DNA from: Betaproteobacteria bacterium
Lineage (GTDB): Bacteria > Pseudomonadota > Gammaproteobacteria > Burkholderiales > Burkholderiaceae_A
Assembly (NCBI GenBank): GCA_028139135.1
Contig: JAOINB010000005.1
Coordinates: 1 to 64,000, forward strand
Direction: 5' to 3'
Length of the DNA stretch: 64,000 bases
Positions 1 through 64,000 of this stretch are shown here, in pieces (position 1 is the stretch's first letter; each line of letters begins with the position of its first letter). A program made the translations under genes and the position numbers. The notes under the pieces were generated by a model. That model was not told the DNA's origin. It did no database searches and saw only the letters and a program-made list of their open reading frames with translations.

Positions 1-1
1 G

Positions 2-820
2 ATGAAAACTTTCGAAAACAGTTTCAGTGGGATTGTGAAAAAGGTAGATGCTGGAGAAATTTTTTTTAGAAGATTAAAAGGTGTAATTGATCCGGAAGAA
101 AAAAGGAAAATAATTGGCGCGGTCTTTGTCGAAATTTTTGAAAGCGAGTCAAGGAAGTTTACTGACGTAACATGGCTTGCACAAGGGACAATTTACCCCG
201 ATATTATTGAGTCAGCTGGTGTAGAAAGTGCTAGCGCCACAAAAAAAATAAAAAGTCACCATAATGTCGGTGGTTTACCTGATAAGTTAGCATTAAAATT
301 ACTCGAGCCAGTTAAGTCATTGTTCAAAGATGAGGTTAGACAATTAGGTGTTGAACTTGGTTTAAGAAATGATCTTGTCAATCGTCATCCTTTTCCTGGA
401 CCTGGATTGGGAATACGGGTAATAGGGGAGGTAACGAGTGAAAAAATAGCCATTCTTCAAAAGGCAGATGAAATACTTTTAGGGTTGTTAAAGACCCAAA
501 TTATTGGGAAAGAGGATTTTAACAAAGGTTTTACCAAGGAGGATGATATTGGAAAAAGTTGGTACGAAATAACTGCACAGGCATTTTGTGTATTTTTACC
601 TTTGAAAACAGTTGGTGTTAAGGGTGATGACAGAAGTTATGACTGGGTCATTGCAATACGCATCGTAAACTCAACAGATTTCATGACAGCAAATGCGACG
701 AGGTTGCCATTTGAGTTAATAGAATTAATTTCCTCCGAAATAATCAACAAGGTGAGCGATGTGAGTAGGGTGGTGCTAGATATTTCTAATAAACCACCAG
801 CTACCATTGAGTGGGAGTGA
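2..820 (+). CDS. guaA: GMP synthase (glutamine-hydrolysing), C-terminal part
   Basis: GMP synthase converts XMP to GMP with glutamine-derived ammonia and ATP, the last step of GMP synthesis. Only the last 272 residues are inside the window; the usual length is about 520, so the amidotransferase domain and the start of the ATP-pyrophosphatase domain lie to the left. The motifs [14 protein letters not shown] and HPFPGPGLG and the C-terminal PPATIEWE are typical of the family. The last codons coincide with the attachment site of the adjoining island, and the coding sequence is kept intact by the inserted copy. Confidence 0.97.
803..820 (+). other. Putative left attachment site (attL) in the guaA 3' end
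   Basis: The sequence accattgagtgggagtga encodes TIEWE-stop and is matched at 15897-15914 by actatcgagtgggagtag, which encodes the same residues and a stop. The exact shared core is gagtgggagt (809-818). An integrase gene begins about 150 bp to the right. Integration into the guaA 3' end is a known insertion strategy for genomic islands. The exact crossover point is inferred. Confidence 0.75.
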
Positions 821-860
821 GTAACAGTATTTAAACTATTGATTTAATTACGTTTTATTT

Positions 861-941
861 TTGCAAACCACTTGCAAACAATTTTTTTTTCTGTTTTATA
901 ATAATGACTTAGTAATTCGTTTTGCAAACATACTTGCAAAC
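861..941 (+). repeat. TTGCAAAC direct repeats, left-end integrase arm-type sites
   Basis: Four exact copies of ttgcaaac begin at 861, 872, 922 and 934. They form two pairs with 11-12 bp periodicity, about one helical turn, between attL and the integrase gene. Matching repeats lie inside the right end (15837, and one copy with a first-base mismatch at 15848). Helically phased short direct repeats near att sites are typical arm-binding sites for the N-terminal domain of tyrosine integrases. The function here is inferred. Confidence 0.65.
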
Positions 942-966
942 TCGAACCATTATTGTGTTTTCGTAG

Positions 967-2319
967 TTGCACGAGAGTCTTTTAAAGAAAAATATGGTCA
1001 TAAGCAGAACTAAATCGAGATTAAAAGATTTTAGAAAGAACAATAGAAAACCAGAGAAGAGAAAACCAAGAAACCAAAAGGTAACAGAGAGTTACGCTTA
1101 CTTCGATGGCAGATATAAAATATTCAGGACTGCTATTTCTAATCAGGTTTATCACTTTCATACCTACCTCAGGAACGAGAAAAAGACATTCCGCAGATCG
1201 TTGCAAACAACAGATTTAAAAGAAGCAGAGAAACGTGCGGAAACTATGTATTTTGACGTTCAATCACAAAGTAACAGCGGCAAAAGAATCTTCTCATTAA
1301 GTGCTAGGGAGTTAGCAGAAAAGTATATAGAGCATGAACAAAAACGATTAAATAACGATTTAATTAGTATTGGTCGTTTTAGAAATATCGAAGCACATTT
1401 AAAGCACTATTTAAGATTTGTTCACACTACAACCTCTATTGCTAATATAGATCCAAAATTCTTCAATGATTATTTAGGGCATAGAAAGAAAATTAAAAAA
1501 GATGTTCGTTTAACAACCATAAATAATGAATTAACAACAATCAAGAAGATGTACGAGTTTGCAAGAGAAGAAAAATATGTACCGCCTGATTACTTCATTA
1601 AATATGAAAAATTTAAAATTGATAAGAAGGCAGAGAGTAGGGATGCTTTTGAAATCCCCGAGTACGAAATTCTGATTAGTTACTCGAAACATTTTCACAA
1701 GTATGCAAAAAACGAGGAAGATGAATATTATTGTAAGTTAATGCATCTGTTCATATTGTTGATGTCCAATCTGGGAATGCGCTTTGGGGAATTACATAAT
1801 CTGCAATATGAAGATATTAAATTTATTAAGAATATCGTGCAAATCACAATTAGGAAAGAAAAGACAAAAGTAAGAAGAGAAAGAGTAATATTAGCGAACG
1901 AAAAATGTGCTGAGTATTTAAAAAGGGTTAGGAAAATATCAAAGTTCACATCAAGAACGAGTTATATATTTTCAAGTTATAGAAAAGATATAATCTGCGA
2001 CAAATCAAACTTATATCGTTGTTATCAAAGACTGATCGAGAGAATATCACAAAAGAAAACCAGTGCTGAATTTGACGTAACAAAGACATTTTATTGCCTG
2101 AGGCATTTCTTTATCACTATACGTTTATTGCAAAATGTAAATACATATAAATTAGCAAGGTACTGTGGTACAAGTCTTAAGGAAATACAGATGACTTACG
2201 ATGGTATGACTTCCCTAGAAGCATCAAAAGAAATATTAAAAAGTCAGCACAGTATCAAACGCTTTGGTGATTTTAATGAGTATTTTGATTACAAGTCAAA
2301 AAGTGTTGAGTTAAAATAA
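967..2319 (+). CDS. Tyrosine recombinase / phage-type integrase
   Basis: This is the site-specific integrase of the island, 450 residues from a TTG start; an in-frame ATG at 994 would give 441. A basic N-terminus and a SAM-like core-binding region (about residues 110-200) precede the catalytic domain. MRFGELHNL (Arg near 272), LRHFFITIR (HxxR near 379) and MTYDGM (probable Tyr nucleophile near 410) match the integrase signature, with GTSLKEIQMTY in place of the common LGH box, as in one integrase subgroup. It sits directly beside attL, pointing into the island. Confidence 0.92.
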   Translation: MHESLLKKNMVISRTKSRLKDFRKNNRKPEKRKPRNQKVTESYAYFDGRYKIFRTAISNQVYHFHTYLRNEKKTFRRSLQTTDLKEAEKRAETMYFDVQSQSNSGKRIFSLSARELAEKYIEHEQKRLNNDLISIGRFRNIEAHLKHYLRFVHTTTSIANIDPKFFNDYLGHRKKIKKDVRLTTINNELTTIKKMYEFAREEKYVPPDYFIKYEKFKIDKKAESRDAFEIPEYEILISYSKHFHKYAKNEEDEYYCKLMHLFILLMSNLGMRFGELHNLQYEDIKFIKNIVQITIRKEKTKVRRERVILANEKCAEYLKRVRKISKFTSRTSYIFSSYRKDIICDKSNLYRCYQRLIERISQKKTSAEFDVTKTFYCLRHFFITIRLLQNVNTYKLARYCGTSLKEIQMTYDGMTSLEASKEILKSQHSIKRFGDFNEYFDYKSKSVELK

Positions 2320-2370
2320 AAAAATTACAAGTTATGCTAAAAAAATTACAGTTGTGCTCAGTAGGTCAAT

Positions 2371-2565
2371 GTGATGAAATTTGAAGACTTTAACCAAATA
2401 ATGGACGACATCGGGGAAGAGGAATCTTGTTGGTATGATATGTATGATATGGAGGTAGTATTAGTGTCCTACAAAAATCGCGAAAGAATCACGGTTGGTA
2501 ACTTATATCATATTAAAGAAATCAAAGTAAACAAAGAGGAAAAAAAAATCTTTTTAACCTTTTGA
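2371..2565 (+). CDS. Small acidic hypothetical protein
   Basis: This 64-residue ORF follows the integrase by 51 bp. A GTG at 2371 is immediately followed by an ATG at 2374, and the ATG (63 residues) is the likelier start. The N-terminal half is acidic (DDIGEEESCWYDMYDMEV) and the C-terminal half is basic. I recognise no family. It is co-oriented with the next small ORF and may form a short operon with it. Confidence 0.45.
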   Translation: MMKFEDFNQIMDDIGEEESCWYDMYDMEVVLVSYKNRERITVGNLYHIKEIKVNKEEKKIFLTF

Positions 2566-2594
2566 TTGATTGAATATACTTTGGGTATAAAACT

Positions 2595-2804
2595 ATGAAA
2601 TTTGACAAATACAGACTAGAAGAAGAATCCTTACTTAGCGCAGATGATCCGGAGGAATGGAGAGTGGTCGCTATTCCAGGAAAACATGGTAATAGCGGAG
2701 TGATAAAAAAGGGAGACACTTTCAGAGCAATGTATTGCAAAAAAGACAATGATTGCCAAATGATAAAAATTTATTTTGATCAAACAATAAAAAAAAATGC
2801 TTAA
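2595..2804 (+). CDS. Small hypothetical protein
   Basis: A 69-residue ORF with an ATG start, 29 bp after the preceding small ORF. It contains DDPEEWRVVAIPGKHGNSG and a lysine-rich tail. No family is recognised. Its size and position suggest an accessory or regulatory gene of the island, but nothing in the sequence fixes a function. Confidence 0.45.
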   Translation: MKFDKYRLEEESLLSADDPEEWRVVAIPGKHGNSGVIKKGDTFRAMYCKKDNDCQMIKIYFDQTIKKNA

Positions 2805-3159
2805 CACTCATTCTGAACCGATATCAATCTGATTTATTTTTATGTTTTTCATAACTAAATTAATTTCTATTTTAAATCATATAAATTCACTCTATTCCAG
2901 TGATATTCAATTAATGATAGTTTTCTGAACATCAAAATATTCAAAAGAGTTTATTGTTGGTAGTGAGTTTAGATACGGTAGCATGTGACCCCTTTTTTGA
3001 ACACTCTCAGATCAATTTTAAATCTCAAAATTGGTAAGATGATAAAACAATAACCCCGATCACTATTATCCACGTTGCCTTAGAAACTATAAACCTAAGT
3101 ATGCTAAAAAAAATATCCTCTAAGTCAAATTTAAATTTTTTTGTCATAATTTTATATCA
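2805..3159. other. AT-rich intergenic gap without a recognised gene
   Basis: About 355 bp between two convergent gene groups. I see no convincing ORF with a ribosome binding site, no tRNA and no strong repeat. Short T-runs near 3130 could help end transcription of the reverse-strand gene that stops at 3160. Confidence 0.5.
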
Positions 3160-3921
3160 CTAAATACGAGATTTATTTTTTTCTGCCATGCGTTCAAATG
3201 CAAACTTCTTACGATGTGTCTTTGCTCGTTCAACATAATCGCCTGGAAAAACACCGTTAGACGCATTCACAAGAAGTTTAGCAACACTATTCTTGTATCT
3301 TCTGATTTGTCTCATATCACTTTCATAAGAAGTATCAGTAGTAAAAGGGTGGGGTCTTTTTTCTCTTGACCTTTGCTTCTTGAACTTCTTTTTGAATACA
3401 CTAGTTGTTAAATCGTGCCATTCTCTTTGCGTTGCTTTTGTATTCATTAACTTCATATACACATCTTTAGCAAACACATAGTAATATTTCATATGCTCAA
3501 CTCTGTATGTATCTTCGTGATAATCGTCAGTTGCTGTAAGAGTGTATTCACCCCCATACTTCTTTTTTACTCTTTTCTTTTTCTTATTTGCTTCTTCTTG
3601 TGCTTCAAGTTCTTTCTTGTACATATTCGCAACGATTTTACCAAGTGTTACTGGGGCAAAAATATATGGCACTCTTAGATAGAAAGCATCATCCTTGCAA
3701 ACTTCTCCGACATTCATTCTTGAGAGATTGACATTGTCACGAAACAAAGAAGAGTGTTTTCTCCACCAATCGTTGTAGTTGCCCTTATGAATATCACCCC
3801 ATCTTGCATAGAATGCTTTTTTCTTTTTGAGATTATTCTGAATAACTTTGTCATCAATCTGATGAGCAAGTCTCAAGAAATATAACCAGAACTTTATCTT
3901 GTCTTTGAGTGGGTGTCTCAT
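3160..3921 (-). CDS. Lysine-rich hypothetical protein of the island
   Basis: A 253-residue, strongly basic protein rich in Lys, Arg, Tyr and Trp, for example AFYARWGDIHKGNYNDWW near the N-terminus and repeated KKKFKKQRSREKR-type stretches. No membrane segment or signal peptide is visible. No family is recognised; the charge would fit nucleic-acid binding, which is only inference. A perfect TGTTCA/TGAACA palindrome lies 17-36 bp upstream of the start, so it probably shares a regulator with the divergent gene group that starts at 4157. Confidence 0.65.
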   Translation of the reverse strand: MRHPLKDKIKFWLYFLRLAHQIDDKVIQNNLKKKKAFYARWGDIHKGNYNDWWRKHSSLFRDNVNLSRMNVGEVCKDDAFYLRVPYIFAPVTLGKIVANMYKKELEAQEEANKKKKRVKKKYGGEYTLTATDDYHEDTYRVEHMKYYYVFAKDVYMKLMNTKATQREWHDLTTSVFKKKFKKQRSREKRPHPFTTDTSYESDMRQIRRYKNSVAKLLVNASNGVFPGDYVERAKTHRKKFAFERMAEKNKSRI

Positions 3922-3937
3922 AACAGAATCATAGCAA

Positions 3938-3957
3938 AATGTTCACAATTGAACATT
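3938..3957. promoter_or_regulatory. Perfect palindrome, putative operator (AATGTTCA-N4-TGAACATT)
   Basis: aatgttcacaattgaacatt is a perfect 8-bp inverted repeat with a 4-bp spacer, located just upstream of the reverse-strand gene starting at 3921. Related palindromes occur at 4110, 5729 and 7569, which suggests one dimeric DNA-binding protein. The regulator is not identified. Confidence 0.6.
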
Positions 3958-3998
3958 AAAAATAATAAAAATATATTTCCGTTTTTCACTTGAAAAAG

Positions 3999-4060
3999 AG
4001 CGGACAGATATTGTTTGATAATTTACGCTCACCGACTTTTCGTGCTCTAAATTATATAAT
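3999..4060 (+). promoter_or_regulatory. Putative promoter with 39-bp upstream block, copy 1
   Basis: A 39-bp block beginning agcggacagatattgttt (3999-4037) is nearly repeated at 5363-5401. Its last six bases, ccgact, lie exactly 17 bp before a consensus TATAAT at 4055-4060. The second copy has acgact, 17 bp and TAAAAT. The shared block plus identical spacing indicates a duplicated, probably activator- or repressor-controlled sigma70-type promoter driving the genes from 4157. Confidence 0.6.
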
Positions 4061-4109
4061 GTATATAAGAGTTGAGAAAAACTTAACTTGATTTAGCGTT
4101 CAGTTTAGT

Positions 4110-4125
4110 TGTTCCAAATTGAACA
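4110..4125. promoter_or_regulatory. Putative operator (TGTTCC-N4-TGAACA)
   Basis: tgttccaaattgaaca differs from the palindrome at 5729 at one half-site position. It lies about 50 bp downstream of the TATAAT at 4055 and 31 bp before the ATG at 4157, a position suited to repression. The ORF-track start at 4109 would translate through it, which argues for the ATG. Confidence 0.5.
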
Positions 4126-4156
4126 TTTTATTAACTTTTTTATAGTGAGATTAATC

Positions 4157-4918
4157 ATGAAAAAGAAAACTAAAGTAGTAGAAGTAAATACGCAAGATGT
4201 TAAGACTAACCCTGTAGCGAATGAAGTTGCAAAATCAATTAAGAAAGTGAAAGATATGAGTTTAGTTGAGAGATTCAATCATTCACACGATAGACTTGTT
4301 ACAAGACTTTCACCTGACGAGATTGCACAATCAGATGAACTTGTTGATAAGTATCATCAATTTGCTAAGAAATTCGCTTTAACTGTAATTGAATTAGCAG
4401 TGTTTATGCGTGAGACAAAACAGAAGTTTGTTAATAAAGAGATTTCTGAAAATGTCTTCAAAGTATTTTGTCACAAAATACAAATCAAATCTGATAGTTC
4501 TACTTATAGAAAATACGAGTCTATTGCTAATAATGCTGAGAAGTTGAGATTGTATCAAGATAGATTGCCTGATAACTATACAACTATCTACAATATTTGC
4601 ACGTTAAACAAAGACGAGTATTCCGCTTTTGAGCATGAAATACTCAAGTCAGATGTGCCTATTACGAACAGTGTTGTGAATAAGTTTAGATTTGGTAGGC
4701 AAGAGAAACTCATCGCTCAAACAAACGCATCTATTCAAATTGAGAAGAACAAGAACGATATGACTGTTTTTGATATAACTTTTTTAAAAGAAGATTATGT
4801 TGCAAATCAAGAAAAAATAGATGGCATAATTCATGAGTTGAAAACTCGTTATCGTGCTGACGTTGTTTCAAATACTGAGTTTCAAACTGCTGAAACCTTG
4901 CAAAAGAAAGTAGCATAA
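4157..4918 (+). CDS. Hypothetical protein of the island, first gene of a two-gene operon
   Basis: I choose the ATG at 4157 (253 residues) over the TTG at 4109 because the promoter and operator lie upstream of it. The N-terminus is lysine-rich and the middle is largely helical with no membrane segment. The segment FALTVIELAVFMRETKQKF followed by a Tyr/Ser-rich stretch gives no family I can name. The stop overlaps the start of the next gene (taATG), so the two are probably translationally coupled. Confidence 0.7.
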   Translation: MKKKTKVVEVNTQDVKTNPVANEVAKSIKKVKDMSLVERFNHSHDRLVTRLSPDEIAQSDELVDKYHQFAKKFALTVIELAVFMRETKQKFVNKEISENVFKVFCHKIQIKSDSSTYRKYESIANNAEKLRLYQDRLPDNYTTIYNICTLNKDEYSAFEHEILKSDVPITNSVVNKFRFGRQEKLIAQTNASIQIEKNKNDMTVFDITFLKEDYVANQEKIDGIIHELKTRYRADVVSNTEFQTAETLQKKVA

Positions 4919-5319
4919 TGTCTGTGTTAGAAACATACTTATCAGACATAGAAGCAAAAGAGCGTCTAACAGTTAATGAAAGAGATGCTCTGCTCTTTCT
5001 ATTTTGCAAAGATGAGTCTAACGATTTAACAATTCAAGCGAAGTTAGCGAGTTCTGAAATTGCCTTTTATAGACTTAGTGAATCCTCTCAACAAAATTTA
5101 TTTGAACTAGTAGTAGATAAAGACTTTGTTCAGAGTATCACAGCAAAAATAGAGCAAGACATAAACGAACAACTAGAGTTTAGAAATCGTTCACAGCATA
5201 TCATTGATAAAGCATTAAGTGAAATAAAGAAAGACCCATATGCAAAACATTTGTCTGATATTTCGCTAGATTTAGATGTTCGTGTTATCAATGAACCTGC
5301 TCATCTAGATATCATCTAA
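4918..5319 (+). CDS. Hypothetical protein of the island, second gene of the operon
   Basis: A 133-residue acidic, mainly helical protein (SVLETYLSDIEAKERLTVN at the start). Its ATG shares a base with the preceding stop codon. A clear intrinsic terminator follows 11 bp after the stop. No family is recognised. A basic upstream partner and an acidic downstream partner made from one transcript may interact, but this is inference. Confidence 0.7.
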   Translation: MSVLETYLSDIEAKERLTVNERDALLFLFCKDESNDLTIQAKLASSEIAFYRLSESSQQNLFELVVDKDFVQSITAKIEQDINEQLEFRNRSQHIIDKALSEIKKDPYAKHLSDISLDLDVRVINEPAHLDII

Positions 5320-5330
5320 AACCTCCCTTT

Positions 5331-5355
5331 AAGATGCCACGTGCATCTTCTTTTT
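5331..5355 (+). terminator. Intrinsic terminator
   Basis: aagatgc-cacgt-gcatctt is a perfect 7-bp stem with a 5-base loop, followed by cttttt. It ends the operon 4157-5319. The stem core is the same as in the terminator at 5701. Confidence 0.85.
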
Positions 5356-5362
5356 ACCTATT

Positions 5363-5424
5363 AGCGGACAGATATTGTTTATCAATCTACGCTCAACGAC
5401 TATTCATAGCATAACGACTAAAAT
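5363..5424 (+). promoter_or_regulatory. Putative promoter with 39-bp upstream block, copy 2
   Basis: agcggacagatattgttt followed by a related stretch ending in caacgact (5363-5401) matches the block at 3999-4037 at most positions. The final acgact is 17 bp from TAAAAT at 5419-5424. It lies directly upstream of the small membrane-protein gene starting at 5460. Confidence 0.6.
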
Positions 5425-5459
5425 AGAAGTAACAGTTTAGGAAAAAAGGAGTGTTTAAA

Positions 5460-5654
5460 ATGGTTAGAAATAATAGAAGATTATTAAGAAATAATAGTAG
5501 AAGTATTGATGAGTATTTTATTGAGAAGTTAGAAAGTGCTGAGTTGAAGTTTAGTAGTGAAAGATGGTTTTGGATTAAACTAAGTGGCATTTCTGTATTG
5601 TTGAATATTGCTCTTGTCTATTTTCAATTCTTTGCTGAGAGAGTTGTTTTATAA
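5460..5654 (+). CDS. Small single-pass membrane protein
   Basis: The ATG at 5460 follows a GGAG (aaaaaaggagtgtttaaa) and gives 64 residues; the in-frame GTG at 5451 overlaps that ribosome binding site. The N-terminus is Asn/Arg-rich (RNNRRLLRNNSRS) and the C-terminus has one hydrophobic segment (GISVLLNIALVYFQFF). It is driven by promoter copy 2 and followed by a terminator at 5701. Function unknown; a short amphipathic or toxin-like protein is possible but unsupported. Confidence 0.6.
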   Translation: MVRNNRRLLRNNSRSIDEYFIEKLESAELKFSSERWFWIKLSGISVLLNIALVYFQFFAERVVL

Positions 5655-5700
5655 AATGTTCATAATTTGAATAAATCAAACCTTCATTAAGAAGACCCGA

Positions 5701-5725
5701 AGATGCCTAGAGCATCTTTTTTTTT
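5701..5725 (+). terminator. Intrinsic terminator
   Basis: agatgc-ctaga-gcatct forms a 6-bp stem with a 5-base loop, followed by a run of eight T. The stem core repeats that of the terminator at 5331, so the promoter-gene-terminator unit appears to be duplicated in form. Confidence 0.85.
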
Positions 5726-5728
5726 GCC

Positions 5729-5744
5729 TGTTCAATTGTGAACA
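5729..5744. promoter_or_regulatory. Putative operator (TGTTCA-N4-TGAACA)
   Basis: tgttcaattgtgaaca is a perfect 6-bp inverted repeat with a 4-bp spacer. A TTGACC hexamer, possibly a -35 element, begins 2 bp later. It precedes the gene pair starting at 5849. Confidence 0.55.
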
Positions 5745-5848
5745 CTTGACCCAACAAAACACTATTTTGCTCAATTTTAAAGATTACTAAATATTAGTGT
5801 GATGAAGAAATCATCACATATTCATTCAATTACTTTAAGGAGCAGAGT

Positions 5849-6016
5849 ATGAAAACCTACGCAGAAAATTTTGAAGTCAAATATAACGAGGTTCAAGAGA
5901 TTGATGCTTATAATGAAAGCGAAGTGCATAAGATTCTACGAGAGCGTTATGGGAATGCGAGTGAGATAGTTGTTCATTATGCAGATGAACTTCCTTCATA
6001 TGCTTATGACGAGTAA
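5849..6016 (+). CDS. Small hypothetical protein upstream of the HUH gene
   Basis: This 55-residue ORF is absent from the ORF track. It starts with ATG behind a strong taaggag ribosome binding site (5837-5843). The product is acidic (MKTYAENFEVKYNEVQEID). Its end overlaps the start region of the next gene, ATG 6006 lying before its stop at 6014-6016, which suggests translational coupling. No family is recognised. Confidence 0.6.
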   Translation: MKTYAENFEVKYNEVQEIDAYNESEVHKILRERYGNASEIVVHYADELPSYAYDE

Positions 6017-6518
6017 CTTTGAAATCACAAAGTGGGCGAGTGACATTTTAGATGCCTCGCCCTTTACTCTCTATGATATCGTATTTGAAATCAATACACC
6101 TATTGTTGATGGGTTCAATAAGAAAATAAGTGCATTTCACCCACTAGCGGTATGTAAAGTTTATAAAGCACTTGATTGGACAATTGATACGATTAGAAGA
6201 GTACATAAAGATAAAGAAAAACATTTGAAGTTTATAGCGTGGATTGGGGGCAATACAGAGCAAGGCAAACACCCTCACATTCACTCAATACTAGAGATGC
6301 CATATGATGATATTGTCTCTTATGAGATTTTGATACACAAGCATTTTCAAAGATACATTGAAAAAACCTTGAAACAATCTGTTATGACTAATGTAACCAT
6401 AAGAGAAATTGATAATGTTAAAGGGTATAGTTTCTATTGCAGTAGAAATGAAGGCGAGTATTCACTCAAAGGCGATGAGAAAATACTCATAGAAAAATTG
6501 TCTTCAATTGAGATATGA
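6006..6518 (+). CDS. HUH-motif Rep/relaxase-like protein
   Basis: HUH endonucleases nick single-stranded DNA at origins through a Tyr nucleophile and a metal held by His-hydrophobic-His. Here GKHPHIHSILEMP (about residues 87-99) matches the HUH strand, and Tyr residues in YSFYCSR (near 141-145) could be nucleophiles. The ATG at 6006 gives 170 residues and overlaps the preceding small ORF; upstream in-frame ATGs at 6000 and earlier are less likely. Its size resembles small rolling-circle Rep or inovirus Gp2-like proteins. The family is inferred from the motif only, and no helicase domain is present. Confidence 0.5.
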   Translation: MTSNFEITKWASDILDASPFTLYDIVFEINTPIVDGFNKKISAFHPLAVCKVYKALDWTIDTIRRVHKDKEKHLKFIAWIGGNTEQGKHPHIHSILEMPYDDIVSYEILIHKHFQRYIEKTLKQSVMTNVTIREIDNVKGYSFYCSRNEGEYSLKGDEKILIEKLSSIEI

Positions 6519-6593
6519 AAGAAGTTGCAATATGCACTAATCGTAACGCCATACTGATGAACTGTTAGTTGTAACGGAAGTGACTATTATTCT

Positions 6594-6645
6594 TAGATAG
6601 AATAGAAATCTATCTAGGTCTACTAATGCTAATTTCAGTTAGTAG
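6594..6645. repeat. Two adjacent inverted repeats between the HUH and RHH genes
   Basis: tagataga-N7-tctatcta (6594-6616) and ctactaa-N12-ttagtag (6620-6645) are perfect inverted repeats lying back to back in a 245-bp non-coding gap. Neither is followed by a T-run, so they are poor terminators. Their position next to an HUH gene makes a nick or origin hairpin plausible. Confidence 0.55.
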
Positions 6646-6763
6646 AACATTCTTTTACTTTCCTCTCCTCTCCACAAGTTTACTAAATAGTAATGATAAT
6701 GTGATTACTTCAATCGCACTATTGGGACAATCTCAATTTAACGATTACGAGAAAGAGAAGAAA

Positions 6764-6937
6764 ATGCAGACAACATTACCTCAAATGAATAAGAACTTAC
6801 ATATTCGTATTGACGAAGATACAGAAACAAAACTAATTGCTGTGGCACTTAAGCACAGCCCAACAAAATCTAATCTATTAAGACATCTTATTAGAGCATC
6901 AGTTAGAGATAACAGATTAGATACTATATTTGCATAG
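6764..6937 (+). CDS. Small ribbon-helix-helix-like DNA-binding protein
   Basis: I choose the ATG at 6764 (57 residues) behind gagaaagagaag; the longer ORF from 6626 runs back through inverted-repeat DNA. LHIRIDEDTETKLIAVALK followed by SPTKSNLLRHLIRASV has the strand-helix-helix pattern of CopG/Arc-type repressors and plasmid partition or copy-control proteins. It may be the regulator of the TGTTCA palindromes or of the HUH gene, which is inference. The stop is followed after 2 bp by the next start. Confidence 0.55.
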   Translation: MQTTLPQMNKNLHIRIDEDTETKLIAVALKHSPTKSNLLRHLIRASVRDNRLDTIFA

Positions 6938-6939
6938 TT

Positions 6940-7302
6940 ATGAATCCATTTAGATTGCTGAGTAAGCAACGAAAAAGAATAAGAAAGTTGAATGCAAGAA
7001 CTTTAAAAGAGTTTCGTAATGAAGAGAAAGTATTTAATCCAAAACGAGAAACACAAGATTATCTATTAGTAACAATTGATAAGGTCGCTGTATTAATACC
7101 AAATGATATGCGAATGAAGTTTAATGATGCCAAGAAGATTATTCACAAGCAGATTAAAAAGATTAAAAAAGTAAGTGATGAATATATGGAAGATTATTTT
7201 GTATTCAATCCCAAGACCCGAACTCTCAAAAAGTATGAACACGATTTATATATTGATGATAAGGAAATAGACAGATTAGCGAGGTCAAATGCACTACAGT
7301 AA
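6940..7302 (+). CDS. Basic hypothetical protein
   Basis: A 120-residue Lys/Arg-rich protein starting with ATG 2 bp after the RHH-like gene, so almost certainly co-transcribed with it. The N-terminus reads LLSKQRKRIRKLNART and the middle contains a short hydrophobic strand (YLLVTIDKVAVLIP). No family is recognised. Confidence 0.6.
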   Translation: MNPFRLLSKQRKRIRKLNARTLKEFRNEEKVFNPKRETQDYLLVTIDKVAVLIPNDMRMKFNDAKKIIHKQIKKIKKVSDEYMEDYFVFNPKTRTLKKYEHDLYIDDKEIDRLARSNALQ

Positions 7303-7423
7303 TATATCGCTCCTCCTGACATTCTGCCCAGAGATATGCGAATCTACACCTTATCTCCCAGAAGAGATTAGAACACTCTCCTTATGCGTCCTAAAGACCT
7401 CTGTACACACTTTCTAAAGACAT

Positions 7424-7567
7424 ATGAATAAGAAACCACTATTTGAGTTAGAACTGATAAAAGATTTCAAACCTCAAGTCACTCAGAAGATGCTTCAACA
7501 AATATCTAGTGAACTGAAAAAACTGATACTCAAGCACGATATAAAGATTACTGTTACGAAAAAGTGA
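7424..7567 (+). CDS. Very small hypothetical protein
   Basis: A 47-residue ORF not in the ORF track, starting with ATG (MNKKPLFELELIKDFK) and ending just before the palindrome at 7569. It is helical and basic with no recognised family. There is no strong ribosome binding site, so the call is tentative. Confidence 0.35.
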   Translation: MNKKPLFELELIKDFKPQVTQKMLQQISSELKKLILKHDIKITVTKK

Positions 7568-7568
7568 T

Positions 7569-7587
7569 TTGTTCACATCATGAACAA
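7569..7587. promoter_or_regulatory. Putative operator (TTGTTCA-N5-TGAACAA)
   Basis: ttgttcacatcatgaacaa is a perfect 7-bp inverted repeat with a 5-bp spacer. It is a further member of the TGTTCA/TGAACA set, here at the end of the AT-rich gene block rather than in front of a gene. Confidence 0.45.
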
Positions 7588-7595
7588 TCGTGTGG

Positions 7596-7650
7596 CGAGA
7601 GAGGGTTTTAGGTACTCCTCCAACCAGATTGAATGAATGACCCTCTCTCG
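7596..7650. terminator. Long inverted repeat, probable bidirectional terminator
   Basis: cgagagagggt (7596-7606) and accctctctcg (7640-7650) are a perfect 11-bp inverted repeat with a 33-base loop, followed by ttgtttt. It lies between convergent transcription units, a forward small gene and the reverse serine recombinase. It could also be a recombination-site remnant. Confidence 0.5.
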
Positions 7651-7655
7651 TTGTT

Positions 7656-8252
7656 TTATGAGAGAGATGTCCTATTCATACAGGAATAAACACTTCCAAC
7701 CCCAATCTTCAACTCCTTTGCTATTTTACGAATACCCATGCCTTTATTACGAAGTAGTTTCACAGATTGAATCAGGGAAGAATTTATATTAGACTTACGA
7801 CCGAGTTTAACCCCTTTTCGCTTTGCATTTGCAAGACCAGATATAGTTCTCTCACGAATTAAATCTCGTTCGTACTGACTGATACTGTTAATAATATTAA
7901 AGAATAATTCGCCAACAATAGTGGAAGTATCTATATTTTGATTTACGCAATAAAGATGAATGTTCTTTGATTTAAGAATGCCAGTTATCTCGCACATATG
8001 ACGAACAGAACGACCCAAGCGAGAAAGTTCAAGCACCATTACAGTATCAAACTTACCTGCAAGTCCATCTTGAATCATTTTGTTTAGAGAGGGGCGTTCT
8101 TTTATGTTGCCCGACACTCCTTCATCCGCATATTCTTCAACAACTGTGAAATCATTACGAATGGCGATTTCTTGCAATTCTTCTAATTGTCTAGCGACAC
8201 ACTGTGTTTTCTGGGAAACTCGTGTATATATGGCAACTTTTCTCATTTCCAA
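7656..8252 (-). CDS. Serine recombinase (resolvase/invertase family)
   Basis: This is a small serine recombinase of 198 residues, the usual resolvase length. The catalytic domain begins KVAIYTRVSQ (Ser near 13) and contains LELSRLGRS and YERDLIRERT. A C-terminal helix-turn-helix (IRKIAKELKIGVGSVYSCM) follows. MEMRK may really start at the second Met. It is divergent from the adjoining restriction genes and may have brought in or resolved that cassette, which is inference. Confidence 0.93.
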   Translation of the reverse strand: MEMRKVAIYTRVSQKTQCVARQLEELQEIAIRNDFTVVEEYADEGVSGNIKERPSLNKMIQDGLAGKFDTVMVLELSRLGRSVRHMCEITGILKSKNIHLYCVNQNIDTSTIVGELFFNIINSISQYERDLIRERTISGLANAKRKGVKLGRKSNINSSLIQSVKLLRNKGMGIRKIAKELKIGVGSVYSCMNRTSLS

Positions 8253-8407
8253 CCCCGTTCAGTTAATGGTTCGGAGGATATCAAATGGAGGAGGGAAGAC
8301 AAGTGAAAAAAGGTATATTTCTGTAGTAATATTTGGATTAGTAGCACAAAAGATAAGCAGAGTAGGGAAACAAATTTTATAGATTAGAGAAACAATCTAA
8401 GATAAAA

Positions 8408-10678
8408 ATGGCAAGATTATCAGATAATCAAATTAGAGATATAACTCGTTTATTAGAGGAAGGAAAACCTCTTCCAGACAAATATAGATTTTTACTGTTT
8501 GGTGACGATAGAGAAGTTGAATTAGTTTGGAATGGAAAGTCTCATGACGTGACCAATATTGTTTTGCCATTTCAAACTATTGAGCATGTTGATGAACCAC
8601 GCTCAGAAAGGGATGTTAAAGCGCAACCTGATCTCTTTGATCTTGCAACAGGGCGTCAATTGAAAGGTTGGACAAACAAACTGATTTGGGGTGACAACAA
8701 ATTCATCTTATCCTCTTTAAGGAATGGTCCTTTGCGGGAAGAGATCGAGAAAAATGGGGGCATCAAACTGATCTATATCGATCCGCCTTTCGATGTTGGT
8801 GCGGATTTCACTATGGATGTTCAAATAGGGGAGGAGACTATAGAGAAGGAACCTAATGTTCTTGAGGAAGTCGCCTACAGAGATACTTGGGCAAAAGGCG
8901 AAGATTCGTTCCTTTCAATGATTCACGAGAGAGTGGTTCTTATGAAAGACTTGCTCTCTTCTTGCGGATCGATATATGTGCATTGTGATTGGAGGTTAGT
9001 AGGAGTTCTAAGATCCGTGATGGACGAAGTGTTTGGGAAAGAAAATTTTCTGAATCAAATTGTGTGGAAAAGGAGAGGAGGCAATGCTTCTACTAAGTCA
9101 AACAAACTAGAAAATGCAGTAGACTATTTACTTCATTATCAGAAATCAGAATCTTTCGTTCAAAATTTTCAATACACGAACGCTGGATCCGAAGATTACA
9201 TTGCTAACAATTTTACACACTCAGACCCAGATGGACGTCGGTATCGCCTGAGTCCGTTAAACAATCCAGCGCCCAGACCAACTCTACGTTATGAATTTAT
9301 GGGTCATAAACCGCACCCAAATGGTTGGAGTGTATCAAAACCTGTTTTGCAAAAGATGTTTGAAGAAAACAAGTTGGTTTTTCCCAAGAAAAAGGGTGGT
9401 CGAGTTAATCGAAAACAGTATCTTGATGAATGGAAGGGTTATGCCATTGACAGTTTATGGACGGATATACCTCCAGTGGCACCTTCAGGGAAGGAAAGGT
9501 TAGATTACCCAACCCAAAAACCTATTGCGTTAATCGAGCGAATTTTAAAAAGTTCAAGTAACCCTGGTGACCTCGTTTGCGATTTTTTTGTCGGTTCAGG
9601 CACCACGGCAGCGGTAGCAGAGAAACTAGGTCGAAAATGGATTTGTTCGGATCTAGGTAAATTTTCTATACATACTGCTAGAAAGCGTCTTATTAGTGTA
9701 CAGAGAGAACTGAAAAAAGAAAACAATAACTATCGGGCATTTGAAGTTCTAAATCTTGGTAAATATGAACGTGAATTCTTTGTTTCTGGACTTTCGGAAC
9801 TTGATGAAAAATCAGCGCAACATGTTAAAAATAATCGCGAACTGGCATTCAACGCACTAATCCTGCAGGCATATCAAGCAGAATCTGTCTCTGGTTTCCG
9901 TACTTTTCGAGGTAAAAAAAATAATCGTTTGATTGCGATTGGTCCCGTGAATATGCCTGTCTCTCGACTTTTTGCTGAACAGGTCGTTACAGAATGCGTT
10001 GAAAAAGGTATTACTAAAGCGGACTTACTTGCCTTTGAATTTGAAATGGGTCTTTTCCCAAGCATTCAGGATGAGGCATCAAATAAAGGCGTCGATCTCG
10101 TCCTTAAACAGATTCCAAAAGAGGTCTTTGATAAACGTGCGGTCGACAGAGGGGAAGCAAAATTTCACGATGTTGCGTATATCGACGTTAAAGCACATAT
10201 CGAGGGTAACTCTATAGCGATCGAATTAACGAATTATTCTGTCTTTTATACACAGGGTATTACTTCTTTAACAGAGGAAAGTCTCAAAAGGGGCAAGAGT
10301 CTGGTGGTGGTAGAAAATGGACAAGTTCTAAAAATCAGTAAGGACAAGGATGGAATAACTAATCCTAGAGAAATCCTCACAAAACAATGGAGCGATTGGG
10401 TAGATTATTGGTCAATCGACTTTGACTATGAATCTAAGAAAGAAATTATCTATGAACGCGATCCAAATACGGGAGAAGATATTCCAAAATGGACGGGTTC
10501 ATATATTTTTGAAAACGAGTGGCAGTCTTTTAGGACGCGTCAAGATCGTTCATTAGAACTTAAATCCGTTCCTTTCGAGACTGCTTCTGGGCGAAGAAAA
10601 ATCGCGGTGAAAGTCGTGGATATCTTCGGAAATGATACGATGAAAGTTATCGATATGACGATAGGAGGGAAGATCTAA
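8408..10678 (+). CDS. mod: Type III restriction-modification methyltransferase (Mod)
   Basis: The Mod subunit recognises the asymmetric target and methylates adenine. Motif IV appears as IYIDPPFDVG (near residue 125) and the AdoMet motif I as DFFVGSGTT (near 393), the beta-class order with the target-recognition region between them. At 756 residues it is within the range of long type III Mod proteins. The stop overlaps the res start (taATGg), so the pair is translationally coupled. Base composition looks richer in G+C than the genes on either side. Confidence 0.93.
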   Translation: MARLSDNQIRDITRLLEEGKPLPDKYRFLLFGDDREVELVWNGKSHDVTNIVLPFQTIEHVDEPRSERDVKAQPDLFDLATGRQLKGWTNKLIWGDNKFILSSLRNGPLREEIEKNGGIKLIYIDPPFDVGADFTMDVQIGEETIEKEPNVLEEVAYRDTWAKGEDSFLSMIHERVVLMKDLLSSCGSIYVHCDWRLVGVLRSVMDEVFGKENFLNQIVWKRRGGNASTKSNKLENAVDYLLHYQKSESFVQNFQYTNAGSEDYIANNFTHSDPDGRRYRLSPLNNPAPRPTLRYEFMGHKPHPNGWSVSKPVLQKMFEENKLVFPKKKGGRVNRKQYLDEWKGYAIDSLWTDIPPVAPSGKERLDYPTQKPIALIERILKSSSNPGDLVCDFFVGSGTTAAVAEKLGRKWICSDLGKFSIHTARKRLISVQRELKKENNNYRAFEVLNLGKYEREFFVSGLSELDEKSAQHVKNNRELAFNALILQAYQAESVSGFRTFRGKKNNRLIAIGPVNMPVSRLFAEQVVTECVEKGITKADLLAFEFEMGLFPSIQDEASNKGVDLVLKQIPKEVFDKRAVDRGEAKFHDVAYIDVKAHIEGNSIAIELTNYSVFYTQGITSLTEESLKRGKSLVVVENGQVLKISKDKDGITNPREILTKQWSDWVDYWSIDFDYESKKEIIYERDPNTGEDIPKWTGSYIFENEWQSFRTRQDRSLELKSVPFETASGRRKIAVKVVDIFGNDTMKVIDMTIGGKI

Positions 10679-13389
10679 TGGCAATCCATAAAGATTTTCC
10701 ATCGTCGCCACATGAGATTCTAAAACCCGAAGTTCGATGGTTCCCCGCTGACGAGACGTTAAGGGACACATCTTATGAAAAGTTAATGCCCCCTCTCGTC
10801 CACGAACTAAGACAAAAAGTTTTTGAGTGGCGAGAAAACGGATATCCGGAAATAAGTGATACCGGGCGAACGCTTTTAAACTGGTGGTTCAAGTCGCCGC
10901 ACCCAATCCCCCACGCGGATGGAACGATTGGTAATTTTAAATATTACTTTGCTCAACGTGAATCAGTAGAGACAGTTATTTACCTGCATGAGTTTGTGAA
11001 AGTAAAAGACAAGCATGATTTGCTGCGTTTCGATACCAGGGGCGTCGTGCCTTCTAAACTTATCGAAGAGACATGGCGGAGATATGTCGTCAAGATGGCG
11101 ACAGGTAGCGGCAAAACCAAAACTATTAGTCTCTTATTAGCATGGTCATATTTTCATAAAAAATATGAAGAGTACTCTGACCTTTCAACAAATTTTTTGG
11201 TTATCGCACCAAACATTATTGTTTTAGACAGATTAAGGACTGACTTTGATGGATTGCGAATATTTTCTGAAGATCCTGTGATTCCAGATAATGGTCTGGA
11301 TGGACGTAATTGGCGGACGGATTTCCAACTCACTCTCCACATTCAAGACGAAGTAGGACCTTTAAACCCGAACGGAAATATTTTTCTCACAAATATACAC
11401 CGTGTCTATGATGACAAGACTCCCGCGCCCACGGCGGATGATGAAAACTCAATGGATTATTTCCTGGGAAATAAACCCAAGGGAAAGACAACCGATTCGG
11501 TTGTAGATCTGGGACGAATCATCAGAGATATCGATGGATTGGTTGTAATCAATGACGAAGCACATCATATTCATGATAGTAGGTTGACTTGGTTTAAATC
11601 GATTGGCGATATCAACAATAAACTGAAACAAAAGGGATCTGAATTAGCGTTACAAATAGATGTTACGGCAACACCAAAGCATAACAACGGTGCAATCTTT
11701 GTTCAAACCATTGCTGATTATCCCCTAGTTGAAGCAATCACTCAGAATGTTGTTAAACACCCTGTTCTTCCGGATGCACCTAGTCGTACGAAACTTACTG
11801 AGAAGCAAAGTTCTGTCTACACCGAAAAATACCAAGACTATATCGATCTCGGAGTTGCCGAATGGAAAAAAGTTTACGCGGAGCATGAAAAATTAGGCAA
11901 GAAAGCAATCCTATTTTTAATGACAGATGAAACGAAGAATTGTGATGCCGTTGCGAAGTATTTAGAGACAACTTACTCTGAATTCAAAGATGCTGTTTTA
12001 ACGATCCACACTAATCCCCGGGGAGAGGTCGATGAAAAGGCATCATCGAAAGCGAAAAAAGAGGAGTTGGAAATATTAAGGAGGCAATCTAATGAAATTG
12101 ACACTTGGAAGAGTCCGTATAAAGCAGTAGTTTCTGTTTTGATGTTAAAGGAAGGATGGGATGTCCGTAACGTTACCACCATTGTTGGACTTCGTGCCTA
12201 TACTGCCACATCAAATATACTTCCAGAACAAACTCTAGGAAGAGGTTTACGGCGTATGTATCCGAGTCAAGACGCGGAAGAATATGTTAGCGTGGTGGGT
12301 ACTGAAGCATTCATGAACTTTGTTGAATCAATACAAAGTGAAGGCATTGAATTAGAGAAAAGACCAATGGGAGATGGGAGTAAACCCGTTGCTCCAATGA
12401 TTATTGAGGTGGACGAGAAAGGAGAGAAAGATCTCGATAATCTGGATATCGAGATACCAGTCCTGACTCCGCGTGTAGTTAGAGAATATAAAAATTTAAA
12501 CGACCTAGATCTGGATGCATTAAAGTTTAAAACTGCCGTATATCGGGAATATTCAGAGGAGGAAAAAAGAGAAATCGTTTTTCGCGATATTACCACAGAT
12601 GAAGTCACCCACACGACCCTCTTAGAAGGGGCGGTCAGTACTGACTATCGAAGCGTTATAGGTTATTTTGCGCAAACAATTTTAAAGGACCTTAGGTTGT
12701 ATGCTGCATATGATCTTTTGTATCCAAAAATTCGAGAGTTTGTTCAGGATAAATTGTTTGGGAGGTTGGTTGACCTCGATGACCCAAATACTTTGAGAAA
12801 TTTGAGTGAACCAGTTGTCTCACGAACGATTTTTGAGACGTTTAAAATTGCAATTAATAACTTAACTATTCGCGATACAGGAAACGCGGAGATTCGAGAC
12901 AGTATTAAAATTAGGAATATGCGCCCCTTCGTAGTAAAAGATCAAAAAAATATTACGGCAAAGAAATCGGTATTCAACAAGATTGTAGGTGATAGCGTAC
13001 TAGAACTCCGATTTTCCCAATTTTTGGAACGGGTTCCAGATGTGATCTCTTATGCGAAGAATTATACCCAATTAAATTTTAAGATTGACTACATTGATGC
13101 GGTGGGGAATATAGCAAATTATATCCCAGATTTTTTGGTGAAGGTTTCGGATAGGAAAACATATGTTGTAGAAACCAAGGGACTAGAAGATTTAGATGAT
13201 CCTCTTAAGATAAAAAGACTCCGCCAATGGTGTACGGATGTAAACACATCACACTCGGATGTTGAATTTGATTTTATTTATGTTGATCAGGAGAAGTTTG
13301 ATAGATTGACCGGTGAATCTCAAGGATCAAAAAATGAATTGGCAACGTTTTCTGATCTTGTTAAAAGATTCACTGCTTACAAGGAATGA
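10678..13389 (+). CDS. res: Type III restriction enzyme, Res subunit
   Basis: Res is the ATP-dependent translocating and cleaving subunit. The 903-residue protein has Walker A (MATGSGKTKT, near 139), a DEAD-like box (INDEAHH, near 290) and a late motif including TLGRGLRRMYP. A C-terminal PD-(D/E)XK nuclease is visible as YIPDFLVKV and YVVETKG (near 815-833). All required parts look intact. It overlaps mod by one base and the GIY-YIG gene by four (ATGA). Confidence 0.94.
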   Translation: MAIHKDFPSSPHEILKPEVRWFPADETLRDTSYEKLMPPLVHELRQKVFEWRENGYPEISDTGRTLLNWWFKSPHPIPHADGTIGNFKYYFAQRESVETVIYLHEFVKVKDKHDLLRFDTRGVVPSKLIEETWRRYVVKMATGSGKTKTISLLLAWSYFHKKYEEYSDLSTNFLVIAPNIIVLDRLRTDFDGLRIFSEDPVIPDNGLDGRNWRTDFQLTLHIQDEVGPLNPNGNIFLTNIHRVYDDKTPAPTADDENSMDYFLGNKPKGKTTDSVVDLGRIIRDIDGLVVINDEAHHIHDSRLTWFKSIGDINNKLKQKGSELALQIDVTATPKHNNGAIFVQTIADYPLVEAITQNVVKHPVLPDAPSRTKLTEKQSSVYTEKYQDYIDLGVAEWKKVYAEHEKLGKKAILFLMTDETKNCDAVAKYLETTYSEFKDAVLTIHTNPRGEVDEKASSKAKKEELEILRRQSNEIDTWKSPYKAVVSVLMLKEGWDVRNVTTIVGLRAYTATSNILPEQTLGRGLRRMYPSQDAEEYVSVVGTEAFMNFVESIQSEGIELEKRPMGDGSKPVAPMIIEVDEKGEKDLDNLDIEIPVLTPRVVREYKNLNDLDLDALKFKTAVYREYSEEEKREIVFRDITTDEVTHTTLLEGAVSTDYRSVIGYFAQTILKDLRLYAAYDLLYPKIREFVQDKLFGRLVDLDDPNTLRNLSEPVVSRTIFETFKIAINNLTIRDTGNAEIRDSIKIRNMRPFVVKDQKNITAKKSVFNKIVGDSVLELRFSQFLERVPDVISYAKNYTQLNFKIDYIDAVGNIANYIPDFLVKVSDRKTYVVETKGLEDLDDPLKIKRLRQWCTDVNTSHSDVEFDFIYVDQEKFDRLTGESQGSKNELATFSDLVKRFTAYKE

Positions 13390-13985
13390 GAAAATCGATT
13401 GAGACAAACATAGAAGGTATCTATCAAGACAGATCTTTAAGTACTAATGAATTAGCACAATGCCTAGCACCTGATATGTATAGTGAAATTGTCTCTTTAT
13501 TAAAATCTGATGATTATAAAAATAAAATTGAACATATAAGTATGTTTTTTTGTGAATTTCTTCGAAGACAGGAAGGAAAAGGTAGGTCTAAATATTTTAC
13601 AAAAACTGAAAAATTACTTGAGGAGAATAACATTGTGCCTATTAATTGGTATTTAAGGGCACTAGATACTGTTTCAAAAATAAGAGTAAAGAAAAAGAAA
13701 GACATCGAAAGAAATCATAATGTGTACTGTATATTAGTCGATGGTTTTGCGAAATCGTCTCCATACGGAGTATATGTAGGCGAGACTTCTAAGGCACCAG
13801 AGCAGAGATTTGGTGAGCATAAGGAAGGAGGGAGGTTAGCAGCAAGAAGAAACAAGAGGTTCATATGTCTTCTTCCTGGGTTGTATCAACGATTTAATCC
13901 TTTATCAAGAGAAGAGGCGAAGGAATTAGAACCGGTAATATGTAAGAAATTATTAGAGAATGATGTGAGAGCGTTTTATGGATAA
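13386..13985 (+). CDS. GIY-YIG nuclease-domain protein linked to type III RM
   Basis: The start overlaps the res stop as ATGA, so it is co-translated with res. The 199-residue protein has an unrecognised helical N-terminal half. Its C-terminal half reads VYCILVDG, PYGVYVGETSKAPEQRFGEHK (near 113-140), which fits the GIY-YIG fold with the catalytic Arg in QRF. A late Glu (AKELEPVICKK) could supply the metal ligand. GIY-YIG proteins are not standard type III subunits, so this is an accessory or fused system. The domain call is from motif only. Confidence 0.6.
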   Translation: MRKSIETNIEGIYQDRSLSTNELAQCLAPDMYSEIVSLLKSDDYKNKIEHISMFFCEFLRRQEGKGRSKYFTKTEKLLEENNIVPINWYLRALDTVSKIRVKKKKDIERNHNVYCILVDGFAKSSPYGVYVGETSKAPEQRFGEHKEGGRLAARRNKRFICLLPGLYQRFNPLSREEAKELEPVICKKLLENDVRAFYG

Positions 13986-14013
13986 CTATTTTTATATATA
14001 TTTTTTAGTATAG

Positions 14014-14883
14014 ATGAATATTTCAAAAGATGACTATATTTTAAGAGCATTCTCAAAAATAAAACATAAGAAATGGGAACTATATATTGTTACCAGAATT
14101 ATTCATTTATTGGATGATCCAGAAATTGAATTTGTATGTCAACAGTTGATCAAGACATCAAATAATAAGCGTTATCTCGCAGATATTTGTTTCCCAAATT
14201 TAAGTTTATATGTTGAGATAGACGAGTTACAGCATAGTAAATTAGAGCACTCAGAGTCCGATAAAGATAGAATGAAAGAAATTTTAGATGCGTCTAACTT
14301 TCTTGAAAAGCGCATCCAAATTTTTACTGCTCAAAGAGAAATAAAAAGTTTAGGAGAAATTAATTCGGAGATTTGGAAAATTGTAAAATTTATCAAAAAA
14401 CGAAAAGAAGAATTGGTATTAAAAAAATTCTTTCAACCATGGAATTTTGATAAAAAATATGATCCAGAAAAGTATATTAGTTTAGGATACTTGGACTCTA
14501 GAAAGAATGTTTCCTTCTTATATCATCGTGATGCATTACGATGCTTTGGATATAAAGGTGGTCATTTTCAAAAAGCGGTATGGGAAATTAAAGGCACAAA
14601 AAAGGGCGTATGGTTTCCTAAGTTATATGCGAATAAAGAATGGAATAATAGTTTAAGTGACGATCTAGGTACTATTGAGATGAGACGAATAGATAATGGT
14701 AAACTTTGGACTATTGGGAATCATGAGTGGTTAGTATTTGCCCATTACAAAGATTTTCTCGGGAGAATTGTTTATAAATTTCTAGGAGAGTTTCACTCGT
14801 CTAGAGAAGACTCAACCATGTTTTGTCATATCTTTTTAAGGAAGAAAACAAAAATTAATCTTAAGGAATATCAAACGCTCTAA
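14014..14883 (+). CDS. Putative modification-dependent endonuclease, PvuRts1I/AbaSI-like
   Basis: A 289-residue protein whose length and layout resemble PvuRts1I/AbaSI enzymes, which cut DNA carrying hydroxymethylated or glucosylated cytosine. The N-terminal region DYILRAFSKIKHKKWELYIV and ADICFPNLSLYVEIDELQH (about 55-73) looks like a Vsr-type PD-(D/E)XK nuclease with conserved acidic residues and His. The C-terminal half, rich in aromatic residues, would be the SRA-like reader. The family assignment rests on recalled resemblance and has not been checked by alignment. It starts 28 bp after the GIY-YIG gene. Confidence 0.55.
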   Translation: MNISKDDYILRAFSKIKHKKWELYIVTRIIHLLDDPEIEFVCQQLIKTSNNKRYLADICFPNLSLYVEIDELQHSKLEHSESDKDRMKEILDASNFLEKRIQIFTAQREIKSLGEINSEIWKIVKFIKKRKEELVLKKFFQPWNFDKKYDPEKYISLGYLDSRKNVSFLYHRDALRCFGYKGGHFQKAVWEIKGTKKGVWFPKLYANKEWNNSLSDDLGTIEMRRIDNGKLWTIGNHEWLVFAHYKDFLGRIVYKFLGEFHSSREDSTMFCHIFLRKKTKINLKEYQTL

Positions 14884-14900
14884 TATGATTTAATAGAACA

Positions 14901-15833
14901 ATGAATATATTAAGAATAGTACTCGGAGTACGGCACAGATTTTTTAACGAATGTTTCGAAGGTGGATACATTGGGGTAGATTTTGGCATGGATGTGGATC
15001 TTACTAATCATCTATCTGATAGTGTTGAAGAGTTTCGTCGCTTCTTTAAACCAAAGTATTTGGAAAAACATCCAAATGCTGCGTCCATAAAAGGAGGGTT
15101 AGCGTGCAGTTTTACATACACGGTAACAAAATTATTAGGAATTGGGGATTTGGTTTTATCGCCTGATGGTACCGGGAAATATCATGTAGGTGAAATTCAA
15201 AGTGAATATTATTATGTTGCCAGTGAGGAGAGCAGTTTTCTAAGACACAGGCGAAAAATTAAGTGGTTAAATAAATCAATAAATCGAATTGATATGAGTG
15301 AACCACTAAGGAACTCTGCAGGTTCAATTGCTACTATTTGTAATTTATCAAATTACTCAAAAGAAATTCTCCAATTAATTGCTGTTGAAAACACACGTCC
15401 AGTTGCGAGTGAAGACCCAGATGTTGAAAGTCCGAGTGAATTTGCTTTGGAAGAGCATTTGGAGGATTTTCTTGTAAAAAACTGGGATCAAACTGAATTA
15501 TCTGAAAAATATGAAATCTATGAAGATGAAGAATTTAATGGTAGGCAATTTAGTACGGATACTGGTCATATAGACATACTCGCGGTCAGCAGGGATAAAA
15601 AAGAATTTTTAGTTATTGAACTTAAAAAGGGAAGGGCAAGTGACAGAGTAGTAGGGCAAATACAGAGATATATGGGTTATATACAAGAAGAGTTTGCCAC
15701 AGAAGGACAAGTCGTAAAAGGGGCAATTATCGCTTTTGAGGAGGACAAAGGAATTAAAAGAGCATTAAGCGTTACTAGGAATATAGAATTTTATAAGTAT
15801 CAAATTAAATTTAATTTAACAAAGGTTAGTTAA
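14901..15833 (+). CDS. NucS/DUF91-like PD-(D/E)XK endonuclease
   Basis: This 310-residue protein has a C-terminal nuclease domain: GHIDILAV (near 221), FLVIELKKG (near 239) and VVGQIQRYMGYI, the D...ELK...Q pattern of NucS/DUF91 and related restriction nucleases. The N-terminal half (IGDLVLSPDGTGKYHVGEI, then LRHRRKIKWL) resembles small beta-barrel DNA-reading domains found in front of Mrr-like nucleases. It is the last gene before the right arm repeats and attR. A defence role is inferred from domains and context. Confidence 0.65.
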   Translation: MNILRIVLGVRHRFFNECFEGGYIGVDFGMDVDLTNHLSDSVEEFRRFFKPKYLEKHPNAASIKGGLACSFTYTVTKLLGIGDLVLSPDGTGKYHVGEIQSEYYYVASEESSFLRHRRKIKWLNKSINRIDMSEPLRNSAGSIATICNLSNYSKEILQLIAVENTRPVASEDPDVESPSEFALEEHLEDFLVKNWDQTELSEKYEIYEDEEFNGRQFSTDTGHIDILAVSRDKKEFLVIELKKGRASDRVVGQIQRYMGYIQEEFATEGQVVKGAIIAFEEDKGIKRALSVTRNIEFYKYQIKFNLTKVS

Positions 15834-15836
15834 AAG

Positions 15837-15855
15837 TTGCAAACTACATGCAAAC
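15837..15855 (+). repeat. TTGCAAAC repeats, right-end integrase arm-type sites
   Basis: ttgcaaac at 15837-15844 and atgcaaac at 15848-15855 are spaced 11 bp apart. They have the same orientation and helical phase as the four copies at the left end, 42 bp inside attR. Presence at both ends supports an integrase-binding role. Confidence 0.6.
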
Positions 15856-15896
15856 CATATTTTTTACTATTTAAAACAATAGGTTACAAATTAATT

Positions 15897-15914
15897 ACTA
15901 TCGAGTGGGAGTAG
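15897..15914 (+). other. Putative right attachment site (attR), guaA terminal codons
   Basis: actatcgagtgggagtag encodes T-I-E-W-E-stop, the same last residues as GuaA but with different synonymous codons and stop. It matches attL in 14 of 18 bases, with an exact core gagtgggagt (15903-15912). This appears to be the original host guaA terminus displaced by the island, or a relic of an earlier one. Confidence 0.75.
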
Positions 15915-16125
15915 ACAAAAAATTTAATCAATTTATTCATATTTTTTCTATTTTGGAAAAACTCTTGAGTTTTTACTACAGAAATACTGGATAAAGATTC
16001 TGTTATTTTTTTTCCTGAGCATACTTTGTTGTAAAGACTCGTTCAATTGATATTGGTTATTTAAATAATATGGATGGTTACAATGGGGACAATATTTGTA
16101 TAACAAATAAATAAAGGAGTTATTG

Positions 16126-16389
16126 ATGACAGAGCAAGAAGGGTTTCAACGCCTAGAAAAGGCTATTATTGAATTGAAAGATCAAAATTTCTTTTTTATC
16201 TACAATTCTATTTGGAGAATCATTGGTGTTAGTTTAATACAAGGACTTGCTTCTGGTTTAGGATGGATAATCGGAGCGACGCTATTGGTGTCAACATTGA
16301 CTTTTTTTCTTTCTCAAATAGAATTTGTTCCTATTATTGGCGAATGGGTTTCTAGGGTTATCCAGGAAATAAAATCATTTGAGAGGTAA
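16126..16389 (+). CDS. Small membrane protein, DUF5665-like
   Basis: The ATG at 16126 follows aaggag by 6 bp and gives 87 residues; the TTG at 16123 is less likely. Two hydrophobic stretches (ASGLGWIIGATLLVSTLTFF and around FVPIIGEWV) follow a short cytoplasmic N-terminus. The Gly-rich first segment and PIIGEWV resemble the DUF5665 family of small membrane proteins. Function unknown. It is the first gene to the right of attR. Confidence 0.6.
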   Translation: MTEQEGFQRLEKAIIELKDQNFFFIYNSIWRIIGVSLIQGLASGLGWIIGATLLVSTLTFFLSQIEFVPIIGEWVSRVIQEIKSFER

Positions 16390-16476
16390 GAAGTAACAAA
16401 AAAAAGTTGAAATATTAATGAAAAACCCAAATTATAGTGTGATTACGAGGATTTAAATTATAGGAAACATAACGCC

Positions 16477-16656
16477 ATGCCTAGGAGAACATATGAAAAA
16501 AGTGGTAGAAAGATCGAAAAGGCATCTGATCTAGATGATGCTGTGAAGGATAAACGTGCGGATTGGAGAGCCTCCCCGAGTAAAGAGAGGAGAAGAAAGA
16601 GGCGCTATGAAAAACGTCTGACGAAAGAGATTTTGTTTCGTGGTTTAGAAGATTAA
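16477..16656 (+). CDS. Small basic hypothetical protein
   Basis: A 59-residue ORF absent from the ORF track, with an ATG start (MPRRTYEKSGRKIEKASDLD) and a very basic C-terminus (KERRRKRRYEKRLTKE). Codon use looks like real coding sequence and the frame is open to a taa at 16654. No family is recognised; the charge suggests nucleic-acid or ribosome contact, which is inference. Confidence 0.5.
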   Translation: MPRRTYEKSGRKIEKASDLDDAVKDKRADWRASPSKERRRKRRYEKRLTKEILFRGLED

Positions 16657-16827
16657 TTTTCTATCTAAAAATATATGGTTATAAAACAATTGGGGCTTAA
16701 TCATTAGATAAATTTGAATAAGCGAACAAGAAATACTAATCTAGATTATAAGCAACACTTTTTTACATTAAAAATTGTATTAGTATTTTGGGTAAAAAAA
16801 ATCAACAATTCTTTCAAGAGGTTTTTT

Positions 16828-17178
16828 ATGCTTTTTTATATTGCTAAAGTCTTATTTACCTCGGTAATTATAATTTCAGTGACTGAAATCGCGAAAAGAA
16901 GCGACAAACTTGGTGGACTTGTGGCTGCGCTACCGTTAACAACAATATTAATCATATTTTGGATGTATTTTGAAGGATTTAGTAACGAAAAAATATCTAA
17001 ACATATGCTTTACACAGCTTTTTTTGTAATGCCAACTCTGCCAATGTTTTTAATTTTTCCGTTATTAATTGCTAAATTTCAATTTATTGGAGCAGTTATT
17101 ATCGGAATTGGATTGACAATAACACTTCTAATTATAACTGATAGGTTGCTGAGATACTTTGGGACAATGTTACTATAA
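16828..17178 (+). CDS. DUF3147-family membrane protein
   Basis: The ATG at 16828, just after aagagg, gives a 116-residue protein typical of DUF3147; the longer ORF from 16714 adds a non-conserved tail. Four hydrophobic segments are visible, with the characteristic RSDKLGGLVAALPLTTIL after the first. These are small inner-membrane proteins of unknown function. It is a single gene with no obvious operon partner. Confidence 0.7.
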   Translation: MLFYIAKVLFTSVIIISVTEIAKRSDKLGGLVAALPLTTILIIFWMYFEGFSNEKISKHMLYTAFFVMPTLPMFLIFPLLIAKFQFIGAVIIGIGLTITLLIITDRLLRYFGTMLL

Positions 17179-17305
17179 TCATAACGATTACACGAAGTGA
17201 ATTATTGTTAATTTTTTTGACATTTAATAACTGACTGCCACTAGTAGTTTAAGTCGGAGAGCTGAGGCTAAGTATAGAATTTGAATAAGGGTCTGATAAA
17301 AACAT

Positions 17306-17662
17306 ATGTATAATGTTAAAATATTACCGGCATTTGTAGGATATATTCTCACCATTTCAACTTGTTTTGGCTTCACCCTATCCTGTTCTTATCTAGACAC
17401 TTTTAATAGCGAAAATATTCTAACTTTCTTCTTTAAAAAAGATCAGGATAAATATAAGTATTTTTATAAGGGAAAGGAAAGATTTTCATATATACCTCTT
17501 AGAGACGATGAAAACAAATTGGTTCTTGGAATTTTTGATGAAGATTTTGACGGTATGTATGTCTTTAACAAAAATACTAAGTCATTTAAGATGATCACAA
17601 TTCCCTTTAAAAAGGGAAAGCAGGAAAAAATTATTAACGGAAAATGTGAGGAAATTTTATAG
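17306..17662 (+). CDS. Putative exported or lipoprotein, hypothetical
   Basis: A 118-residue ORF with a hydrophobic N-terminal signal (ILPAFVGYILTISTCFGF) ending near FTLSC, a possible lipobox. The mature part is Lys/Asp/Phe-rich with no recognised domain. It lies 3 bp upstream of a tiny membrane ORF, and the two may be co-transcribed. Confidence 0.5.
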   Translation: MYNVKILPAFVGYILTISTCFGFTLSCSYLDTFNSENILTFFFKKDQDKYKYFYKGKERFSYIPLRDDENKLVLGIFDEDFDGMYVFNKNTKSFKMITIPFKKGKQEKIINGKCEEIL

Positions 17663-17665
17663 AAT

Positions 17666-17797
17666 ATGAATAATAACGAAGAAAAGAATGATGAATATGT
17701 CTTAAAAAAATTACTGCATTTATTTCTTTTTTTAGTTGGCCTTGTAGTTATTACGCTTGGAATATCTTTTTTATTTTCTGTAATTCAAGGTTATTGA
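17666..17797 (+). CDS. Tiny single-pass membrane protein
   Basis: A 43-residue ORF too short for the ORF track. It has an acidic N-terminus (MNNNEEKNDEYVLKK) and one transmembrane segment (LFLFLVGLVVITLGISFLF). It begins 3 bp after the preceding stop. The pattern resembles the 39-residue ORF at 18333. Function unknown. Confidence 0.45.
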   Translation: MNNNEEKNDEYVLKKLLHLFLFLVGLVVITLGISFLFSVIQGY

Positions 17798-17829
17798 TTG
17801 TAGAGAAGAGAGAAATTTAATTGACAGCT

Positions 17830-18294
17830 CTAATAAGAAAACCTTATTGACACTGCAGCGTTCCTTGAACAATTTCTCATTTTAATAGAAACATTTTCAA
17901 AGTCATTGGATGATTTTGCATCCATACCCAGCAATAGTGTTGTAACGACTTGTTTGGGATCATCTCTATCGTTATCAGTTGATACTGTGCGTAGTGTTTC
18001 TAAAATTTGAGATTCAATGCGGCCTCTAGATTGATTATCTGCAAATAATTGAGTAATTTTTTCTATACATTTTTGTATTATAGCGTCATTGTTTTTGTTG
18101 AATTGTTGTAGTGTTAATTTTGTGTCGCATGTGTAATTAACAAAGGTCCCATCTTCCTTATAGGTTATAGAAATATCAGATGTAATTTGAGATAGTATGA
18201 GACTTTCAACAGCCTGGTCCATGGTATTTTTTGTGATGCTACATGAAGGTAACAAAATAAAAAATAGTATTAAAGACAAAATTTGTTGATACAT
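17830..18294 (-). CDS. Putative lipoprotein, hypothetical
   Basis: A 154-residue protein with a type II signal peptide: MYQQILSLILFFILLPSC, where the Cys would be lipidated. The mature part contains three or four Cys residues and is otherwise helical, with no family I can name. It is likely anchored in the outer membrane or periplasmic face. Confidence 0.6.
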   Translation of the reverse strand: MYQQILSLILFFILLPSCSITKNTMDQAVESLILSQITSDISITYKEDGTFVNYTCDTKLTLQQFNKNNDAIIQKCIEKITQLFADNQSRGRIESQILETLRTVSTDNDRDDPKQVVTTLLLGMDAKSSNDFENVSIKMRNCSRNAAVSIRFSY

Positions 18295-18332
18295 TTTACG
18301 AAAAATTTGTTAAAAATCCAGAGAGCAATGAT

Positions 18333-18452
18333 ATGAATAATACGACAGATGAAAAAAACAAAACGATATATAGAATAATCTTTATAAAATTGTTTCTCTT
18401 TTCGCTATCTTCTTTATTTGCTTTCAATAATTATCTTCCTTTACTGTTTTAA
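18333..18452 (+). CDS. Possible tiny membrane protein
   Basis: A 39-residue ORF with a polar start (MNNTTDEKNKTIYR) and a hydrophobic remainder (IIFIKLFLFSLSSLFAF). A weak gagag lies upstream. It resembles the 43-residue ORF at 17666 in size and layout. Given its length it could be chance. Confidence 0.3.
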   Translation: MNNTTDEKNKTIYRIIFIKLFLFSLSSLFAFNNYLPLLF

Positions 18453-18527
18453 ATTTATAATTTACATGATTATAATACCTAAAACTTTTAATGAACAAAC
18501 TGAGAAATTACTATAAGGAGTAAAAAA

Positions 18528-18707
18528 ATGAGTAGTAATGTCGTTGATGGGCTATTGGAGGTTCTTTCTGATGAAGGATTGGGTTTGAATCATATAATAA
18601 TGGTTGACGAAAATGGAACCCATTACCGTATCCAAAATTTAAATATAAAGGAAATATTGGAGCATAAGGAAAGTAAAATGCTTTTTGTAAATATCCAGAA
18701 GATTTAA
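18528..18707 (+). CDS. Small hypothetical protein
   Basis: A 59-residue ORF absent from the ORF track, with a strong ribosome binding site (ataaggag) 8 bp before the ATG. The product (MSSNVVDGLLEVLSDEGLG) is acidic and soluble, with no recognised family. Good translation signals make it more credible than its size alone. Confidence 0.55.
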   Translation: MSSNVVDGLLEVLSDEGLGLNHIIMVDENGTHYRIQNLNIKEILEHKESKMLFVNIQKI

Positions 18708-18796
18708 TAAAAGCGGTAAATATTATTCGACAATTTGAGCTTTTGCAAAGTTAATCCACTTTCTAATAAAGGGATTAATTTTAAGTATTAGCAATC

Positions 18797-19345
18797 TTAT
18801 AACTTTCTATCGAGTCCCATCTGGTAATACTTGTGAACTATTTTATCTTGATTCTCAAGGAGCCAGTCAATCGATGGCTCACCGTTTATTGCTTTTGTAA
18901 TTGCTTGAGCAGTAGCTTTTCTATGGATATCAAAAAGTATTTTATGGTCAAGGTTGGTATCATCAGAGACTGAAGGGTTCAACCAAACAGAAACTATAAT
19001 TCCTAATTTCTCTACATCCTCTTTTGGGATAATATTAGAACGAACACAGTCTAGAACACCATTTGCAATTGCTCCTTGTACTGTTCCCATGAGTATATTA
19101 GTGTACTTGCTGCTTTTCACGGTAACTTTACTGACCATAATCGTTGCTGGTTTAACCATAATATCAGTATTCATTATTGCTAGCACTTTTGAGTGCCCAT
19201 TATTTTGGTCTCCGAGCTGATTTGCAAACGCAACTCCGACTGGTCCATCCAACTCTCCAATAATCACCTCAGGTTCAGCAGCAGTTCCTGGAGGCCCCCC
19301 AGCAACTAATGACTCACCAACACAAAACCTTATTTTCTTGGACAT
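18797..19345 (-). CDS. Formaldehyde-activating enzyme (Fae) paralogue
   Basis: Fae speeds the condensation of formaldehyde with tetrahydromethanopterin. The 182-residue product keeps the Fae framework: VGESLVAGG at the N-terminus, VGVAFANQLGDQNNGHSKVLAI, KPATIMVSKVTVK and GTVQGAIANGVLD, ending in INGEPS. The usual GNEVAHIDLIIG segment is GTAAEPEVIIG, so the catalytic His is replaced, apparently by Glu. It is therefore probably a Fae-like paralogue with a different role. No other methanopterin-pathway gene is in the window. Confidence 0.8.
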   Translation of the reverse strand: MSKKIRFCVGESLVAGGPPGTAAEPEVIIGELDGPVGVAFANQLGDQNNGHSKVLAIMNTDIMVKPATIMVSKVTVKSSKYTNILMGTVQGAIANGVLDCVRSNIIPKEDVEKLGIIVSVWLNPSVSDDTNLDHKILFDIHRKATAQAITKAINGEPSIDWLLENQDKIVHKYYQMGLDRKL

Positions 19346-19363
19346 AACTTTCCTTCCGTTTAA

Positions 19364-20275
19364 TTAATTAGGAGTACATGAAAATGCAAAAAGATAACAA
19401 ACCTTTAAATCCTCGGACAGTAAGGCGTGGTCATAGACTTCTTGAGGACTAAATTTTTTTAATTGGAATGTCATTGGCATTGGCAACAATCCCCAAGAAT
19501 CCGAAATAGAGAAATTATGCTTACCTAAAATATTTTCTAATTGATCCGGTGTGTATTCTATCTTGTGGTCTGGATCAATAAATGAGTCAGTCTGTATTGA
19601 AGTAATAAGACGATTAGGAGTATCAAAAATAAATTTTCCATCTTCAGATAAGTGATCAGAAATCCAGTCAAGAATATCTGGCAAAAACTCGGGCATAATA
19701 TGTTCAATCGTTTGCCCCATGTAAATAATGTCAAACTTTAAATTTTGTAGTCCTTTTAAGGATGCGATATTCTCAGCCCTTCCATGAAAATATTTCAAAA
19801 TTCCCCAAGAAAAAGTATAATCCCTGTCCTGGGGAAACTTTGGTGTTCCCCAATATTGTTCCTCTGGAGGGAGATCAACGATAAATAACTGTTTCGGTCT
19901 ATGGGGATAACCTAATTCAATTAACGCTCCTTGATCAATATTTGGAGAACTACCTCCTATGTCTAAAATATTAGAGCCCTTCGGTAAATGTCTCGTCCAC
20001 TCGACTCGAGCGAGATGAACCATTTCATGAAAGGGGGTTTGTTTTAACATCTGATACTCAGGGGAATTCACTAGTGTATCTATCAAAAGTGGCGTAGAAA
20101 AAGTTCCATTTTTGATCTGATCCAGCCAATATGACTTTCCATGGGTGTCTATCGGGCGTTGTAATATTAACTCATAAGCAGCACAGACGGCTTTCATAGA
20201 TGAGCTTTCTTTTTTTACTGGTATAGTGGAATAAACTATTTTTTTTATTTTTTTTTGTAAACCTTGAATTGTCAT
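19364..20275 (-). CDS. DUF4214 / SAM-dependent methyltransferase
   Basis: A 303-residue protein. Residues about 28-75 (YELILQRPIDTHGKSYWLDQ, LVNSPEYQ) match the DUF4214 helical repeat often attached to glycan or methyl transferases. The class I AdoMet fold follows: NILDIGGSSPNIDQ as motif I, FDIIYMGQTIEHI and DGKFIFDTPNR. The substrate is unknown; DUF4214 partners suggest a surface polymer. It is followed by the Fae-like gene on the same strand with an 18-bp gap. Confidence 0.75.
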   Translation of the reverse strand: MTIQGLQKKIKKIVYSTIPVKKESSSMKAVCAAYELILQRPIDTHGKSYWLDQIKNGTFSTPLLIDTLVNSPEYQMLKQTPFHEMVHLARVEWTRHLPKGSNILDIGGSSPNIDQGALIELGYPHRPKQLFIVDLPPEEQYWGTPKFPQDRDYTFSWGILKYFHGRAENIASLKGLQNLKFDIIYMGQTIEHIMPEFLPDILDWISDHLSEDGKFIFDTPNRLITSIQTDSFIDPDHKIEYTPDQLENILGKHNFSISDSWGLLPMPMTFQLKKFSPQEVYDHALLSEDLKVCYLFAFSCTPN

Positions 20276-20360
20276 GCCTTGTATTGTGTTGCCTCATTAG
20301 AATTATTCTGATCTTTACTATTTAAGTAACCGAGTTAAGATTGTACAGGATTCCTTAGTA

Positions 20361-20651
20361 GTGTTATCATTCCAATTTCTCAATAATCATATCGTACAAA
20401 TCTTGAAAGCGTCTACTAAACTCAGTTTGTCTATTATACTCGCTGCTGTCATATTTTCGGTAAATTACGTTTGGATACACCGCTTCGAATTTATTTCTTA
20501 CGATGAGAGCGACTCAATGTTCTTTATCGTTAACAAATGGACCGGTCAAACATGCGCAGTCATTTTTAATGCAGATCACACTCCGGTGTCAGAGAACAAA
20601 ATGTTTGATTTTTGCCCAGCGGGGGAGCCAAAAAAAATATTTTTACCATAG
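20361..20651 (+). CDS. Small membrane-anchored hypothetical protein
   Basis: A 96-residue ORF from a GTG start with one N-terminal membrane segment (LSLSIILAAVIFSVNYVWI). A short periplasmic-looking domain follows, containing NKWTGQTCAVIFNAD. There is no other in-frame ATG that keeps the anchor. Unknown family. Confidence 0.45.
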   Translation: MLSFQFLNNHIVQILKASTKLSLSIILAAVIFSVNYVWIHRFEFISYDESDSMFFIVNKWTGQTCAVIFNADHTPVSENKMFDFCPAGEPKKIFLP

Positions 20652-20665
20652 GTTGAAATTAGAGG

Positions 20666-21808
20666 CTAATTTGATTTAAGAATTGATCTATCAACGGAAT
20701 TTATGTCTCTGTGGCCGCATAAAGCCATAGTTCGGTCTAGTTGCTCTTGTAATATCTCGAGAGCTCTAATTACTCCGCTCTCGCCTCCTGCTCCTAACCC
20801 ATATAAATACGGTCTGCCAATCATACCCATGGTAGCTCCTAACGCTCTTACCCTTAAAACATCCTTTCCATTTCTGATTCCCCCATCAAATAGCAAGCTA
20901 ATCTGTCTATTTGAAAGATTATTTCTAATTTCCATGAGAGCTGAAACTGAACTGGCACAGCCATCCAATTGTCTTCCTCCATGATTAGATATTATGAGAG
21001 CGTCAGCACCCATACTTGTAGCTTGCTCGGCATCTTCAGGCGCCATGATCCCTTTAATAATTAACTTGCCAGGCCACAAATCTCGGAATTTTTTTATATC
21101 ATCCCAGGAAAGCGATTCATCAAATTGTTCGTTTATCCATGAAGAGAGACTATTCAAATTCGAGACATTGGTAATATATGGTTTAAGGTTGCCAAAAGTT
21201 TTATTCTTAGTTTTAGCTATTTGAAAGGCCCATTTTGGCTTTAATGCCAAATCTAGTAGGGTTTTGATTGTTAACTTTGGAGGGGTACTTAGCCCATTTT
21301 TCACATCCTTGTATCGTATGCCTAATACCTGGAGATCAACTGTTAAGACTAATGTCTTACAGCCAACCGCTTTTGCTCTAGCCATTAAATCGTTGGTTAG
21401 CTTTCTATCCTTCATCACATATAGTTGAAACCAAAATTCTCGGGAAACATTCTTTGCTAATTCCTCTATTGAGACAATAGACATTGTAGAAAGGGTAAAT
21501 GGAATTTGAAATTTTTCGGCAGCTTTTGCTGCATGAATTTCACCATCCGCATGTTGCATTCCTGTTAGTCCACAAGGTGATAAACCAATTGGCATACCAA
21601 ATTCTTCTCCCAAAAGATTTATTTTTATTTTCCGGTTAGAAAGATTTCTTACGACCCTTGGTTTGAATTGGATATTTTTTAAATCAGAAATATTTTTGTT
21701 GAGTGATTCTTCGTCCCATGATCCAGATTCACAATAATCAAAGAACATCTTCGGCACTGACGACTGTGCTTTTTCTCTTAGTTCTTCAATAGATAAAAAT
21801 CTTTTCAT
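20666..21808 (-). CDS. lldD: FMN-dependent alpha-hydroxy acid dehydrogenase (L-lactate dehydrogenase-like)
   Basis: These flavoenzymes oxidise L-lactate, glycolate or related hydroxy acids. I use the ATG at 21808 (MKRFLSIEEL, 380 residues); the ORF-track start is a TTG. Key segments are GLSPCGLTGMQHADGE, LVLTVDLQVLGIRYKDVKNG and ISNHGGRQLDG, which holds the catalytic His and substrate Arg, followed by DGGIRNGKDVLRVRALGA for FMN phosphate binding. Substrate cannot be fixed from sequence. It overlaps or abuts the gamma-glutamyltransferase gene upstream. Confidence 0.88.
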   Translation of the reverse strand: MKRFLSIEELREKAQSSVPKMFFDYCESGSWDEESLNKNISDLKNIQFKPRVVRNLSNRKIKINLLGEEFGMPIGLSPCGLTGMQHADGEIHAAKAAEKFQIPFTLSTMSIVSIEELAKNVSREFWFQLYVMKDRKLTNDLMARAKAVGCKTLVLTVDLQVLGIRYKDVKNGLSTPPKLTIKTLLDLALKPKWAFQIAKTKNKTFGNLKPYITNVSNLNSLSSWINEQFDESLSWDDIKKFRDLWPGKLIIKGIMAPEDAEQATSMGADALIISNHGGRQLDGCASSVSALMEIRNNLSNRQISLLFDGGIRNGKDVLRVRALGATMGMIGRPYLYGLGAGGESGVIRALEILQEQLDRTMALCGHRDINSVDRSILKSN

Positions 21809-21809
21809 T

Positions 21810-23498
21810 TTATTCAATTAAAGCCATCCCTTCTCTTCGTGGATCAACTCCAGTTTCAATGTAAGTCTGTATTTCATCCTTTTTTACTTTGATAACATGA
21901 ATTCCGCTAAACAGCCTTTTTTCCTTTAGGTCATAGTGGCCAATTTTTTTTAATCTGTCGATTACTTCTATTGAAAATTTATCTTTTTCTAAAACTAAAC
22001 CTCTTCCCGTATTGACAAAGCGAGGCTCTTTTACAGCGATTTCTGGATTAAAGTCAAAATCAATTAATCTTACTATTGTTTGTAGAACATAACTGATTAT
22101 ATTTTTACCCCCTGGAGAGCCAAGTAGCGCAAATAGGTTATTATCTTTATCGAAAATAATTGTTGGTGACATTGAGGAAAGAGGTCTTTTTCCAGGTTCA
22201 AGAGAGTTTTGTAGTTTGATTCCATTATCGTCTTTGTGACGAAATGCAAAATCTGTAAGCTGATTGTTAAGAATAAATCCTTGGGACATTATCCTAGAAC
22301 CAAAAGCAGACTCAACTGAACTTGTCATAGATAAAGCGTTACCCCATTTATCAATAATGACAAAATGAGTTGTAGAGTTCATAGAATGATCGGTATAGTA
22401 TGCTTTTTGAGACACATTTTTAAATTTTCCGGGACTTGCGTTTTCAATTTTTTTAAAAAGCGAAATTGAGCGAGCCCTCTGTTTAAGATAATTTTTATCC
22501 AGCATTTGCGAAATTGGAACGTTGACAAAATCAGGATCACCCAAGTAAGAATTTCTGTCTAAAAAAGATAAATATGTAGCCTCTGAAATTAAATGAATCA
22601 ATTCCGGAGAATTTTTTTCAAATTTTGCTAATTCATAATTTTCTAAAATACCTAGAATCTGTAAAATGGTTGCTGCTCCTGAGCTAGGAGGGCCCATTGA
22701 GCACACACGAAAATCTCTGTAGAAACCGCATAATGGTTTCCGAAAAACTATTGCATAGTTTTTAAAATCATCAGGATGTAAGAAGTTTGTCCCGGCTGTT
22801 TTTTTTAAATCAGAAAGAAGGTTTGACATTATTTTTCCGTTGTAAAACGTAGTCGAAATTCCCTGATCTCTAAATTGAGCAAGTACATCCGCGTAAGAAG
22901 GATTGTTTAAAATAACACCAACATTTTTAGGAATAAAATTTTCATTTAATTTAGAAAAAAAATATCTTTTTGCATCAACGTTGTTCTTTAGAAACTTGTC
23001 TCGTGCGACCAAAATATTCAACCGAGGAGAGATTGGAAATCCTTCTCTCGCTAAACTTATTGGCTTGTGATGAAGTTCCGACCAATCAAGTTTTCCAAAT
23101 TTAGCGTGCATTTCTTCTAAAAGAAGCGGAGTACCGGGAACACCTACTGAAGCAGGGTTTGTAACAAGTTTAAAGAAACCCTGGCGGGATCCTCTATACT
23201 GCTCGAAAAAATTGTCTGGGATTCTTTTTGGCGCTTTTTCCCTTCCATCGATTGCGTACAGTTCATCTGATTTTTTATGATAAAAGATTGCGAAGCTACC
23301 TCCTCCTAATCCAGAGGACTGAGGTTCAACTAAGCCGAGTATGTATTGAATTCCCACGCCTGCGTCAACGACATTACCTCCTTTTCTGAGTATATCTATG
23401 CCAACTTTTGTCGCAAGCGGATTTGCCGTCACGACAGCGCCAGCATAAGCAGAATCTAAAAATAGGAAAAAAAGTATAATGTGAAATACAGCTGACAA
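21810..23498 (-). CDS. ggt: Gamma-glutamyltransferase (periplasmic)
   Basis: GGT cleaves glutathione and other gamma-glutamyl compounds and is autoprocessed into two subunits. The 562-residue precursor starts with TTG and has a signal peptide (VFHIILFFLFLDSAYA). PQSSGLGGGSF, CSMGPPSSGAAT, the processing site STTHFVIIDKWGN with its Thr nucleophile, and LLGSPGGKNI are all present. Its stop overlaps the start region of the dehydrogenase gene, so both are probably one transcript. Confidence 0.92.
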   Translation of the reverse strand: MSAVFHIILFFLFLDSAYAGAVVTANPLATKVGIDILRKGGNVVDAGVGIQYILGLVEPQSSGLGGGSFAIFYHKKSDELYAIDGREKAPKRIPDNFFEQYRGSRQGFFKLVTNPASVGVPGTPLLLEEMHAKFGKLDWSELHHKPISLAREGFPISPRLNILVARDKFLKNNVDAKRYFFSKLNENFIPKNVGVILNNPSYADVLAQFRDQGISTTFYNGKIMSNLLSDLKKTAGTNFLHPDDFKNYAIVFRKPLCGFYRDFRVCSMGPPSSGAATILQILGILENYELAKFEKNSPELIHLISEATYLSFLDRNSYLGDPDFVNVPISQMLDKNYLKQRARSISLFKKIENASPGKFKNVSQKAYYTDHSMNSTTHFVIIDKWGNALSMTSSVESAFGSRIMSQGFILNNQLTDFAFRHKDDNGIKLQNSLEPGKRPLSSMSPTIIFDKDNNLFALLGSPGGKNIISYVLQTIVRLIDFDFNPEIAVKEPRFVNTGRGLVLEKDKFSIEVIDRLKKIGHYDLKEKRLFSGIHVIKVKKDEIQTYIETGVDPRREGMALIE

Positions 23499-23570
23499 TG
23501 GACTGATAGATAAATTGCGAAAGTTTATCTGAGGAATGATACCATATAGGGAACATAATTAATAAATCAA

Positions 23571-24041
23571 ATGTCGGTGGCAAATAATCAATTCATGCTT
23601 GCTGCACTTGAACAGGCAAAAAAAGCAGCCTTAAACGACGAAGTTCCTGTTGGTGCAGTTCTTGTTTTAGATGATAAGATAATCGCGGAAGGTCATAATT
23701 TAACGATTTTTAATAAGGATCCAACCGCTCATGCTGAAATAGTAGCGATTCGAGAAGCTTGCCAAAAACTTGGCAATTATCGACTACCACAATGTGAACT
23801 TTATGTAACTTTAGAACCTTGTTGTATGTGCGCAGGTACAATAATGCAGGCAAGATTACAAAAGATATACTTTGGTGCCTATGATAAAAAATCAGGAGTG
23901 GCAAGTAGTGGTCTAAACCTTTTTAACGATCCGAGACTCAATCATAAAACAATATGTGTAGGCGGTGTTATGGCTAACAATTCAAAGAGATTGTTACAAC
24001 ATTTTTTTTTAAAAAAGCGGAATCAGTCGGGTGAAATCTAA
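23571..24041 (+). CDS. tadA: tRNA-specific adenosine deaminase
   Basis: TadA converts A34 to inosine in tRNA-Arg(ACG). The 156-residue protein has VPVGAVLV, the zinc and catalytic motif HAEIVAIREAC and PCCMCAGTIMQARL, plus SGLNLFNDPRLNH characteristic of TadA. In betaproteobacteria tadA is often close to guaA, so the stretch between guaA and here looks like inserted material. The next gene overlaps its 3' end. Confidence 0.95.
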   Translation: MSVANNQFMLAALEQAKKAALNDEVPVGAVLVLDDKIIAEGHNLTIFNKDPTAHAEIVAIREACQKLGNYRLPQCELYVTLEPCCMCAGTIMQARLQKIYFGAYDKKSGVASSGLNLFNDPRLNHKTICVGGVMANNSKRLLQHFFLKKRNQSGEI

Positions 24042-24582
24042 GTGGCCTCCATTTCATATCGCAATTAATTTAACTACCCAAAATCTCCAACTGTTACATT
24101 CGAATGAAGAATGCTGGACATTTGGCGATGAGAGATGGAGTCACGTAAGTATAACCAAAGATCTAATCTTCGAAACGAAAATTTCGTCTGCAGAAAAAGG
24201 ATTTGGACAGGTTAGGGACAGTTTACAAACACCTCTTGGCCGTCACTATGTTAGGGCTAAGATCGGTGAAGGTTATAGAGAAAATTCTGTATTTGTAGCT
24301 AGGCGATTTACTGGAGAATTTTTCGAACCCTCACTTTTGAGCAGATATCCCGGTAGAGATTGGATTTTAACTAGAATTCTTTGGTTGTCAGGTTTGGAGG
24401 TCGGTTTTAATAGATTGGGTAATGTTGATACGATGAGACGATACATTTATATCCATGGAACACCAAATTCTGTTGCGATGGGGACTAAAGGTTCTAAAGG
24501 CTGCATAAGAATGAGGAACTCTGACATTGTAAGACTTTTCGATTTAATTCCGGAGTATACGACTGTGAATATAAGCTTATAA
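24031..24582 (+). CDS. L,D-transpeptidase (YkuD domain)
   Basis: A 183-residue protein with a GTG start inside tadA. The catalytic signature is YIHGTPNSVAMGTKGSKGCIRM near the C-terminus, with the His and Cys of the YkuD fold. No signal peptide is visible, so it may be cytoplasmic or exported by another route. These enzymes make or edit peptidoglycan cross-links. Its coupling to tadA is seen in other betaproteobacteria. Confidence 0.88.
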   Translation: MKSKWPPFHIAINLTTQNLQLLHSNEECWTFGDERWSHVSITKDLIFETKISSAEKGFGQVRDSLQTPLGRHYVRAKIGEGYRENSVFVARRFTGEFFEPSLLSRYPGRDWILTRILWLSGLEVGFNRLGNVDTMRRYIYIHGTPNSVAMGTKGSKGCIRMRNSDIVRLFDLIPEYTTVNISL

Positions 24583-24600
24583 TTTTTTTATGTACTTCAT

Positions 24601-24873
24601 TTAAAATTCAGATGGCGATAACGCTATAACTTTGAGAGCATGTATTTTTCCAGGAATAAAACCGTCTAAACATTTATAAATTAGCTTGTGTCTTTTTATT
24701 CTGCTTAACCCTTCAAAATCCACAGAGACGATTTCCAAGTTTAGATGTGCACCACCAGTGTTTCCCGAGTGACCTAAGTGGTTTTTACTATCATCAATTA
24801 TTTCTATACGCGAAGTGTTAAAACACACGCTTAATAATTCCTCTACCTCTGATATCAATTTGTCATTGTTCAT
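24601..24873 (-). CDS. bolA: BolA-family protein
   Basis: A 90-residue BolA/IbaG-like protein. It contains IEIIDDSKNHLGHSG, FEGLSRIKRHKLIYKCL (the helix-turn-helix-like class II KH segment) and an invariant-type GKIHALKVIALSPSEF. Such proteins pair with monothiol glutaredoxins in iron-sulfur handling or act as regulators. It overlaps yciB by 11 bp and is the last gene of a msrB-yciB-bolA group. Confidence 0.9.
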   Translation of the reverse strand: MNNDKLISEVEELLSVCFNTSRIEIIDDSKNHLGHSGNTGGAHLNLEIVSVDFEGLSRIKRHKLIYKCLDGFIPGKIHALKVIALSPSEF

Positions 24874-25390
24874 TTTTGAGTCGTGCCAACCAAATAGCCT
24901 GGATTATGGTAAAAACTAAAGTGATGCCAAGCATGCCAAAAAGTTTAAATTCTACCCAAAATTCAGTGGAAAAATTTGATGCAACATAAAAATTTAAGCA
25001 GCCTAAAAAAACAAAAAACAATATCCAGGAAAAATTTAACTTTTTCCATACTTCTTCTGATAAGGAAATTTGTTTTTCAAGGAGACTCTTTATTAAATAT
25101 TTTTTGAAAAATTGTGGGACAAAAAGTGTTGCCGCTAACACGAAATATAATACAGTTGGCTTTAGTTTAATGAACTGTTCGTCTCTTAAAATTATAGTCA
25201 AACCTCCGAAAACAACAATCATGATCAAACCTGCCCACTGCACTTTTTCAACTGGCTTGTTAAATATTTTAAGTGTTCCGATTAAAATTATTGAGGCAAT
25301 CATGGCAGCGCCTGTCGCATAGAATATGTCTGAGTATTTAAAAACCAGAAAAAATAAAATTATTGGAAGCCAGTCTATAAAAAATCTCAA
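24863..25390 (-). CDS. yciB: Inner-membrane septation protein A / YciB
   Basis: A 175-residue polytopic membrane protein with about five to six hydrophobic segments, beginning MRFFIDWLPIILFFLVFKY as in YciB/IspZ. KPTVLYFVLAATLFVPQFF and LNFSWILFFVFLGCLNFYVA are conserved-type segments. It is linked to cell-envelope synthesis and intracellular septation in enterics. It lies 3 bp downstream of msrB and overlaps bolA. Confidence 0.9.
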   Translation of the reverse strand: MRFFIDWLPIILFFLVFKYSDIFYATGAAMIASIILIGTLKIFNKPVEKVQWAGLIMIVVFGGLTIILRDEQFIKLKPTVLYFVLAATLFVPQFFKKYLIKSLLEKQISLSEEVWKKLNFSWILFFVFLGCLNFYVASNFSTEFWVEFKLFGMLGITLVFTIIQAIWLARLKNEQ

Positions 25391-25393
25391 TTT

Positions 25394-25783
25394 CTAAAAT
25401 TCCTTAAAAGCCAAGGAGACGGAATTAATACAGTAACGTTTACTGGTGGGCAAGGGGCCATCGTTAAATAAGTGTCCAAGATGAGCGTCACAGGATGCGC
25501 ACTTAACCTCGGTTCGAACCATATTATGAGATAAATCCTCGGTTTCTTTGATATTTTGCTTCGAAAGAGTGTCCTTGAAACTAGGCCATCCTGTTCCAGA
25601 ATCGTATTTATCAACAGATGAGAACAGCTTCGTGCCACAACAAATGCATAGGTATAAACCGGAGCTTTTGTGGTTGTAAAATTCCCCGGAAAAAGGGGGC
25701 TCTGTAGCCCCATGTCTTGTAACCTGGTAAGCTAAAGGTGTTAAGTTTTTTCTATATTCCTCTGAGTTTTTAATATTTGTCAT
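25394..25783 (-). CDS. msrB: Peptide-methionine (R)-S-oxide reductase
   Basis: MsrB reduces methionine-R-sulfoxide in proteins. The 129-residue protein has structural zinc ligands in CICCG and CASCDAHLGHLF, the DSGTGWPSF motif, and the catalytic Cys in RYCINSVSL. Length and motifs are complete. No signal peptide, so cytoplasmic. Confidence 0.95.
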   Translation of the reverse strand: MTNIKNSEEYRKNLTPLAYQVTRHGATEPPFSGEFYNHKSSGLYLCICCGTKLFSSVDKYDSGTGWPSFKDTLSKQNIKETEDLSHNMVRTEVKCASCDAHLGHLFNDGPLPTSKRYCINSVSLAFKEF

Positions 25784-25901
25784 GAATCTTGATTCTAGTG
25801 CCTCTAGTTTTGTTCGGTTTCTTAAACATGGGAGAGATTATACTCCCAAATAATCCTATCGTAAAAACTTATCCGCATAATTTAATCTAAAACAATAAAA
25901 G

Positions 25902-26909
25902 TTAACGTTTACTGTTTTTAATAATTTCGTTTTGAAAAGGCAAGTTTCCTACTGTCAGGTCAAAAACGCCCCTTGATGATTTTATAAAAAAATTGTTACT
26001 TTTTATCGAGCCTATGCGGCTAAGATCAAGTTCACCCAGTCCATAGAATGTTGGCTCTTTAGGACGGAAAGGAAAGTTCGAGAATGTAATCAATGATCCG
26101 ACTTCATCTTCCTCTGATACATTTCTGGAGTAAATTCTTCTCGGGCATTCATTAATTAAAGTTGGCTCCTCAAACTGCGAATCGAGGTTAAGTAACAAAA
26201 AAGATCTTCTTTTCGGTTTCCCTAAATAGTGCATTCTCGCAACAATTTCCTGCCCAGGGTAACAACCTTTCTCAAAAGACACTGCTGGAATTAAATCAAG
26301 GTTAATTTGTTGGGGCAATAGGGTTTCCGTTAATTCACTAGTAAACCAGGGAGTCCCTTCTCTTATCTCAAAAGTCAACCAAAAGGATTCAGGTTTTTCA
26401 TTACATCGAAGCGTCTGCGTTATCTTAGTTAGGATATTCTCAGAGTGCTGCTTTCGCGTTATTAGTATGTATTTTTCCCCTTGATTATTGAAAAAAGAAT
26501 CCGAGAATATAAAGGCTTCTGTTCCAAATTCCCCAAATTTAGAGTAATAATTTTTATCTCCGTGCTCATCAATAATAGCAAAAGTCTGGTACTCCTCAGA
26601 ATCTTTTGATAGGTGGACATCAGCCCTTAATTTGTACATTGTGAAGCGTTTTTTTATTGTGTCTATAAGACTTAAGGGAGCAATAATGAAGTATTCCTCA
26701 TTATTTTTACGACAAATTTTCATCAGCGAAATAACCCTTCCTTTGGGATTGCAATACGCGGTCAACTGAGATCGATTTATTACCTCTGTGCTCTTTCCGT
26801 TGGTTTTTTCTAACAAAGAAATATCATTGGAAAGTTGACTTTGTAGGAATTTTTGGCTGTCGGAACCGTAAATCCTGACACAAGCAAAATTAGTAAGATC
26901 AAAATACAT
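25902..26909 (-). CDS. ygfZ: Folate-binding Fe-S cluster repair protein YgfZ
   Basis: YgfZ supports repair or assembly of certain iron-sulfur enzymes. The 335-residue product has the family signature KGCYPGQEIVARMHYLGKPKRR (near 212) with the conserved Cys, and an N-terminal SQKFLQSQLSNDI segment. It is divergent from mltG, with an 83-bp shared promoter region, the usual betaproteobacterial arrangement. Confidence 0.92.
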   Translation of the reverse strand: MYFDLTNFACVRIYGSDSQKFLQSQLSNDISLLEKTNGKSTEVINRSQLTAYCNPKGRVISLMKICRKNNEEYFIIAPLSLIDTIKKRFTMYKLRADVHLSKDSEEYQTFAIIDEHGDKNYYSKFGEFGTEAFIFSDSFFNNQGEKYILITRKQHSENILTKITQTLRCNEKPESFWLTFEIREGTPWFTSELTETLLPQQINLDLIPAVSFEKGCYPGQEIVARMHYLGKPKRRSFLLLNLDSQFEEPTLINECPRRIYSRNVSEEDEVGSLITFSNFPFRPKEPTFYGLGELDLSRIGSIKSNNFFIKSSRGVFDLTVGNLPFQNEIIKNSKR

Positions 26910-26992
26910 ATTTTATAAAATATAAATAGAATTTATTGGGAATTTTTTAAACGTAGTTTAATATTAACTCTGGTTTTGAAAATATCAAGCTT

Positions 26993-28045
26993 ATGAAATT
27001 GTTTGTGAGGTTTATCTTATTAGGACTAAGTTTTATTTGTCTTGTTGTAGGACTGGCTTATTATTGGGTGCATAAACCTCTTTTACCGGCGAACCTGGCT
27101 AGCGGAGAGCAAATCAATTCCTTTGAGTTGGTTGTTGAATCTGGAGATTCTGCACAAATAATTGGCAAAAAGCTTGAGAATCTTTCTTTAGAAACTGGGC
27201 CTGTTAGCTTTTCTTTTTTTAGCAGATTGTTTGGGTTGCACAAAAATCTTAAAACAGGTGTGTATCGGATTAGAGAAAGTGAATCTATCGCCTCTATTCT
27301 TACTCGTATTTCAAGAGGGGAGGGTATACATGCATCAATTACCCTTATTGAAGGTTGGACTTTTGAGGAAGTTATGACGGCGATTTACAAACACCCACAC
27401 ATAACGAAAACTCTCGCGATTGATGACATTAGCACTTTATCTGAAACGCTAGCGGTAGAGCTGAGCCTTGATACTCCTAGTATTGAGGGTTGGATTTTCC
27501 CGGACACTTATTTTTTTCAATATGGGGCGAGTGATCAGCAGCTTATCCGCAGAGCTGTCTGGTTGCAAAAGAAGACTCTTAGGGAGGTTTGGGAATCCCG
27601 AGGAATTAATTCGAAGCTTCTTAATCCGACAGATGCATTAAACCTTGCTTCAATTATTGAAAAGGAAACGCAACACCCCCCTGATAGGAGCCTTGTTTCC
27701 GGCGTTTTCCATAACCGGTTGGCTATGAAAATGCGGCTACAATCAGATCCCACTATAATTTATGGACTGGGCAGTAAGTTTGACGGGAATCTAAAAAAGA
27801 GGCATCTAAAACAGGACTCCAATTATAACAGTTATTTAAGAGTTGGCTTACCTCCTACTCCTATATCAAACCCAGGGAAGGATGCTCTAACTGCTGCGGT
27901 TCATCCAGCCGTTACTGATGCGCTTTATTTCGTCGCTAAAGGGGATGGAAGTTCCTACTTTAGCAAAACTTATCGTGAGCATATTAAAGCTGTAAACTAC
28001 TACCAAAAGGGTATTGGCCGACCCCCTAGGGAAAAAATTAGATGA
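26993..28045 (+). CDS. mltG: Endolytic murein transglycosylase
   Basis: MltG cuts nascent glycan strands and ends their elongation. The 350-residue protein has an N-terminal membrane anchor (LLGLSFICLVVGLAYYWV), a LysM-like region, then IIEKETQHPPDRSLVSGVFHNRL with the catalytic Glu, LQSDPTIIYGLG and a C-terminal AAVHPAVTDALYFVAKGDGS. It heads the mltG-tmk-holB-tatD operon. Confidence 0.94.
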   Translation: MKLFVRFILLGLSFICLVVGLAYYWVHKPLLPANLASGEQINSFELVVESGDSAQIIGKKLENLSLETGPVSFSFFSRLFGLHKNLKTGVYRIRESESIASILTRISRGEGIHASITLIEGWTFEEVMTAIYKHPHITKTLAIDDISTLSETLAVELSLDTPSIEGWIFPDTYFFQYGASDQQLIRRAVWLQKKTLREVWESRGINSKLLNPTDALNLASIIEKETQHPPDRSLVSGVFHNRLAMKMRLQSDPTIIYGLGSKFDGNLKKRHLKQDSNYNSYLRVGLPPTPISNPGKDALTAAVHPAVTDALYFVAKGDGSSYFSKTYREHIKAVNYYQKGIGRPPREKIR

Positions 28046-28061
28046 AAAGGGAACCATTAAC

Positions 28062-28706
28062 ATGGGAAAACTTCTAGTTTTCGAGGGAATAGATGGCTCA
28101 GGGAAGAGCACCCAAATTCAGATGCTTAGTAATTTTCTCAAATCACAGAAACAGAAAGTTTTTGTGACTCGTGAACCTGGCGGAACAGAATTTGGAGAAA
28201 AATGTAGGAAATTATTTTTGACCCAAAATTTGGATGGTTTAACAGAGGCATATTTAGCTTTCGCTTCGAGGAATGAGCACATTTTGCAAAAAATTAAACC
28301 CGCGTTGAAACTCGGGCATTGGGTCTTGTGCGATAGGTTCTCGGACTCCACTATTGCTTATCAGGGTTATGGAAGAGGGGTGGAGATACAGTATTTACGA
28401 GAAATGGCTACGAATATGGAGAAACAATTAAGTGAATTAAGAATAGTTTATGTTCACACTAGCTTAGAAACATGTTTAAAGCGAATAAAAAATAGAGGTG
28501 GAGTTAAAAATAAATTTGATAATTCCTCGAGAATATTTTACGAAAAGGTTATCTACGGGTATTCTAATATTGTTAAAGAAAGGGGAAACAATATTATTCA
28601 AGTTGATGGGGATGACGAAATTGAAAAAGTATTCAAGAAGATACTTCAGTCAGTGCCAGAATTGGAAAGGTTTAAAACAAAATACAATCATTCGGGGAAT
28701 ATTTGA
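28062..28706 (+). CDS. tmk: Thymidylate kinase
   Basis: Tmk phosphorylates dTMP to dTDP. The ATG at 28062 (MGKLLVFEGIDGSGKSTQ) starts the P-loop domain exactly where the family begins, and agggaa lies upstream; the earlier ATG at 28014 lies inside mltG. VTREPGGTEFGE and LCDRFSDSTIAYQGYGRG complete the active site. 214 residues, standard length. The holB start overlaps its stop. Confidence 0.95.
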   Translation: MGKLLVFEGIDGSGKSTQIQMLSNFLKSQKQKVFVTREPGGTEFGEKCRKLFLTQNLDGLTEAYLAFASRNEHILQKIKPALKLGHWVLCDRFSDSTIAYQGYGRGVEIQYLREMATNMEKQLSELRIVYVHTSLETCLKRIKNRGGVKNKFDNSSRIFYEKVIYGYSNIVKERGNNIIQVDGDDEIEKVFKKILQSVPELERFKTKYNHSGNI

Positions 28707-29557
28707 CTGCCATTAACGAGACGTCCTATTTTGTTTTAAAAAATAAACCTTCAGCAATTTTGGTTATAGGTTCAACAACTTCAACAGTTGTAGATACTGC
28801 TATTGCGATTGGGAAAATATACTTGTGTGAGGAAAAGAGTGGACTCCCTTGCGAACAATGCAAAAATTGCATGTTGATTGGAAAAAATGAGCATCCCGAT
28901 TTCATCCATTTTGATACAAGCTCCATTACAAGTGAAAATATTAAAGTCAATGATATTAGCATGTTATCTAGTTTTTTTAAACTTACTTCTAACCAAGGTG
29001 GGACAAGAATATTCTCACTAGGAATTTTGGAAAACGTAAGTTTAACCATTAAAAATGCATTGCTTAAAACAATTGAAGAACCGCCAAAAAATCTTAAAGT
29101 TATTTTACACACCAAATCGAAAAATGCGGTGCCACTAACGATAAAATCTCGATGCCAAATTATAGATTTGAGGAAAGATATCAAGATTGAAATAGGTGCT
29201 TCAATGAAAAAATTCATCGAGCTGGATGAAAAGTTAGTACCGTTTTTATTTAAAGGGGAGAATATCAAAGTGTCTGATGCCGCAAAGGCGTGTCAAAATT
29301 ACGAAATCGAGGATATTTTAGATAGGGTAATTCTTTGGGTCCACGATGCGTTACTTGTAGCATTCGGTCAAAATCCCCTTTTTTTTAAACCTCATAAAGA
29401 TGAATATTTAAATGCTTTAGACAGTGTTAGAAGCGTACAATGCTTGTTAGAAGCAAACTACAATATATTAGAAATGAAAAAATATGTGTTTAATAATCTT
29501 AATAAGATCTTATTTATAGAAAATATTTTTATGGAATTTAAAAATGGGTTTAAATAA
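28703..29557 (+). CDS. holB: DNA polymerase III delta' subunit
   Basis: Delta' is part of the clamp loader. The 284-residue protein starts with TTG overlapping the tmk stop, behind cgggga. The zinc module CEQCKNC preceded by another Cys, HPDFIHFD and the arm LKTIEEPPKNLKVILHTKSK are typical. The P-loop is degenerate (GSTTSTVVDTA), as often in delta'. The C-terminal third is poorly conserved. Confidence 0.9.
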   Translation: MTAINETSYFVLKNKPSAILVIGSTTSTVVDTAIAIGKIYLCEEKSGLPCEQCKNCMLIGKNEHPDFIHFDTSSITSENIKVNDISMLSSFFKLTSNQGGTRIFSLGILENVSLTIKNALLKTIEEPPKNLKVILHTKSKNAVPLTIKSRCQIIDLRKDIKIEIGASMKKFIELDEKLVPFLFKGENIKVSDAAKACQNYEIEDILDRVILWVHDALLVAFGQNPLFFKPHKDEYLNALDSVRSVQCLLEANYNILEMKKYVFNNLNKILFIENIFMEFKNGFK

Positions 29558-30320
29558 TTTTGCTGACTCACACTGCCACTTAAACTATCCTGGCTTAATG
29601 GAGCAGCAGTCTGATGTAATAAAACGTATGAAAAAGGCGGGGATAGCATATGCATTGAATGTTTGTACTAAACTAGAGGAGTTTGACGACATTATCACTA
29701 CCGTTGATAAATATGATTTTATATATGCCTCCGTGGGGGTTCACCCTGATAATGTTAATGTAAAGGAGCCGACAACAGACGAAATTTGTCATTTTTCAAA
29801 CAATGAGAAAGTAGTCGCTATTGGGGAAACAGGTTTGGACTACTTTCGATTGAAGGGTGATTTAACATGGCAAAGAGATCGCTTTAGACGTCACATTCGA
29901 GCAGCTAGGGATGTAAAGAAGCCTCTGATTATACATATGCGCGATGCTACCGATGACACTTTAAATATATTAAAACAGGAGAAAGCACATGAAATTGGGG
30001 GTGTAATGCATTGTTTTACAGAGACATTAGATATAGCTAAAAAAGCAATAGATTTAAATTTTTATATTTCTATTTCTGGAATCGTGACTTTTAAGAATGC
30101 TGATCAAGTACAGCATGTCGCTAAAAATGTCCCTCTTGACCGGTTGTTAATAGAGACAGACTCACCATTTTTGGCGCCAGTTCCATATAGAGGGAAGACC
30201 AATGAGCCGAGTTTTGTGATTCAGGTTGCTGAAAAAATAGCTCATCTGCGATCAGAACCCGTGGACTTAGTAGCAGTAGGTACTAAAGAAAATTTTTTAT
30301 CTTTTATACAGAAGCAATAA
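29544..30320 (+). CDS. tatD: TatD-family metal-dependent DNase
   Basis: A 258-residue TIM-barrel hydrolase. Metal ligands are seen in FADSHCHLNYP, VAIGETGLDY, LIIHMRDATDD, GVMHCFTE and LLIETDSPFLAP. It overlaps holB by 14 bp and ends the operon. TatD proteins have 3'-5' exonuclease activity and a proposed quality-control role. Confidence 0.94.
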   Translation: MGLNNFADSHCHLNYPGLMEQQSDVIKRMKKAGIAYALNVCTKLEEFDDIITTVDKYDFIYASVGVHPDNVNVKEPTTDEICHFSNNEKVVAIGETGLDYFRLKGDLTWQRDRFRRHIRAARDVKKPLIIHMRDATDDTLNILKQEKAHEIGGVMHCFTETLDIAKKAIDLNFYISISGIVTFKNADQVQHVAKNVPLDRLLIETDSPFLAPVPYRGKTNEPSFVIQVAEKIAHLRSEPVDLVAVGTKENFLSFIQKQ

Positions 30321-30542
30321 TTTATTCTGAATCCAAAAAGAATTGGTGTGTTAACGGTTAGTTGCAAGTTGAGCAAAACCGAAGCCTTGCATTTATCAGA
30401 GGCTAATATGTAAAACGTTTCAATGCAACAATCTCTTTGGTAATTTCATGCTTCTCGCCGATAGTTTACAAAGGATGATATTATGGTGGACTAATAGTTG
30501 TTTGCTTCATTGTCGTATAATATATATTATGTAAACTTAGCA

Positions 30543-31187
30543 ATGCATCTCTTTAATTTAATAAAAAACTATTTAGCTCTTTACTTGATAGACCACGGCT
30601 TTGTTAGGGCTATCTACCCTAACATGCACAAAGTAAGTGAAGGTCTCTTCAGGTCGAGTCAACCCAGTCCTAGACAGTTAGCAAATATAAAAAGGAAACA
30701 CGGAATAAAAACAATAATCAATCTTAGAGGGGAAAATGGATTATCCGCATACAAATTAGAAAAAAAAGCCTGTGAGGAGCTAGGTTTGAATCTGGTAAAC
30801 TTTAGGATTTATTCTAGAAATCCACCGCAAATAGATGAAATTATTGGATTAATTCAAATTTATCAAACGGTTGAGTATCCCGCGTTAATACATTGCAAGT
30901 CAGGTTCCGATCGAACTGGTATTGCTGCGGCTTTGTATCGTATTCTTATTTTAAATGAGACAGTTAAGGAAGCATCCGACGAACTGCATTGGTCTTATGG
31001 TCACATTAAGACATCGCACACAGGGGTTTTGGATTATTTTCTAGAACGTTACGTCAGTCATACAGAAAAACAAAAGATTTCCTTCTTAGATTGGGTCAAG
31101 GATTATGATCCAATTTCCTTAAAAAATGAGTTTCGTAGCTCTGGTTTTATTAGCCTTTTGTTCGATAAGATTATAAAACGGGAATGA
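30543..31187 (+). CDS. Protein tyrosine/dual-specificity phosphatase-like protein
   Basis: The ATG at 30543 gives 214 residues. The signature ALIHCKSGSDRTGIAAALYR is a CX5R phosphatase loop with catalytic Cys and Arg, and TIINLRGENG with a following strand belongs to the same fold. A short N-terminal hydrophobic helix (LALYLIDHGFVRAIY) may associate with the membrane. The stop overlaps the msbA start (ATGA), so a role in envelope lipid or glycan phosphate handling is possible, as inference. Confidence 0.8.
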   Translation: MHLFNLIKNYLALYLIDHGFVRAIYPNMHKVSEGLFRSSQPSPRQLANIKRKHGIKTIINLRGENGLSAYKLEKKACEELGLNLVNFRIYSRNPPQIDEIIGLIQIYQTVEYPALIHCKSGSDRTGIAAALYRILILNETVKEASDELHWSYGHIKTSHTGVLDYFLERYVSHTEKQKISFLDWVKDYDPISLKNEFRSSGFISLLFDKIIKRE

Positions 31188-32914
31188 CCGGTAAAACTCA
31201 TTTAAAACGGTTGATACACTATGCTCTCAAGTATAAACCAGGCTTAGTTTGTTCGATTTTGGCAATGATAGCAGTGGCTGCTTTAGAGCCGCTTGTACCA
31301 GCATTGTTAAAACCCTTAATTGACGAGAATTTTTCTCAGTCATCTAATGTGAATCCATTAAAAATTCCTATTTTATTGCTTACTGTATTTTTGTTTAAGG
31401 GTTTGGCAGAATACGCATCAAATGTTTTGAGCCAGTGGGTTGCTAATAAAGTTATCACCGACATACGAGATGCCGTATTTTCACACCAGTTAAATGTGTC
31501 GCTTCAAAATTACTTATCGGAATCTCCTGGTCGTATTATTTCTAGATTTTTATACGATATCCCGCAAATTTCAGCGTCTTTGTCTTCAGCATGGATTATA
31601 GTTGTGAGAGACTCTCTCATTCTGATTGCTCTTCTTTCTTATTTGTTCTTTGTTTCGTGGCCCCTGACATTGGTAATGTTGCTTACCGCTCCACCAATAA
31701 TATTTTTGATTAATTTTGTGGGAAAAAAACTAAGGAAATCAAATTTTGAAATTCAGGAAAATACCGCTTTGATGACTAAGACCATAACTCAAGCAACAAA
31801 TGGAATAAGGGAAATTAAGCTGTACGGAATAGAAAAAAAAATCTCTACTCTATTTGATAGGACTTCGGAGTTGATAAGAAGTAAAACAATGTATGTAGTA
31901 AAACTTACCGCGGCAAATGTTCCAACGGTACAATTTCTTGCTGCGTTAGCGGTAACCATAGTCATATACTTAGCTACATTGCTCTCTCAGGGGGATAAAT
32001 TGACGCCCGGAGCATTTGTATCATTTATAGCAGCCATGTCTTTAATGTTTGAACCAATAAGAAGATTAACAGGAGTGAATGCAATTCTACAGAAAGGGTT
32101 TGCTGCATGTGACAGTATATTTGAGATTCTGGATAAACAAGTGGAAATTCATGAAAATAGACTTAATACCTCCTCAGAAATAATTGAGAATCTTGATGGA
32201 ATTGAAATAGAATTTGAAAATGTATCATTTAAATATCCGGCTACAGATCAGTATTCTCTAAAGGATGTGTCTTTTAAGATTTTAGACCGTGAATTCATCG
32301 GAATTGTTGGTAGTACCGGTTCTGGTAAATCAACATTATTTAACTTGTTTGCCGCATTTTATCTTCCAACAAAAGGAAAAATCAATGTCAATGGAGTTTC
32401 TATCGAAAGTTTGTCAAAAAAGTCCCTCAGAGAAAAGATATCATGGGTGGGTCAACCGGTAACGTTATTTGATGATTCAGTTTTTTCAAACGTAGCAATC
32501 GGAAATACAAATGCCTCTAAAAGCGATGTTCTCAAAGCTTTAGAAATTGCACATTGTATGGATTTTGTAGAAAAATTGCCAGATGGAATAAATACTATTA
32601 TAGGCCCTAATGGGTCTAATTTATCTGGCGGCCAGAGACAACGCTTAGCAATAGCCAGAGCGTTGTTAAGGAACTCCTCAATTTATTTATTTGATGAAGC
32701 AACGTCAGCTTTAGACTCTCATTCAGCAGGATTTATTCGAATGATTTATGACCAGATTAAGGGCCATAAGACCCTTGTTGTTATCAGTCATGATCTAACT
32801 ACTGTAACAAATGCGAACAAAATTTATGTATTCGAGAAAGGAAGCTTAGTTGAATCGGGAGCTCACTCAGAGTTAATTGACAAAAAGCACTATTCTAAAC
32901 TTGTAAACAAATAA
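31184..32914 (+). CDS. msbA: Lipid A flippase, ABC transporter MsbA
   Basis: MsbA flips lipid A-core across the inner membrane. The 576-residue half-transporter has about six membrane helices (roughly 15-300), then Walker A GSTGSGKST (near 380), signature LSGGQRQRLAIARALL and Walker B IYLFDEATSALD. It is co-translated with the phosphatase gene and followed by reverse-strand core/O-chain glycosyltransferases. Confidence 0.9.
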   Translation: MTGKTHLKRLIHYALKYKPGLVCSILAMIAVAALEPLVPALLKPLIDENFSQSSNVNPLKIPILLLTVFLFKGLAEYASNVLSQWVANKVITDIRDAVFSHQLNVSLQNYLSESPGRIISRFLYDIPQISASLSSAWIIVVRDSLILIALLSYLFFVSWPLTLVMLLTAPPIIFLINFVGKKLRKSNFEIQENTALMTKTITQATNGIREIKLYGIEKKISTLFDRTSELIRSKTMYVVKLTAANVPTVQFLAALAVTIVIYLATLLSQGDKLTPGAFVSFIAAMSLMFEPIRRLTGVNAILQKGFAACDSIFEILDKQVEIHENRLNTSSEIIENLDGIEIEFENVSFKYPATDQYSLKDVSFKILDREFIGIVGSTGSGKSTLFNLFAAFYLPTKGKINVNGVSIESLSKKSLREKISWVGQPVTLFDDSVFSNVAIGNTNASKSDVLKALEIAHCMDFVEKLPDGINTIIGPNGSNLSGGQRQRLAIARALLRNSSIYLFDEATSALDSHSAGFIRMIYDQIKGHKTLVVISHDLTTVTNANKIYVFEKGSLVESGAHSELIDKKHYSKLVNK

Positions 32915-32923
32915 CTGAATATA

Positions 32924-34012
32924 TTATTTCGTAAAAAGTGATTTGTATACTTGAAGATTCCCATTTACCATTTTCTCAACAGAGAAATCTCTTTTTACAA
33001 TTTTCGGGCCCTCTTTCCCTAATTTTTCTCGTAATGATGGGTTTTGGATTAATTTCATCATTGCATATGATAGGCTTTTTTTAGATTGTGGCTGCACTAA
33101 GAGACCGTTTACATTATCGTGAACTATTTCCGGAATACCGCCTACCCTAGTTGCAACTATGGGTAATTGCAAAGATGCTGCTTCTAATAATGCTATACCA
33201 AGACCTTCATTTTGGGCTGGATGGACTAAAAAATCAAAGCAATGAAGTACGCTCCTAATTTCTGAATGGAATCCTTTTAGATAAACATGATCCTGAAGAT
33301 TATTTTTATTTATGTATTCCTCAATTTTTTCTTTGAGATATCCTCTTCCATAAATAAATAAGCGTATGTTTTTATTAGTTTTTTTTATATCACAAAATGC
33401 ATCTAAGAGAAGCATATGGCCCTTACGAGGTATAAGTTGAGCTACTATTACAATAAGCGTTGTGTTTGGGTCGAATATATTATGCTCGTTTCTAAATTCA
33501 TTTTTTAATATATTACTTTTCGAATTTTTCTCAAACGCAATTGCACTTTTTATTGTAATAACTTTATTGCTCGACAAACCCTCTTTGATCAATATATTTT
33601 TAATTTCATCAGATATAGCTATAATTTTTTTATAAAAAAAATACTTTACTCTTAATAATAAAAATCTTTCTTTGTTATCAACTCTTCGCGTAAGTAGACA
33701 AGTTTTCCTTAGTAAGAACGAAGCTAGACCACCATAAAAATCAACCCCTCTTCTACTGTGAATATGAATTAAATCTGGCCCTTTTTGAATAATTAATTTT
33801 AATATTTGAAAAAAAATTCTTATATCAAGTTCGCCTCGGTAAGAGGTGATTACTATTTCAGCATTTCCTTTAAGTTTTTCTTGTAATGTATTATTTTTGT
33901 GACAAAGAACTATGTTTTCAATTCCTTTTTTTGCTAACCCCTCTACAAGGTATACGACTTGTGTAGGCCCCCCATATAAATTCTTACCCCCTTCAATATG
34001 TAATACTCTCAT
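32924..34012 (-). CDS. Glycosyltransferase, family 4
   Basis: A 362-residue GT-B glycosyltransferase. The N-terminal domain starts MRVLHIEGGKNLYGGPTQVV, the C-terminal domain has LIPRKGHMLLLDAF and the donor-binding HPAQNEGLGIALLEAASLQLPIVATRVGG with the conserved Glu pair. The donor and acceptor are unknown; the neighbours (heptosyltransferase, msbA) point to lipopolysaccharide core or O-chain synthesis. Its start overlaps the stop of the heptosyltransferase gene (ATGA). Confidence 0.9.
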   Translation of the reverse strand: MRVLHIEGGKNLYGGPTQVVYLVEGLAKKGIENIVLCHKNNTLQEKLKGNAEIVITSYRGELDIRIFFQILKLIIQKGPDLIHIHSRRGVDFYGGLASFLLRKTCLLTRRVDNKERFLLLRVKYFFYKKIIAISDEIKNILIKEGLSSNKVITIKSAIAFEKNSKSNILKNEFRNEHNIFDPNTTLIVIVAQLIPRKGHMLLLDAFCDIKKTNKNIRLFIYGRGYLKEKIEEYINKNNLQDHVYLKGFHSEIRSVLHCFDFLVHPAQNEGLGIALLEAASLQLPIVATRVGGIPEIVHDNVNGLLVQPQSKKSLSYAMMKLIQNPSLREKLGKEGPKIVKRDFSVEKMVNGNLQVYKSLFTK

Positions 34013-35055
34013 GTTATTTTATTCTTCGCGTTGCTATTTATTAGAGTATCAAGGTGTCTCGCAACCAATGAAGGAGTTATTTCTGTCATACATGAAAACT
34101 TATCATTACAAATCGGGTTTCTCCCGCAGGGAGAGCATTCTAGTCCGAGCCAAAGAACTTTTGTTGTTGGTATAACGGGATTTGTATACGGTCTTGTCGA
34201 ACCAAAAATTGCAATGGTAGGGTTTCCAATACTTAGACTAATATGAGTTAGACCAGTATCCACTCCTACTGCAAATTGCGACTGTTTTATTAAATTGGGA
34301 ACATCTTTTAGGTTAGTTTTGTTAACCAAGGAAAATGCACCAACCGATATTAATTGTTCTTCAAGAATTTTTTGTTCATTGTTTAAGGCACGTCCTAAGA
34401 CAATACATTTAGTTTTATATTTACATATTAAATTTTTTATTAACTGAGCCCAAAACTCAGGCTTCCAATGTTTTTGGCGACGAGTAGTAAATGGAAAAAT
34501 TACAAAAAATGGTTCTTTTGTAGTATCGATTGGGCATACAGAAGGCTTAATAATAGAAGAAGTAATATAGAAGCGTGGATTAAACTTGTCAGTAGTCAGT
34601 TTCAAGTATTCTGCTAGAAATAAATACTCCGAGCTGATCCGGTTAGAATTATGCTTTCTGGGTATAATATTCTTTACAAGTAAGTTCCCCGGGAACTCAG
34701 TTCCTAATGAATACTTCAGATTACTTTTGCAGAAAAATGTTATGAAATTCGTTCGAAATAAACCTTGTAAGTCGAGCACCAAATCAAATCTTTCTTTCCT
34801 TAAATATCTAATAAATGATAAAAGTATATTTATAAAGCTTAGGAAAGATCCCTTTTTCAAATGTTGTTTTAAATCCGCCTTTGGAAATAGTAATACATTA
34901 TCAAGTAATGGATCATGGGAAACAAGGCTAGCGAAGTTAGGTTCAATCAGCCAACTTATTTTTGCTTTAGGATATGTTTTTTTTAGCGACGATAAGAGCG
35001 GAAGACAAAAAATTATATCACCGATTGAGGAAGTGCGGATTATAAGAATATTAAT
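34009..35055 (-). CDS. Heptosyltransferase-family glycosyltransferase (GT9), apparent ATT start
   Basis: The ORF track starts at a TTG (34860), which cuts off the first Rossmann strand. The frame stays open upstream and encodes NILIIRTSSIGDIIFCLPL, the classic heptosyltransferase N-terminus, then ISWLIEPNFASLV. An in-frame TAG at about 35080 leaves no ATG, GTG or TTG before it. The best initiator is ATT at 35053-35055, with AGGG 8 bp upstream, giving 348 residues. GVDTGLTHISLSIGNPTIAIFG is the donor site. It adds heptose or a related sugar to lipid A core. Confidence 0.85.
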   Translation of the reverse strand: MNILIIRTSSIGDIIFCLPLLSSLKKTYPKAKISWLIEPNFASLVSHDPLLDNVLLFPKADLKQHLKKGSFLSFINILLSFIRYLRKERFDLVLDLQGLFRTNFITFFCKSNLKYSLGTEFPGNLLVKNIIPRKHNSNRISSEYLFLAEYLKLTTDKFNPRFYITSSIIKPSVCPIDTTKEPFFVIFPFTTRRQKHWKPEFWAQLIKNLICKYKTKCIVLGRALNNEQKILEEQLISVGAFSLVNKTNLKDVPNLIKQSQFAVGVDTGLTHISLSIGNPTIAIFGSTRPYTNPVIPTTKVLWLGLECSPCGRNPICNDKFSCMTEITPSLVARHLDTLINSNAKNKIT

Positions 35056-35078
35056 ATCAATTACCCTGAAAGCATAGT

Positions 35079-36110
35079 TTGGTTTCTAACATTTTAATCT
35101 TTTTTGTTGCATCTCCGCTACAAGTTATTGCTTCCTCTATGATAGCAAAAGATATAATCCATAAAAAAAAGTTACCCAAACCAAAATGTATTTTGATTTG
35201 TTACAAACCGAAACTTCAAGAAATTGTCTCCGATCCCATTTGGGATGAAACTCTTTATATGCCATGGCCTAGGTACGAACCGTTACCAGGGTTTTTTGGT
35301 GTTTCGAAACGGTTACTGAGTAATATAAACTTAGTGGGAAAAACGATAGGAAAAAGCCCCAATATTTATTGCTTTTCAGCTACTTACGATAATGAAGCAG
35401 TCAATTATTTTATCAATTTTTTTAAAAAAAATTCTATGAATTGTAACTTTTCATTAATTCCAGATGGTGCGTTAAATCTCATAAGGTATCCTCAGTCACT
35501 AATGAGTAGGATTTTAAAGATTTTGAGAATGTTCAGAATGCTATACTCTAGAAAGATGCGGTATACATATTACAGTGGTGATAGATTAGGGGCAGATGCG
35601 GATTTTGTTAAATCGATATATGTCATTCCTGGCTTAAAAACAGAGTATCATGAAAAAAAACTTATTCAACTTAAACCTTTTTTTTCTACTAAGATAACAA
35701 AAACAAAACAAGAAAAAAGAGCATTAATTATCGGCCAGCCGCTTACAGGATACAAACTAATTGATCGGCAGCGGTTAATGGAAATCTCCAGAGAAATAAG
35801 GGAATGGTCCTCTACTCATGACATAGAAGAAGTTTTTTATAAAGCTCATCCAAAAGATAAGGAAGAAAATCTTTTCGAAGAAGGCTATAAATTATTACCC
35901 GAGAAGGTACTTGTTGAAAATTTTCTTTCTAATAATTATTTTGATTATGTCATTGGGGTTCATTCATCTGTATTAATTTTTGCAAAACAACTATATGGAA
36001 ATCAAGCTGAGGTAATTTCGTTTGGACTCAATAAGTTAAAATTTAAAAATCAAAGTTTAAAAATAAAGCTTTATAACCTATATCATGAACAGGGTATTGT
36101 TATTCGTTGA
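35079..36110 (+). CDS. Sialyltransferase/polysialyltransferase-like glycosyltransferase
   Basis: A 343-residue protein starting with TTG (VSNILIFFVASPLQVIASS), only 23 bp from the divergent ATT start of the heptosyltransferase. LIPDGALNL, FYKAHPKDKEE and GVHSSVLIFAKQLYG resemble the acidic-Gly, His-Pro and Ser-Ser motifs of bacterial sialyltransferases (GT52 or polysialyltransferase type). Next to a complete-looking nonulosonic acid operon it is the likely transferase for that sugar. The exact GT family is not certain. Confidence 0.65.
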   Translation: MVSNILIFFVASPLQVIASSMIAKDIIHKKKLPKPKCILICYKPKLQEIVSDPIWDETLYMPWPRYEPLPGFFGVSKRLLSNINLVGKTIGKSPNIYCFSATYDNEAVNYFINFFKKNSMNCNFSLIPDGALNLIRYPQSLMSRILKILRMFRMLYSRKMRYTYYSGDRLGADADFVKSIYVIPGLKTEYHEKKLIQLKPFFSTKITKTKQEKRALIIGQPLTGYKLIDRQRLMEISREIREWSSTHDIEEVFYKAHPKDKEENLFEEGYKLLPEKVLVENFLSNNYFDYVIGVHSSVLIFAKQLYGNQAEVISFGLNKLKFKNQSLKIKLYNLYHEQGIVIR

Positions 36111-36118
36111 TTAATAAA

Positions 36119-37276
36119 TCAAATTAAATCAACAAAATTTTTCTCAAGTAATTTTTCGCTAGAGAAGCTTTTTAGGATACCAGTTATTTCCTTGCTTACA
36201 TTATTTTTTGCATATGGATTAACAACATCCTTTAGTCCATCATTAAAAGCTTTCTGGGATGCTCGATCTATGGCATTGCGGATTTCTGTCACATCCAATG
36301 GGGCTTGAAGAATATTTTTTGCCATTACTCTACCCTCTTGTCTACGACCAATATTAAGTACGGGTTTTTTAAATGATGGAGCCTCAATAATTCCACTTGA
36401 AGAATTTCCTATAATTAGGTTGCAATGATACATTAAATTCAAAAATAGATCTCTTCCCAATGACTGGAAAAAATAATAGTTAGTATGTTTAGAAACAGTA
36501 TCTATGATCAATTTATTAATATCAGTCCCGCCATGATCAATATTTGAACCAGTAAAAACAATATTTTGTTCTTGATATATCTGAAGAGCGGATAATAAAA
36601 TTTTAAATTCTTCTATTGGTGTTAGATTACTTAATGTTGTTGGGTGATATGCCACTAAAAAAATTTGCTTGTTATTTTCTATCTTTAGGATGCTTTGTAG
36701 ATTTTGTTTTGATTTTAATTTTATAGACGAAATATTTTCTACCCCAAGACTTCCAACTGAAAATATGTTATTTGGGTTTTCTCCGAGTTGCCGGACTCTA
36801 TTTTTGTATTCATCGCAGCTAACAAAGTGTAAATGTGATAACTTTGTTATTGAATGTCGGATGGCATCGTCGATTGCTCCGATTGTTTTTTCACCACCAT
36901 GGATATGGGCAATTGGAATTCTATTTAGCATAGCAGATATAGCAATACCAAGCGTTTCAAATCGATCTCCCAGTAAAACGAGAATATCCGGTTTATTTTT
37001 TAAAAAATAATTAGAAAATTCGTTTATAGTATTTGACATTATTACGGCTTGCGGATTTTCCTTAGAATTTGTTTGTCCTAATACATCGAATATTTCATAA
37101 TTATTAAATCCATCATGGATTATTTCCGATATAGTTTTTCCGTATTCTTTTGACAAGTGAGATCCAGAAATAAGTAAATGTAGATTTAATTCTTTATCAT
37201 TGTCAATTTTCCTTAATAAAGGATACAAAATTCCATACTCTGATCGGGATGTGGTAGCTACTGTTATATTCCTCAT
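36119..37276 (-). CDS. legG: NeuC/LegG-type hydrolysing NDP-sugar 2-epimerase
   Basis: A 385-residue GT-B-like epimerase/hydrolase starting RNITVATTSRSEYGILYPLLR. DILVLLGDRFETLGIAISA, IPIAHIHGGEKTIGAIDD and IIGNSSSGIIEAPSFKKP are diagnostic of the NeuC/LegG family. It frees the 2-epimerised amino sugar that the synthase uses. With legB, legC and ptmE present, the substrate is more likely a 2,4-diacetamido-trideoxy sugar nucleotide than UDP-GlcNAc. Last gene of the operon, overlapping legI by 4 bp. Confidence 0.88.
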   Translation of the reverse strand: MRNITVATTSRSEYGILYPLLRKIDNDKELNLHLLISGSHLSKEYGKTISEIIHDGFNNYEIFDVLGQTNSKENPQAVIMSNTINEFSNYFLKNKPDILVLLGDRFETLGIAISAMLNRIPIAHIHGGEKTIGAIDDAIRHSITKLSHLHFVSCDEYKNRVRQLGENPNNIFSVGSLGVENISSIKLKSKQNLQSILKIENNKQIFLVAYHPTTLSNLTPIEEFKILLSALQIYQEQNIVFTGSNIDHGGTDINKLIIDTVSKHTNYYFFQSLGRDLFLNLMYHCNLIIGNSSSGIIEAPSFKKPVLNIGRRQEGRVMAKNILQAPLDVTEIRNAIDRASQKAFNDGLKDVVNPYAKNNVSKEITGILKSFSSEKLLEKNFVDLI

Positions 37277-38310
37277 AACTTATCAATAAGTTCATTTTTT
37301 TTGTAATTCCGAGATGCTTTTATTCCTATATAATTATCCCAGTTTGATGCACATACTCCATCTAATGGTCTTTTTACCGCTAGTAAGTCCTCTGTTAAGA
37401 TGTCACCTTTTTTAATATTTTTTTTCGCAACAATTGATTTCCTCGCCGCAATTTTATTTTCTTCTTCACTTTTTGTAATGTGTTTTTCACTACTGCCGAG
37501 TATAATCTCCATTTCTCTTATTTTTTTTATCAGCAATTCTAGTTCATTTACCGACAGACTAGCTGAGTGATCAGGCCCATCGAATGTTTTATCTAAGGTA
37601 AAATGTTTTTCAATGATTGATGCCCCCATGGCAACAGCTGCCACTGATACATCGATCCCCAGTGTATGGTCCGAGTAACCCACTCGAATATTTAACATTT
37701 CTTTTATGGAAAGCATTGCACGAAGATTTACATCTTCTAATGGAGTTGGGTATTCTGAATTACAATGAAGAATCCAGATATTGCTCCTTGAGAGTTTATC
37801 ACTGAGTAAAATATCAAGGGCAGACTGAATTTCGGTTATTGAGGACATCCCTGTTGATAGAATAACTTCTTTATCTAAGGACGAGACTTTTTTTAGTAGT
37901 GGGATATTTGTAATTTCGCCAGATGGTATTTTTATTATACGGACACCCATCCTCACAAGTAAATCTAAACTAGGAATGTCGAAAGGACTTGATATAAATT
38001 CAATTTTCTTCTCTATAGCATAGTTTCGCAATATTAGCTGCTCATTTGCAGATAGCTCTAGCTTCTTTAACATTTGGCTCTGAGTTATATTATTTGTATT
38101 AAGTTTTTGATACGGAGCCATTCTTGCCTGGGGAATGATTAGCTCATCTGTTATATAGCTTTGAATCTTTACTGCATCGGCATTTGCATCAACTGCAGCA
38201 TCTATCATTTTTTTTGCGATATTTACATCCCCGTTATGATTTACGCCAGCCTCGGCGATTATAAATACCTTCGATTCATCAATTATGCTATTAGCAATAT
38301 TTTGTATCAT
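37273..38310 (-). CDS. legI: N-acetylneuraminate/legionaminate synthase
   Basis: This NeuB-family synthase condenses a diacetamido sugar with phosphoenolpyruvate. I prefer the ATG at 38310 (MIQNIANS, 345 residues), preceded by aggaac, to the ORF-track start at 38328. FIIAEAGVNHNGDVNIAKKM, IKIPSGEITNIPLL, GYSDHTLGIDVSVAA and EKHFTLDKTFDGPDH are typical, and a C-terminal SAF domain (KKGDILTEDLLAVKRP) is present. It overlaps the neuD-like gene. Confidence 0.93.
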   Translation of the reverse strand: MIQNIANSIIDESKVFIIAEAGVNHNGDVNIAKKMIDAAVDANADAVKIQSYITDELIIPQARMAPYQKLNTNNITQSQMLKKLELSANEQLILRNYAIEKKIEFISSPFDIPSLDLLVRMGVRIIKIPSGEITNIPLLKKVSSLDKEVILSTGMSSITEIQSALDILLSDKLSRSNIWILHCNSEYPTPLEDVNLRAMLSIKEMLNIRVGYSDHTLGIDVSVAAVAMGASIIEKHFTLDKTFDGPDHSASLSVNELELLIKKIREMEIILGSSEKHITKSEEENKIAARKSIVAKKNIKKGDILTEDLLAVKRPLDGVCASNWDNYIGIKASRNYKKNELIDKL

Positions 38311-38902
38311 TTGATAAGTTCCTATCAATTATAGATCCAGCACCGACTATTACATTATTGCCAATGGTTATTCCTTCATGGACAACGGTTCCACTCCCAA
38401 TAAACGTATTGTTTCCGATTTTTACACCGCCATTTATTTTTACACCTGTTGAAATATGACAGTGAGACCCAATGCAGGAATCATGCTCGACAAGAGACTG
38501 AGAATTGATAATTGTATTCTCGCCTATCTTAACATTTATATTGATTAAGGCCTGGTGCATAATATTTACACCTTTTGCTATTTCAGCGCTCGTTGAAACA
38601 TATGCCGTTGGTGAAATTAAAGAAACAATCTCAATATCTAGGCTCGACAATTCGTTATACTTTGTTTCTCTTATAGTTGATTTTCCAATTTTTCCAATAG
38701 TTATAAGAAAGTTTTTATAGATCTTTGATAATTTTTCGGTTTCCTGATCTTTGAAAACTGAGACATTATGAAGTTTTTCCAACTTAAAACTATTTTTCTC
38801 AATAATCCCAACTACATTATACAAGTTCAATAAACCAAGAACATCTAAGCATGCATTACAGTGCCCTCCTCCACCAACTAGAATTAGATCTTTTTTTCTC
38901 AT
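38291..38902 (-). CDS. NeuD/PglD-type sugar acyltransferase (LegH candidate)
   Basis: A 203-residue left-handed beta-helix acetyltransferase. The N-terminal Rossmann-like part starts KDLILVGGGGHCNACLDVL, and hexapeptide repeats run from about residue 105 (GVNIMHQALININVKIGENT onwards). Its place between the aminotransferase and synthase genes fits N-acetylation of the 4-amino sugar in legionaminic acid synthesis; O-acetylation of the final sugar is the alternative. It overlaps both neighbours. Confidence 0.85.
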   Translation of the reverse strand: MRKKDLILVGGGGHCNACLDVLGLLNLYNVVGIIEKNSFKLEKLHNVSVFKDQETEKLSKIYKNFLITIGKIGKSTIRETKYNELSSLDIEIVSLISPTAYVSTSAEIAKGVNIMHQALININVKIGENTIINSQSLVEHDSCIGSHCHISTGVKINGGVKIGNNTFIGSGTVVHEGITIGNNVIVGAGSIIDRNLSNDTKYC

Positions 38903-40095
38903 AAAAATGCGCTGCTCGGTAAATTAACTATCTTCTTCTGAAGAAAAGAAGCGGTATTTAGTTCTGATTTTGGACAGGATTGAAACATCGGTAATAAATG
39001 TAAAGGCTTCCATGATGGTCTCAAAAATATTTTCTCTTTATGGCAGGTTTCTACAAGCCTTTTCTGAAAACAGTCTTCATTATTATTTAATATCACTGTG
39101 TTTAGCCAATAATTACTGATCGATTCTTTATTCTCACTTATTAATCTTAACCATGGAATACCATCAAGCTCTTTTTTATATTTCATATGTAAGTTTCTTT
39201 TATTTTCTAGAAGGTTTGAAAATAACTCTAGCTGAGCACATCCAAGAGCAGCATTGATATTCGGCATCCGATAATTATAGCCAATTTCATCGTGTGATAA
39301 CTCCCATGGATGTGGACTCTTTGCAGTTGTACTCATATGTCGAATTTGTTTTGCCAACATGTCATCACTTGTTAGAATTGCACCTCCTCCACCCGTAGTT
39401 ACAATTTTGTTTCCGTTAAAACTTAAGCAACCTATCTTTCCAAATGTTCCTGTGTGCTTTTTATTTAAAAAACTTCCTAGACTTTCTGCGGCGTCTTCTA
39501 CAATAGTTAGCTTATATTCAGATGCTATGGATAATAGTGTTTCCATGTCAACCGGTTGCCCATAAACATGAACTGGCATGATTGCCGCGATTCTATTGTT
39601 CGTATATTTATTTATAGAGTGGGCACGGTGTTTCTCTGCGGTGAATTTTAGATGATCTCGTAGTTTATCTAAATCTAGATTAAGGTCATTTTCGGAGATA
39701 TCACAAAAATGAGGGATTGCATTACAATAACGTATGGAATTCGCCGAACCAACGAACGTCAATGTAGGCAATAGTACTTCGTCTTTGGATCTAATGCCCA
39801 AACAAAGAAGAGAGAGATGTAAAGCGGAGGTACCATTTACAGTTGCAATTACATGTTTCGCCCTTGTAAGCTCAGACAGCATTTTTTCAAATTTACTAAC
39901 AAAAATCCCAACACTAGAAACAAAATTTGTAGAGACACATTCCTCTAAATATTTAGTTTCGTTGCCTGAAAAAAAAGGTTCATGTAAATTCAATTCATGA
40001 CGGTTACACACCTTTCTAAGTATCTTAATAAACTGGTTGATTCTATCATTAGATTCAGAATCAATTGAACCTAATAAGGATTTGTCTTTATTCAT
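38899..40095 (-). CDS. legC: LegC-type PLP aminotransferase
   Basis: A DegT/DnrJ/EryC1-family aminotransferase that installs the 4-amino group. The ATG at 40095 (MNKDKSLLGS, 398 residues) is chosen; the longer ORF reads far into legB. It keeps NGTSALHLSLLCLGI, the PLP site AIMPVHVYGQP, IVEDAAESLGSF and the lysine segment LSFNGNKIVTTGGGGA. LNLHEPFFSGNETKYLEEC is typical of the LegC subgroup. It overlaps legB by 8 bp. Confidence 0.9.
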   Translation of the reverse strand: MNKDKSLLGSIDSESNDRINQFIKILRKVCNRHELNLHEPFFSGNETKYLEECVSTNFVSSVGIFVSKFEKMLSELTRAKHVIATVNGTSALHLSLLCLGIRSKDEVLLPTLTFVGSANSIRYCNAIPHFCDISENDLNLDLDKLRDHLKFTAEKHRAHSINKYTNNRIAAIMPVHVYGQPVDMETLLSIASEYKLTIVEDAAESLGSFLNKKHTGTFGKIGCLSFNGNKIVTTGGGGAILTSDDMLAKQIRHMSTTAKSPHPWELSHDEIGYNYRMPNINAALGCAQLELFSNLLENKRNLHMKYKKELDGIPWLRLISENKESISNYWLNTVILNNNEDCFQKRLVETCHKEKIFLRPSWKPLHLLPMFQSCPKSELNTASFLQKKIVNLPSSAFL

Positions 40096-41086
40096 TATAA
40101 AGATATGATTTATAGAATTTTTTATTTGAATCATTTGAAAACCAATTAATCGTTTCCTTGAGAGCCTTATCAAAACCCTCTATTGATGCAAATTCTGGTT
40201 TCCATCCAAAGGTTTCGATAGCTAATTTATTACAAGCTAGCAGTCTATCCACCTCAGAGTTTACGGGTCTAATTCTTTCCTTATCTATCATTATTTTGAT
40301 ATCAGGGTTGATTAATTGTATTATTCGCTCCGCTGTTTGCTGCATTGATATTTCAAATCCGCTACCGAGATTAAATGTGGAGCCGGCCCCTTTGTCTGAC
40401 TTTAGAATTTTTAGGAATCCTGCAGTGGTGTCACTTACATAACTAAAGTCCCGGGTTGGTTTCAAAGAACCTAATTTAATTGTGTCAAAGCCCTCTAAGC
40501 ATTGAGTAATTACCGTAGGGATAAATGCTCTAGCGGATTGCCTTGGTCCGAATGTATTAAATGGACGAACTATAACAACAGGTAATTCAAAAGATGAGTA
40601 AAACGAAAATGCTAATTGATCAGCTCCTATTTTGGATGCTGAATAGGGTGATTGTCCACTAAGGGGGTGTTTTTCGTCTATAGGAACATATTGAGCGGTT
40701 CCGTAAACTTCGCTCGTTGAGGTATGGAGAAAACGTTCGATACCAAACAGTTTACATGATTGCAGCAAATTGTGAGTACCAATAATATTTGTCTCTATGT
40801 ATGATAATGAAGATTTATACGAATATGGAATAGCAATAAGGGCAGCCAGATGTATCACATGAGAGCAATCTTTTACAAGGTTATTAACAAAAAACGAATC
40901 TCTGATATCACCAGGGACAATTTCTAATTCATTGATTATTTGGGAAGGTAGGTTCTCAAGCCAACCCCAGGAGTTAAAAGAATTATACTGAGTTAGTGCT
41001 TTAACTGTGAAATCATTAAGAACTAATCTCTCAACCATATGAGAGCCAATAAAACCGTCAGCACCTGTTACCAAAATCTTCTTCAA
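40088..41086 (-). CDS. legB: LegB-type NAD-dependent sugar-nucleotide 4,6-dehydratase
   Basis: A 332-residue extended SDR enzyme. KKILVTGADGFIGSHMVERL is the NAD site, with THSTSEVYGTA-type Ser/Thr segment (HTSTSEVYGTAQYVPIDE) and YSASKIGADQ as the Tyr-Lys catalytic pair. VVIVRPFNTFGPRQSARAFI is typical of LegB/4,6-dehydratases. It makes the 4-keto-6-deoxy intermediate that LegC aminates. It overlaps both neighbours by 4-8 bp. Confidence 0.9.
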   Translation of the reverse strand: MKKILVTGADGFIGSHMVERLVLNDFTVKALTQYNSFNSWGWLENLPSQIINELEIVPGDIRDSFFVNNLVKDCSHVIHLAALIAIPYSYKSSLSYIETNIIGTHNLLQSCKLFGIERFLHTSTSEVYGTAQYVPIDEKHPLSGQSPYSASKIGADQLAFSFYSSFELPVVIVRPFNTFGPRQSARAFIPTVITQCLEGFDTIKLGSLKPTRDFSYVSDTTAGFLKILKSDKGAGSTFNLGSGFEISMQQTAERIIQLINPDIKIMIDKERIRPVNSEVDRLLACNKLAIETFGWKPEFASIEGFDKALKETINWFSNDSNKKFYKSYLYNE

Positions 41087-41799
41087 TTTAAGTCCTTTAA
41101 ACGTTTATTATTTTGATTTGCAATTACAGCTTCTGCCAATAAAAAATCGTTTAAGTCATCTATATCCGTTGCAATGTCGGAAGATACTTCTACCCCAACA
41201 ATTTTTCCATCCCAAAAATTCTTACGTTGTATAATTTCTTCTTGCTTAGCAATATATGCGATTGGAGTGATGCAAAAAATTTCAGGGGCATCTTGTCTTC
41301 GAGTAATTTTACTAGGCGAAAGAAGATTAATGGAGTTATCTTGTTTATCTCTTTTGACTAGGTTAAAAAATGGGTTGTATTTTGTTTTAGTCACCGATAC
41401 TACAAAAAGATTTTTCTGGTTAAATATCTCAAAACATTGGGAAACCGAATTTTTCGTTCTTAAGGGAGCCGTACAAGGCAAGCTTATGAAATTATCAAAA
41501 TGCCCAACATTGTCAATTACCCACGAAATTGCATGTTTCCATGCATCAAATTCATTAGCATTATCTGAAGCTAATTCTTCAGGTCTTGGTATTACTGCCA
41601 CATTATTTCTTTTTGCTATATTCATCGCCTCTGAACTATCTGTAGATACAAAGATTTTATCGATGAAAGGCAATGTTTTTGCAAGATGAATTGGATAGCT
41701 CAGTAATGGCTTCCCGGCCAACAACTTCACATTTTTATCAGGTAATCCCTTCGAACCAGCGCGTGCGAATATAAAACAATAGGTTTTTGTAGTTCTCAT
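41083..41799 (-). CDS. legF: CMP-legionaminic/N-acylneuraminate cytidylyltransferase
   Basis: This enzyme activates the finished nonulosonic acid with CTP. From the ATG at 41799 (MRTTKTYCF) it has 238 residues; the ORF-track start at 41820 would overlap ptmE. YCFIFARAGSKGLPDKNVKLL is the nucleotide site, with GKPLLSYPI, STDSSEAMNIA, LPCTAPLRTKNSV and a final ATDIDDLNDFLLAE metal motif. It provides the donor for the sialyltransferase-like enzyme at 35079. Confidence 0.9.
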   Translation of the reverse strand: MRTTKTYCFIFARAGSKGLPDKNVKLLAGKPLLSYPIHLAKTLPFIDKIFVSTDSSEAMNIAKRNNVAVIPRPEELASDNANEFDAWKHAISWVIDNVGHFDNFISLPCTAPLRTKNSVSQCFEIFNQKNLFVVSVTKTKYNPFFNLVKRDKQDNSINLLSPSKITRRQDAPEIFCITPIAYIAKQEEIIQRKNFWDGKIVGVEVSSDIATDIDDLNDFLLAEAVIANQNNKRLKDLN

Positions 41800-41807
41800 A
41801 GCTCGGT

Positions 41808-42866
41808 CTAGGTATCCCACTCGTCATTAGCTTTTATAAGAGTTTCAGGGATTCCAACATCTACCCAGTATTCATGAATTGGAAAATAATTAATTTTGTA
41901 TTTTTTTTTGACAAGTTCATTAATCAGCGTTGGCATATCACAATAAACACCTTTGTTGAGAAAGTTTCTGAATGCAGGGTTAAAAACATAAATACCTGCA
42001 TTTACATAACACGAGTGATCAGGCTTTTCTAATATCTTGGTGATATTATCTTTATCTGCCTGAATAACTCCATATGGAATATTGATAGAATGCTCTCTTG
42101 CACATACTGTTCCAAAGGTCTTCGATGCTTCAAAATAGTGCAATAACTCGTCAAAGTCTACCATAGACAAAACATCCCCATTCAGCACGATAACCGGAAG
42201 GTTGGAATCAAAGTCTAGAAGTGACAAAGAACCTGCTGTTCCGAGAAATTGTTCTTCTTCAATATATTGAATATCTATTCCTTTATTTTTGCCATTTCCT
42301 AAATAAGATTTAATTTTCTCTTTAAGGTAATTGACAGTAACATAATATTTTGAAAAACCATATGATCGTAGTCTATCAATAATATGTTCTATTATAGGTT
42401 TATTATTCACTAGAAGCATTGGCTTCGGACATTCGTTTGTGATTTTTCCTAACCTTCTGCCCATGCCTCCTGCCATGATTACAACGCAATTTTCTTTTGT
42501 AGTAGCATCTGCTTTGATATCATCAGAAAAAATAATTGAAACTAAATTCTTCTTAGTATCTAAAACAGGTAGTTGTTTAATAGAATGCTTGATAAATACT
42601 TCGCGAGCTTTTTGTTCTGAATAATCTTCTTCCTTTACAAATAAATAATCTTTATTCATTACATTTTCAACAGGATAGTCAACAGTTATACCATCTAATA
42701 AAGCTCTCCGGATATCGCCATCGGTAATAGTGCCCAGTACAACATTCTCCGAATTTAAGACAATTACAATTTTACCTTTTTGCGCATTTAAGGTTTTTAT
42801 AGCATCCTTTACAATTGAACCGGATGAAACACAATATTTCTTGCTTCCTGTTTTATCCACAACCAT
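41808..42866 (-). CDS. ptmE: PtmE-type nucleotidyltransferase with CBS domains
   Basis: A 352-residue protein with two N-terminal CBS repeats (about 10-120; LGTITDGDIRRALLDG in the first). A sugar nucleotidyltransferase domain follows: VIMAGGMGRRLGKITNECPKPML, VIVLNGDVLSMVDF and YWVDVGIPETLIKAN. In Campylobacter PtmE forms GDP-glucosamine, the entry to legionaminic acid; the same role is inferred here. The glucosamine-forming partners (PtmA, PtmF) are not in the window. Confidence 0.88.
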   Translation of the reverse strand: MVVDKTGSKKYCVSSGSIVKDAIKTLNAQKGKIVIVLNSENVVLGTITDGDIRRALLDGITVDYPVENVMNKDYLFVKEEDYSEQKAREVFIKHSIKQLPVLDTKKNLVSIIFSDDIKADATTKENCVVIMAGGMGRRLGKITNECPKPMLLVNNKPIIEHIIDRLRSYGFSKYYVTVNYLKEKIKSYLGNGKNKGIDIQYIEEEQFLGTAGSLSLLDFDSNLPVIVLNGDVLSMVDFDELLHYFEASKTFGTVCAREHSINIPYGVIQADKDNITKILEKPDHSCYVNAGIYVFNPAFRNFLNKGVYCDMPTLINELVKKKYKINYFPIHEYWVDVGIPETLIKANDEWDT

Positions 42867-42877
42867 CCGTTACAAAC

Positions 42878-44080
42878 TTATTTTATTGACGCAAATAGAA
42901 AAGAGCGCCGCTGACAAAATATAGCCATAAAAAACATAAACATCATTGTGGTATTCGAGCGCCATAAATAACTTTCGAAAAATGAGATCACTATAAAGCC
43001 TATTAATATAGATCGAGCACGGTGATCTCCGTATTGGAAAGACTTTACTAGTAGATTTAACATTATTATTGCACCAAATAACCCCAGAGTCGCAAGGACC
43101 ATAAAATATTGATTATGAGGATTATTTGTATATGGAAGATTTGCGTAAGACGAAATTACATAATTTGGATATTCCTGCATAAAATCTCCGGTACCTACCC
43201 CAAAAAATGGGTTTGCTAAAAACATTTCGTACGCGTGAAGAGAAAACACGTATCTTAACCCTAGGGACGAATATACATCTTTGTCGAATGTGAGAATATC
43301 GTTAATTCCTGCAACAATTCTAACTTGCACATCAGGTATCTGATAAGCTAAAAAGCAGGCAATCGGAACAATTAACAGAATTTTAATGAATCCACGTCCT
43401 AGCGATTTACTTGACTCAATCATTAAACAGATAAATAAAATCAGAAATAATAGAAACCCAGCTCTTCCCGTAGAAATTAATAGATTAGATAGCAAAGCTA
43501 AGAATATAATAATTCTTGTGACAAAAACTTTAAGTTTAAATATGTCTGTCGGTATTAATAATTGTCGCAATACAAGGTATACACCTATGGCCAAGATCGG
43601 AGAATACATAACATGAGATAGAAAAGGAGCTGTTTCCATTCCATTGCGCTTTCCACTGAGAATGCCTTCGGGAAGTATTTCTGGAAATAAAAAATATAAA
43701 TAATTGTAGTGGGCTAATACGCTACATAAAAATAATCCAGTGACAAAACTATTTATGTAAGATTCTTGATGTTCGTATTTGGCAGCAACCCAGAAAATCC
43801 CGAAAAATAAATACGGTATTAATCTTCCTAGGGAATCTAGTCCTGCTTCGACATCCGAGGTCCATGCCATCCCTATTAGATGAGCGATAAAAAACAAAAC
43901 AAAGGCAATCACAAAGGGGGAAAAGATCTGTGATTTTAGTCTAGGGAGAAAATCTTTTTGAAAAATCTCTGAGATAAAGAGGAGTAAACAGAAGGGGTAG
44001 ACAAAGGTCATGGTAAAGGGCAAAAAAAAGGCAACTGATCGTAAACTAAATTGCTGAATTGCTTCTGCCGGTCTAGCCAT
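42878..44080 (-). CDS. waaL: O-antigen ligase / polymerase-like membrane protein
   Basis: A 400-residue polytopic protein with ten or more hydrophobic segments. FGVGTGDFMQEYPNYV and TNNPHNQYFMVLATLGLFG match the Wzy_C/WaaL periplasmic loop with its conserved His. It could join O-chains to lipid A core or polymerise repeat units; these families cannot be separated by eye. It is the first gene of the operon running through ptmE to legG, 11 bp upstream of ptmE. Confidence 0.82.
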   Translation of the reverse strand: MARPAEAIQQFSLRSVAFFLPFTMTFVYPFCLLLFISEIFQKDFLPRLKSQIFSPFVIAFVLFFIAHLIGMAWTSDVEAGLDSLGRLIPYLFFGIFWVAAKYEHQESYINSFVTGLFLCSVLAHYNYLYFLFPEILPEGILSGKRNGMETAPFLSHVMYSPILAIGVYLVLRQLLIPTDIFKLKVFVTRIIIFLALLSNLLISTGRAGFLLFLILFICLMIESSKSLGRGFIKILLIVPIACFLAYQIPDVQVRIVAGINDILTFDKDVYSSLGLRYVFSLHAYEMFLANPFFGVGTGDFMQEYPNYVISSYANLPYTNNPHNQYFMVLATLGLFGAIIMLNLLVKSFQYGDHRARSILIGFIVISFFESYLWRSNTTMMFMFFMAIFCQRRSFLFASIK

Positions 44081-44138
44081 ACTCTACCGATTTTAAAATG
44101 TTTCTGATAATAAAAAATAACATTTGGGGCCAGTACGC

Positions 44139-45317
44139 TTAAATATTCTCGAAAATAGTTGTTATTCCCTGTCCGCCACCAATACACATTGTAGCAAGAG
44201 CATATTTTCCCTTAATCCTTTTTAATTCATATAACGCTTTGGTAATTAAAACGGCACCTGTTGCTCCTACGGGGTGCCCTAAAGCTATAGCTCCTCCATT
44301 TACATTAGTTCTGGAGGAATCCAGTTCCAGTCCTTTTTGAACAGCTAAAGCTTGCGCAGCGAATGCTTCGTTCGATTCGATAACATCAATATCCTTTAAT
44401 TTTAGCCCCGCTTTTTTTAGAGCCACCTCAGTAGCCGGAATAGGACCTTCTCCCATAACATCATTTGGAACACCAGATATGGCGTAACTAACTAGGCGTG
44501 CCAAAGGTTGTACATTCTCTTTCTTTGTTGCTTCTTCACTACCCATCACAATGAAGGATGCACCATCATTAATTCCACTAGCATTTCCTGCGGTAACGGT
44601 CCCATTTTCCCGTAAAAAAGCTGCTTTCATTGTTGCAAGTTTCTCAGCAGTTGTTGCGCGAGGATGTTCATCTGTCTTGAAAATAACGTTTTCTCGTTTC
44701 TTTTTGATACTTATTGGAACAATTTGATCATTAAATCTTCCTGAGTCAATTGCATTTTTTGCCCGAGTCTGAGATGTAAGTGCAAATTCATCTTGCATCT
44801 CCCTGCTTATGTGCCACTTTTTTGCTAAGTTTTCAGCGGTAACACCCATATGGCCAACTCCGAAGGGATCCGTAAGCACAGCGACCATCATATCTATCAT
44901 ACTTGTATTACCCATTCGCCTTCCAGAACGCAAATCAGAACTCAAAAACCCTCCTTTTGACATGACTTCTACCCCACCACCAATTCCAAAGGGAGTATCG
45001 CCGAGCCTGATACTCTGTGCTATCGATATAACAGCTTGCATCGCTGAACCACATAATCGATTTACGGTTAATGCAGAAGAATTATGGGAAAGGCCCGCGT
45101 TAATCGAAACAACTCGAGCCACATACGGAGATCTACTTTCAGTAGGAATACAATTTCCCACAACAGAGGAGCTAATAAGTTCAGGGTTCACTGCACTTCT
45201 ATTTATTGCCTCTCTCATTACAGTTGCCCCTAAGTCTATTGGTTCTAGCATCGAAAGGCTTCCGTCAAAGGAGCCAATTGCAGACCTAACTGCACTCAAT
45301 ACAAATACATCATTCAT
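44139..45317 (-). CDS. phaA: Acetyl-CoA acetyltransferase (thiolase)
   Basis: This biosynthetic-type thiolase makes acetoacetyl-CoA. The 392-residue product has NRLCGSAMQAVISIAQ with the acylated Cys (near 89), GNASGINDGAS, ESNEAFAAQALAVQK, GHPVGATGAVLI with the His and TMCIGGGQGI with the second Cys. It lies with phaB, phaC and phaR, which supports supply of monomer for polyhydroxybutyrate. A beta-ketothiolase with wider substrates (BktB) cannot be excluded. Confidence 0.92.
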   Translation of the reverse strand: MNDVFVLSAVRSAIGSFDGSLSMLEPIDLGATVMREAINRSAVNPELISSSVVGNCIPTESRSPYVARVVSINAGLSHNSSALTVNRLCGSAMQAVISIAQSIRLGDTPFGIGGGVEVMSKGGFLSSDLRSGRRMGNTSMIDMMVAVLTDPFGVGHMGVTAENLAKKWHISREMQDEFALTSQTRAKNAIDSGRFNDQIVPISIKKKRENVIFKTDEHPRATTAEKLATMKAAFLRENGTVTAGNASGINDGASFIVMGSEEATKKENVQPLARLVSYAISGVPNDVMGEGPIPATEVALKKAGLKLKDIDVIESNEAFAAQALAVQKGLELDSSRTNVNGGAIALGHPVGATGAVLITKALYELKRIKGKYALATMCIGGGQGITTIFENI

Positions 45318-45334
45318 ACAAATCCCTCTTAAAG

Positions 45335-46780
45335 CTAGTTACTAACAATTTTTGCAATGAGGTCATGTTCATTATTGCCTATAATTTCTACAAGAGCGAA
45401 ATTCCCGATCTCTACACGAGAGAGTTTTTCCTGATCAGGGTAGACATGAACAATACCGTCAATTTCCGGTGAATCCGCAGGCCCTCTTCCGATTAACACT
45501 TCTTTCTCGCTATCTATATCTTCGATGATAACCTCTACTCGTTTTCCATTCCATCTTTTTAACTGATTTTTTGAAATTTTAGCTTGATGCAGTAGTAGTC
45601 TAGATTGCCTATTAAGACTTACCTCTTCTGGAACATGATCTTGATATTTATTGGCTTTTGCACCGGCAACTGGGGAATAAGTGAAACAGCCAACCCTGTC
45701 TAACTTCGCCTCAGTTAAAAACCGCAACAGATAATCAAAGTGAGCCTCAGTTTCCCCAGGAAATCCCACAATAAATGTACTACGAATAGTGAGATCTGGA
45801 CAAATTTTCCTCCAGTTTGAAAGCCTAGTCAGGATATCCTCCATTTTTCCAGGACGTTTCATTTTTTTTAAGATGTCAGGATGTGCGTGCTGAAAAGGCA
45901 TATCGATGTATGGAACAATCCCCTGTCTTGATGGGATAATGTCGTTGATATCACCTTTTTTTTCCATTAACGGAATTAGTGAATCAATATTTTTATAAGG
46001 ATAAATGTAATGCAACCTTATCCAAACCTTAAGCTTTTGCAACTCTTTCAAAAGTCCTAAAAGGTTGGCTTTAACAGGTACCCCATTTACAAATTCTGTT
46101 TGATACTTGTTGTCTGCACCATATGCACCTGTATCCTGAGAAATAATGATAATTTCCTTTACACCTTTAGATACTAGGTTTTTTGCTTCTTCGATGATTG
46201 CACTAACTTTACGAGAGAACAGTTTTCCACGCATTGAAGGAATAATACAAAAAGTGCATGATTGATTACATCCTTCAGAGATTTTTAAGTAGGCATAATG
46301 GGAGGGAGTAAGAAGATGATTTCTTGAAATTGTGGCGAAAGACTCTGTACTTGTTTCTTGTTCAAGCGGTAACTTCCGTTTATTTTTAACCTCACAATCA
46401 AAGTGATCCTTCACATTTAGTTGATCTTTGATCAACTTTGCCGTGTGCATCGGATTATTCGGCCCTGTAACTCCCAAAACACCCAGGTCCTCTGGGGTAA
46501 TTAAGGATGTCCCGTCCGAATTTTTTTTTGCACCTAAACAACCAGTAACAATAACCCTCCCATTTTTTTTTTTTGCTTCTTTAATGGAATCTAAGCTTTC
46601 TTTAACTGCTGCGTCAATAAAACCACATGTATTGACCACAACCAAATCGGCTTCTCGGAAGGAAGGAGTAATTTTAATATCGTCGGAAACAAGTAGATTG
46701 GCTATCTGCTCTGTATCAACTAGCGCTTTCGGGCAACCCAAAGAAATAAATCCAACAGATTGAATATTTTTCTTTTCCAT
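45335..46780 (-). CDS. rimO: Ribosomal protein uS12 methylthiotransferase RimO
   Basis: RimO is a radical-SAM enzyme that methylthiolates Asp89 of ribosomal protein S12. The N-terminal MTTase domain starts VGFISLGCPKALVDTEQI, the radical-SAM cluster is EGCNQSCTFCIIPSMRG, and a C-terminal TRAM domain ends the protein. At 481 residues it is longer than the usual 440 because of an insertion near residue 120. It sits between the thiolase and phaR, an arrangement also seen in other betaproteobacteria. Confidence 0.93.
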   Translation of the reverse strand: MEKKNIQSVGFISLGCPKALVDTEQIANLLVSDDIKITPSFREADLVVVNTCGFIDAAVKESLDSIKEAKKKNGRVIVTGCLGAKKNSDGTSLITPEDLGVLGVTGPNNPMHTAKLIKDQLNVKDHFDCEVKNKRKLPLEQETSTESFATISRNHLLTPSHYAYLKISEGCNQSCTFCIIPSMRGKLFSRKVSAIIEEAKNLVSKGVKEIIIISQDTGAYGADNKYQTEFVNGVPVKANLLGLLKELQKLKVWIRLHYIYPYKNIDSLIPLMEKKGDINDIIPSRQGIVPYIDMPFQHAHPDILKKMKRPGKMEDILTRLSNWRKICPDLTIRSTFIVGFPGETEAHFDYLLRFLTEAKLDRVGCFTYSPVAGAKANKYQDHVPEEVSLNRQSRLLLHQAKISKNQLKRWNGKRVEVIIEDIDSEKEVLIGRGPADSPEIDGIVHVYPDQEKLSRVEIGNFALVEIIGNNEHDLIAKIVSN

Positions 46781-46803
46781 ACGAAATAATTACCTCGATT
46801 TCC

Positions 46804-47355
46804 CTAATCACCGTCTTTTTTTTGTTGTTTACTTTCACCCATATTCCTGAAGAATATATCTGAATTTGCTTGCATTTGTTTTTCTATATTTGAAAAATAT
46901 TCTCGAGATTTCTCCATGTAGTCTCCAAAAAAGTTTTGGACAGACTGTGGATTAGAAGAAAAAAATTCTGAAACTCTTTCATTTGGAGTAAAGCCATTAT
47001 CTAAAAACGTCTTAGAGTTATCTTTAAACTTTTCTTGTGCTTCTGCAAAGATTTGAACATTTTTTTCTAGGAATGAACCCATAAAGCTTTGCATCGCATT
47101 ACCATAAAGTCGAATTATCTGGGCTAACACAGATTCAGTGAACATGGGAATACCACCGGACTCCTCCTCCAAAATTATTTGAAGAAGTATCGTTCGTGTA
47201 ATATCATCATTTGTTTTTGCATCAACGACAGTAAAATTTTCGCACTGGAGTACCAAAGTTTTTATATCTGCTAGTGTAACGTAAGAGCTTGTATGAGTAT
47301 CATAAAGTCGTCTGTTCGGATATTTTTTTATAAGTCTTTGTGTTTTTTTATTCAT
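46804..47355 (-). CDS. phaR: Polyhydroxyalkanoate synthesis repressor PhaR
   Basis: PhaR represses phasin genes and binds granules. The 183-residue protein starts with the highly conserved LIKKYPNRRLYDTHTSSYVTLADI DNA-binding region, then the PHB-accumulation regulatory segment (MFTESVLAQIIRLYGNAMQ). The C-terminus is helical and Asn/Gln-rich. It lies 8 bp downstream of phaB. Confidence 0.93.
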   Translation of the reverse strand: MNKKTQRLIKKYPNRRLYDTHTSSYVTLADIKTLVLQCENFTVVDAKTNDDITRTILLQIILEEESGGIPMFTESVLAQIIRLYGNAMQSFMGSFLEKNVQIFAEAQEKFKDNSKTFLDNGFTPNERVSEFFSSNPQSVQNFFGDYMEKSREYFSNIEKQMQANSDIFFRNMGESKQQKKDGD

Positions 47356-47363
47356 TATATTTT

Positions 47364-48113
47364 TTAACCCATGTGAAGACCGCCATTTAAAGAAAAGTCA
47401 GCGCCTGTCGCAAAGCCGCCATCATCAGAACACAGCCAGGCAACAATAGAAGCAATCTCTTCTGTATTACCAAGTCGTTTGATTGGTATTGTATTAACAA
47501 TCTTTTCTAATACATCGGGGCGTATTTTTTTTACCATTTCGGTCCCAATATAACCAGGGGATACTGTATTCACTGTTATACCTTTTGTAGCAAGTTCCTG
47601 CGCAAGTGACATAGAAAAACCATGTATTCCAGCTTTAGCTGTCGAGTAATTAGTTTGTCCAAATTGGCCTTTTTGTCCATTTACGGAGGATATATTAATT
47701 ATACGTCCCCATTTTTTCGTGATCATTCCTTCTACAACCTGTTTTGTAACATTGAAAAGACTGTTCAAATTAGTATCTAAAACTGCACGCCACTGGTCAA
47801 GACTCATCTTAGCAAAGGTAGTGTCTCTAGTAATACCAGCATTATTGACTAGAATATCCACATCACCGACAGTATCTCGCACGAGTTCAAACGCAGTTTT
47901 GGTTGATTCCCAATCTGATACATTTCCAACACTGTGGAGAAAATCATACCCCTCACCTCTTTGTGTATTTAACCAACTGGCAAAATCTCTATTTGGACCA
48001 CAACCTGCGATAACGACATAGTCTAGACTGTAAAGCTTCCTGCAAATTGATGTACCTATACCGCCCATCCCTCCTGTAACGTATGCAATTTTTTTTTGTT
48101 TTTTCATAGACAA
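47364..48113 (-). CDS. phaB: Acetoacetyl-CoA reductase
   Basis: This NADPH-dependent SDR makes (R)-3-hydroxybutyryl-CoA for polymerisation. The 249-residue protein has the cofactor motif VTGGMGGIGTSICRKL, VNNAGITRDTTFAKM, the catalytic ISSVNGQKGQFGQTNYSTAKAG and VSPGYIGTEMV, all typical of PhaB. It lies between phaC and phaR. Confidence 0.94.
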   Translation of the reverse strand: MSMKKQKKIAYVTGGMGGIGTSICRKLYSLDYVVIAGCGPNRDFASWLNTQRGEGYDFLHSVGNVSDWESTKTAFELVRDTVGDVDILVNNAGITRDTTFAKMSLDQWRAVLDTNLNSLFNVTKQVVEGMITKKWGRIINISSVNGQKGQFGQTNYSTAKAGIHGFSMSLAQELATKGITVNTVSPGYIGTEMVKKIRPDVLEKIVNTIPIKRLGNTEEIASIVAWLCSDDGGFATGADFSLNGGLHMG

Positions 48114-48130
48114 TCTTTCACTAACTAATA

Positions 48131-49741
48131 TTAAAACTTTTTTGCAATCTCTCGAACATATCTCCCAGGTGCTTTCTCAATTACTTTATGGTTTGTGTCA
48201 CCGTATTTCTTTTGTCTAGGAATCAATTTTCCGTTGTTTTTACTTAGCCATAGATCCCAATCTATCCACCAACTTCCATTTTTTTCGTTTGTGTTTTTAA
48301 TCCAATCCGCAAAATTTAAGCCGCCAATTGTATCGTAATCATTGCATATCCAATAGCTTCGTTTATTTTTTGAAGCAGGATTTATGCATCCAGCAATATG
48401 CCCGCTTGCTCCTAAAACGAATCTCACTTTCCCACCAAAAAGACTGGCTGAGGTAAAGGCTGACTTGCAGGGAACAATATGGTCCTCCTTTGCTCCCATA
48501 GCATAAACCGGACATGTGACCGCCCCCAAATCAATTTTTTGACCGCATATGGAAAGGTTATTCGGTTTTTTGAGTCGGTCCTTTAGATAAAAGTTTTTTA
48601 AATACCAGCAATAAAATGGCCCTGGAAGGTTCGCGCTATCCCCATTCCAATATAGGAGATCAAAAGGAACAGGTTTCTCTCCCTTGAGATAATTGGAAAC
48701 GTAGTAATTCCAAATAAGGTCATCTGGCCTTAAAAATGAAAAGGTTGATGCAAGTTCCGACCCAGCCATGACACCTTTTTCTCCGATTGAGTTTTCACGC
48801 ATTGATATCGATGATTCATCGATAAAAATTTTTAATATTCCGGGGTCAGAAAATTCAAGAAGACTAGCCATCAACGTTATGGAATTTACTATATCCCTTT
48901 TTTGTTTTGCAAGCACTCCAGCAGCACAAGTCAAAAGAGTTCCTCCAATGCAAAACCCAAGCGTGTTTATTCTCTCTACATTTAAGACTTCACGTACCTT
49001 ATCTATTGCGGTGATAACGCCAGTTTTTACATAATCTTCCCACGTAAATGTACACTCAGAATCGTTTATATTTTTCCAGGACACAAGACAGACCTGGTTT
49101 TTATTGTCTAATGCAAAGTCAACCAAAGAGTTTGACTCGGTCAAATCCAAAATATAGTATTTATTAATACAAGGAGGTACAAAAAGGATGGGGGTTTGTT
49201 TAACTTTGCTATATTTATTTTTATATTGAATAAGTTGGAAAATATCATTTTCAAATATAACTGCCCCTTCGGTTACTGCTAAATTTTTCCCAACTTCAAA
49301 CGCACTTTCGTCAGTATGAGATATTTTTCCTTTGCCGACATCAGATAAAAAGTTTTCTATACCAGATACAATGCTTTTCCCTTTAGTTTGGAAAAACTTT
49401 TTTTGTACCTCAGGGTTAGTCGCTAAAAAATTCGCCGGAGACATTGTGCTCATAAAATTATCGAGGAAAAAATTCATCTTTTGCCGTTGGTCATCTTCTA
49501 AAGACATTTTCTTTGTCATATCAAAAAGTGTTCTAGCGTTCAACAAATAAGTAGCTGCAAAAGACGAGTATAATCCGGCAGTTGCCCAGTCATTTGAAGA
49601 AAAACGACGATCAGTGGCTAGAACCTCTTTGGCTTTTTCAGGTTCTGACCAAATTTGGAAAAACTCAGAAAGATACTTCTCTTGAATTTGGGTTAAGTCG
49701 CTAGGCTCTATAAATTCTTGTAATTTATTTTTTTTTTTCAT
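48131..49741 (-). CDS. phaC: Class I polyhydroxyalkanoate synthase
   Basis: PhaC polymerises 3-hydroxyacyl-CoA into storage granules. The 536-residue product carries the lipase-like box GFCIGGTL with the catalytic Cys, the Asp in MGAKEDHIVP and the His in GASGHIAGCINP. It is somewhat shorter than the 590-residue model enzyme. It heads the phaC-phaB-phaR-rimO-thiolase group on the reverse strand. Confidence 0.94.
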   Translation of the reverse strand: MKKKNKLQEFIEPSDLTQIQEKYLSEFFQIWSEPEKAKEVLATDRRFSSNDWATAGLYSSFAATYLLNARTLFDMTKKMSLEDDQRQKMNFFLDNFMSTMSPANFLATNPEVQKKFFQTKGKSIVSGIENFLSDVGKGKISHTDESAFEVGKNLAVTEGAVIFENDIFQLIQYKNKYSKVKQTPILFVPPCINKYYILDLTESNSLVDFALDNKNQVCLVSWKNINDSECTFTWEDYVKTGVITAIDKVREVLNVERINTLGFCIGGTLLTCAAGVLAKQKRDIVNSITLMASLLEFSDPGILKIFIDESSISMRENSIGEKGVMAGSELASTFSFLRPDDLIWNYYVSNYLKGEKPVPFDLLYWNGDSANLPGPFYCWYLKNFYLKDRLKKPNNLSICGQKIDLGAVTCPVYAMGAKEDHIVPCKSAFTSASLFGGKVRFVLGASGHIAGCINPASKNKRSYWICNDYDTIGGLNFADWIKNTNEKNGSWWIDWDLWLSKNNGKLIPRQKKYGDTNHKVIEKAPGRYVREIAKKF

Positions 49742-49786
49742 AATCTTCCAATCTGCTAATACTGTACTTCGATATGTGCCCGTTTA

Positions 49787-50584
49787 TCAAGTTTTATTTT
49801 TAAAAATAAGCGAAGCATGTCTTCCAGTTCGACTTTCTCGACGATGAGAGAAAAATAAGTTCCTATTTTTATAGGTACACATATCATTAGATTTAAATAC
49901 ACCAATAATTTTGTACATCTCGAACACTTGTTTTATTTGACATCGTGCTATGTACCTAATGTCCATGAAAGTTTGCTGCTCAAATTTTTTAAATGCAGCC
50001 CTATATTTAGTTTTAGATCTAACAAATTGGTCTTCTAATTCATGACCAACAGCATAAAATTCCTGACTTATGCAAGGGCCTAACCATACATAAATAACAT
50101 TTCCCATGGGGCTTTTAATTTGATTAAGTTTATCGAAAAAATTTTTAAAAAAAACATTTATAACTTTATTTAATAGCCCTTTCCATCCACAATGTATTGA
50201 TCCGATCACGGACCCTTCCTGACTACTGATCAAAATTGGCAAGCAGTCAGCAGTCATAACTACTGAGCATCGACGCATCTTAGAGGTAATACTTGAGTCA
50301 GCAACGGGTAAATCTAGTGTAGTGTTCACGAATTCTTGCTCAATAATTGAGTCAATATCGAATACTTTATTGCTATGGATTTGCCTAAGCCATACAGCTT
50401 TACTTTTTATGTGGCGGATTAACAATTGTCTATTATGTTTTACCGAATTTGAATTGTCTCCAACATTTTCAGCCAAATTAAAATACGAATATGGTTGTTG
50501 TGAAATTCCGCCATTTCGAGTCGTATAAAATGCTTTAACGTTTTCAGGAAAAAAATCTTCTATAGTGATAACTGATGGATACAT
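49787..50584 (-). CDS. pgeF: Peptidoglycan editing factor PgeF
   Basis: PgeF (YfiH, DUF152) is a multicopper-oxidase-like protein that corrects peptidoglycan precursors. The 265-residue protein has YTTRNGGISQQPY, LRQIHSNKVF, TADCLPILIS, SIHCGWKGLLN and VWLGPCIS, with the His/Cys metal residues. Its start overlaps the rluD 3' end by 25 bp. Confidence 0.93.
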   Translation of the reverse strand: MYPSVITIEDFFPENVKAFYTTRNGGISQQPYSYFNLAENVGDNSNSVKHNRQLLIRHIKSKAVWLRQIHSNKVFDIDSIIEQEFVNTTLDLPVADSSITSKMRRCSVVMTADCLPILISSQEGSVIGSIHCGWKGLLNKVINVFFKNFFDKLNQIKSPMGNVIYVWLGPCISQEFYAVGHELEDQFVRSKTKYRAAFKKFEQQTFMDIRYIARCQIKQVFEMYKIIGVFKSNDMCTYKNRNLFFSHRRESRTGRHASLIFKNKT

Positions 50585-51543
50585 ATTCCTGCTTCCCTTA
50601 TCTGTTTTTCTAAATCATGTGGTGGAATTACTTGAAAAGCCAGATGGTTTTTCTTGATTGGATCGATGAAGGCTAGTGAAAAGGCATGTAATGCTTGTCT
50701 TTGCATAACATTTTCCCTGAGATGTCGAGGAGAACCTCGTTTATATAAAACATCTCCTACAATTGGGTTACCAACACCCTCCATGTGAACTCTAATCTGG
50801 TGAGTTCGACCGGTATTGAGAATGCATTTTACAAGGGTAACTCTTCGGTTTTGCAAGTAACCCGTTTTAATTGGGATTACAGTTGTATGAGCAAATTTTC
50901 CTTTGTCAGTTTTTGAGATCATGAAACGCAACCGGTTCGCCTTATCCCTCTCTATTTTTCTCTGTATTTCAATCTTTGCTGGAATATTACCCCAGACTAA
51001 TGCAAGATAATTTCTTCGAATAATTTTTTTTAAAATTTGTTTAGAGAGAGAATCAAACGCAAGCCTATTTTTTGCTACAACAACAAGACCAGTAGTATCC
51101 TTGTCTAGTCTGTGCACTATACCGGCGCGCGGTAGTTTTCTAGATTCAGGGTACTTGAAAAGCAGACCGTTTAAAATTGTATTCTCATAGTTACCGTTGC
51201 CCGGGTGCATTACTAAATTCGCCCTTTTGTTTATAACTAAAAGATTATCATCCTCATAAATTTGATCAAAAGTTATTTCCTGGGGTTTTAAACTAACAAG
51301 CTCGGGTTCTGGTAAATGAATCTGTATAATTTCCCCGATTTTTGTGATGTGGCTTGGTTCAGTAGATTTTCCATTTAAAAGAATAAATTCGGAATCGATT
51401 AATTTTTTCAATCTTGATCGTGAGACGTCTTTGATAACATCTGAAAGTAGCTGGTCTATCCTTTTATTAGAATATATTTTAGTAACAACTATCTCAAAAT
51501 AATCACTATCTGTGTATTCAATATCTAAATTTTCCATTACCAT
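50560..51543 (-). CDS. rluD: 23S rRNA pseudouridine synthase RluD
   Basis: RluD modifies U1911, U1915 and U1917 of 23S rRNA. The 327-residue protein has an N-terminal S4 domain (RIDQLLSDVIKDVSRSRLKKLI), the catalytic GIVHRLDKDTTGLVVVAKN with Asp, and RVTLVKCILNTGRTHQIRVHM. An ATG two codons in is an alternative start. It is divergent from bamD, with only about 28 bp between the starts, the common betaproteobacterial arrangement. Confidence 0.94.
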   Translation of the reverse strand: MVMENLDIEYTDSDYFEIVVTKIYSNKRIDQLLSDVIKDVSRSRLKKLIDSEFILLNGKSTEPSHITKIGEIIQIHLPEPELVSLKPQEITFDQIYEDDNLLVINKRANLVMHPGNGNYENTILNGLLFKYPESRKLPRAGIVHRLDKDTTGLVVVAKNRLAFDSLSKQILKKIIRRNYLALVWGNIPAKIEIQRKIERDKANRLRFMISKTDKGKFAHTTVIPIKTGYLQNRRVTLVKCILNTGRTHQIRVHMEGVGNPIVGDVLYKRGSPRHLRENVMQRQALHAFSLAFIDPIKKNHLAFQVIPPHDLEKQIREAGICIHQLSL

Positions 51544-51571
51544 AAGAACTTTATTGAGGTTACAACCTATT

Positions 51572-52444
51572 ATGCAGAGCTACACACATATAATATTAAC
51601 TTCATTTTTATTGATTGGGTGTGCATCTAAAGGCCTGGACAAGACGGATGGATGGAGCGCACAAAAACTGTATGAAGAGGCTCGATCCGAATTAAACGTT
51701 GGCAATTATGAAACAGCTGTTTCCGTTTACCAAAAATTATCGTCTAGGTTCCCATTTGGAAAATATGCCCAACAAGGCGCACTCGATATTGCGTATGCTC
51801 ACTGGAAAAATGGAGACTCGGGCATTGCTCTCGCAAGTTTGGATCGCTACAATAAGCTTTATCCGAGCCAAGATGGGTCAGACTATGCACTTTATTTGCG
51901 TGGCTTGATAAATTTCAATGAAAATCAAACTCTTTTTAGCTCTATAACCGGAGAGGATATGGCAGAAAGAGACGCAGAAGCCGGAAGAATAGCGTTTGCA
52001 TCTTTTAAGCGATTAGTTAAAAACTTTCCAGATACTCCATACAGAGCAGACGCGATTAAACGTATGAGATTTTTACGTAACGTGTTGGCTGAAAACGAAG
52101 CGCACGTTGCTCGTTATTATATGCGTCGTAAAGCCTATATAGCATCCTTAAATAGATCTAAAGTAATTCTTAGTCAGTATCATGGGACGCCAGCAACAGA
52201 AGAGGCGCTCGCGCTAATGTTTAACATCTATGATATTCTCGGATTGCAAGATTTATCAAATGATTCGCTAAGAGTGTTAGAGCTTAACTATCCTCTAAGT
52301 CCATATTTAGAATATGAATATGATCCCCGAGAACGGGGTGGTTTGCCAAAAAGTATCAGACGAAAAACCAATACGACCTGGAACGAGTTCAACTTGATTA
52401 AAAGTTTAAAAAATATCGTACCTGAAGGTCTTATCGAGGACTAG
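51572..52444 (+). CDS. bamD: Outer membrane assembly lipoprotein BamD
   Basis: BamD is the essential lipoprotein of the beta-barrel assembly machine. The ATG at 51572 gives a proper type II signal (ILTSFLLIGC, Cys near 15); the longer ORF start would overlap rluD. TPR-like repeats follow, with SSRFPFGKYAQQGALDIAYAHWK and YPSQDGSDYALYLRGL. The C-terminus has the RGGLPKSIRRKT extension. Confidence 0.93.
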   Translation: MQSYTHIILTSFLLIGCASKGLDKTDGWSAQKLYEEARSELNVGNYETAVSVYQKLSSRFPFGKYAQQGALDIAYAHWKNGDSGIALASLDRYNKLYPSQDGSDYALYLRGLINFNENQTLFSSITGEDMAERDAEAGRIAFASFKRLVKNFPDTPYRADAIKRMRFLRNVLAENEAHVARYYMRRKAYIASLNRSKVILSQYHGTPATEEALALMFNIYDILGLQDLSNDSLRVLELNYPLSPYLEYEYDPRERGGLPKSIRRKTNTTWNEFNLIKSLKNIVPEGLIED

Positions 52445-52769
52445 TTTGTTCCCGTTTTTCCTTCCTCCTCAGCCTTTTTTTCTCTCGTATATCAGCACGA
52501 AATTGACGCCTCTCAAGAAGGATATTCTGATGCCTCAATTCGAATTCACGCATTCCAGTCTCATAGTAGATATCAAGATTTTCCAGGCATTTTCCTGAAA
52601 AAAATTTAGATAAGCACTCAGTCTCCCTTAAAGAAATTTCATTTAAAAATTCCCCTCGTTCATTTTTTAGCTCATTAAGTCTTTTCAGAAATTGTTCTTC
52701 AGCTGGATTCGCGAGGACGGCATAATTAATGCACATGAATGTCGAAATGAACGAAATAATTAGTTTCAT
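52431..52769 (-). CDS. Small exported hypothetical protein
   Basis: A 112-residue protein with a signal peptide (LIISFISTFMCINYAVLA) and a charged, coiled-coil-like mature part with two Cys residues (TECLSKFFSGKC). The C-terminus is very basic (IREKKRLRRKEKREQ). It overlaps zapE at its start and the bamD 3' end at its stop. No family is named with confidence. Confidence 0.6.
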   Translation of the reverse strand: MKLIISFISTFMCINYAVLANPAEEQFLKRLNELKNERGEFLNEISLRETECLSKFFSGKCLENLDIYYETGMREFELRHQNILLERRQFRADIREKKRLRRKEKREQTSPR

Positions 52770-53872
52770 ATTCGGAACGCAGTAATTTCATGAAGCCTGC
52801 TTTTTGTTCTATCGAAATCGATAGCTTTAATAGTTTTTGAGAATAATAGGTCTAAATTGACATCAGCAGTAAGAATCAAGTTAATTTTTCGATCATAAAT
52901 AATATCTATGAACCATGTAAAACGCGTAGCAGCAGATAAATTTTCTTTTGTTAACATTGGGATTTTTTCAATGATAAACACCTTAAAGAGCTCACTCAAG
53001 TCCAAATATTCCTCCTTAGATCGGAAAGAAGAGCATAGTGCATCAAATTTGAACCAACAAACATTTTCCGCCATGGCAACTATGCTTATTCGTCTGTTAT
53101 TAAGAGTAATAAAATCGGCGGATTGTACAGGCCCGTTTGTAATAGCATTAAACTGTGCCTGAAGCATTTGTTGACATTCATCATTGTGGGGATGATGATA
53201 TTTTTTTTGTAATAAGTTTTTTCTTTGAAACAATGGGTTAGCTGATTCAATAAATCGTGCTCTCCTGTGATCCGGCCCGTCAGGGATTCGTATTATTTCT
53301 AATATTGTTTTTAGTAACAAAATCGCAGGAACAAAGGTTTCTCTTTGGAGACCATCCTTGTATAAGTCATCTGGATGAAAATTTGATGTAATGACAAATG
53401 ACACATTGAATTCGTTTAGATGTCTGAAGAGTGACTCAAATATCATAGCGTGAGCAATATCTTGTACATGAAACTCATCGAAGCAAATTATGTCATACCT
53501 TTTCGCTAGTTTTTTTGATATCTTCATTAGAGGCTCTTTGTAACCTTTTAAAAGAATAAGCTCCTCCTGAATATTCTGCATAAATTCATGTAAGTGAATT
53601 CTTATTTTTTTCTTTATTGGAAGGGATGTATAAAAGAGATCCATTAGAAATGTTTTTCCTCTACCAACCCCTCCATAAATATACAAACCTTTAGGAACCA
53701 TAGGATTACGTAGCAAAATCTTATTTTTTTTCTCTGAAAATATTTCCCATTCAATGATAAGCTGATAAAGGAAACCTAAAACGTTCTTTTGACCCTTGTC
53801 ACTAGAGTAATTATTTTTTTTCCTTTCCTTCTCATAGAGCTCTAGGATGTTCACATTAGAGTAGCGACTCAA
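52766..53872 (-). CDS. zapE: Cell division ATPase ZapE (AFG1-like)
   Basis: A 368-residue AAA-type ATPase with Walker A YIYGGVGRGKTFLMD (near 67), IICFDEFHVQDIAHAM as Walker B and FVITSNFHPDDLYKDGLQR. ZapE acts at the division ring and is related to mitochondrial AFG1. Its position downstream of gltA matches other betaproteobacteria. Confidence 0.92.
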   Translation of the reverse strand: MSRYSNVNILELYEKERKKNNYSSDKGQKNVLGFLYQLIIEWEIFSEKKNKILLRNPMVPKGLYIYGGVGRGKTFLMDLFYTSLPIKKKIRIHLHEFMQNIQEELILLKGYKEPLMKISKKLAKRYDIICFDEFHVQDIAHAMIFESLFRHLNEFNVSFVITSNFHPDDLYKDGLQRETFVPAILLLKTILEIIRIPDGPDHRRARFIESANPLFQRKNLLQKKYHHPHNDECQQMLQAQFNAITNGPVQSADFITLNNRRISIVAMAENVCWFKFDALCSSFRSKEEYLDLSELFKVFIIEKIPMLTKENLSAATRFTWFIDIIYDRKINLILTADVNLDLLFSKTIKAIDFDRTKSRLHEITAFRI

Positions 53873-53880
53873 TTGTAGAA

Positions 53881-55191
53881 CTAACGAGTTTTTAAAGACG
53901 GAACATCACGTTTTACTGAACCGATAAACGATTGTCTAGGGCGACCAATCTTGTATTCTGAATCAGTTATCATTTCTTTCCACTGTGATATCCAGCCGAT
54001 GGTTCGTGCTAACGCAAAAATACATGTAAACATTTCTTTAGGCACACCAAGGGCTCGCAAAGTGATTCCAGAGTAAAAATCAACATTTGGATAAAGCTTT
54101 CTTTCAACAAAATAAGAATCCTCAAGAGCAATTTTTTCTAGCTTAAGAGCTAACTTAAACAGAGGATCGTTCTCTAATCCCAATTCTGCCAACACCTGTC
54201 GACACGTCTCCTGCATTATTTTTGCCCTCGGATCAAAATTCTTATACACCCTATGACCAAAACCCATTAATCTTACGCCCGAGTCCTTATCTTTAACCTT
54301 CTCCATAAATTCGCCAACTTTTTTTACACCGCCATCCTCATGTATTTTTTCTAACATTTCTAAACAAGCCTGGTTAGCTCCACCATGTGCAGGACCCCAT
54401 AGACATGCTATTCCGCTTGCCACTGCAGCATATGGACTGGTCCCAGAGGAACCACAAAGCCGAACGGTGGAGGTGGACGCGTTTTGCTCATGGTCTGCAT
54501 GTAAGATGAAAATTCTATCCAAAGCTCTGGTGAGTATCTTTTTTTCTTGGAAGTCACTCAAGGGAGTGCCGAACATCATTCGCAAAAAGTTTCCTGTATA
54601 GGACAAGTCTGACCTTGGAAACATGAACGGCCTTCCCTTAGAATAAGTATGTATCATCGCAATCAAGGTAGGCATTTTTGCTATTAACCTAAGCAAACTT
54701 AACTCGTGTTGCTCCTCTGAATTTACATCTAGGCTATCCGGATAAAATGCAGCCATTCCCCCAATTAACCCGGTTAAAACAGCCATCGGATGTGCGTTCC
54801 TAGGGTAGCCATTCATAAATTGCGCCATAGACTCATGAACCATTGAATATGATTTTACTAATTTTTCGAACTGCTCCTTTTGCAAGGCATTGGGCAAGTC
54901 GCCGTTTTGTAATAAAAAGCATACCTCTAAAAAGTCGCATTTGAGAGCCAGCTGTTCAATTGGATATCCACGATAAAGAAGAATCCCCTTATCACCATCA
55001 ATATAGGTAATATTTGATTGACAAGAGGCTGTTGATAAAAAGCCAGGGTCATAGGTAAACTTGCCAGTGGCTTTATATAAACTGCGAATGTCAATGACAT
55101 CAGGACCATCTGTTCCGGCCAAAATAGGCAGTTCAACGGGGTCGCTTCCGTCAGAGAAAGATATAGTAGCTTTATTATCACTTACCACCAT
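53881..55191 (-). CDS. gltA: Citrate synthase (type II)
   Basis: GltA condenses acetyl-CoA and oxaloacetate. The 436-residue protein has the catalytic His segments [14 protein letters not shown] and [31 protein letters not shown], and the Asp-containing [15 protein letters not shown]. The length fits the hexameric, NADH-sensitive type. It is the last TCA gene of the sdh cluster, 26 bp after sdhE. Confidence 0.96.
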
Positions 55192-55217
55192 ATGCCTCCT
55201 TTTCTATAGATTGCTGG

Positions 55218-55463
55218 TCAGCAAGATCTTAGTTTAGATAATATAGAAAGTGTTTCCGGAGAAAGAACATTTTCATTTAGTTTCTCTAAATTCAAAATGA
55301 TATCAAGCAACTCATTGTCGGTTTTGTCGAGGAGTTTTTCCAATGCTAACCACTCTCTTTTACTTAAATCTTTTTGATACTTTGAGAAAAACCGTGTGAG
55401 AATTATATCATTTTCAAGAAGGCCGCGGCGAGCTCTCCATATTATTTTTTTTTTTTCAAACAC
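55218..55463 (-). CDS. sdhE: FAD assembly factor SdhE
   Basis: SdhE promotes covalent flavinylation of SdhA. The 81-residue protein carries the RGxxE signature as RARRGLLENDIIL and the usual W-L-x-K-L helix (EWLALEKLLDKTDNELL). It overlaps sdhB by 8 bp and precedes gltA. Confidence 0.93.
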   Translation of the reverse strand: MFEKKKIIWRARRGLLENDIILTRFFSKYQKDLSKREWLALEKLLDKTDNELLDIILNLEKLNENVLSPETLSILSKLRSC

Positions 55464-56172
55464 TTCGTTTGACCATTATTTCTTTTATTTTCCCTATCGC
55501 CTTTGTCGGATTCAAACCCTTCGGACAGACATCTACGCAGTTCATTATTGTATGACATCTAAACAAACGGTACGGATCTTCTAAGTTATCCAATCTTTCA
55601 GCAGTATTTTCATCTCTGCTATCGGCGATAAATCTGTATGCTTGTAATAATCCTGCTGGACCAACAAATTTGTCAGGGTTCCACCAAAATGAAGGACAGC
55701 TAGTTGAGCAACAAGCACACAAGATACACTCGTAAAGACCATCCAGTTCTTCCCGCTGTTGTGGGCTTTGCTTACGTTCTTTCTCTGGGGGAATAGTAGA
55801 ATTTTGTAGATAAGGTTTGATAGATTCGTATTGCTTAAAAAATTGCGTCATATCAACTATCAAGTCTCTTATGACAGGGAGGCCGGGCAATGGTTTTAAA
55901 ACGATCGGTTCTCGCAAATCATTCAAGTTTGTAATACAGGCTAACCCATTTTTGCCATTTATATTCATTGCATCTGAGCCACAAACACCCTCCCGGCATG
56001 ATTTTCTAATAGCTATCGAATCGTCGACTGTTCCTTTAATCTTTAACAAAGCATCAAGTAACATACGATCAGTATTCTCAAGCACGACCGTTAAATCTTG
56101 CATATAAGGTTTTTTATCCTTGTCGGGGTCGTATCTAAAAATCTTAAATTTAGTTTCTCTATCTTCTGACAT
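55456..56172 (-). CDS. sdhB: Succinate dehydrogenase iron-sulfur subunit
   Basis: SdhB relays electrons from FAD to quinone. Its 238 residues contain the [2Fe-2S] ligands SCREGVCGSDAMNING, the [4Fe-4S] set CILCACCSTSCP and the [3Fe-4S] set CHTIMNCVDVCPKGLNP. It is complete in length and follows sdhA by 11 bp. Confidence 0.96.
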   Translation of the reverse strand: MSEDRETKFKIFRYDPDKDKKPYMQDLTVVLENTDRMLLDALLKIKGTVDDSIAIRKSCREGVCGSDAMNINGKNGLACITNLNDLREPIVLKPLPGLPVIRDLIVDMTQFFKQYESIKPYLQNSTIPPEKERKQSPQQREELDGLYECILCACCSTSCPSFWWNPDKFVGPAGLLQAYRFIADSRDENTAERLDNLEDPYRLFRCHTIMNCVDVCPKGLNPTKAIGKIKEIMVKRSV

Positions 56173-56183
56173 ATGACCTTCCC

Positions 56184-57986
56184 TTAAAACGTTCTCTTTT
56201 TTGGTGCGAAAGACTCAACTGAGGAAGGTTTCAAAATAACAGGCTTGTAGTCAAGTCTATTGTCTTCTGAGAACCACAAGGTGTGTTTCATCCAACTTTT
56301 GTCATCCCTCTCAGCAAAATTGTCGTGTGAATGTGCTCCCCTGCTTTCTTTTCTAGCGTCAGCTGAAATAATGGTAGCTTTAGCTACTTCTATCATATTA
56401 AAAATTTCTATTGCCTCGATTCTAGCCGTGTTGAACACAGATGATTTGTCTTTTATGAAAAGCTTATCCATCGAACTATTAATATCCAATATTTTTTCTA
56501 CGCCTTTTTTTAATAACTCTTCATTGCGAAAAACTCCACAATATTTCTGTGTTGTTTCTCTTATAAGATCACCAGTCTCCATAACGTCCTCTCCGGATTT
56601 ATTACTATCCAACCGCTTAATGCGCTCGATAGTCTTGTCTGCACCATCTGATGGCACTCTCCTGTGACCCTCCGCAGAAATATTTTTGTTAACTAAATAC
56701 CTACCAGTCGCTCGACCAAAAACGATAAGATCCAACAATGAATTTGTTCCTAGTCGATTAGCTCCGTGCACCGATACACAGGCGCATTCACCAATGGCAT
56801 AAAGCCCTTCAACAACTGAGTGGCTTCCCTGCATTCCGTCTTGTGAATCTGGTATTATCACCTGACCATTAATGTCGGTCGGGATTCCACCCATTTGGTA
56901 ATGAATAGTTGGAACTACTGGTATTGGATCTTTAATTGGATCAACATTCGCGAACTTTATAGCAATTTCCCGTATGGACGGTAGTTTTTTTAATATCTTC
57001 TCTTCACCTAAGTGATCTAACTTTAGCAAAACGTGATCTTTGTTTTCTCCACATCCTCTCCCCTCGTTAATCTCCTGACCCATAGAACGAGAAACAAAAT
57101 CTCTCGGAGCTAAATCTTTCAGAGTAGGCGCGTACCGTTCCATAAATCTTTCGCCGTCACTATTTAATAAGACCCCACCTTCTCCTCTAACGCCTTCTGT
57201 AATCAAAACACCGGCTCCAGCAACTCCAGTTGGATGAAACTGCCAGAATTCCATATCCTGTAACGGTATGTCCGCTCTTGCCGCCATCCCTGCTCCATCA
57301 CCAGTATTTATAAAGGCGTTGGTGGACGCAGCCCAAATTCTACCCGCACCTCCAGTGGCTAAAACCGTCGCTTTACTCTCAAAAAACATCAAATCTCCTG
57401 TTTCCATCTCCAGTGCTACGACGCCAACACAGTCCCCGTCATCATTCCTTACCAGGTCGAGCGCCATCCACTCTATGAAGAACTGAGTCTTTGCTTCGAG
57501 ATTTTTTTGGTACAACGTATGCAAAAGTGCGTGGCCAGTTCTATCAGCAGCAGCGCAAGCTCTCTGAACTGGCTTTTCTCCGAGATTTGCAGTGTGCCCC
57601 CCAAACGGCCTTTGATAAATAGTCCCATCTTCATTCCTGTCAAACGGCATTCCAAGGTGCTCTAATTCATAAACAGCGCTGGTGGCCTCTCTACACATGA
57701 ATTCGATAGCGTCTTGATCACCCAAATAATCGGAACCCTTAACCGTATCAAACATGTGCCAATACCAGTTATCCTCGCTCATATTTCCCAGAGATGCTCC
57801 AATTCCTCCCTGAGCCGCAACTGTATGAGACCGAGTCGGAAAAACTTTAGACAATACAGCGACGTTAACCCCCGATTGCGCAAGTTGGAGGGAACACCTC
57901 ATTCCTGCTCCCCCCGCACCCACGATAACTGAATCGAATCTCCTCCTCGGAAGACCTGAGATTTTGTGAGATAAAATTTCGGCCAT
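56184..57986 (-). CDS. sdhA: Succinate dehydrogenase flavoprotein subunit
   Basis: SdhA oxidises succinate to fumarate. The 600-residue protein has the FAD motif [17 protein letters not shown], the flavin-linking [36 protein letters not shown] with active-site residues, [11 protein letters not shown] and the C-terminal [11 protein letters not shown]. Expected length. Central gene of sdhCDAB. Confidence 0.96.
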
Positions 57987-57988
57987 AG

Positions 57989-58366
57989 TTAAACTTTCCA
58001 GATAATTTCAAAAACCCAAATACCACAAATCAATAACCAAACAATGGTAAAAATCTGCAGTCCTAAACGGATACTGACCGGTTTTATATAATCCATCCAA
58101 ATATCCCTTACTCCAACCCATGCATGGTAGCAAATCGCCACTGTTGCTAACAGTGTTGCGATCTTAACCCAAAAAACTTGAAATATCATGGACCATCTTA
58201 AGAAACCGTTGTTCCCCGACAAAAAGAAGGTTATCAACAAAATTATGGAGTAGCTAGCTAAAATAACAGCTGTTATCCTCTGCGCTAACCAGTCTTTTAG
58301 TCCATAGTGAGCGCCGACAACTGTGCGCTTTGTACCGAATTCGGTATTTCTGGCATCATAACCCAT
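57989..58366 (-). CDS. sdhD: Succinate dehydrogenase membrane anchor subunit D
   Basis: A 125-residue membrane protein with three helices that holds heme b and the quinone site together with Sdh[20 protein letters not shown] and the His in [18 protein letters not shown] are conserved. Gaps of 14 bp to sdhC and 2 bp to sdhA indicate one operon. Confidence 0.92.
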
Positions 58367-58380
58367 TTTTTCTCTAACCT

Positions 58381-58779
58381 TTAAAAATACAGCGCTCTAA
58401 ACGATAAGATTGCTAAAAATATTGTAAGCAAAATAGCGGATACATTTACCACTAGTCCCCATTTAGACGAGCTCTCCTTTGATAACCCAAAATGCAGGTC
58501 ACAAACTAGATGCCTCAAACCTGCAAAGAAATGGTGTGAAAAAGCCCAGAGTATACCAACATAAATAAGAAAGAAAATGGGATGTGTCAATAGTGCTAGA
58601 ACTTCTCTGTAGCCTTGTTCTGAAGATAAACTTAGATCAAAAAAGTAAACAACAAAAGGGAAAATTAAAAACAATGAAGCACCGCTAACCCTATGCAGAA
58701 TAGACATAATTCCAGCCGCTGGAAGGCGGTAACTGAGTATTTGATCTATTCGTATATTTCGAAATTTTTTTCTACCCAT
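58381..58779 (-). CDS. sdhC: Succinate dehydrogenase cytochrome b556 subunit
   Basis: A 132-residue anchor with three membrane helices. The signature RLPAAGIMSILHRVSGASLFL includes the quinone-site Ser and Arg, and HHFFAGLRHLVCDLHFG holds the heme-ligand His. First gene of the sdh operon, divergent from mdh with about 100 bp of shared control region. Confidence 0.93.
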   Translation of the reverse strand: MGRKKFRNIRIDQILSYRLPAAGIMSILHRVSGASLFLIFPFVVYFFDLSLSSEQGYREVLALLTHPIFFLIYVGILWAFSHHFFAGLRHLVCDLHFGLSKESSSKWGLVVNVSAILLTIFLAILSFRALYF

Positions 58780-58880
58780 AAAAGCGAAAATTGTTTACCA
58801 TTTTGTTTGAATAACTTTGTATTGTTCCATTACTTTCTCTGCAAGTAAACCTTAAAAACCTAGTATTTTGGAGTGAGATT

Positions 58881-59870
58881 TTGTCAGGATTAAATGAAAA
58901 AACCGTCAAGGTAAGTGTAACAGGGGCTAGCGGCCAAATTGGATATGCGATCCTATTTCGAATTCTCAACGGAGACGTCTTCGGAAAAAACGTTAAGGTT
59001 GATCTTCAACTAATTGATATCAATATTGATAAAATTCAAAAAGCACTTCATGGTGTAGCTTTGGAGTTAGAAGACTGCGCATTTCCCTTGCTAAACAATC
59101 TAACTTTACACTCCGATCCACACACTGGGTTTGTTGATACAGAGTATTGTTTCCTTATAGGAGCAAAGCCTAGAGGACCAGGTATGGAAAGAAAAGATTT
59201 GTTGAAAGCAAACGGGCAGATATTCAAAATCCAAGGGGTAGCATTGAATGAGAAAGCGTCTAGGAATGTTAAAGTAGTTGTTGTAGGTAACCCTGCCAAT
59301 ACAAATGCTTACATAGCAATGATGTGTGCGCCAGATCTTTCCAAGGAAAACTTTTCAGCCATGATGCGGCTTGATCACAATAGAGCTGTAAACCAGGTAG
59401 CAAGTAAGCTTGATTCCAATGTAAATAGAGTATCGAATATCTGCGTTTGGGGAAATCATTCGCCGACTATGGTGGTAGACATTACTAATGGGTTGCTAAA
59501 TGGTTCAAATAATTTAAAAGATTTGCTTGACGAGGAATGGGTTGAGGGAACCTTACAGCCAACCGTTGCAAAACGAGGGGCAAAAATCATCGACCAGCGT
59601 GGGTTATCATCTGCGGCTAGTGCAGCCAGTGCTGCTATTGACCACATGCACGATTGGGTTAACGGAACACTCTGGACTACTATGGGCGTTCCATCTCAGG
59701 GCGAATATGGTATTCCCGAAGATATTATTTCCGGTTTTCCGGTAAACTGTAATGGTGAGAGGTATTCGATAATTCAAAACTTAGACATCAGTGATGCCTT
59801 ACAAAAAAAAATCAGTATTTCAATAGCGGAACTTCGAGAAGAACAAGAAAATATTAAAAGCCTCTTGTAG
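58881..59870 (+). CDS. mdh: Malate dehydrogenase
   Basis: Mdh converts malate and NAD to oxaloacetate. The 329-residue protein starts with TTG, eight bases after ggag. It has [47 protein letters not shown] and the active-site [12 protein letters not shown]. This dimeric type is common in betaproteobacteria and the divergent placement from sdhC is typical. Confidence 0.95.
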
Positions 59871-60031
59871 TAATCTTTTTTTTAGGCAAAAAGAGTAGTC
59901 TAATTTCACTTATTTATGAACAATATTTTTCGTGATAGTGGAGAAAATGTTTTGTTTCAAGCTTGCGTAAAAGAACACCTAGAACACGAAAAATAGAGAA
60001 TTAAAATTAGAGGTCGTTAAAAGGAAAGTTA

Positions 60032-61204
60032 ATGAAGCAATCACCCTCCTCAAAAAGAGGTAGAAGTTTTCGAAGCGCTGAATCCCTAATTAGGTTGGCT
60101 GAAGGATTGGTAACTTCAGGGAGTCGTGCTGAGGATGTATATTGGAATAAGAAACTTGAGGCGGAAATAAAAAAGGTAATTTTAGAAAAAGATGAGATTT
60201 CTTTGAATGTAGCCCTAGATAAACTTTCGGAAAAAGAGTCGAGGGCACATGAAGAACTAGCAGATGCCATAGAGGGATGCGTTGAATTTGAAAGAATCAT
60301 TGTCGGTGAAAAAACATTTGACTCGCTGCTTATAACAGCCCCAATTTTAGCGTGGTCAACTATGGGGTTAGCGAATTTTAATGTGAGCCCTGAACAACTA
60401 GAGGAAATTAGTAGCTTGCTCAAAAAACATGTTTTTAATCAAAATGCCCAAATTTCTTTGGTTAACTATCTATACTCCCCTGACCAGCTTCCTGAGTCAT
60501 TTATTGAAACAAGACAGCTAAAAAAAGCTATCACTCATTCGTTGTTAAAGGAGCATCATCTATTACTTGACGAAGGAGAGATCAAGGAGACAGCTACATT
60601 TTTAGCTGATCAAAGGCATCTTCTTGGGGTGGTAGCGGTTGCGAAAGGTGAACATATATTTAGGTGGCAGGATAATTTTGCGCAGCCTGAAGAAATTGAG
60701 GCTTCTTGGAAAAAGGTTAGTCAAGAAATATTGTCAAAGATTATGCCTCAGTGTGCCAGGGATGCAGTTCTTCCACGGGCTTATTATGTTGCTTGTAGAG
60801 ACGCTGATAGGCAGCTGCGTAAATTTTCTATTAACGCATCTGTTTCTTACTTGTCGTCTTCGTCATCTGTAACTGGCGAATCTCTGCTAGTCGTTATAGG
60901 TGGTTGTTATGATAGGCAACTTGAAGAATACCGTATCAGTTTTTGCGATAAAAGAACTTTTGAGGTTTATCACGGGATTGTGTGGCCATTATTAGGACCA
61001 GAAGACGAATTCAGCGAGCTTAATGAAATTATTGAACAGTATTTAAAGTCATGTGGAGTTTCTGAGGTGAAATTTCTAACGCAACGTTTGCCGCTTGAAT
61101 ATTGTGAAGATTGTGGCTCACCGTTATACCCAAATATTGAAGGAGAGATGGTTCACACAGAACAACCTGAAAGCGATGACTTTCAACACCAACATATCCA
61201 TTAG
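60032..61204 (+). CDS. DUF2863-family conserved protein
   Basis: A 390-residue soluble protein starting KRGRSFRSAESLIRLAEGLVTSGSRAEDVYWNKKL, the usual opening of DUF2863 proteins found in Burkholderiales and relatives. The C-terminus carries a paired-Cys segment (YCEDCGSPLYPN) that might bind a metal. Function unknown. It is convergent with btuB, with an 11-bp gap. Confidence 0.75.
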   Translation: MKQSPSSKRGRSFRSAESLIRLAEGLVTSGSRAEDVYWNKKLEAEIKKVILEKDEISLNVALDKLSEKESRAHEELADAIEGCVEFERIIVGEKTFDSLLITAPILAWSTMGLANFNVSPEQLEEISSLLKKHVFNQNAQISLVNYLYSPDQLPESFIETRQLKKAITHSLLKEHHLLLDEGEIKETATFLADQRHLLGVVAVAKGEHIFRWQDNFAQPEEIEASWKKVSQEILSKIMPQCARDAVLPRAYYVACRDADRQLRKFSINASVSYLSSSSSVTGESLLVVIGGCYDRQLEEYRISFCDKRTFEVYHGIVWPLLGPEDEFSELNEIIEQYLKSCGVSEVKFLTQRLPLEYCEDCGSPLYPNIEGEMVHTEQPESDDFQHQHIH

Positions 61205-61215
61205 AACATAGATGA

Positions 61216-63048
61216 CTAATAACTCGCATTTACACCGATCGAAAATTGTTGAGGCATGGTGTTGTAACCGTAAGCGAGTTGATACTTTTTATCCATTAAG
61301 TTTTGCGCGGCAATAAAAACATTAATAATTTTGTTCAATTTGTATTTTATCGAGCTATTTATTACAAAGTACTTTGGTAAACTTTGCGTAGAGTAATCAC
61401 TATCCTTTCTAGCTGAAGACCCTGTCCCACGTATCGAAAAGGCATACCTATCCTTTTTAAAACTAAATCCAACGGAGCCAAAAAAGTTTGCTCTTCTTGC
61501 ACTTTGGATAAGTATTGACGGATTGAAACCATCAGGAGATTGAGGGTTTTGAAAAGTAAGAGAAATATCAAAGGCTTTTTTGCCGGCAATATTTTTTAAT
61601 GAAACTTCAAATCCCGAATTATGAAGACGAGAAAAGTTTTTCGCTTTGTATCCGTCCGAGGGATCGTAAGTAATAGGGTTAGTTGTTTTAGTATCAAAGT
61701 AAAACAACCTAAACATCAGTGAGTCTTTTAGAAAAGTATAACCAGCCTCGAATTGATCGTGTTCTTCAGGTAAAACTTCAGAATTTGTTGACAAAGCGTA
61801 TGCATTCGGCGAAACAAATCCCGTAGACAAGTTTATATTGAAGTTATGCTCTGGTGTTATTGAATAACCAAACCCCATTAAATAAGTGACTCGAGATTTA
61901 AATCGATTTGTATTGTCATTTCTAAGATTTGCTTGCAAAGCGACAGGGCCACGTTGGCTGACATATGCCAAGAATACTGATTCGAAGTCTCTACTCTTAA
62001 TACCCGATGACGAAGGGTTTCGGCTTAATGATCTTTTTTCAACCCCTAATAGAATGTTACTATCACCGTCCAACTTGATGTTATTTTGGAAAGCGACTTT
62101 ATCTTCTTTTGTTACAAAGAATTGTCCGTAATTATATCGTAGTCTAATCTTCGAACTATCAAACGAGATTTGAGCATCATTATCGTTGGCTAAATCAAAA
62201 TTATATACAAAATTTATTTGTTCTTGATCTGAATTTTGTTTTGGGTTGCTACCAAAAAATGAATTATCAAAAAAAGTTTCAGAGTCGGTTTTGAAGTATG
62301 TAAAGTTTGCTAGGCCATTTTTTAGACGTTTTAGCAAGCTTAGGTTAATCGTTTCATTTTTGTGTTTGTCGCTATCACTATCTGTTAGATCAGAAGAGAA
62401 TGTTTGATTAGGGTTTGTTGCAGAGAAGCCATTTGTTTGTAACAAATTTCCAGAAATTAGAGCCGTTAACGAGTCATCAACAGGCGTATCTATGTTGAAG
62501 CTAATATTTTTAGTTCCATAGCTTCCTGTTTCAAACCGGATTAATTTATTAGCTCGTTCATCCGCGCTATAACCAGCTTTTGTTGTACGAATATTTATTA
62601 CTCCACCAATTGCTCCTTCTCCGTAGACAGAGGACAAATTACCGGGAATTACTTCAATTTTTTCAACCAACTCTAGTGGTATGTTTTCCGCAAGAGATGA
62701 TTGGGTTAATTCATCTCTCAAACGCACTCCATTTAACAATACTAGAACGTTGCGGCTTTCTGACCCCCTTAAAAAAAAGGACGTTACACCTCCAAGACCT
62801 CCGTTGCGACCCACCTGAACAGAAGATCTGTTTTGCAGAAAATCAGCTAGTGATTTAACACCAGATTGTTCTATATCTTCCCTATCGAATAAAGAGATAT
62901 TTGAAAATGTTTTTGATAATCTTTGTTCTAAACCCGACCCACTAACCGTTATGGGATCAAGTTGTGTTGCTTTCAGGTTGCCTTTTGTAAAAATAAGACC
63001 GAATAAAATAAGTAAAATTGACCAACATATGTGATACCAGATCTTCAT
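61216..63048 (-). CDS. btuB: TonB-dependent outer-membrane receptor, probably vitamin B12 (BtuB)
   Basis: The ATG at 63048 (MKIWYHICWSILLILFG) gives a signal peptide and 610 residues, close to BtuB length. A plug domain (SLADFLQNRSSVQVGRNGG, FFLRGSESRNVLVLLNGVRL) precedes a 22-strand-type barrel ending in QQFSIGVNASY with a terminal aromatic residue. IEVIPGNLSSVYGEGAIGGVINI is the typical plug end. The upstream cobalamin riboswitch on the same strand points to corrinoid uptake. Confidence 0.88.
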   Translation of the reverse strand: MKIWYHICWSILLILFGLIFTKGNLKATQLDPITVSGSGLEQRLSKTFSNISLFDREDIEQSGVKSLADFLQNRSSVQVGRNGGLGGVTSFFLRGSESRNVLVLLNGVRLRDELTQSSLAENIPLELVEKIEVIPGNLSSVYGEGAIGGVINIRTTKAGYSADERANKLIRFETGSYGTKNISFNIDTPVDDSLTALISGNLLQTNGFSATNPNQTFSSDLTDSDSDKHKNETINLSLLKRLKNGLANFTYFKTDSETFFDNSFFGSNPKQNSDQEQINFVYNFDLANDNDAQISFDSSKIRLRYNYGQFFVTKEDKVAFQNNIKLDGDSNILLGVEKRSLSRNPSSSGIKSRDFESVFLAYVSQRGPVALQANLRNDNTNRFKSRVTYLMGFGYSITPEHNFNINLSTGFVSPNAYALSTNSEVLPEEHDQFEAGYTFLKDSLMFRLFYFDTKTTNPITYDPSDGYKAKNFSRLHNSGFEVSLKNIAGKKAFDISLTFQNPQSPDGFNPSILIQSARRANFFGSVGFSFKKDRYAFSIRGTGSSARKDSDYSTQSLPKYFVINSSIKYKLNKIINVFIAAQNLMDKKYQLAYGYNTMPQQFSIGVNASY

Positions 63049-63084
63049 GTTTTCTTTTCCCAGCCCAGCCCCCAAGGCTTTAAA

Positions 63085-63262
63085 GTTTACAAAACGGCCG
63101 GTATCCAGGCTCCGAAGATCGATTTAATATCGGAAGAAACTCAACCTTCCCAAAAATGTTTATTTTCAGTGGATAATGAGCTCTTACTTCGCTACTGTTT
63201 TGGGGAAAGCATTGGATTTTGACCAATTTCCCGTTTAACTGTTTAAGCACCGTTTCTGACAC
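63085..63262 (-). promoter_or_regulatory. Cobalamin riboswitch
   Basis: Read on the reverse strand, the region shows the cobalamin-element pattern: an acggtgct start, gggaaattggtcaaaatcc, a gctttcccc-aaaacagt segment, then the B12-box-like ggagcctggataccggcc (63096-63113 on the plus strand) before the gene. Spacing and order match the family. It ends about 40 bp before the btuB ATG, consistent with B12 repression of uptake. Confidence 0.8.
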
Positions 63263-63634
63263 TGAAAGTGTATATTAAAGCTGACACCTATGCAACTATT
63301 CGATGTAACAAGAAGTTTACAGCAAGGAGCGATTACACTTATCGCATATCTGACAATCATAATCTTTCCATTGGACATTATATTTACATATTACGAGTTG
63401 CTGACGCTGATAAACATATTTAATTTTTTATTTTTGAATGTTCGCAGATTCGGGGAGAGTTGGCATAAACCTGGAGATGTAAAGCTTAAATTGCCTTATA
63501 CTAAAATTGTTTTTAAACCTAGGGTCTGCTTTTAGCTCAACGATAAACGCTAGGCACCTAAAACTTTACAACTGAATTACGGTCACAGTTGCTTTAAACA
63601 ATTATCACGCTAAGCAATATATGCTTTTTCTTAT

Positions 63635-64000
63635 ATGTTTTTATTTTTGTTGACTTCGTTTTGTATTTTTTCCGGTGTAGCTATTTATTTGTATAGAATC
63701 TGGGGTGCCTCATATACGTTTTCGTTAATTTCTGTGGCGACGATTTCCGTTGTAATGTATTCGATGATAGGTACACTAAGCGAAAACGCAATGAATATTT
63801 CTTTTTCTGCACAAAAAAGTCTGCTGACGGAATCACTTTTTGGAAATACTCTTGTTGCAGATCAGGTAACGGACGTAAGTGCTTTAGATGAGCACATACA
63901 ATCTCTAGAAAAAGATTTAAGCGTCAACGGTGGAGATATTAATAAATGGGTGTTGCTCGCCAGGTCGTACATGAAAAAAGAAAATTTCAGCAAAGCATCC
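63635..64000 (+). CDS. CcmI-like TPR protein, N-terminal part (runs off the window)
   Basis: An ORF open to the right edge, absent from the ORF track, with 122 residues visible. Two N-terminal membrane segments (FLLTSFCIFSGVAIYLY and SLISVATISVVMYSMIG) are followed by LEKDLSVNGGDINKWVLLARSYM, which resembles the first TPR of CcmI/CycH cytochrome c maturation proteins. Only the start is seen, so the family is tentative. Confidence 0.5.
   Translation, partial: MFLFLLTSFCIFSGVAIYLYRIWGASYTFSLISVATISVVMYSMIGTLSENAMNISFSAQKSLLTESLFGNTLVADQVTDVSALDEHIQSLEKDLSVNGGDINKWVLLARSYMKKENFSKAS

What the first reader, a model, noticed from the sequence alone, without database searches (positions are those of the whole stretch)
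13386..15833. Three extra putative nucleases appended to a type III restriction-modification pair
Downstream of mod-res, a GIY-YIG gene overlaps res by ATGA, followed at short spacing by a PvuRts1I/AbaSI-like gene and a NucS/DUF91-like gene. A standard type III system needs only Mod and Res. A co-directional row of three unrelated nuclease folds suggests either a composite defence system against phages with modified and unmodified DNA, or a cassette hot spot.
Basis: partly seen in the sequence, partly recalled or inferred. Interest (0 to 1): 0.75.

Follow-up and report, generated by a model that had tools for sequence, protein, structure and literature searches.

The report
Mobile island stacking four DNA-cutting defences
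A mobile DNA element inserted at the end of a housekeeping gene carries one enzyme pair that probably cuts unmarked virus DNA, followed by two nucleases predicted to cut chemically disguised virus DNA and one small nuclease of unknown target; layering of this kind is known, but this exact set has been seen only once.

Summary
A mod-res pair (8408-13389) is followed, co-directionally, by a GIY-YIG gene (ATGA overlap with res), a PvuRts1I homologue (28-bp gap) and a gene with a NucS-type nuclease domain (17-bp gap). Two corrections. The folds are not three unrelated ones: PvuRts1I and the NucS-type domain are both PD-(D/E)XK. And the third gene is not a NucS-like repair enzyme: its N-terminal domain models as an EVE/YTH-like (PUA-type) modified-base reader, so it looks like a modification-dependent (type IV) nuclease. 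The row is cargo at the right end of an integrative element (about 809-15912) inserted in the 3' end of guaA, with a tyrosine integrase, a 10-bp att repeat matching the known GAGTGGGA guaA site, and an empty site in a relative. Full co-occurrence is not conserved: five mod-res relatives lack the nucleases; the EVE/YTH-nuclease is widespread, about half of sampled loci lying in type I RM operons; PvuRts1I sits next to it in one other genome, with a non-sister partner. Best reading: a layered restriction cassette (unmodified DNA cut by type III, modified DNA by two type IV nucleases) assembled from interchangeable modules. Experimental precedents exist (BREX+BrxU; TgvAB inside a type I operon).

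The parts
809..818 (+). attL core GAGTGGGAGT, at the guaA stop codon
   Evidence: The 10-mer occurs only at 809 and 15903 in the 64-kb window; GAGTGGGA is the published guaA attB of GIsul2 (PMC9376610)
861..941 (+). four TTGCAAAC repeats, putative integrase arm sites, left end
   Evidence: TGCAAAC occurs 10 times in 64 kb: 862, 873, 923, 935 at the left end; 15838, 15849 at the right end
967..2319 (+). tyrosine integrase, 450 aa
   Evidence: Pfam Phage_integrase 2.5e-10; PHROG integrase 2.5e-29
7656..8252 (-). small serine recombinase/resolvase, 198 aa, divergent from mod
   Evidence: Pfam Resolvase 2.9e-40
8408..10678 (+). Mod: beta-class N6/N4 DNA methyltransferase of type III kind, 756 aa
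   Evidence: N6_N4_Mtase 1.8e-40, PADLOC MTase_III 4.8e-103; DPPF at 125 before FVGSG at 394
10678..13389 (+). Res: helicase-nuclease subunit, 903 aa
   Evidence: ResIII 1.3e-16; GSGKT 143, DEAH 293, PD 817 ... ETK 832
13386..13985 (+). GIY-YIG nuclease, 199 aa, with about 110 aa of unidentified N-terminal region
   Evidence: Pfam GIY-YIG 3.2e-4; Y114, Y130, G132, R141, H145, E182 shared with small GIY-YIG proteins; no full-length relative found
14014..14883 (+). PvuRts1I/AbaSI family nuclease, PD-(D/E)XK plus SRA, 289 aa
   Evidence: 39% identity to PvuRts1I over full length, E 5e-62; K19, E22, D57, E68, E71 and pocket W200, P202, W210, N212 kept
14901..15833 (+). EVE/YTH-like reader (1-165) fused to NucS-type PD-(D/E)XK nuclease (178-310); PADLOC PDC-S02
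   Evidence: PDC-S02 4.5e-127; D225, E240, K242 invariant in 58 homologues; model pLDDT 87; Foldseek NucS 6e-8, VcaM4I 2e-5, YTHDF2 4e-5
15837..15855 (+). two (T)TGCAAAC repeats, putative integrase arm sites, right end
15903..15912 (+). attR core GAGTGGGAGT; right end of the element, 69 bp after the last nuclease gene
   Evidence: P = 5e-5 for the core in the 290-bp flank by shuffling

Best explanation
The five genes are the defence cargo of an integrative element at the guaA 3' end and act as a layered restriction cassette. Mod marks host DNA and Res cuts DNA lacking the mark. Phages that evade this with modified bases meet two modification-dependent nucleases: the PvuRts1I homologue (hydroxymethyl- or glucosyl-cytosine, or a related base) and the EVE/YTH-NucS protein (another modified base, identity unknown). 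The GIY-YIG protein, whose start overlaps the end of res, is probably a further restriction nuclease or Res accessory. The layers are separate modules brought together by horizontal transfer, not one obligate machine. Shown: gene order, domains, active-site residues, element boundaries, modular distribution. Inferred: expression, specificities, phage restriction, cooperation.
For: Domains and catalytic residues. EVE/YTH-like reader fold on the last protein. Element ends, integrase and empty site. Of 77 EVE/YTH-NucS loci with a called ORF, 37 have type I RM genes within 5 kb on the same strand, 30 as immediate neighbour, 1 has a mod-res pair. PvuRts1I beside EVE/YTH-NucS in a SAR86 genome (L035), with a NucS partner not sister to the window's (p-AU 0.002), so the neighbourhood arose more than once or one partner was exchanged. 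Experimental precedents: BREX plus BrxU (PMC8565348) and type IV TgvAB embedded in a type I RM operon (PMC11411939).
Against: The full set was found once only. Five mod-res relatives carry no such nucleases. PvuRts1I homologues elsewhere are solitary. Base composition differs between mod-res (40% GC) and the nucleases (30-35%). No expression or phenotype data. The pocket glutamate essential in PvuRts1I (Glu228) aligns with Met in the window protein, Glu one position earlier, so its base specificity may differ. Sequence-profile support for the EVE relation is weak (hhalign probability 5%); it rests on the fold comparison.
Confidence: 0.62

Rival explanations
1. Passive accretion: the genes sit together only because mobile-element ends collect defence genes; each works alone and the order has no functional meaning.
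For: No second copy of the full set; mod-res alone in five relatives; PvuRts1I usually solitary; different base composition of the blocks; cargo at the edge of an integrative element.
Against: Tight co-directional spacing with an ATGA overlap; recurrence of the PvuRts1I plus EVE/YTH-NucS neighbourhood with non-sister partners; strong general association of EVE/YTH-NucS with RM operons.
Confidence: 0.3
2. The EVE/YTH-NucS protein serves the RM system directly, for example by sensing the methylation state or failure of the adjacent methyltransferase, rather than foreign modified phage DNA.
For: About half of sampled homologues sit inside type I RM operons across many phyla; YTH domains read N6-methyladenine, and type I HsdM belongs to an N-6 DNA methylase family.
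Against: The other half of loci show no detected RM neighbour, including two directly downstream of glmS; reading the host's own m6A would be self-destructive unless context-dependent; reader specificity is unknown.
Confidence: 0.15
3. The GIY-YIG gene is a homing or mobility nuclease of the element, unrelated to restriction.
For: GIY-YIG is a common homing-endonuclease fold (general knowledge); no relative of full length was found beside any RM system.
Against: It overlaps res by ATGA, as expected of translational coupling, and does not interrupt a gene.
Confidence: 0.25
4. The last gene is a NucS/EndoMS-type mismatch-repair nuclease carried by chance.
For: C-terminal domain matches NucS_C (1.4e-7) and NucS structures.
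Against: N-terminal region matches EVE/YTH readers by fold; NCBIfam NucS equivalogs score far below cut-off (40.8 of 216 bits); RM-operon context of homologues.
Confidence: 0.04

Closest known systems
BREX plus BrxU defence island of plasmid pEFER (PMC8565348)
   Same: A host-marking system against unmodified DNA next to a modification-dependent type IV enzyme on one mobile island, giving complementary protection
   Different: BREX and GmrSD-family BrxU there; here a type III mod-res, PvuRts1I, EVE/YTH-NucS and GIY-YIG
TgvAB within the type I RM operon of Vibrio cholerae VPI-2 (PMC11411939)
   Same: Type IV genes embedded in or next to RM genes on an integrated island
   Different: GmrSD-type enzyme in a type I operon; here two other type IV families after a type III pair
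PvuRts1I/AbaSI family
   Same: Full-length homology (39%), PD-(D/E)XK plus SRA, catalytic residues and most pocket residues kept
   Different: Pocket Glu228 position is Met here; neighbours are RM genes, not the solitary plasmid context
EVE-PD-(D/E)XK predicted type IV enzymes (PMC7641849) and VcaM4I EVE-HNH (PMC7897488)
   Same: PUA-type reader domain fused to a nuclease domain
   Different: NucS-type nuclease half; reader about equally close to YTH by fold; not recognised by Pfam
PADLOC PDC-S02 (candidate phage defence family)
   Same: The last gene matches two PDC-S02 models over full length (4.5e-127)
GIsul2-type islands at guaA (PMC9376610)
   Same: Integration at the guaA 3' end with core GAGTGGGA and an adjacent tyrosine integrase
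   Different: Carries restriction genes instead of sulfonamide resistance

Membership tests
Type III restriction-modification (mod-res) | Beta-class methyltransferase (DPPY/F before FxGxG) next to a helicase-nuclease Res | tested here: met
   DPPF 125, FVGSG 394; GSGKT 143, DEAH 293, PD 817 / ETK 832; MTase_III 4.8e-103, REase_III 2.4e-19
Type III restriction-modification (mod-res) | Mod-Res complex that cuts only unmethylated sites | not testable with these tools
   Needs biochemistry
PvuRts1I/AbaSI | N-terminal atypical PD-(D/E)XK with Glu20, Asp57, Glu68, Glu71, Lys17 | tested here: met
   Aligned as E22, D57, E68, E71, K19
PvuRts1I/AbaSI | SRA pocket Trp205, Pro207, Trp215, Asn217, Glu228 | tested here: inconclusive
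   Four of five kept; Glu228 aligns with Met223, Glu at 222; same in the SAR86 relative
PvuRts1I/AbaSI | Cleavage of 5hmC/5ghmC DNA | not testable with these tools
   Needs biochemistry
GIY-YIG nuclease | Two Tyr motifs, Arg and Glu of the catalytic core | tested here: met
   Y114, Y130, R141, E182 invariant with four relatives; Pfam just under cut-off
NucS/EndoMS | NucS N-terminal domain plus NucS_C nuclease | tested here: not met
   Only the C-terminal half matches; N-terminal half matches EVE/YTH by fold
EVE/YTH-PD-(D/E)XK modification-dependent nuclease | PUA-type reader domain fold | tested here: met
   Foldseek: YTHDF2 E 4e-5, probability 1.00, target-normalised TM about 0.5; VcaM4I 2e-5; sequence profiles weak
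EVE/YTH-PD-(D/E)XK modification-dependent nuclease | PD-(D/E)XK residues | tested here: met
   D225, E240, K242 invariant in 58 sequences
EVE/YTH-PD-(D/E)XK modification-dependent nuclease | Binding of a modified base | not testable with these tools
   Pocket residues were not mapped; coordinates unavailable
guaA-integrating island | Integrase next to guaA, direct att repeats, empty site in a relative | tested here: met
   the G004 junction holds 1.87 kb of other sequence

The most novel reading that the evidence does not exclude
The EVE/YTH-NucS protein is a general RM companion: a modified-base-reading nuclease that, across many phyla, is inserted into type I operons (and here after a type III pair, beside PvuRts1I) as the standard answer to phages whose DNA modifications defeat the host RM system, or as a guard of the RM system's own methylation state.
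Probability: 0.35. Interest if true: 0.72.

Novelty: new variant of a known kind. Interest (0 to 1): 0.5.

Why it matters
It replaces the NucS-like label of an uncharacterised, widespread candidate defence family (PDC-S02) with a testable mechanism: a modified-base reader fused to a nuclease. About half of its sampled homologues lie in type I RM operons, which suggests that pairing modification-blocked with modification-dependent restriction is common, beyond the two studied cases. The window is a compact example on a mobile element with defined ends.

Tried and rejected
GIY-YIG full-length relatives: none in plasmids, phages, viral or genome contigs; only the C-terminal 60-70 residues match small GIY-YIG proteins of about 110 aa. 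Single-sequence AlphaFold of GIY-YIG was unusable (pLDDT 41). Single-sequence viral scans for the other two genes found nothing. NucS mismatch-repair reading rejected on the N-terminal domain. A common ancestral PvuRts1I plus EVE/YTH-NucS pair was tested on the NucS tree and rejected as a clade (p-AU 0.002). Profile search of the reader domain against solved structures gave no hit. Promoter and terminator scans were no better than shuffles.
Full report
What is there. Mod (756 aa) has the beta-class order of motifs, and Res (903 aa) has helicase motifs and a PD...ETK nuclease motif. The GIY-YIG gene overlaps the res stop by ATGA; its Pfam score is just below the cut-off, but the two tyrosines, arginine and glutamate are shared with small GIY-YIG proteins, and its codon-position GC pattern resembles that of other genes in the window. 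Its first 110 residues match nothing. The fourth gene is a clear PvuRts1I homologue (39% over full length, E 5e-62) that keeps the published catalytic residues (PMC4027163) and four of five pocket residues; the fifth, Glu228, aligns with Met both here and in the closest relative, so specificity may have shifted.

The last gene. The label NucS covers only its C-terminal half. An AlphaFold model from 58 homologues (mean pLDDT 87; pTM 0.57, so the relative placement of the two domains is uncertain) matches NucS structures and, through other hits, the EVE-HNH restriction enzyme VcaM4I (2e-5) and the YTH domain of YTHDF2 (4e-5). That the latter concern the N-terminal half is inferred from target size and domain layout; residue-level alignments were not returned. 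EVE and YTH are PUA-type readers of modified bases, and EVE-PD-(D/E)XK fusions are predicted type IV enzymes (PMC7641849). Sequence-profile comparison with EVE is weak. D225, E240 and K242 are invariant.

Mobile element. Window 2-820 is the end of guaA and 967-2319 a tyrosine integrase. The 10-mer GAGTGGGAGT occurs exactly twice in 64 kb, at the guaA stop (809) and at 15903, 69 bp after the last nuclease gene; TGCAAAC repeats cluster inside both ends. GAGTGGGA is the published guaA integration site of GIsul2. A same-genus genome (G004) has guaA and the right-hand flank about 1.87 kb apart, against 15.3 kb here. G001, 94% identical, carries the same integrase but its contig ends within it. So the nucleases are right-end cargo of an integrative element of about 15.1 kb.

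Distribution. One scan of 85,462 genomes with the EVE/YTH-NucS alignment gave 285 relatives; the best 80 were kept. Of 77 with a called ORF, 37 have type I RM genes within 5 kb on the same strand and 30 have one as immediate neighbour; one has a mod-res pair, one another large cluster. Representatives were confirmed as HsdM, HsdS, HsdR and a YgjP-like protease. One locus (L035, SAR86) has a PvuRts1I homologue, 63% identical, directly upstream of its EVE/YTH-NucS gene, with no mod or res homologue in its 20.9-kb locus and no GIY-YIG match in its genome. The NucS proteins of the window and L035 are not sisters (p-AU 0.002), while the PvuRts1I proteins are each other's closest known relatives here. 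The neighbourhood therefore formed more than once or exchanged a partner. This is one recurrence, so it is suggestive only.

Mod-res relatives (Aminobacter, Sinorhizobium medicae, G275, G183, G113; res 63-69% identical) carry none of the three nucleases in the sequence examined; the G183 mod and G113 res reading frames look broken in those assemblies. Two of them have a KilA-N gene between mod and res instead. PvuRts1I homologues on plasmids and in G665 are solitary.

Interpretation. The content fits layered restriction: type III against unmodified DNA, type IV enzymes against modified DNA. That logic is experimentally established for BREX plus BrxU and for TgvAB within a type I operon. The distribution says modular assembly on a mobile element, not an obligate five-gene machine. 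Functional cooperation, substrates and expression are inferred, not shown.

Noticed in passing
L021, L022 (SAR86), about 8152-10942: The closest EVE/YTH-NucS homologues stand alone directly downstream of glmS, a known insertion spot of Tn7-like elements (general knowledge).
   Followed up: partly
L130 10598-11425 (-), L131 5727-6542 (-): In two relatives of this mod-res pair a KilA-N domain gene lies between mod and res, suggesting that the pair accepts accessory genes at several positions.
   Followed up: partly
window 14014-14883, residues 220-223: The position of the essential PvuRts1I pocket residue Glu228 is Met in the window protein and in its SAR86 relative; altered base specificity or a one-residue alignment shift.
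   Followed up: partly
window 5970-6518: ORF with an HxH-like stretch (PHIHSILEMP) reminiscent of HUH replication or relaxase proteins; no family match.
   Followed up: no
window 7656-8252: A serine resolvase, divergent from mod, separates the element's backbone genes from the restriction cargo; it may mark an internal cargo boundary.
   Followed up: no
L005 and L145 (Acinetobacter johnsonii plasmid pAcsw19-2): A type I RM operon with an embedded EVE/YTH-NucS gene and an Abi gene is followed a few kb on by a methyltransferase-helicase pair, another stacked defence region on a plasmid.
   Followed up: no
L101 (Thioclava plasmid p2), about 4989-9297: A PvuRts1I homologue sits next to Tn7/Tn5053-like transposition genes (Mu-type transposase, TniB, TniQ).
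   Followed up: no
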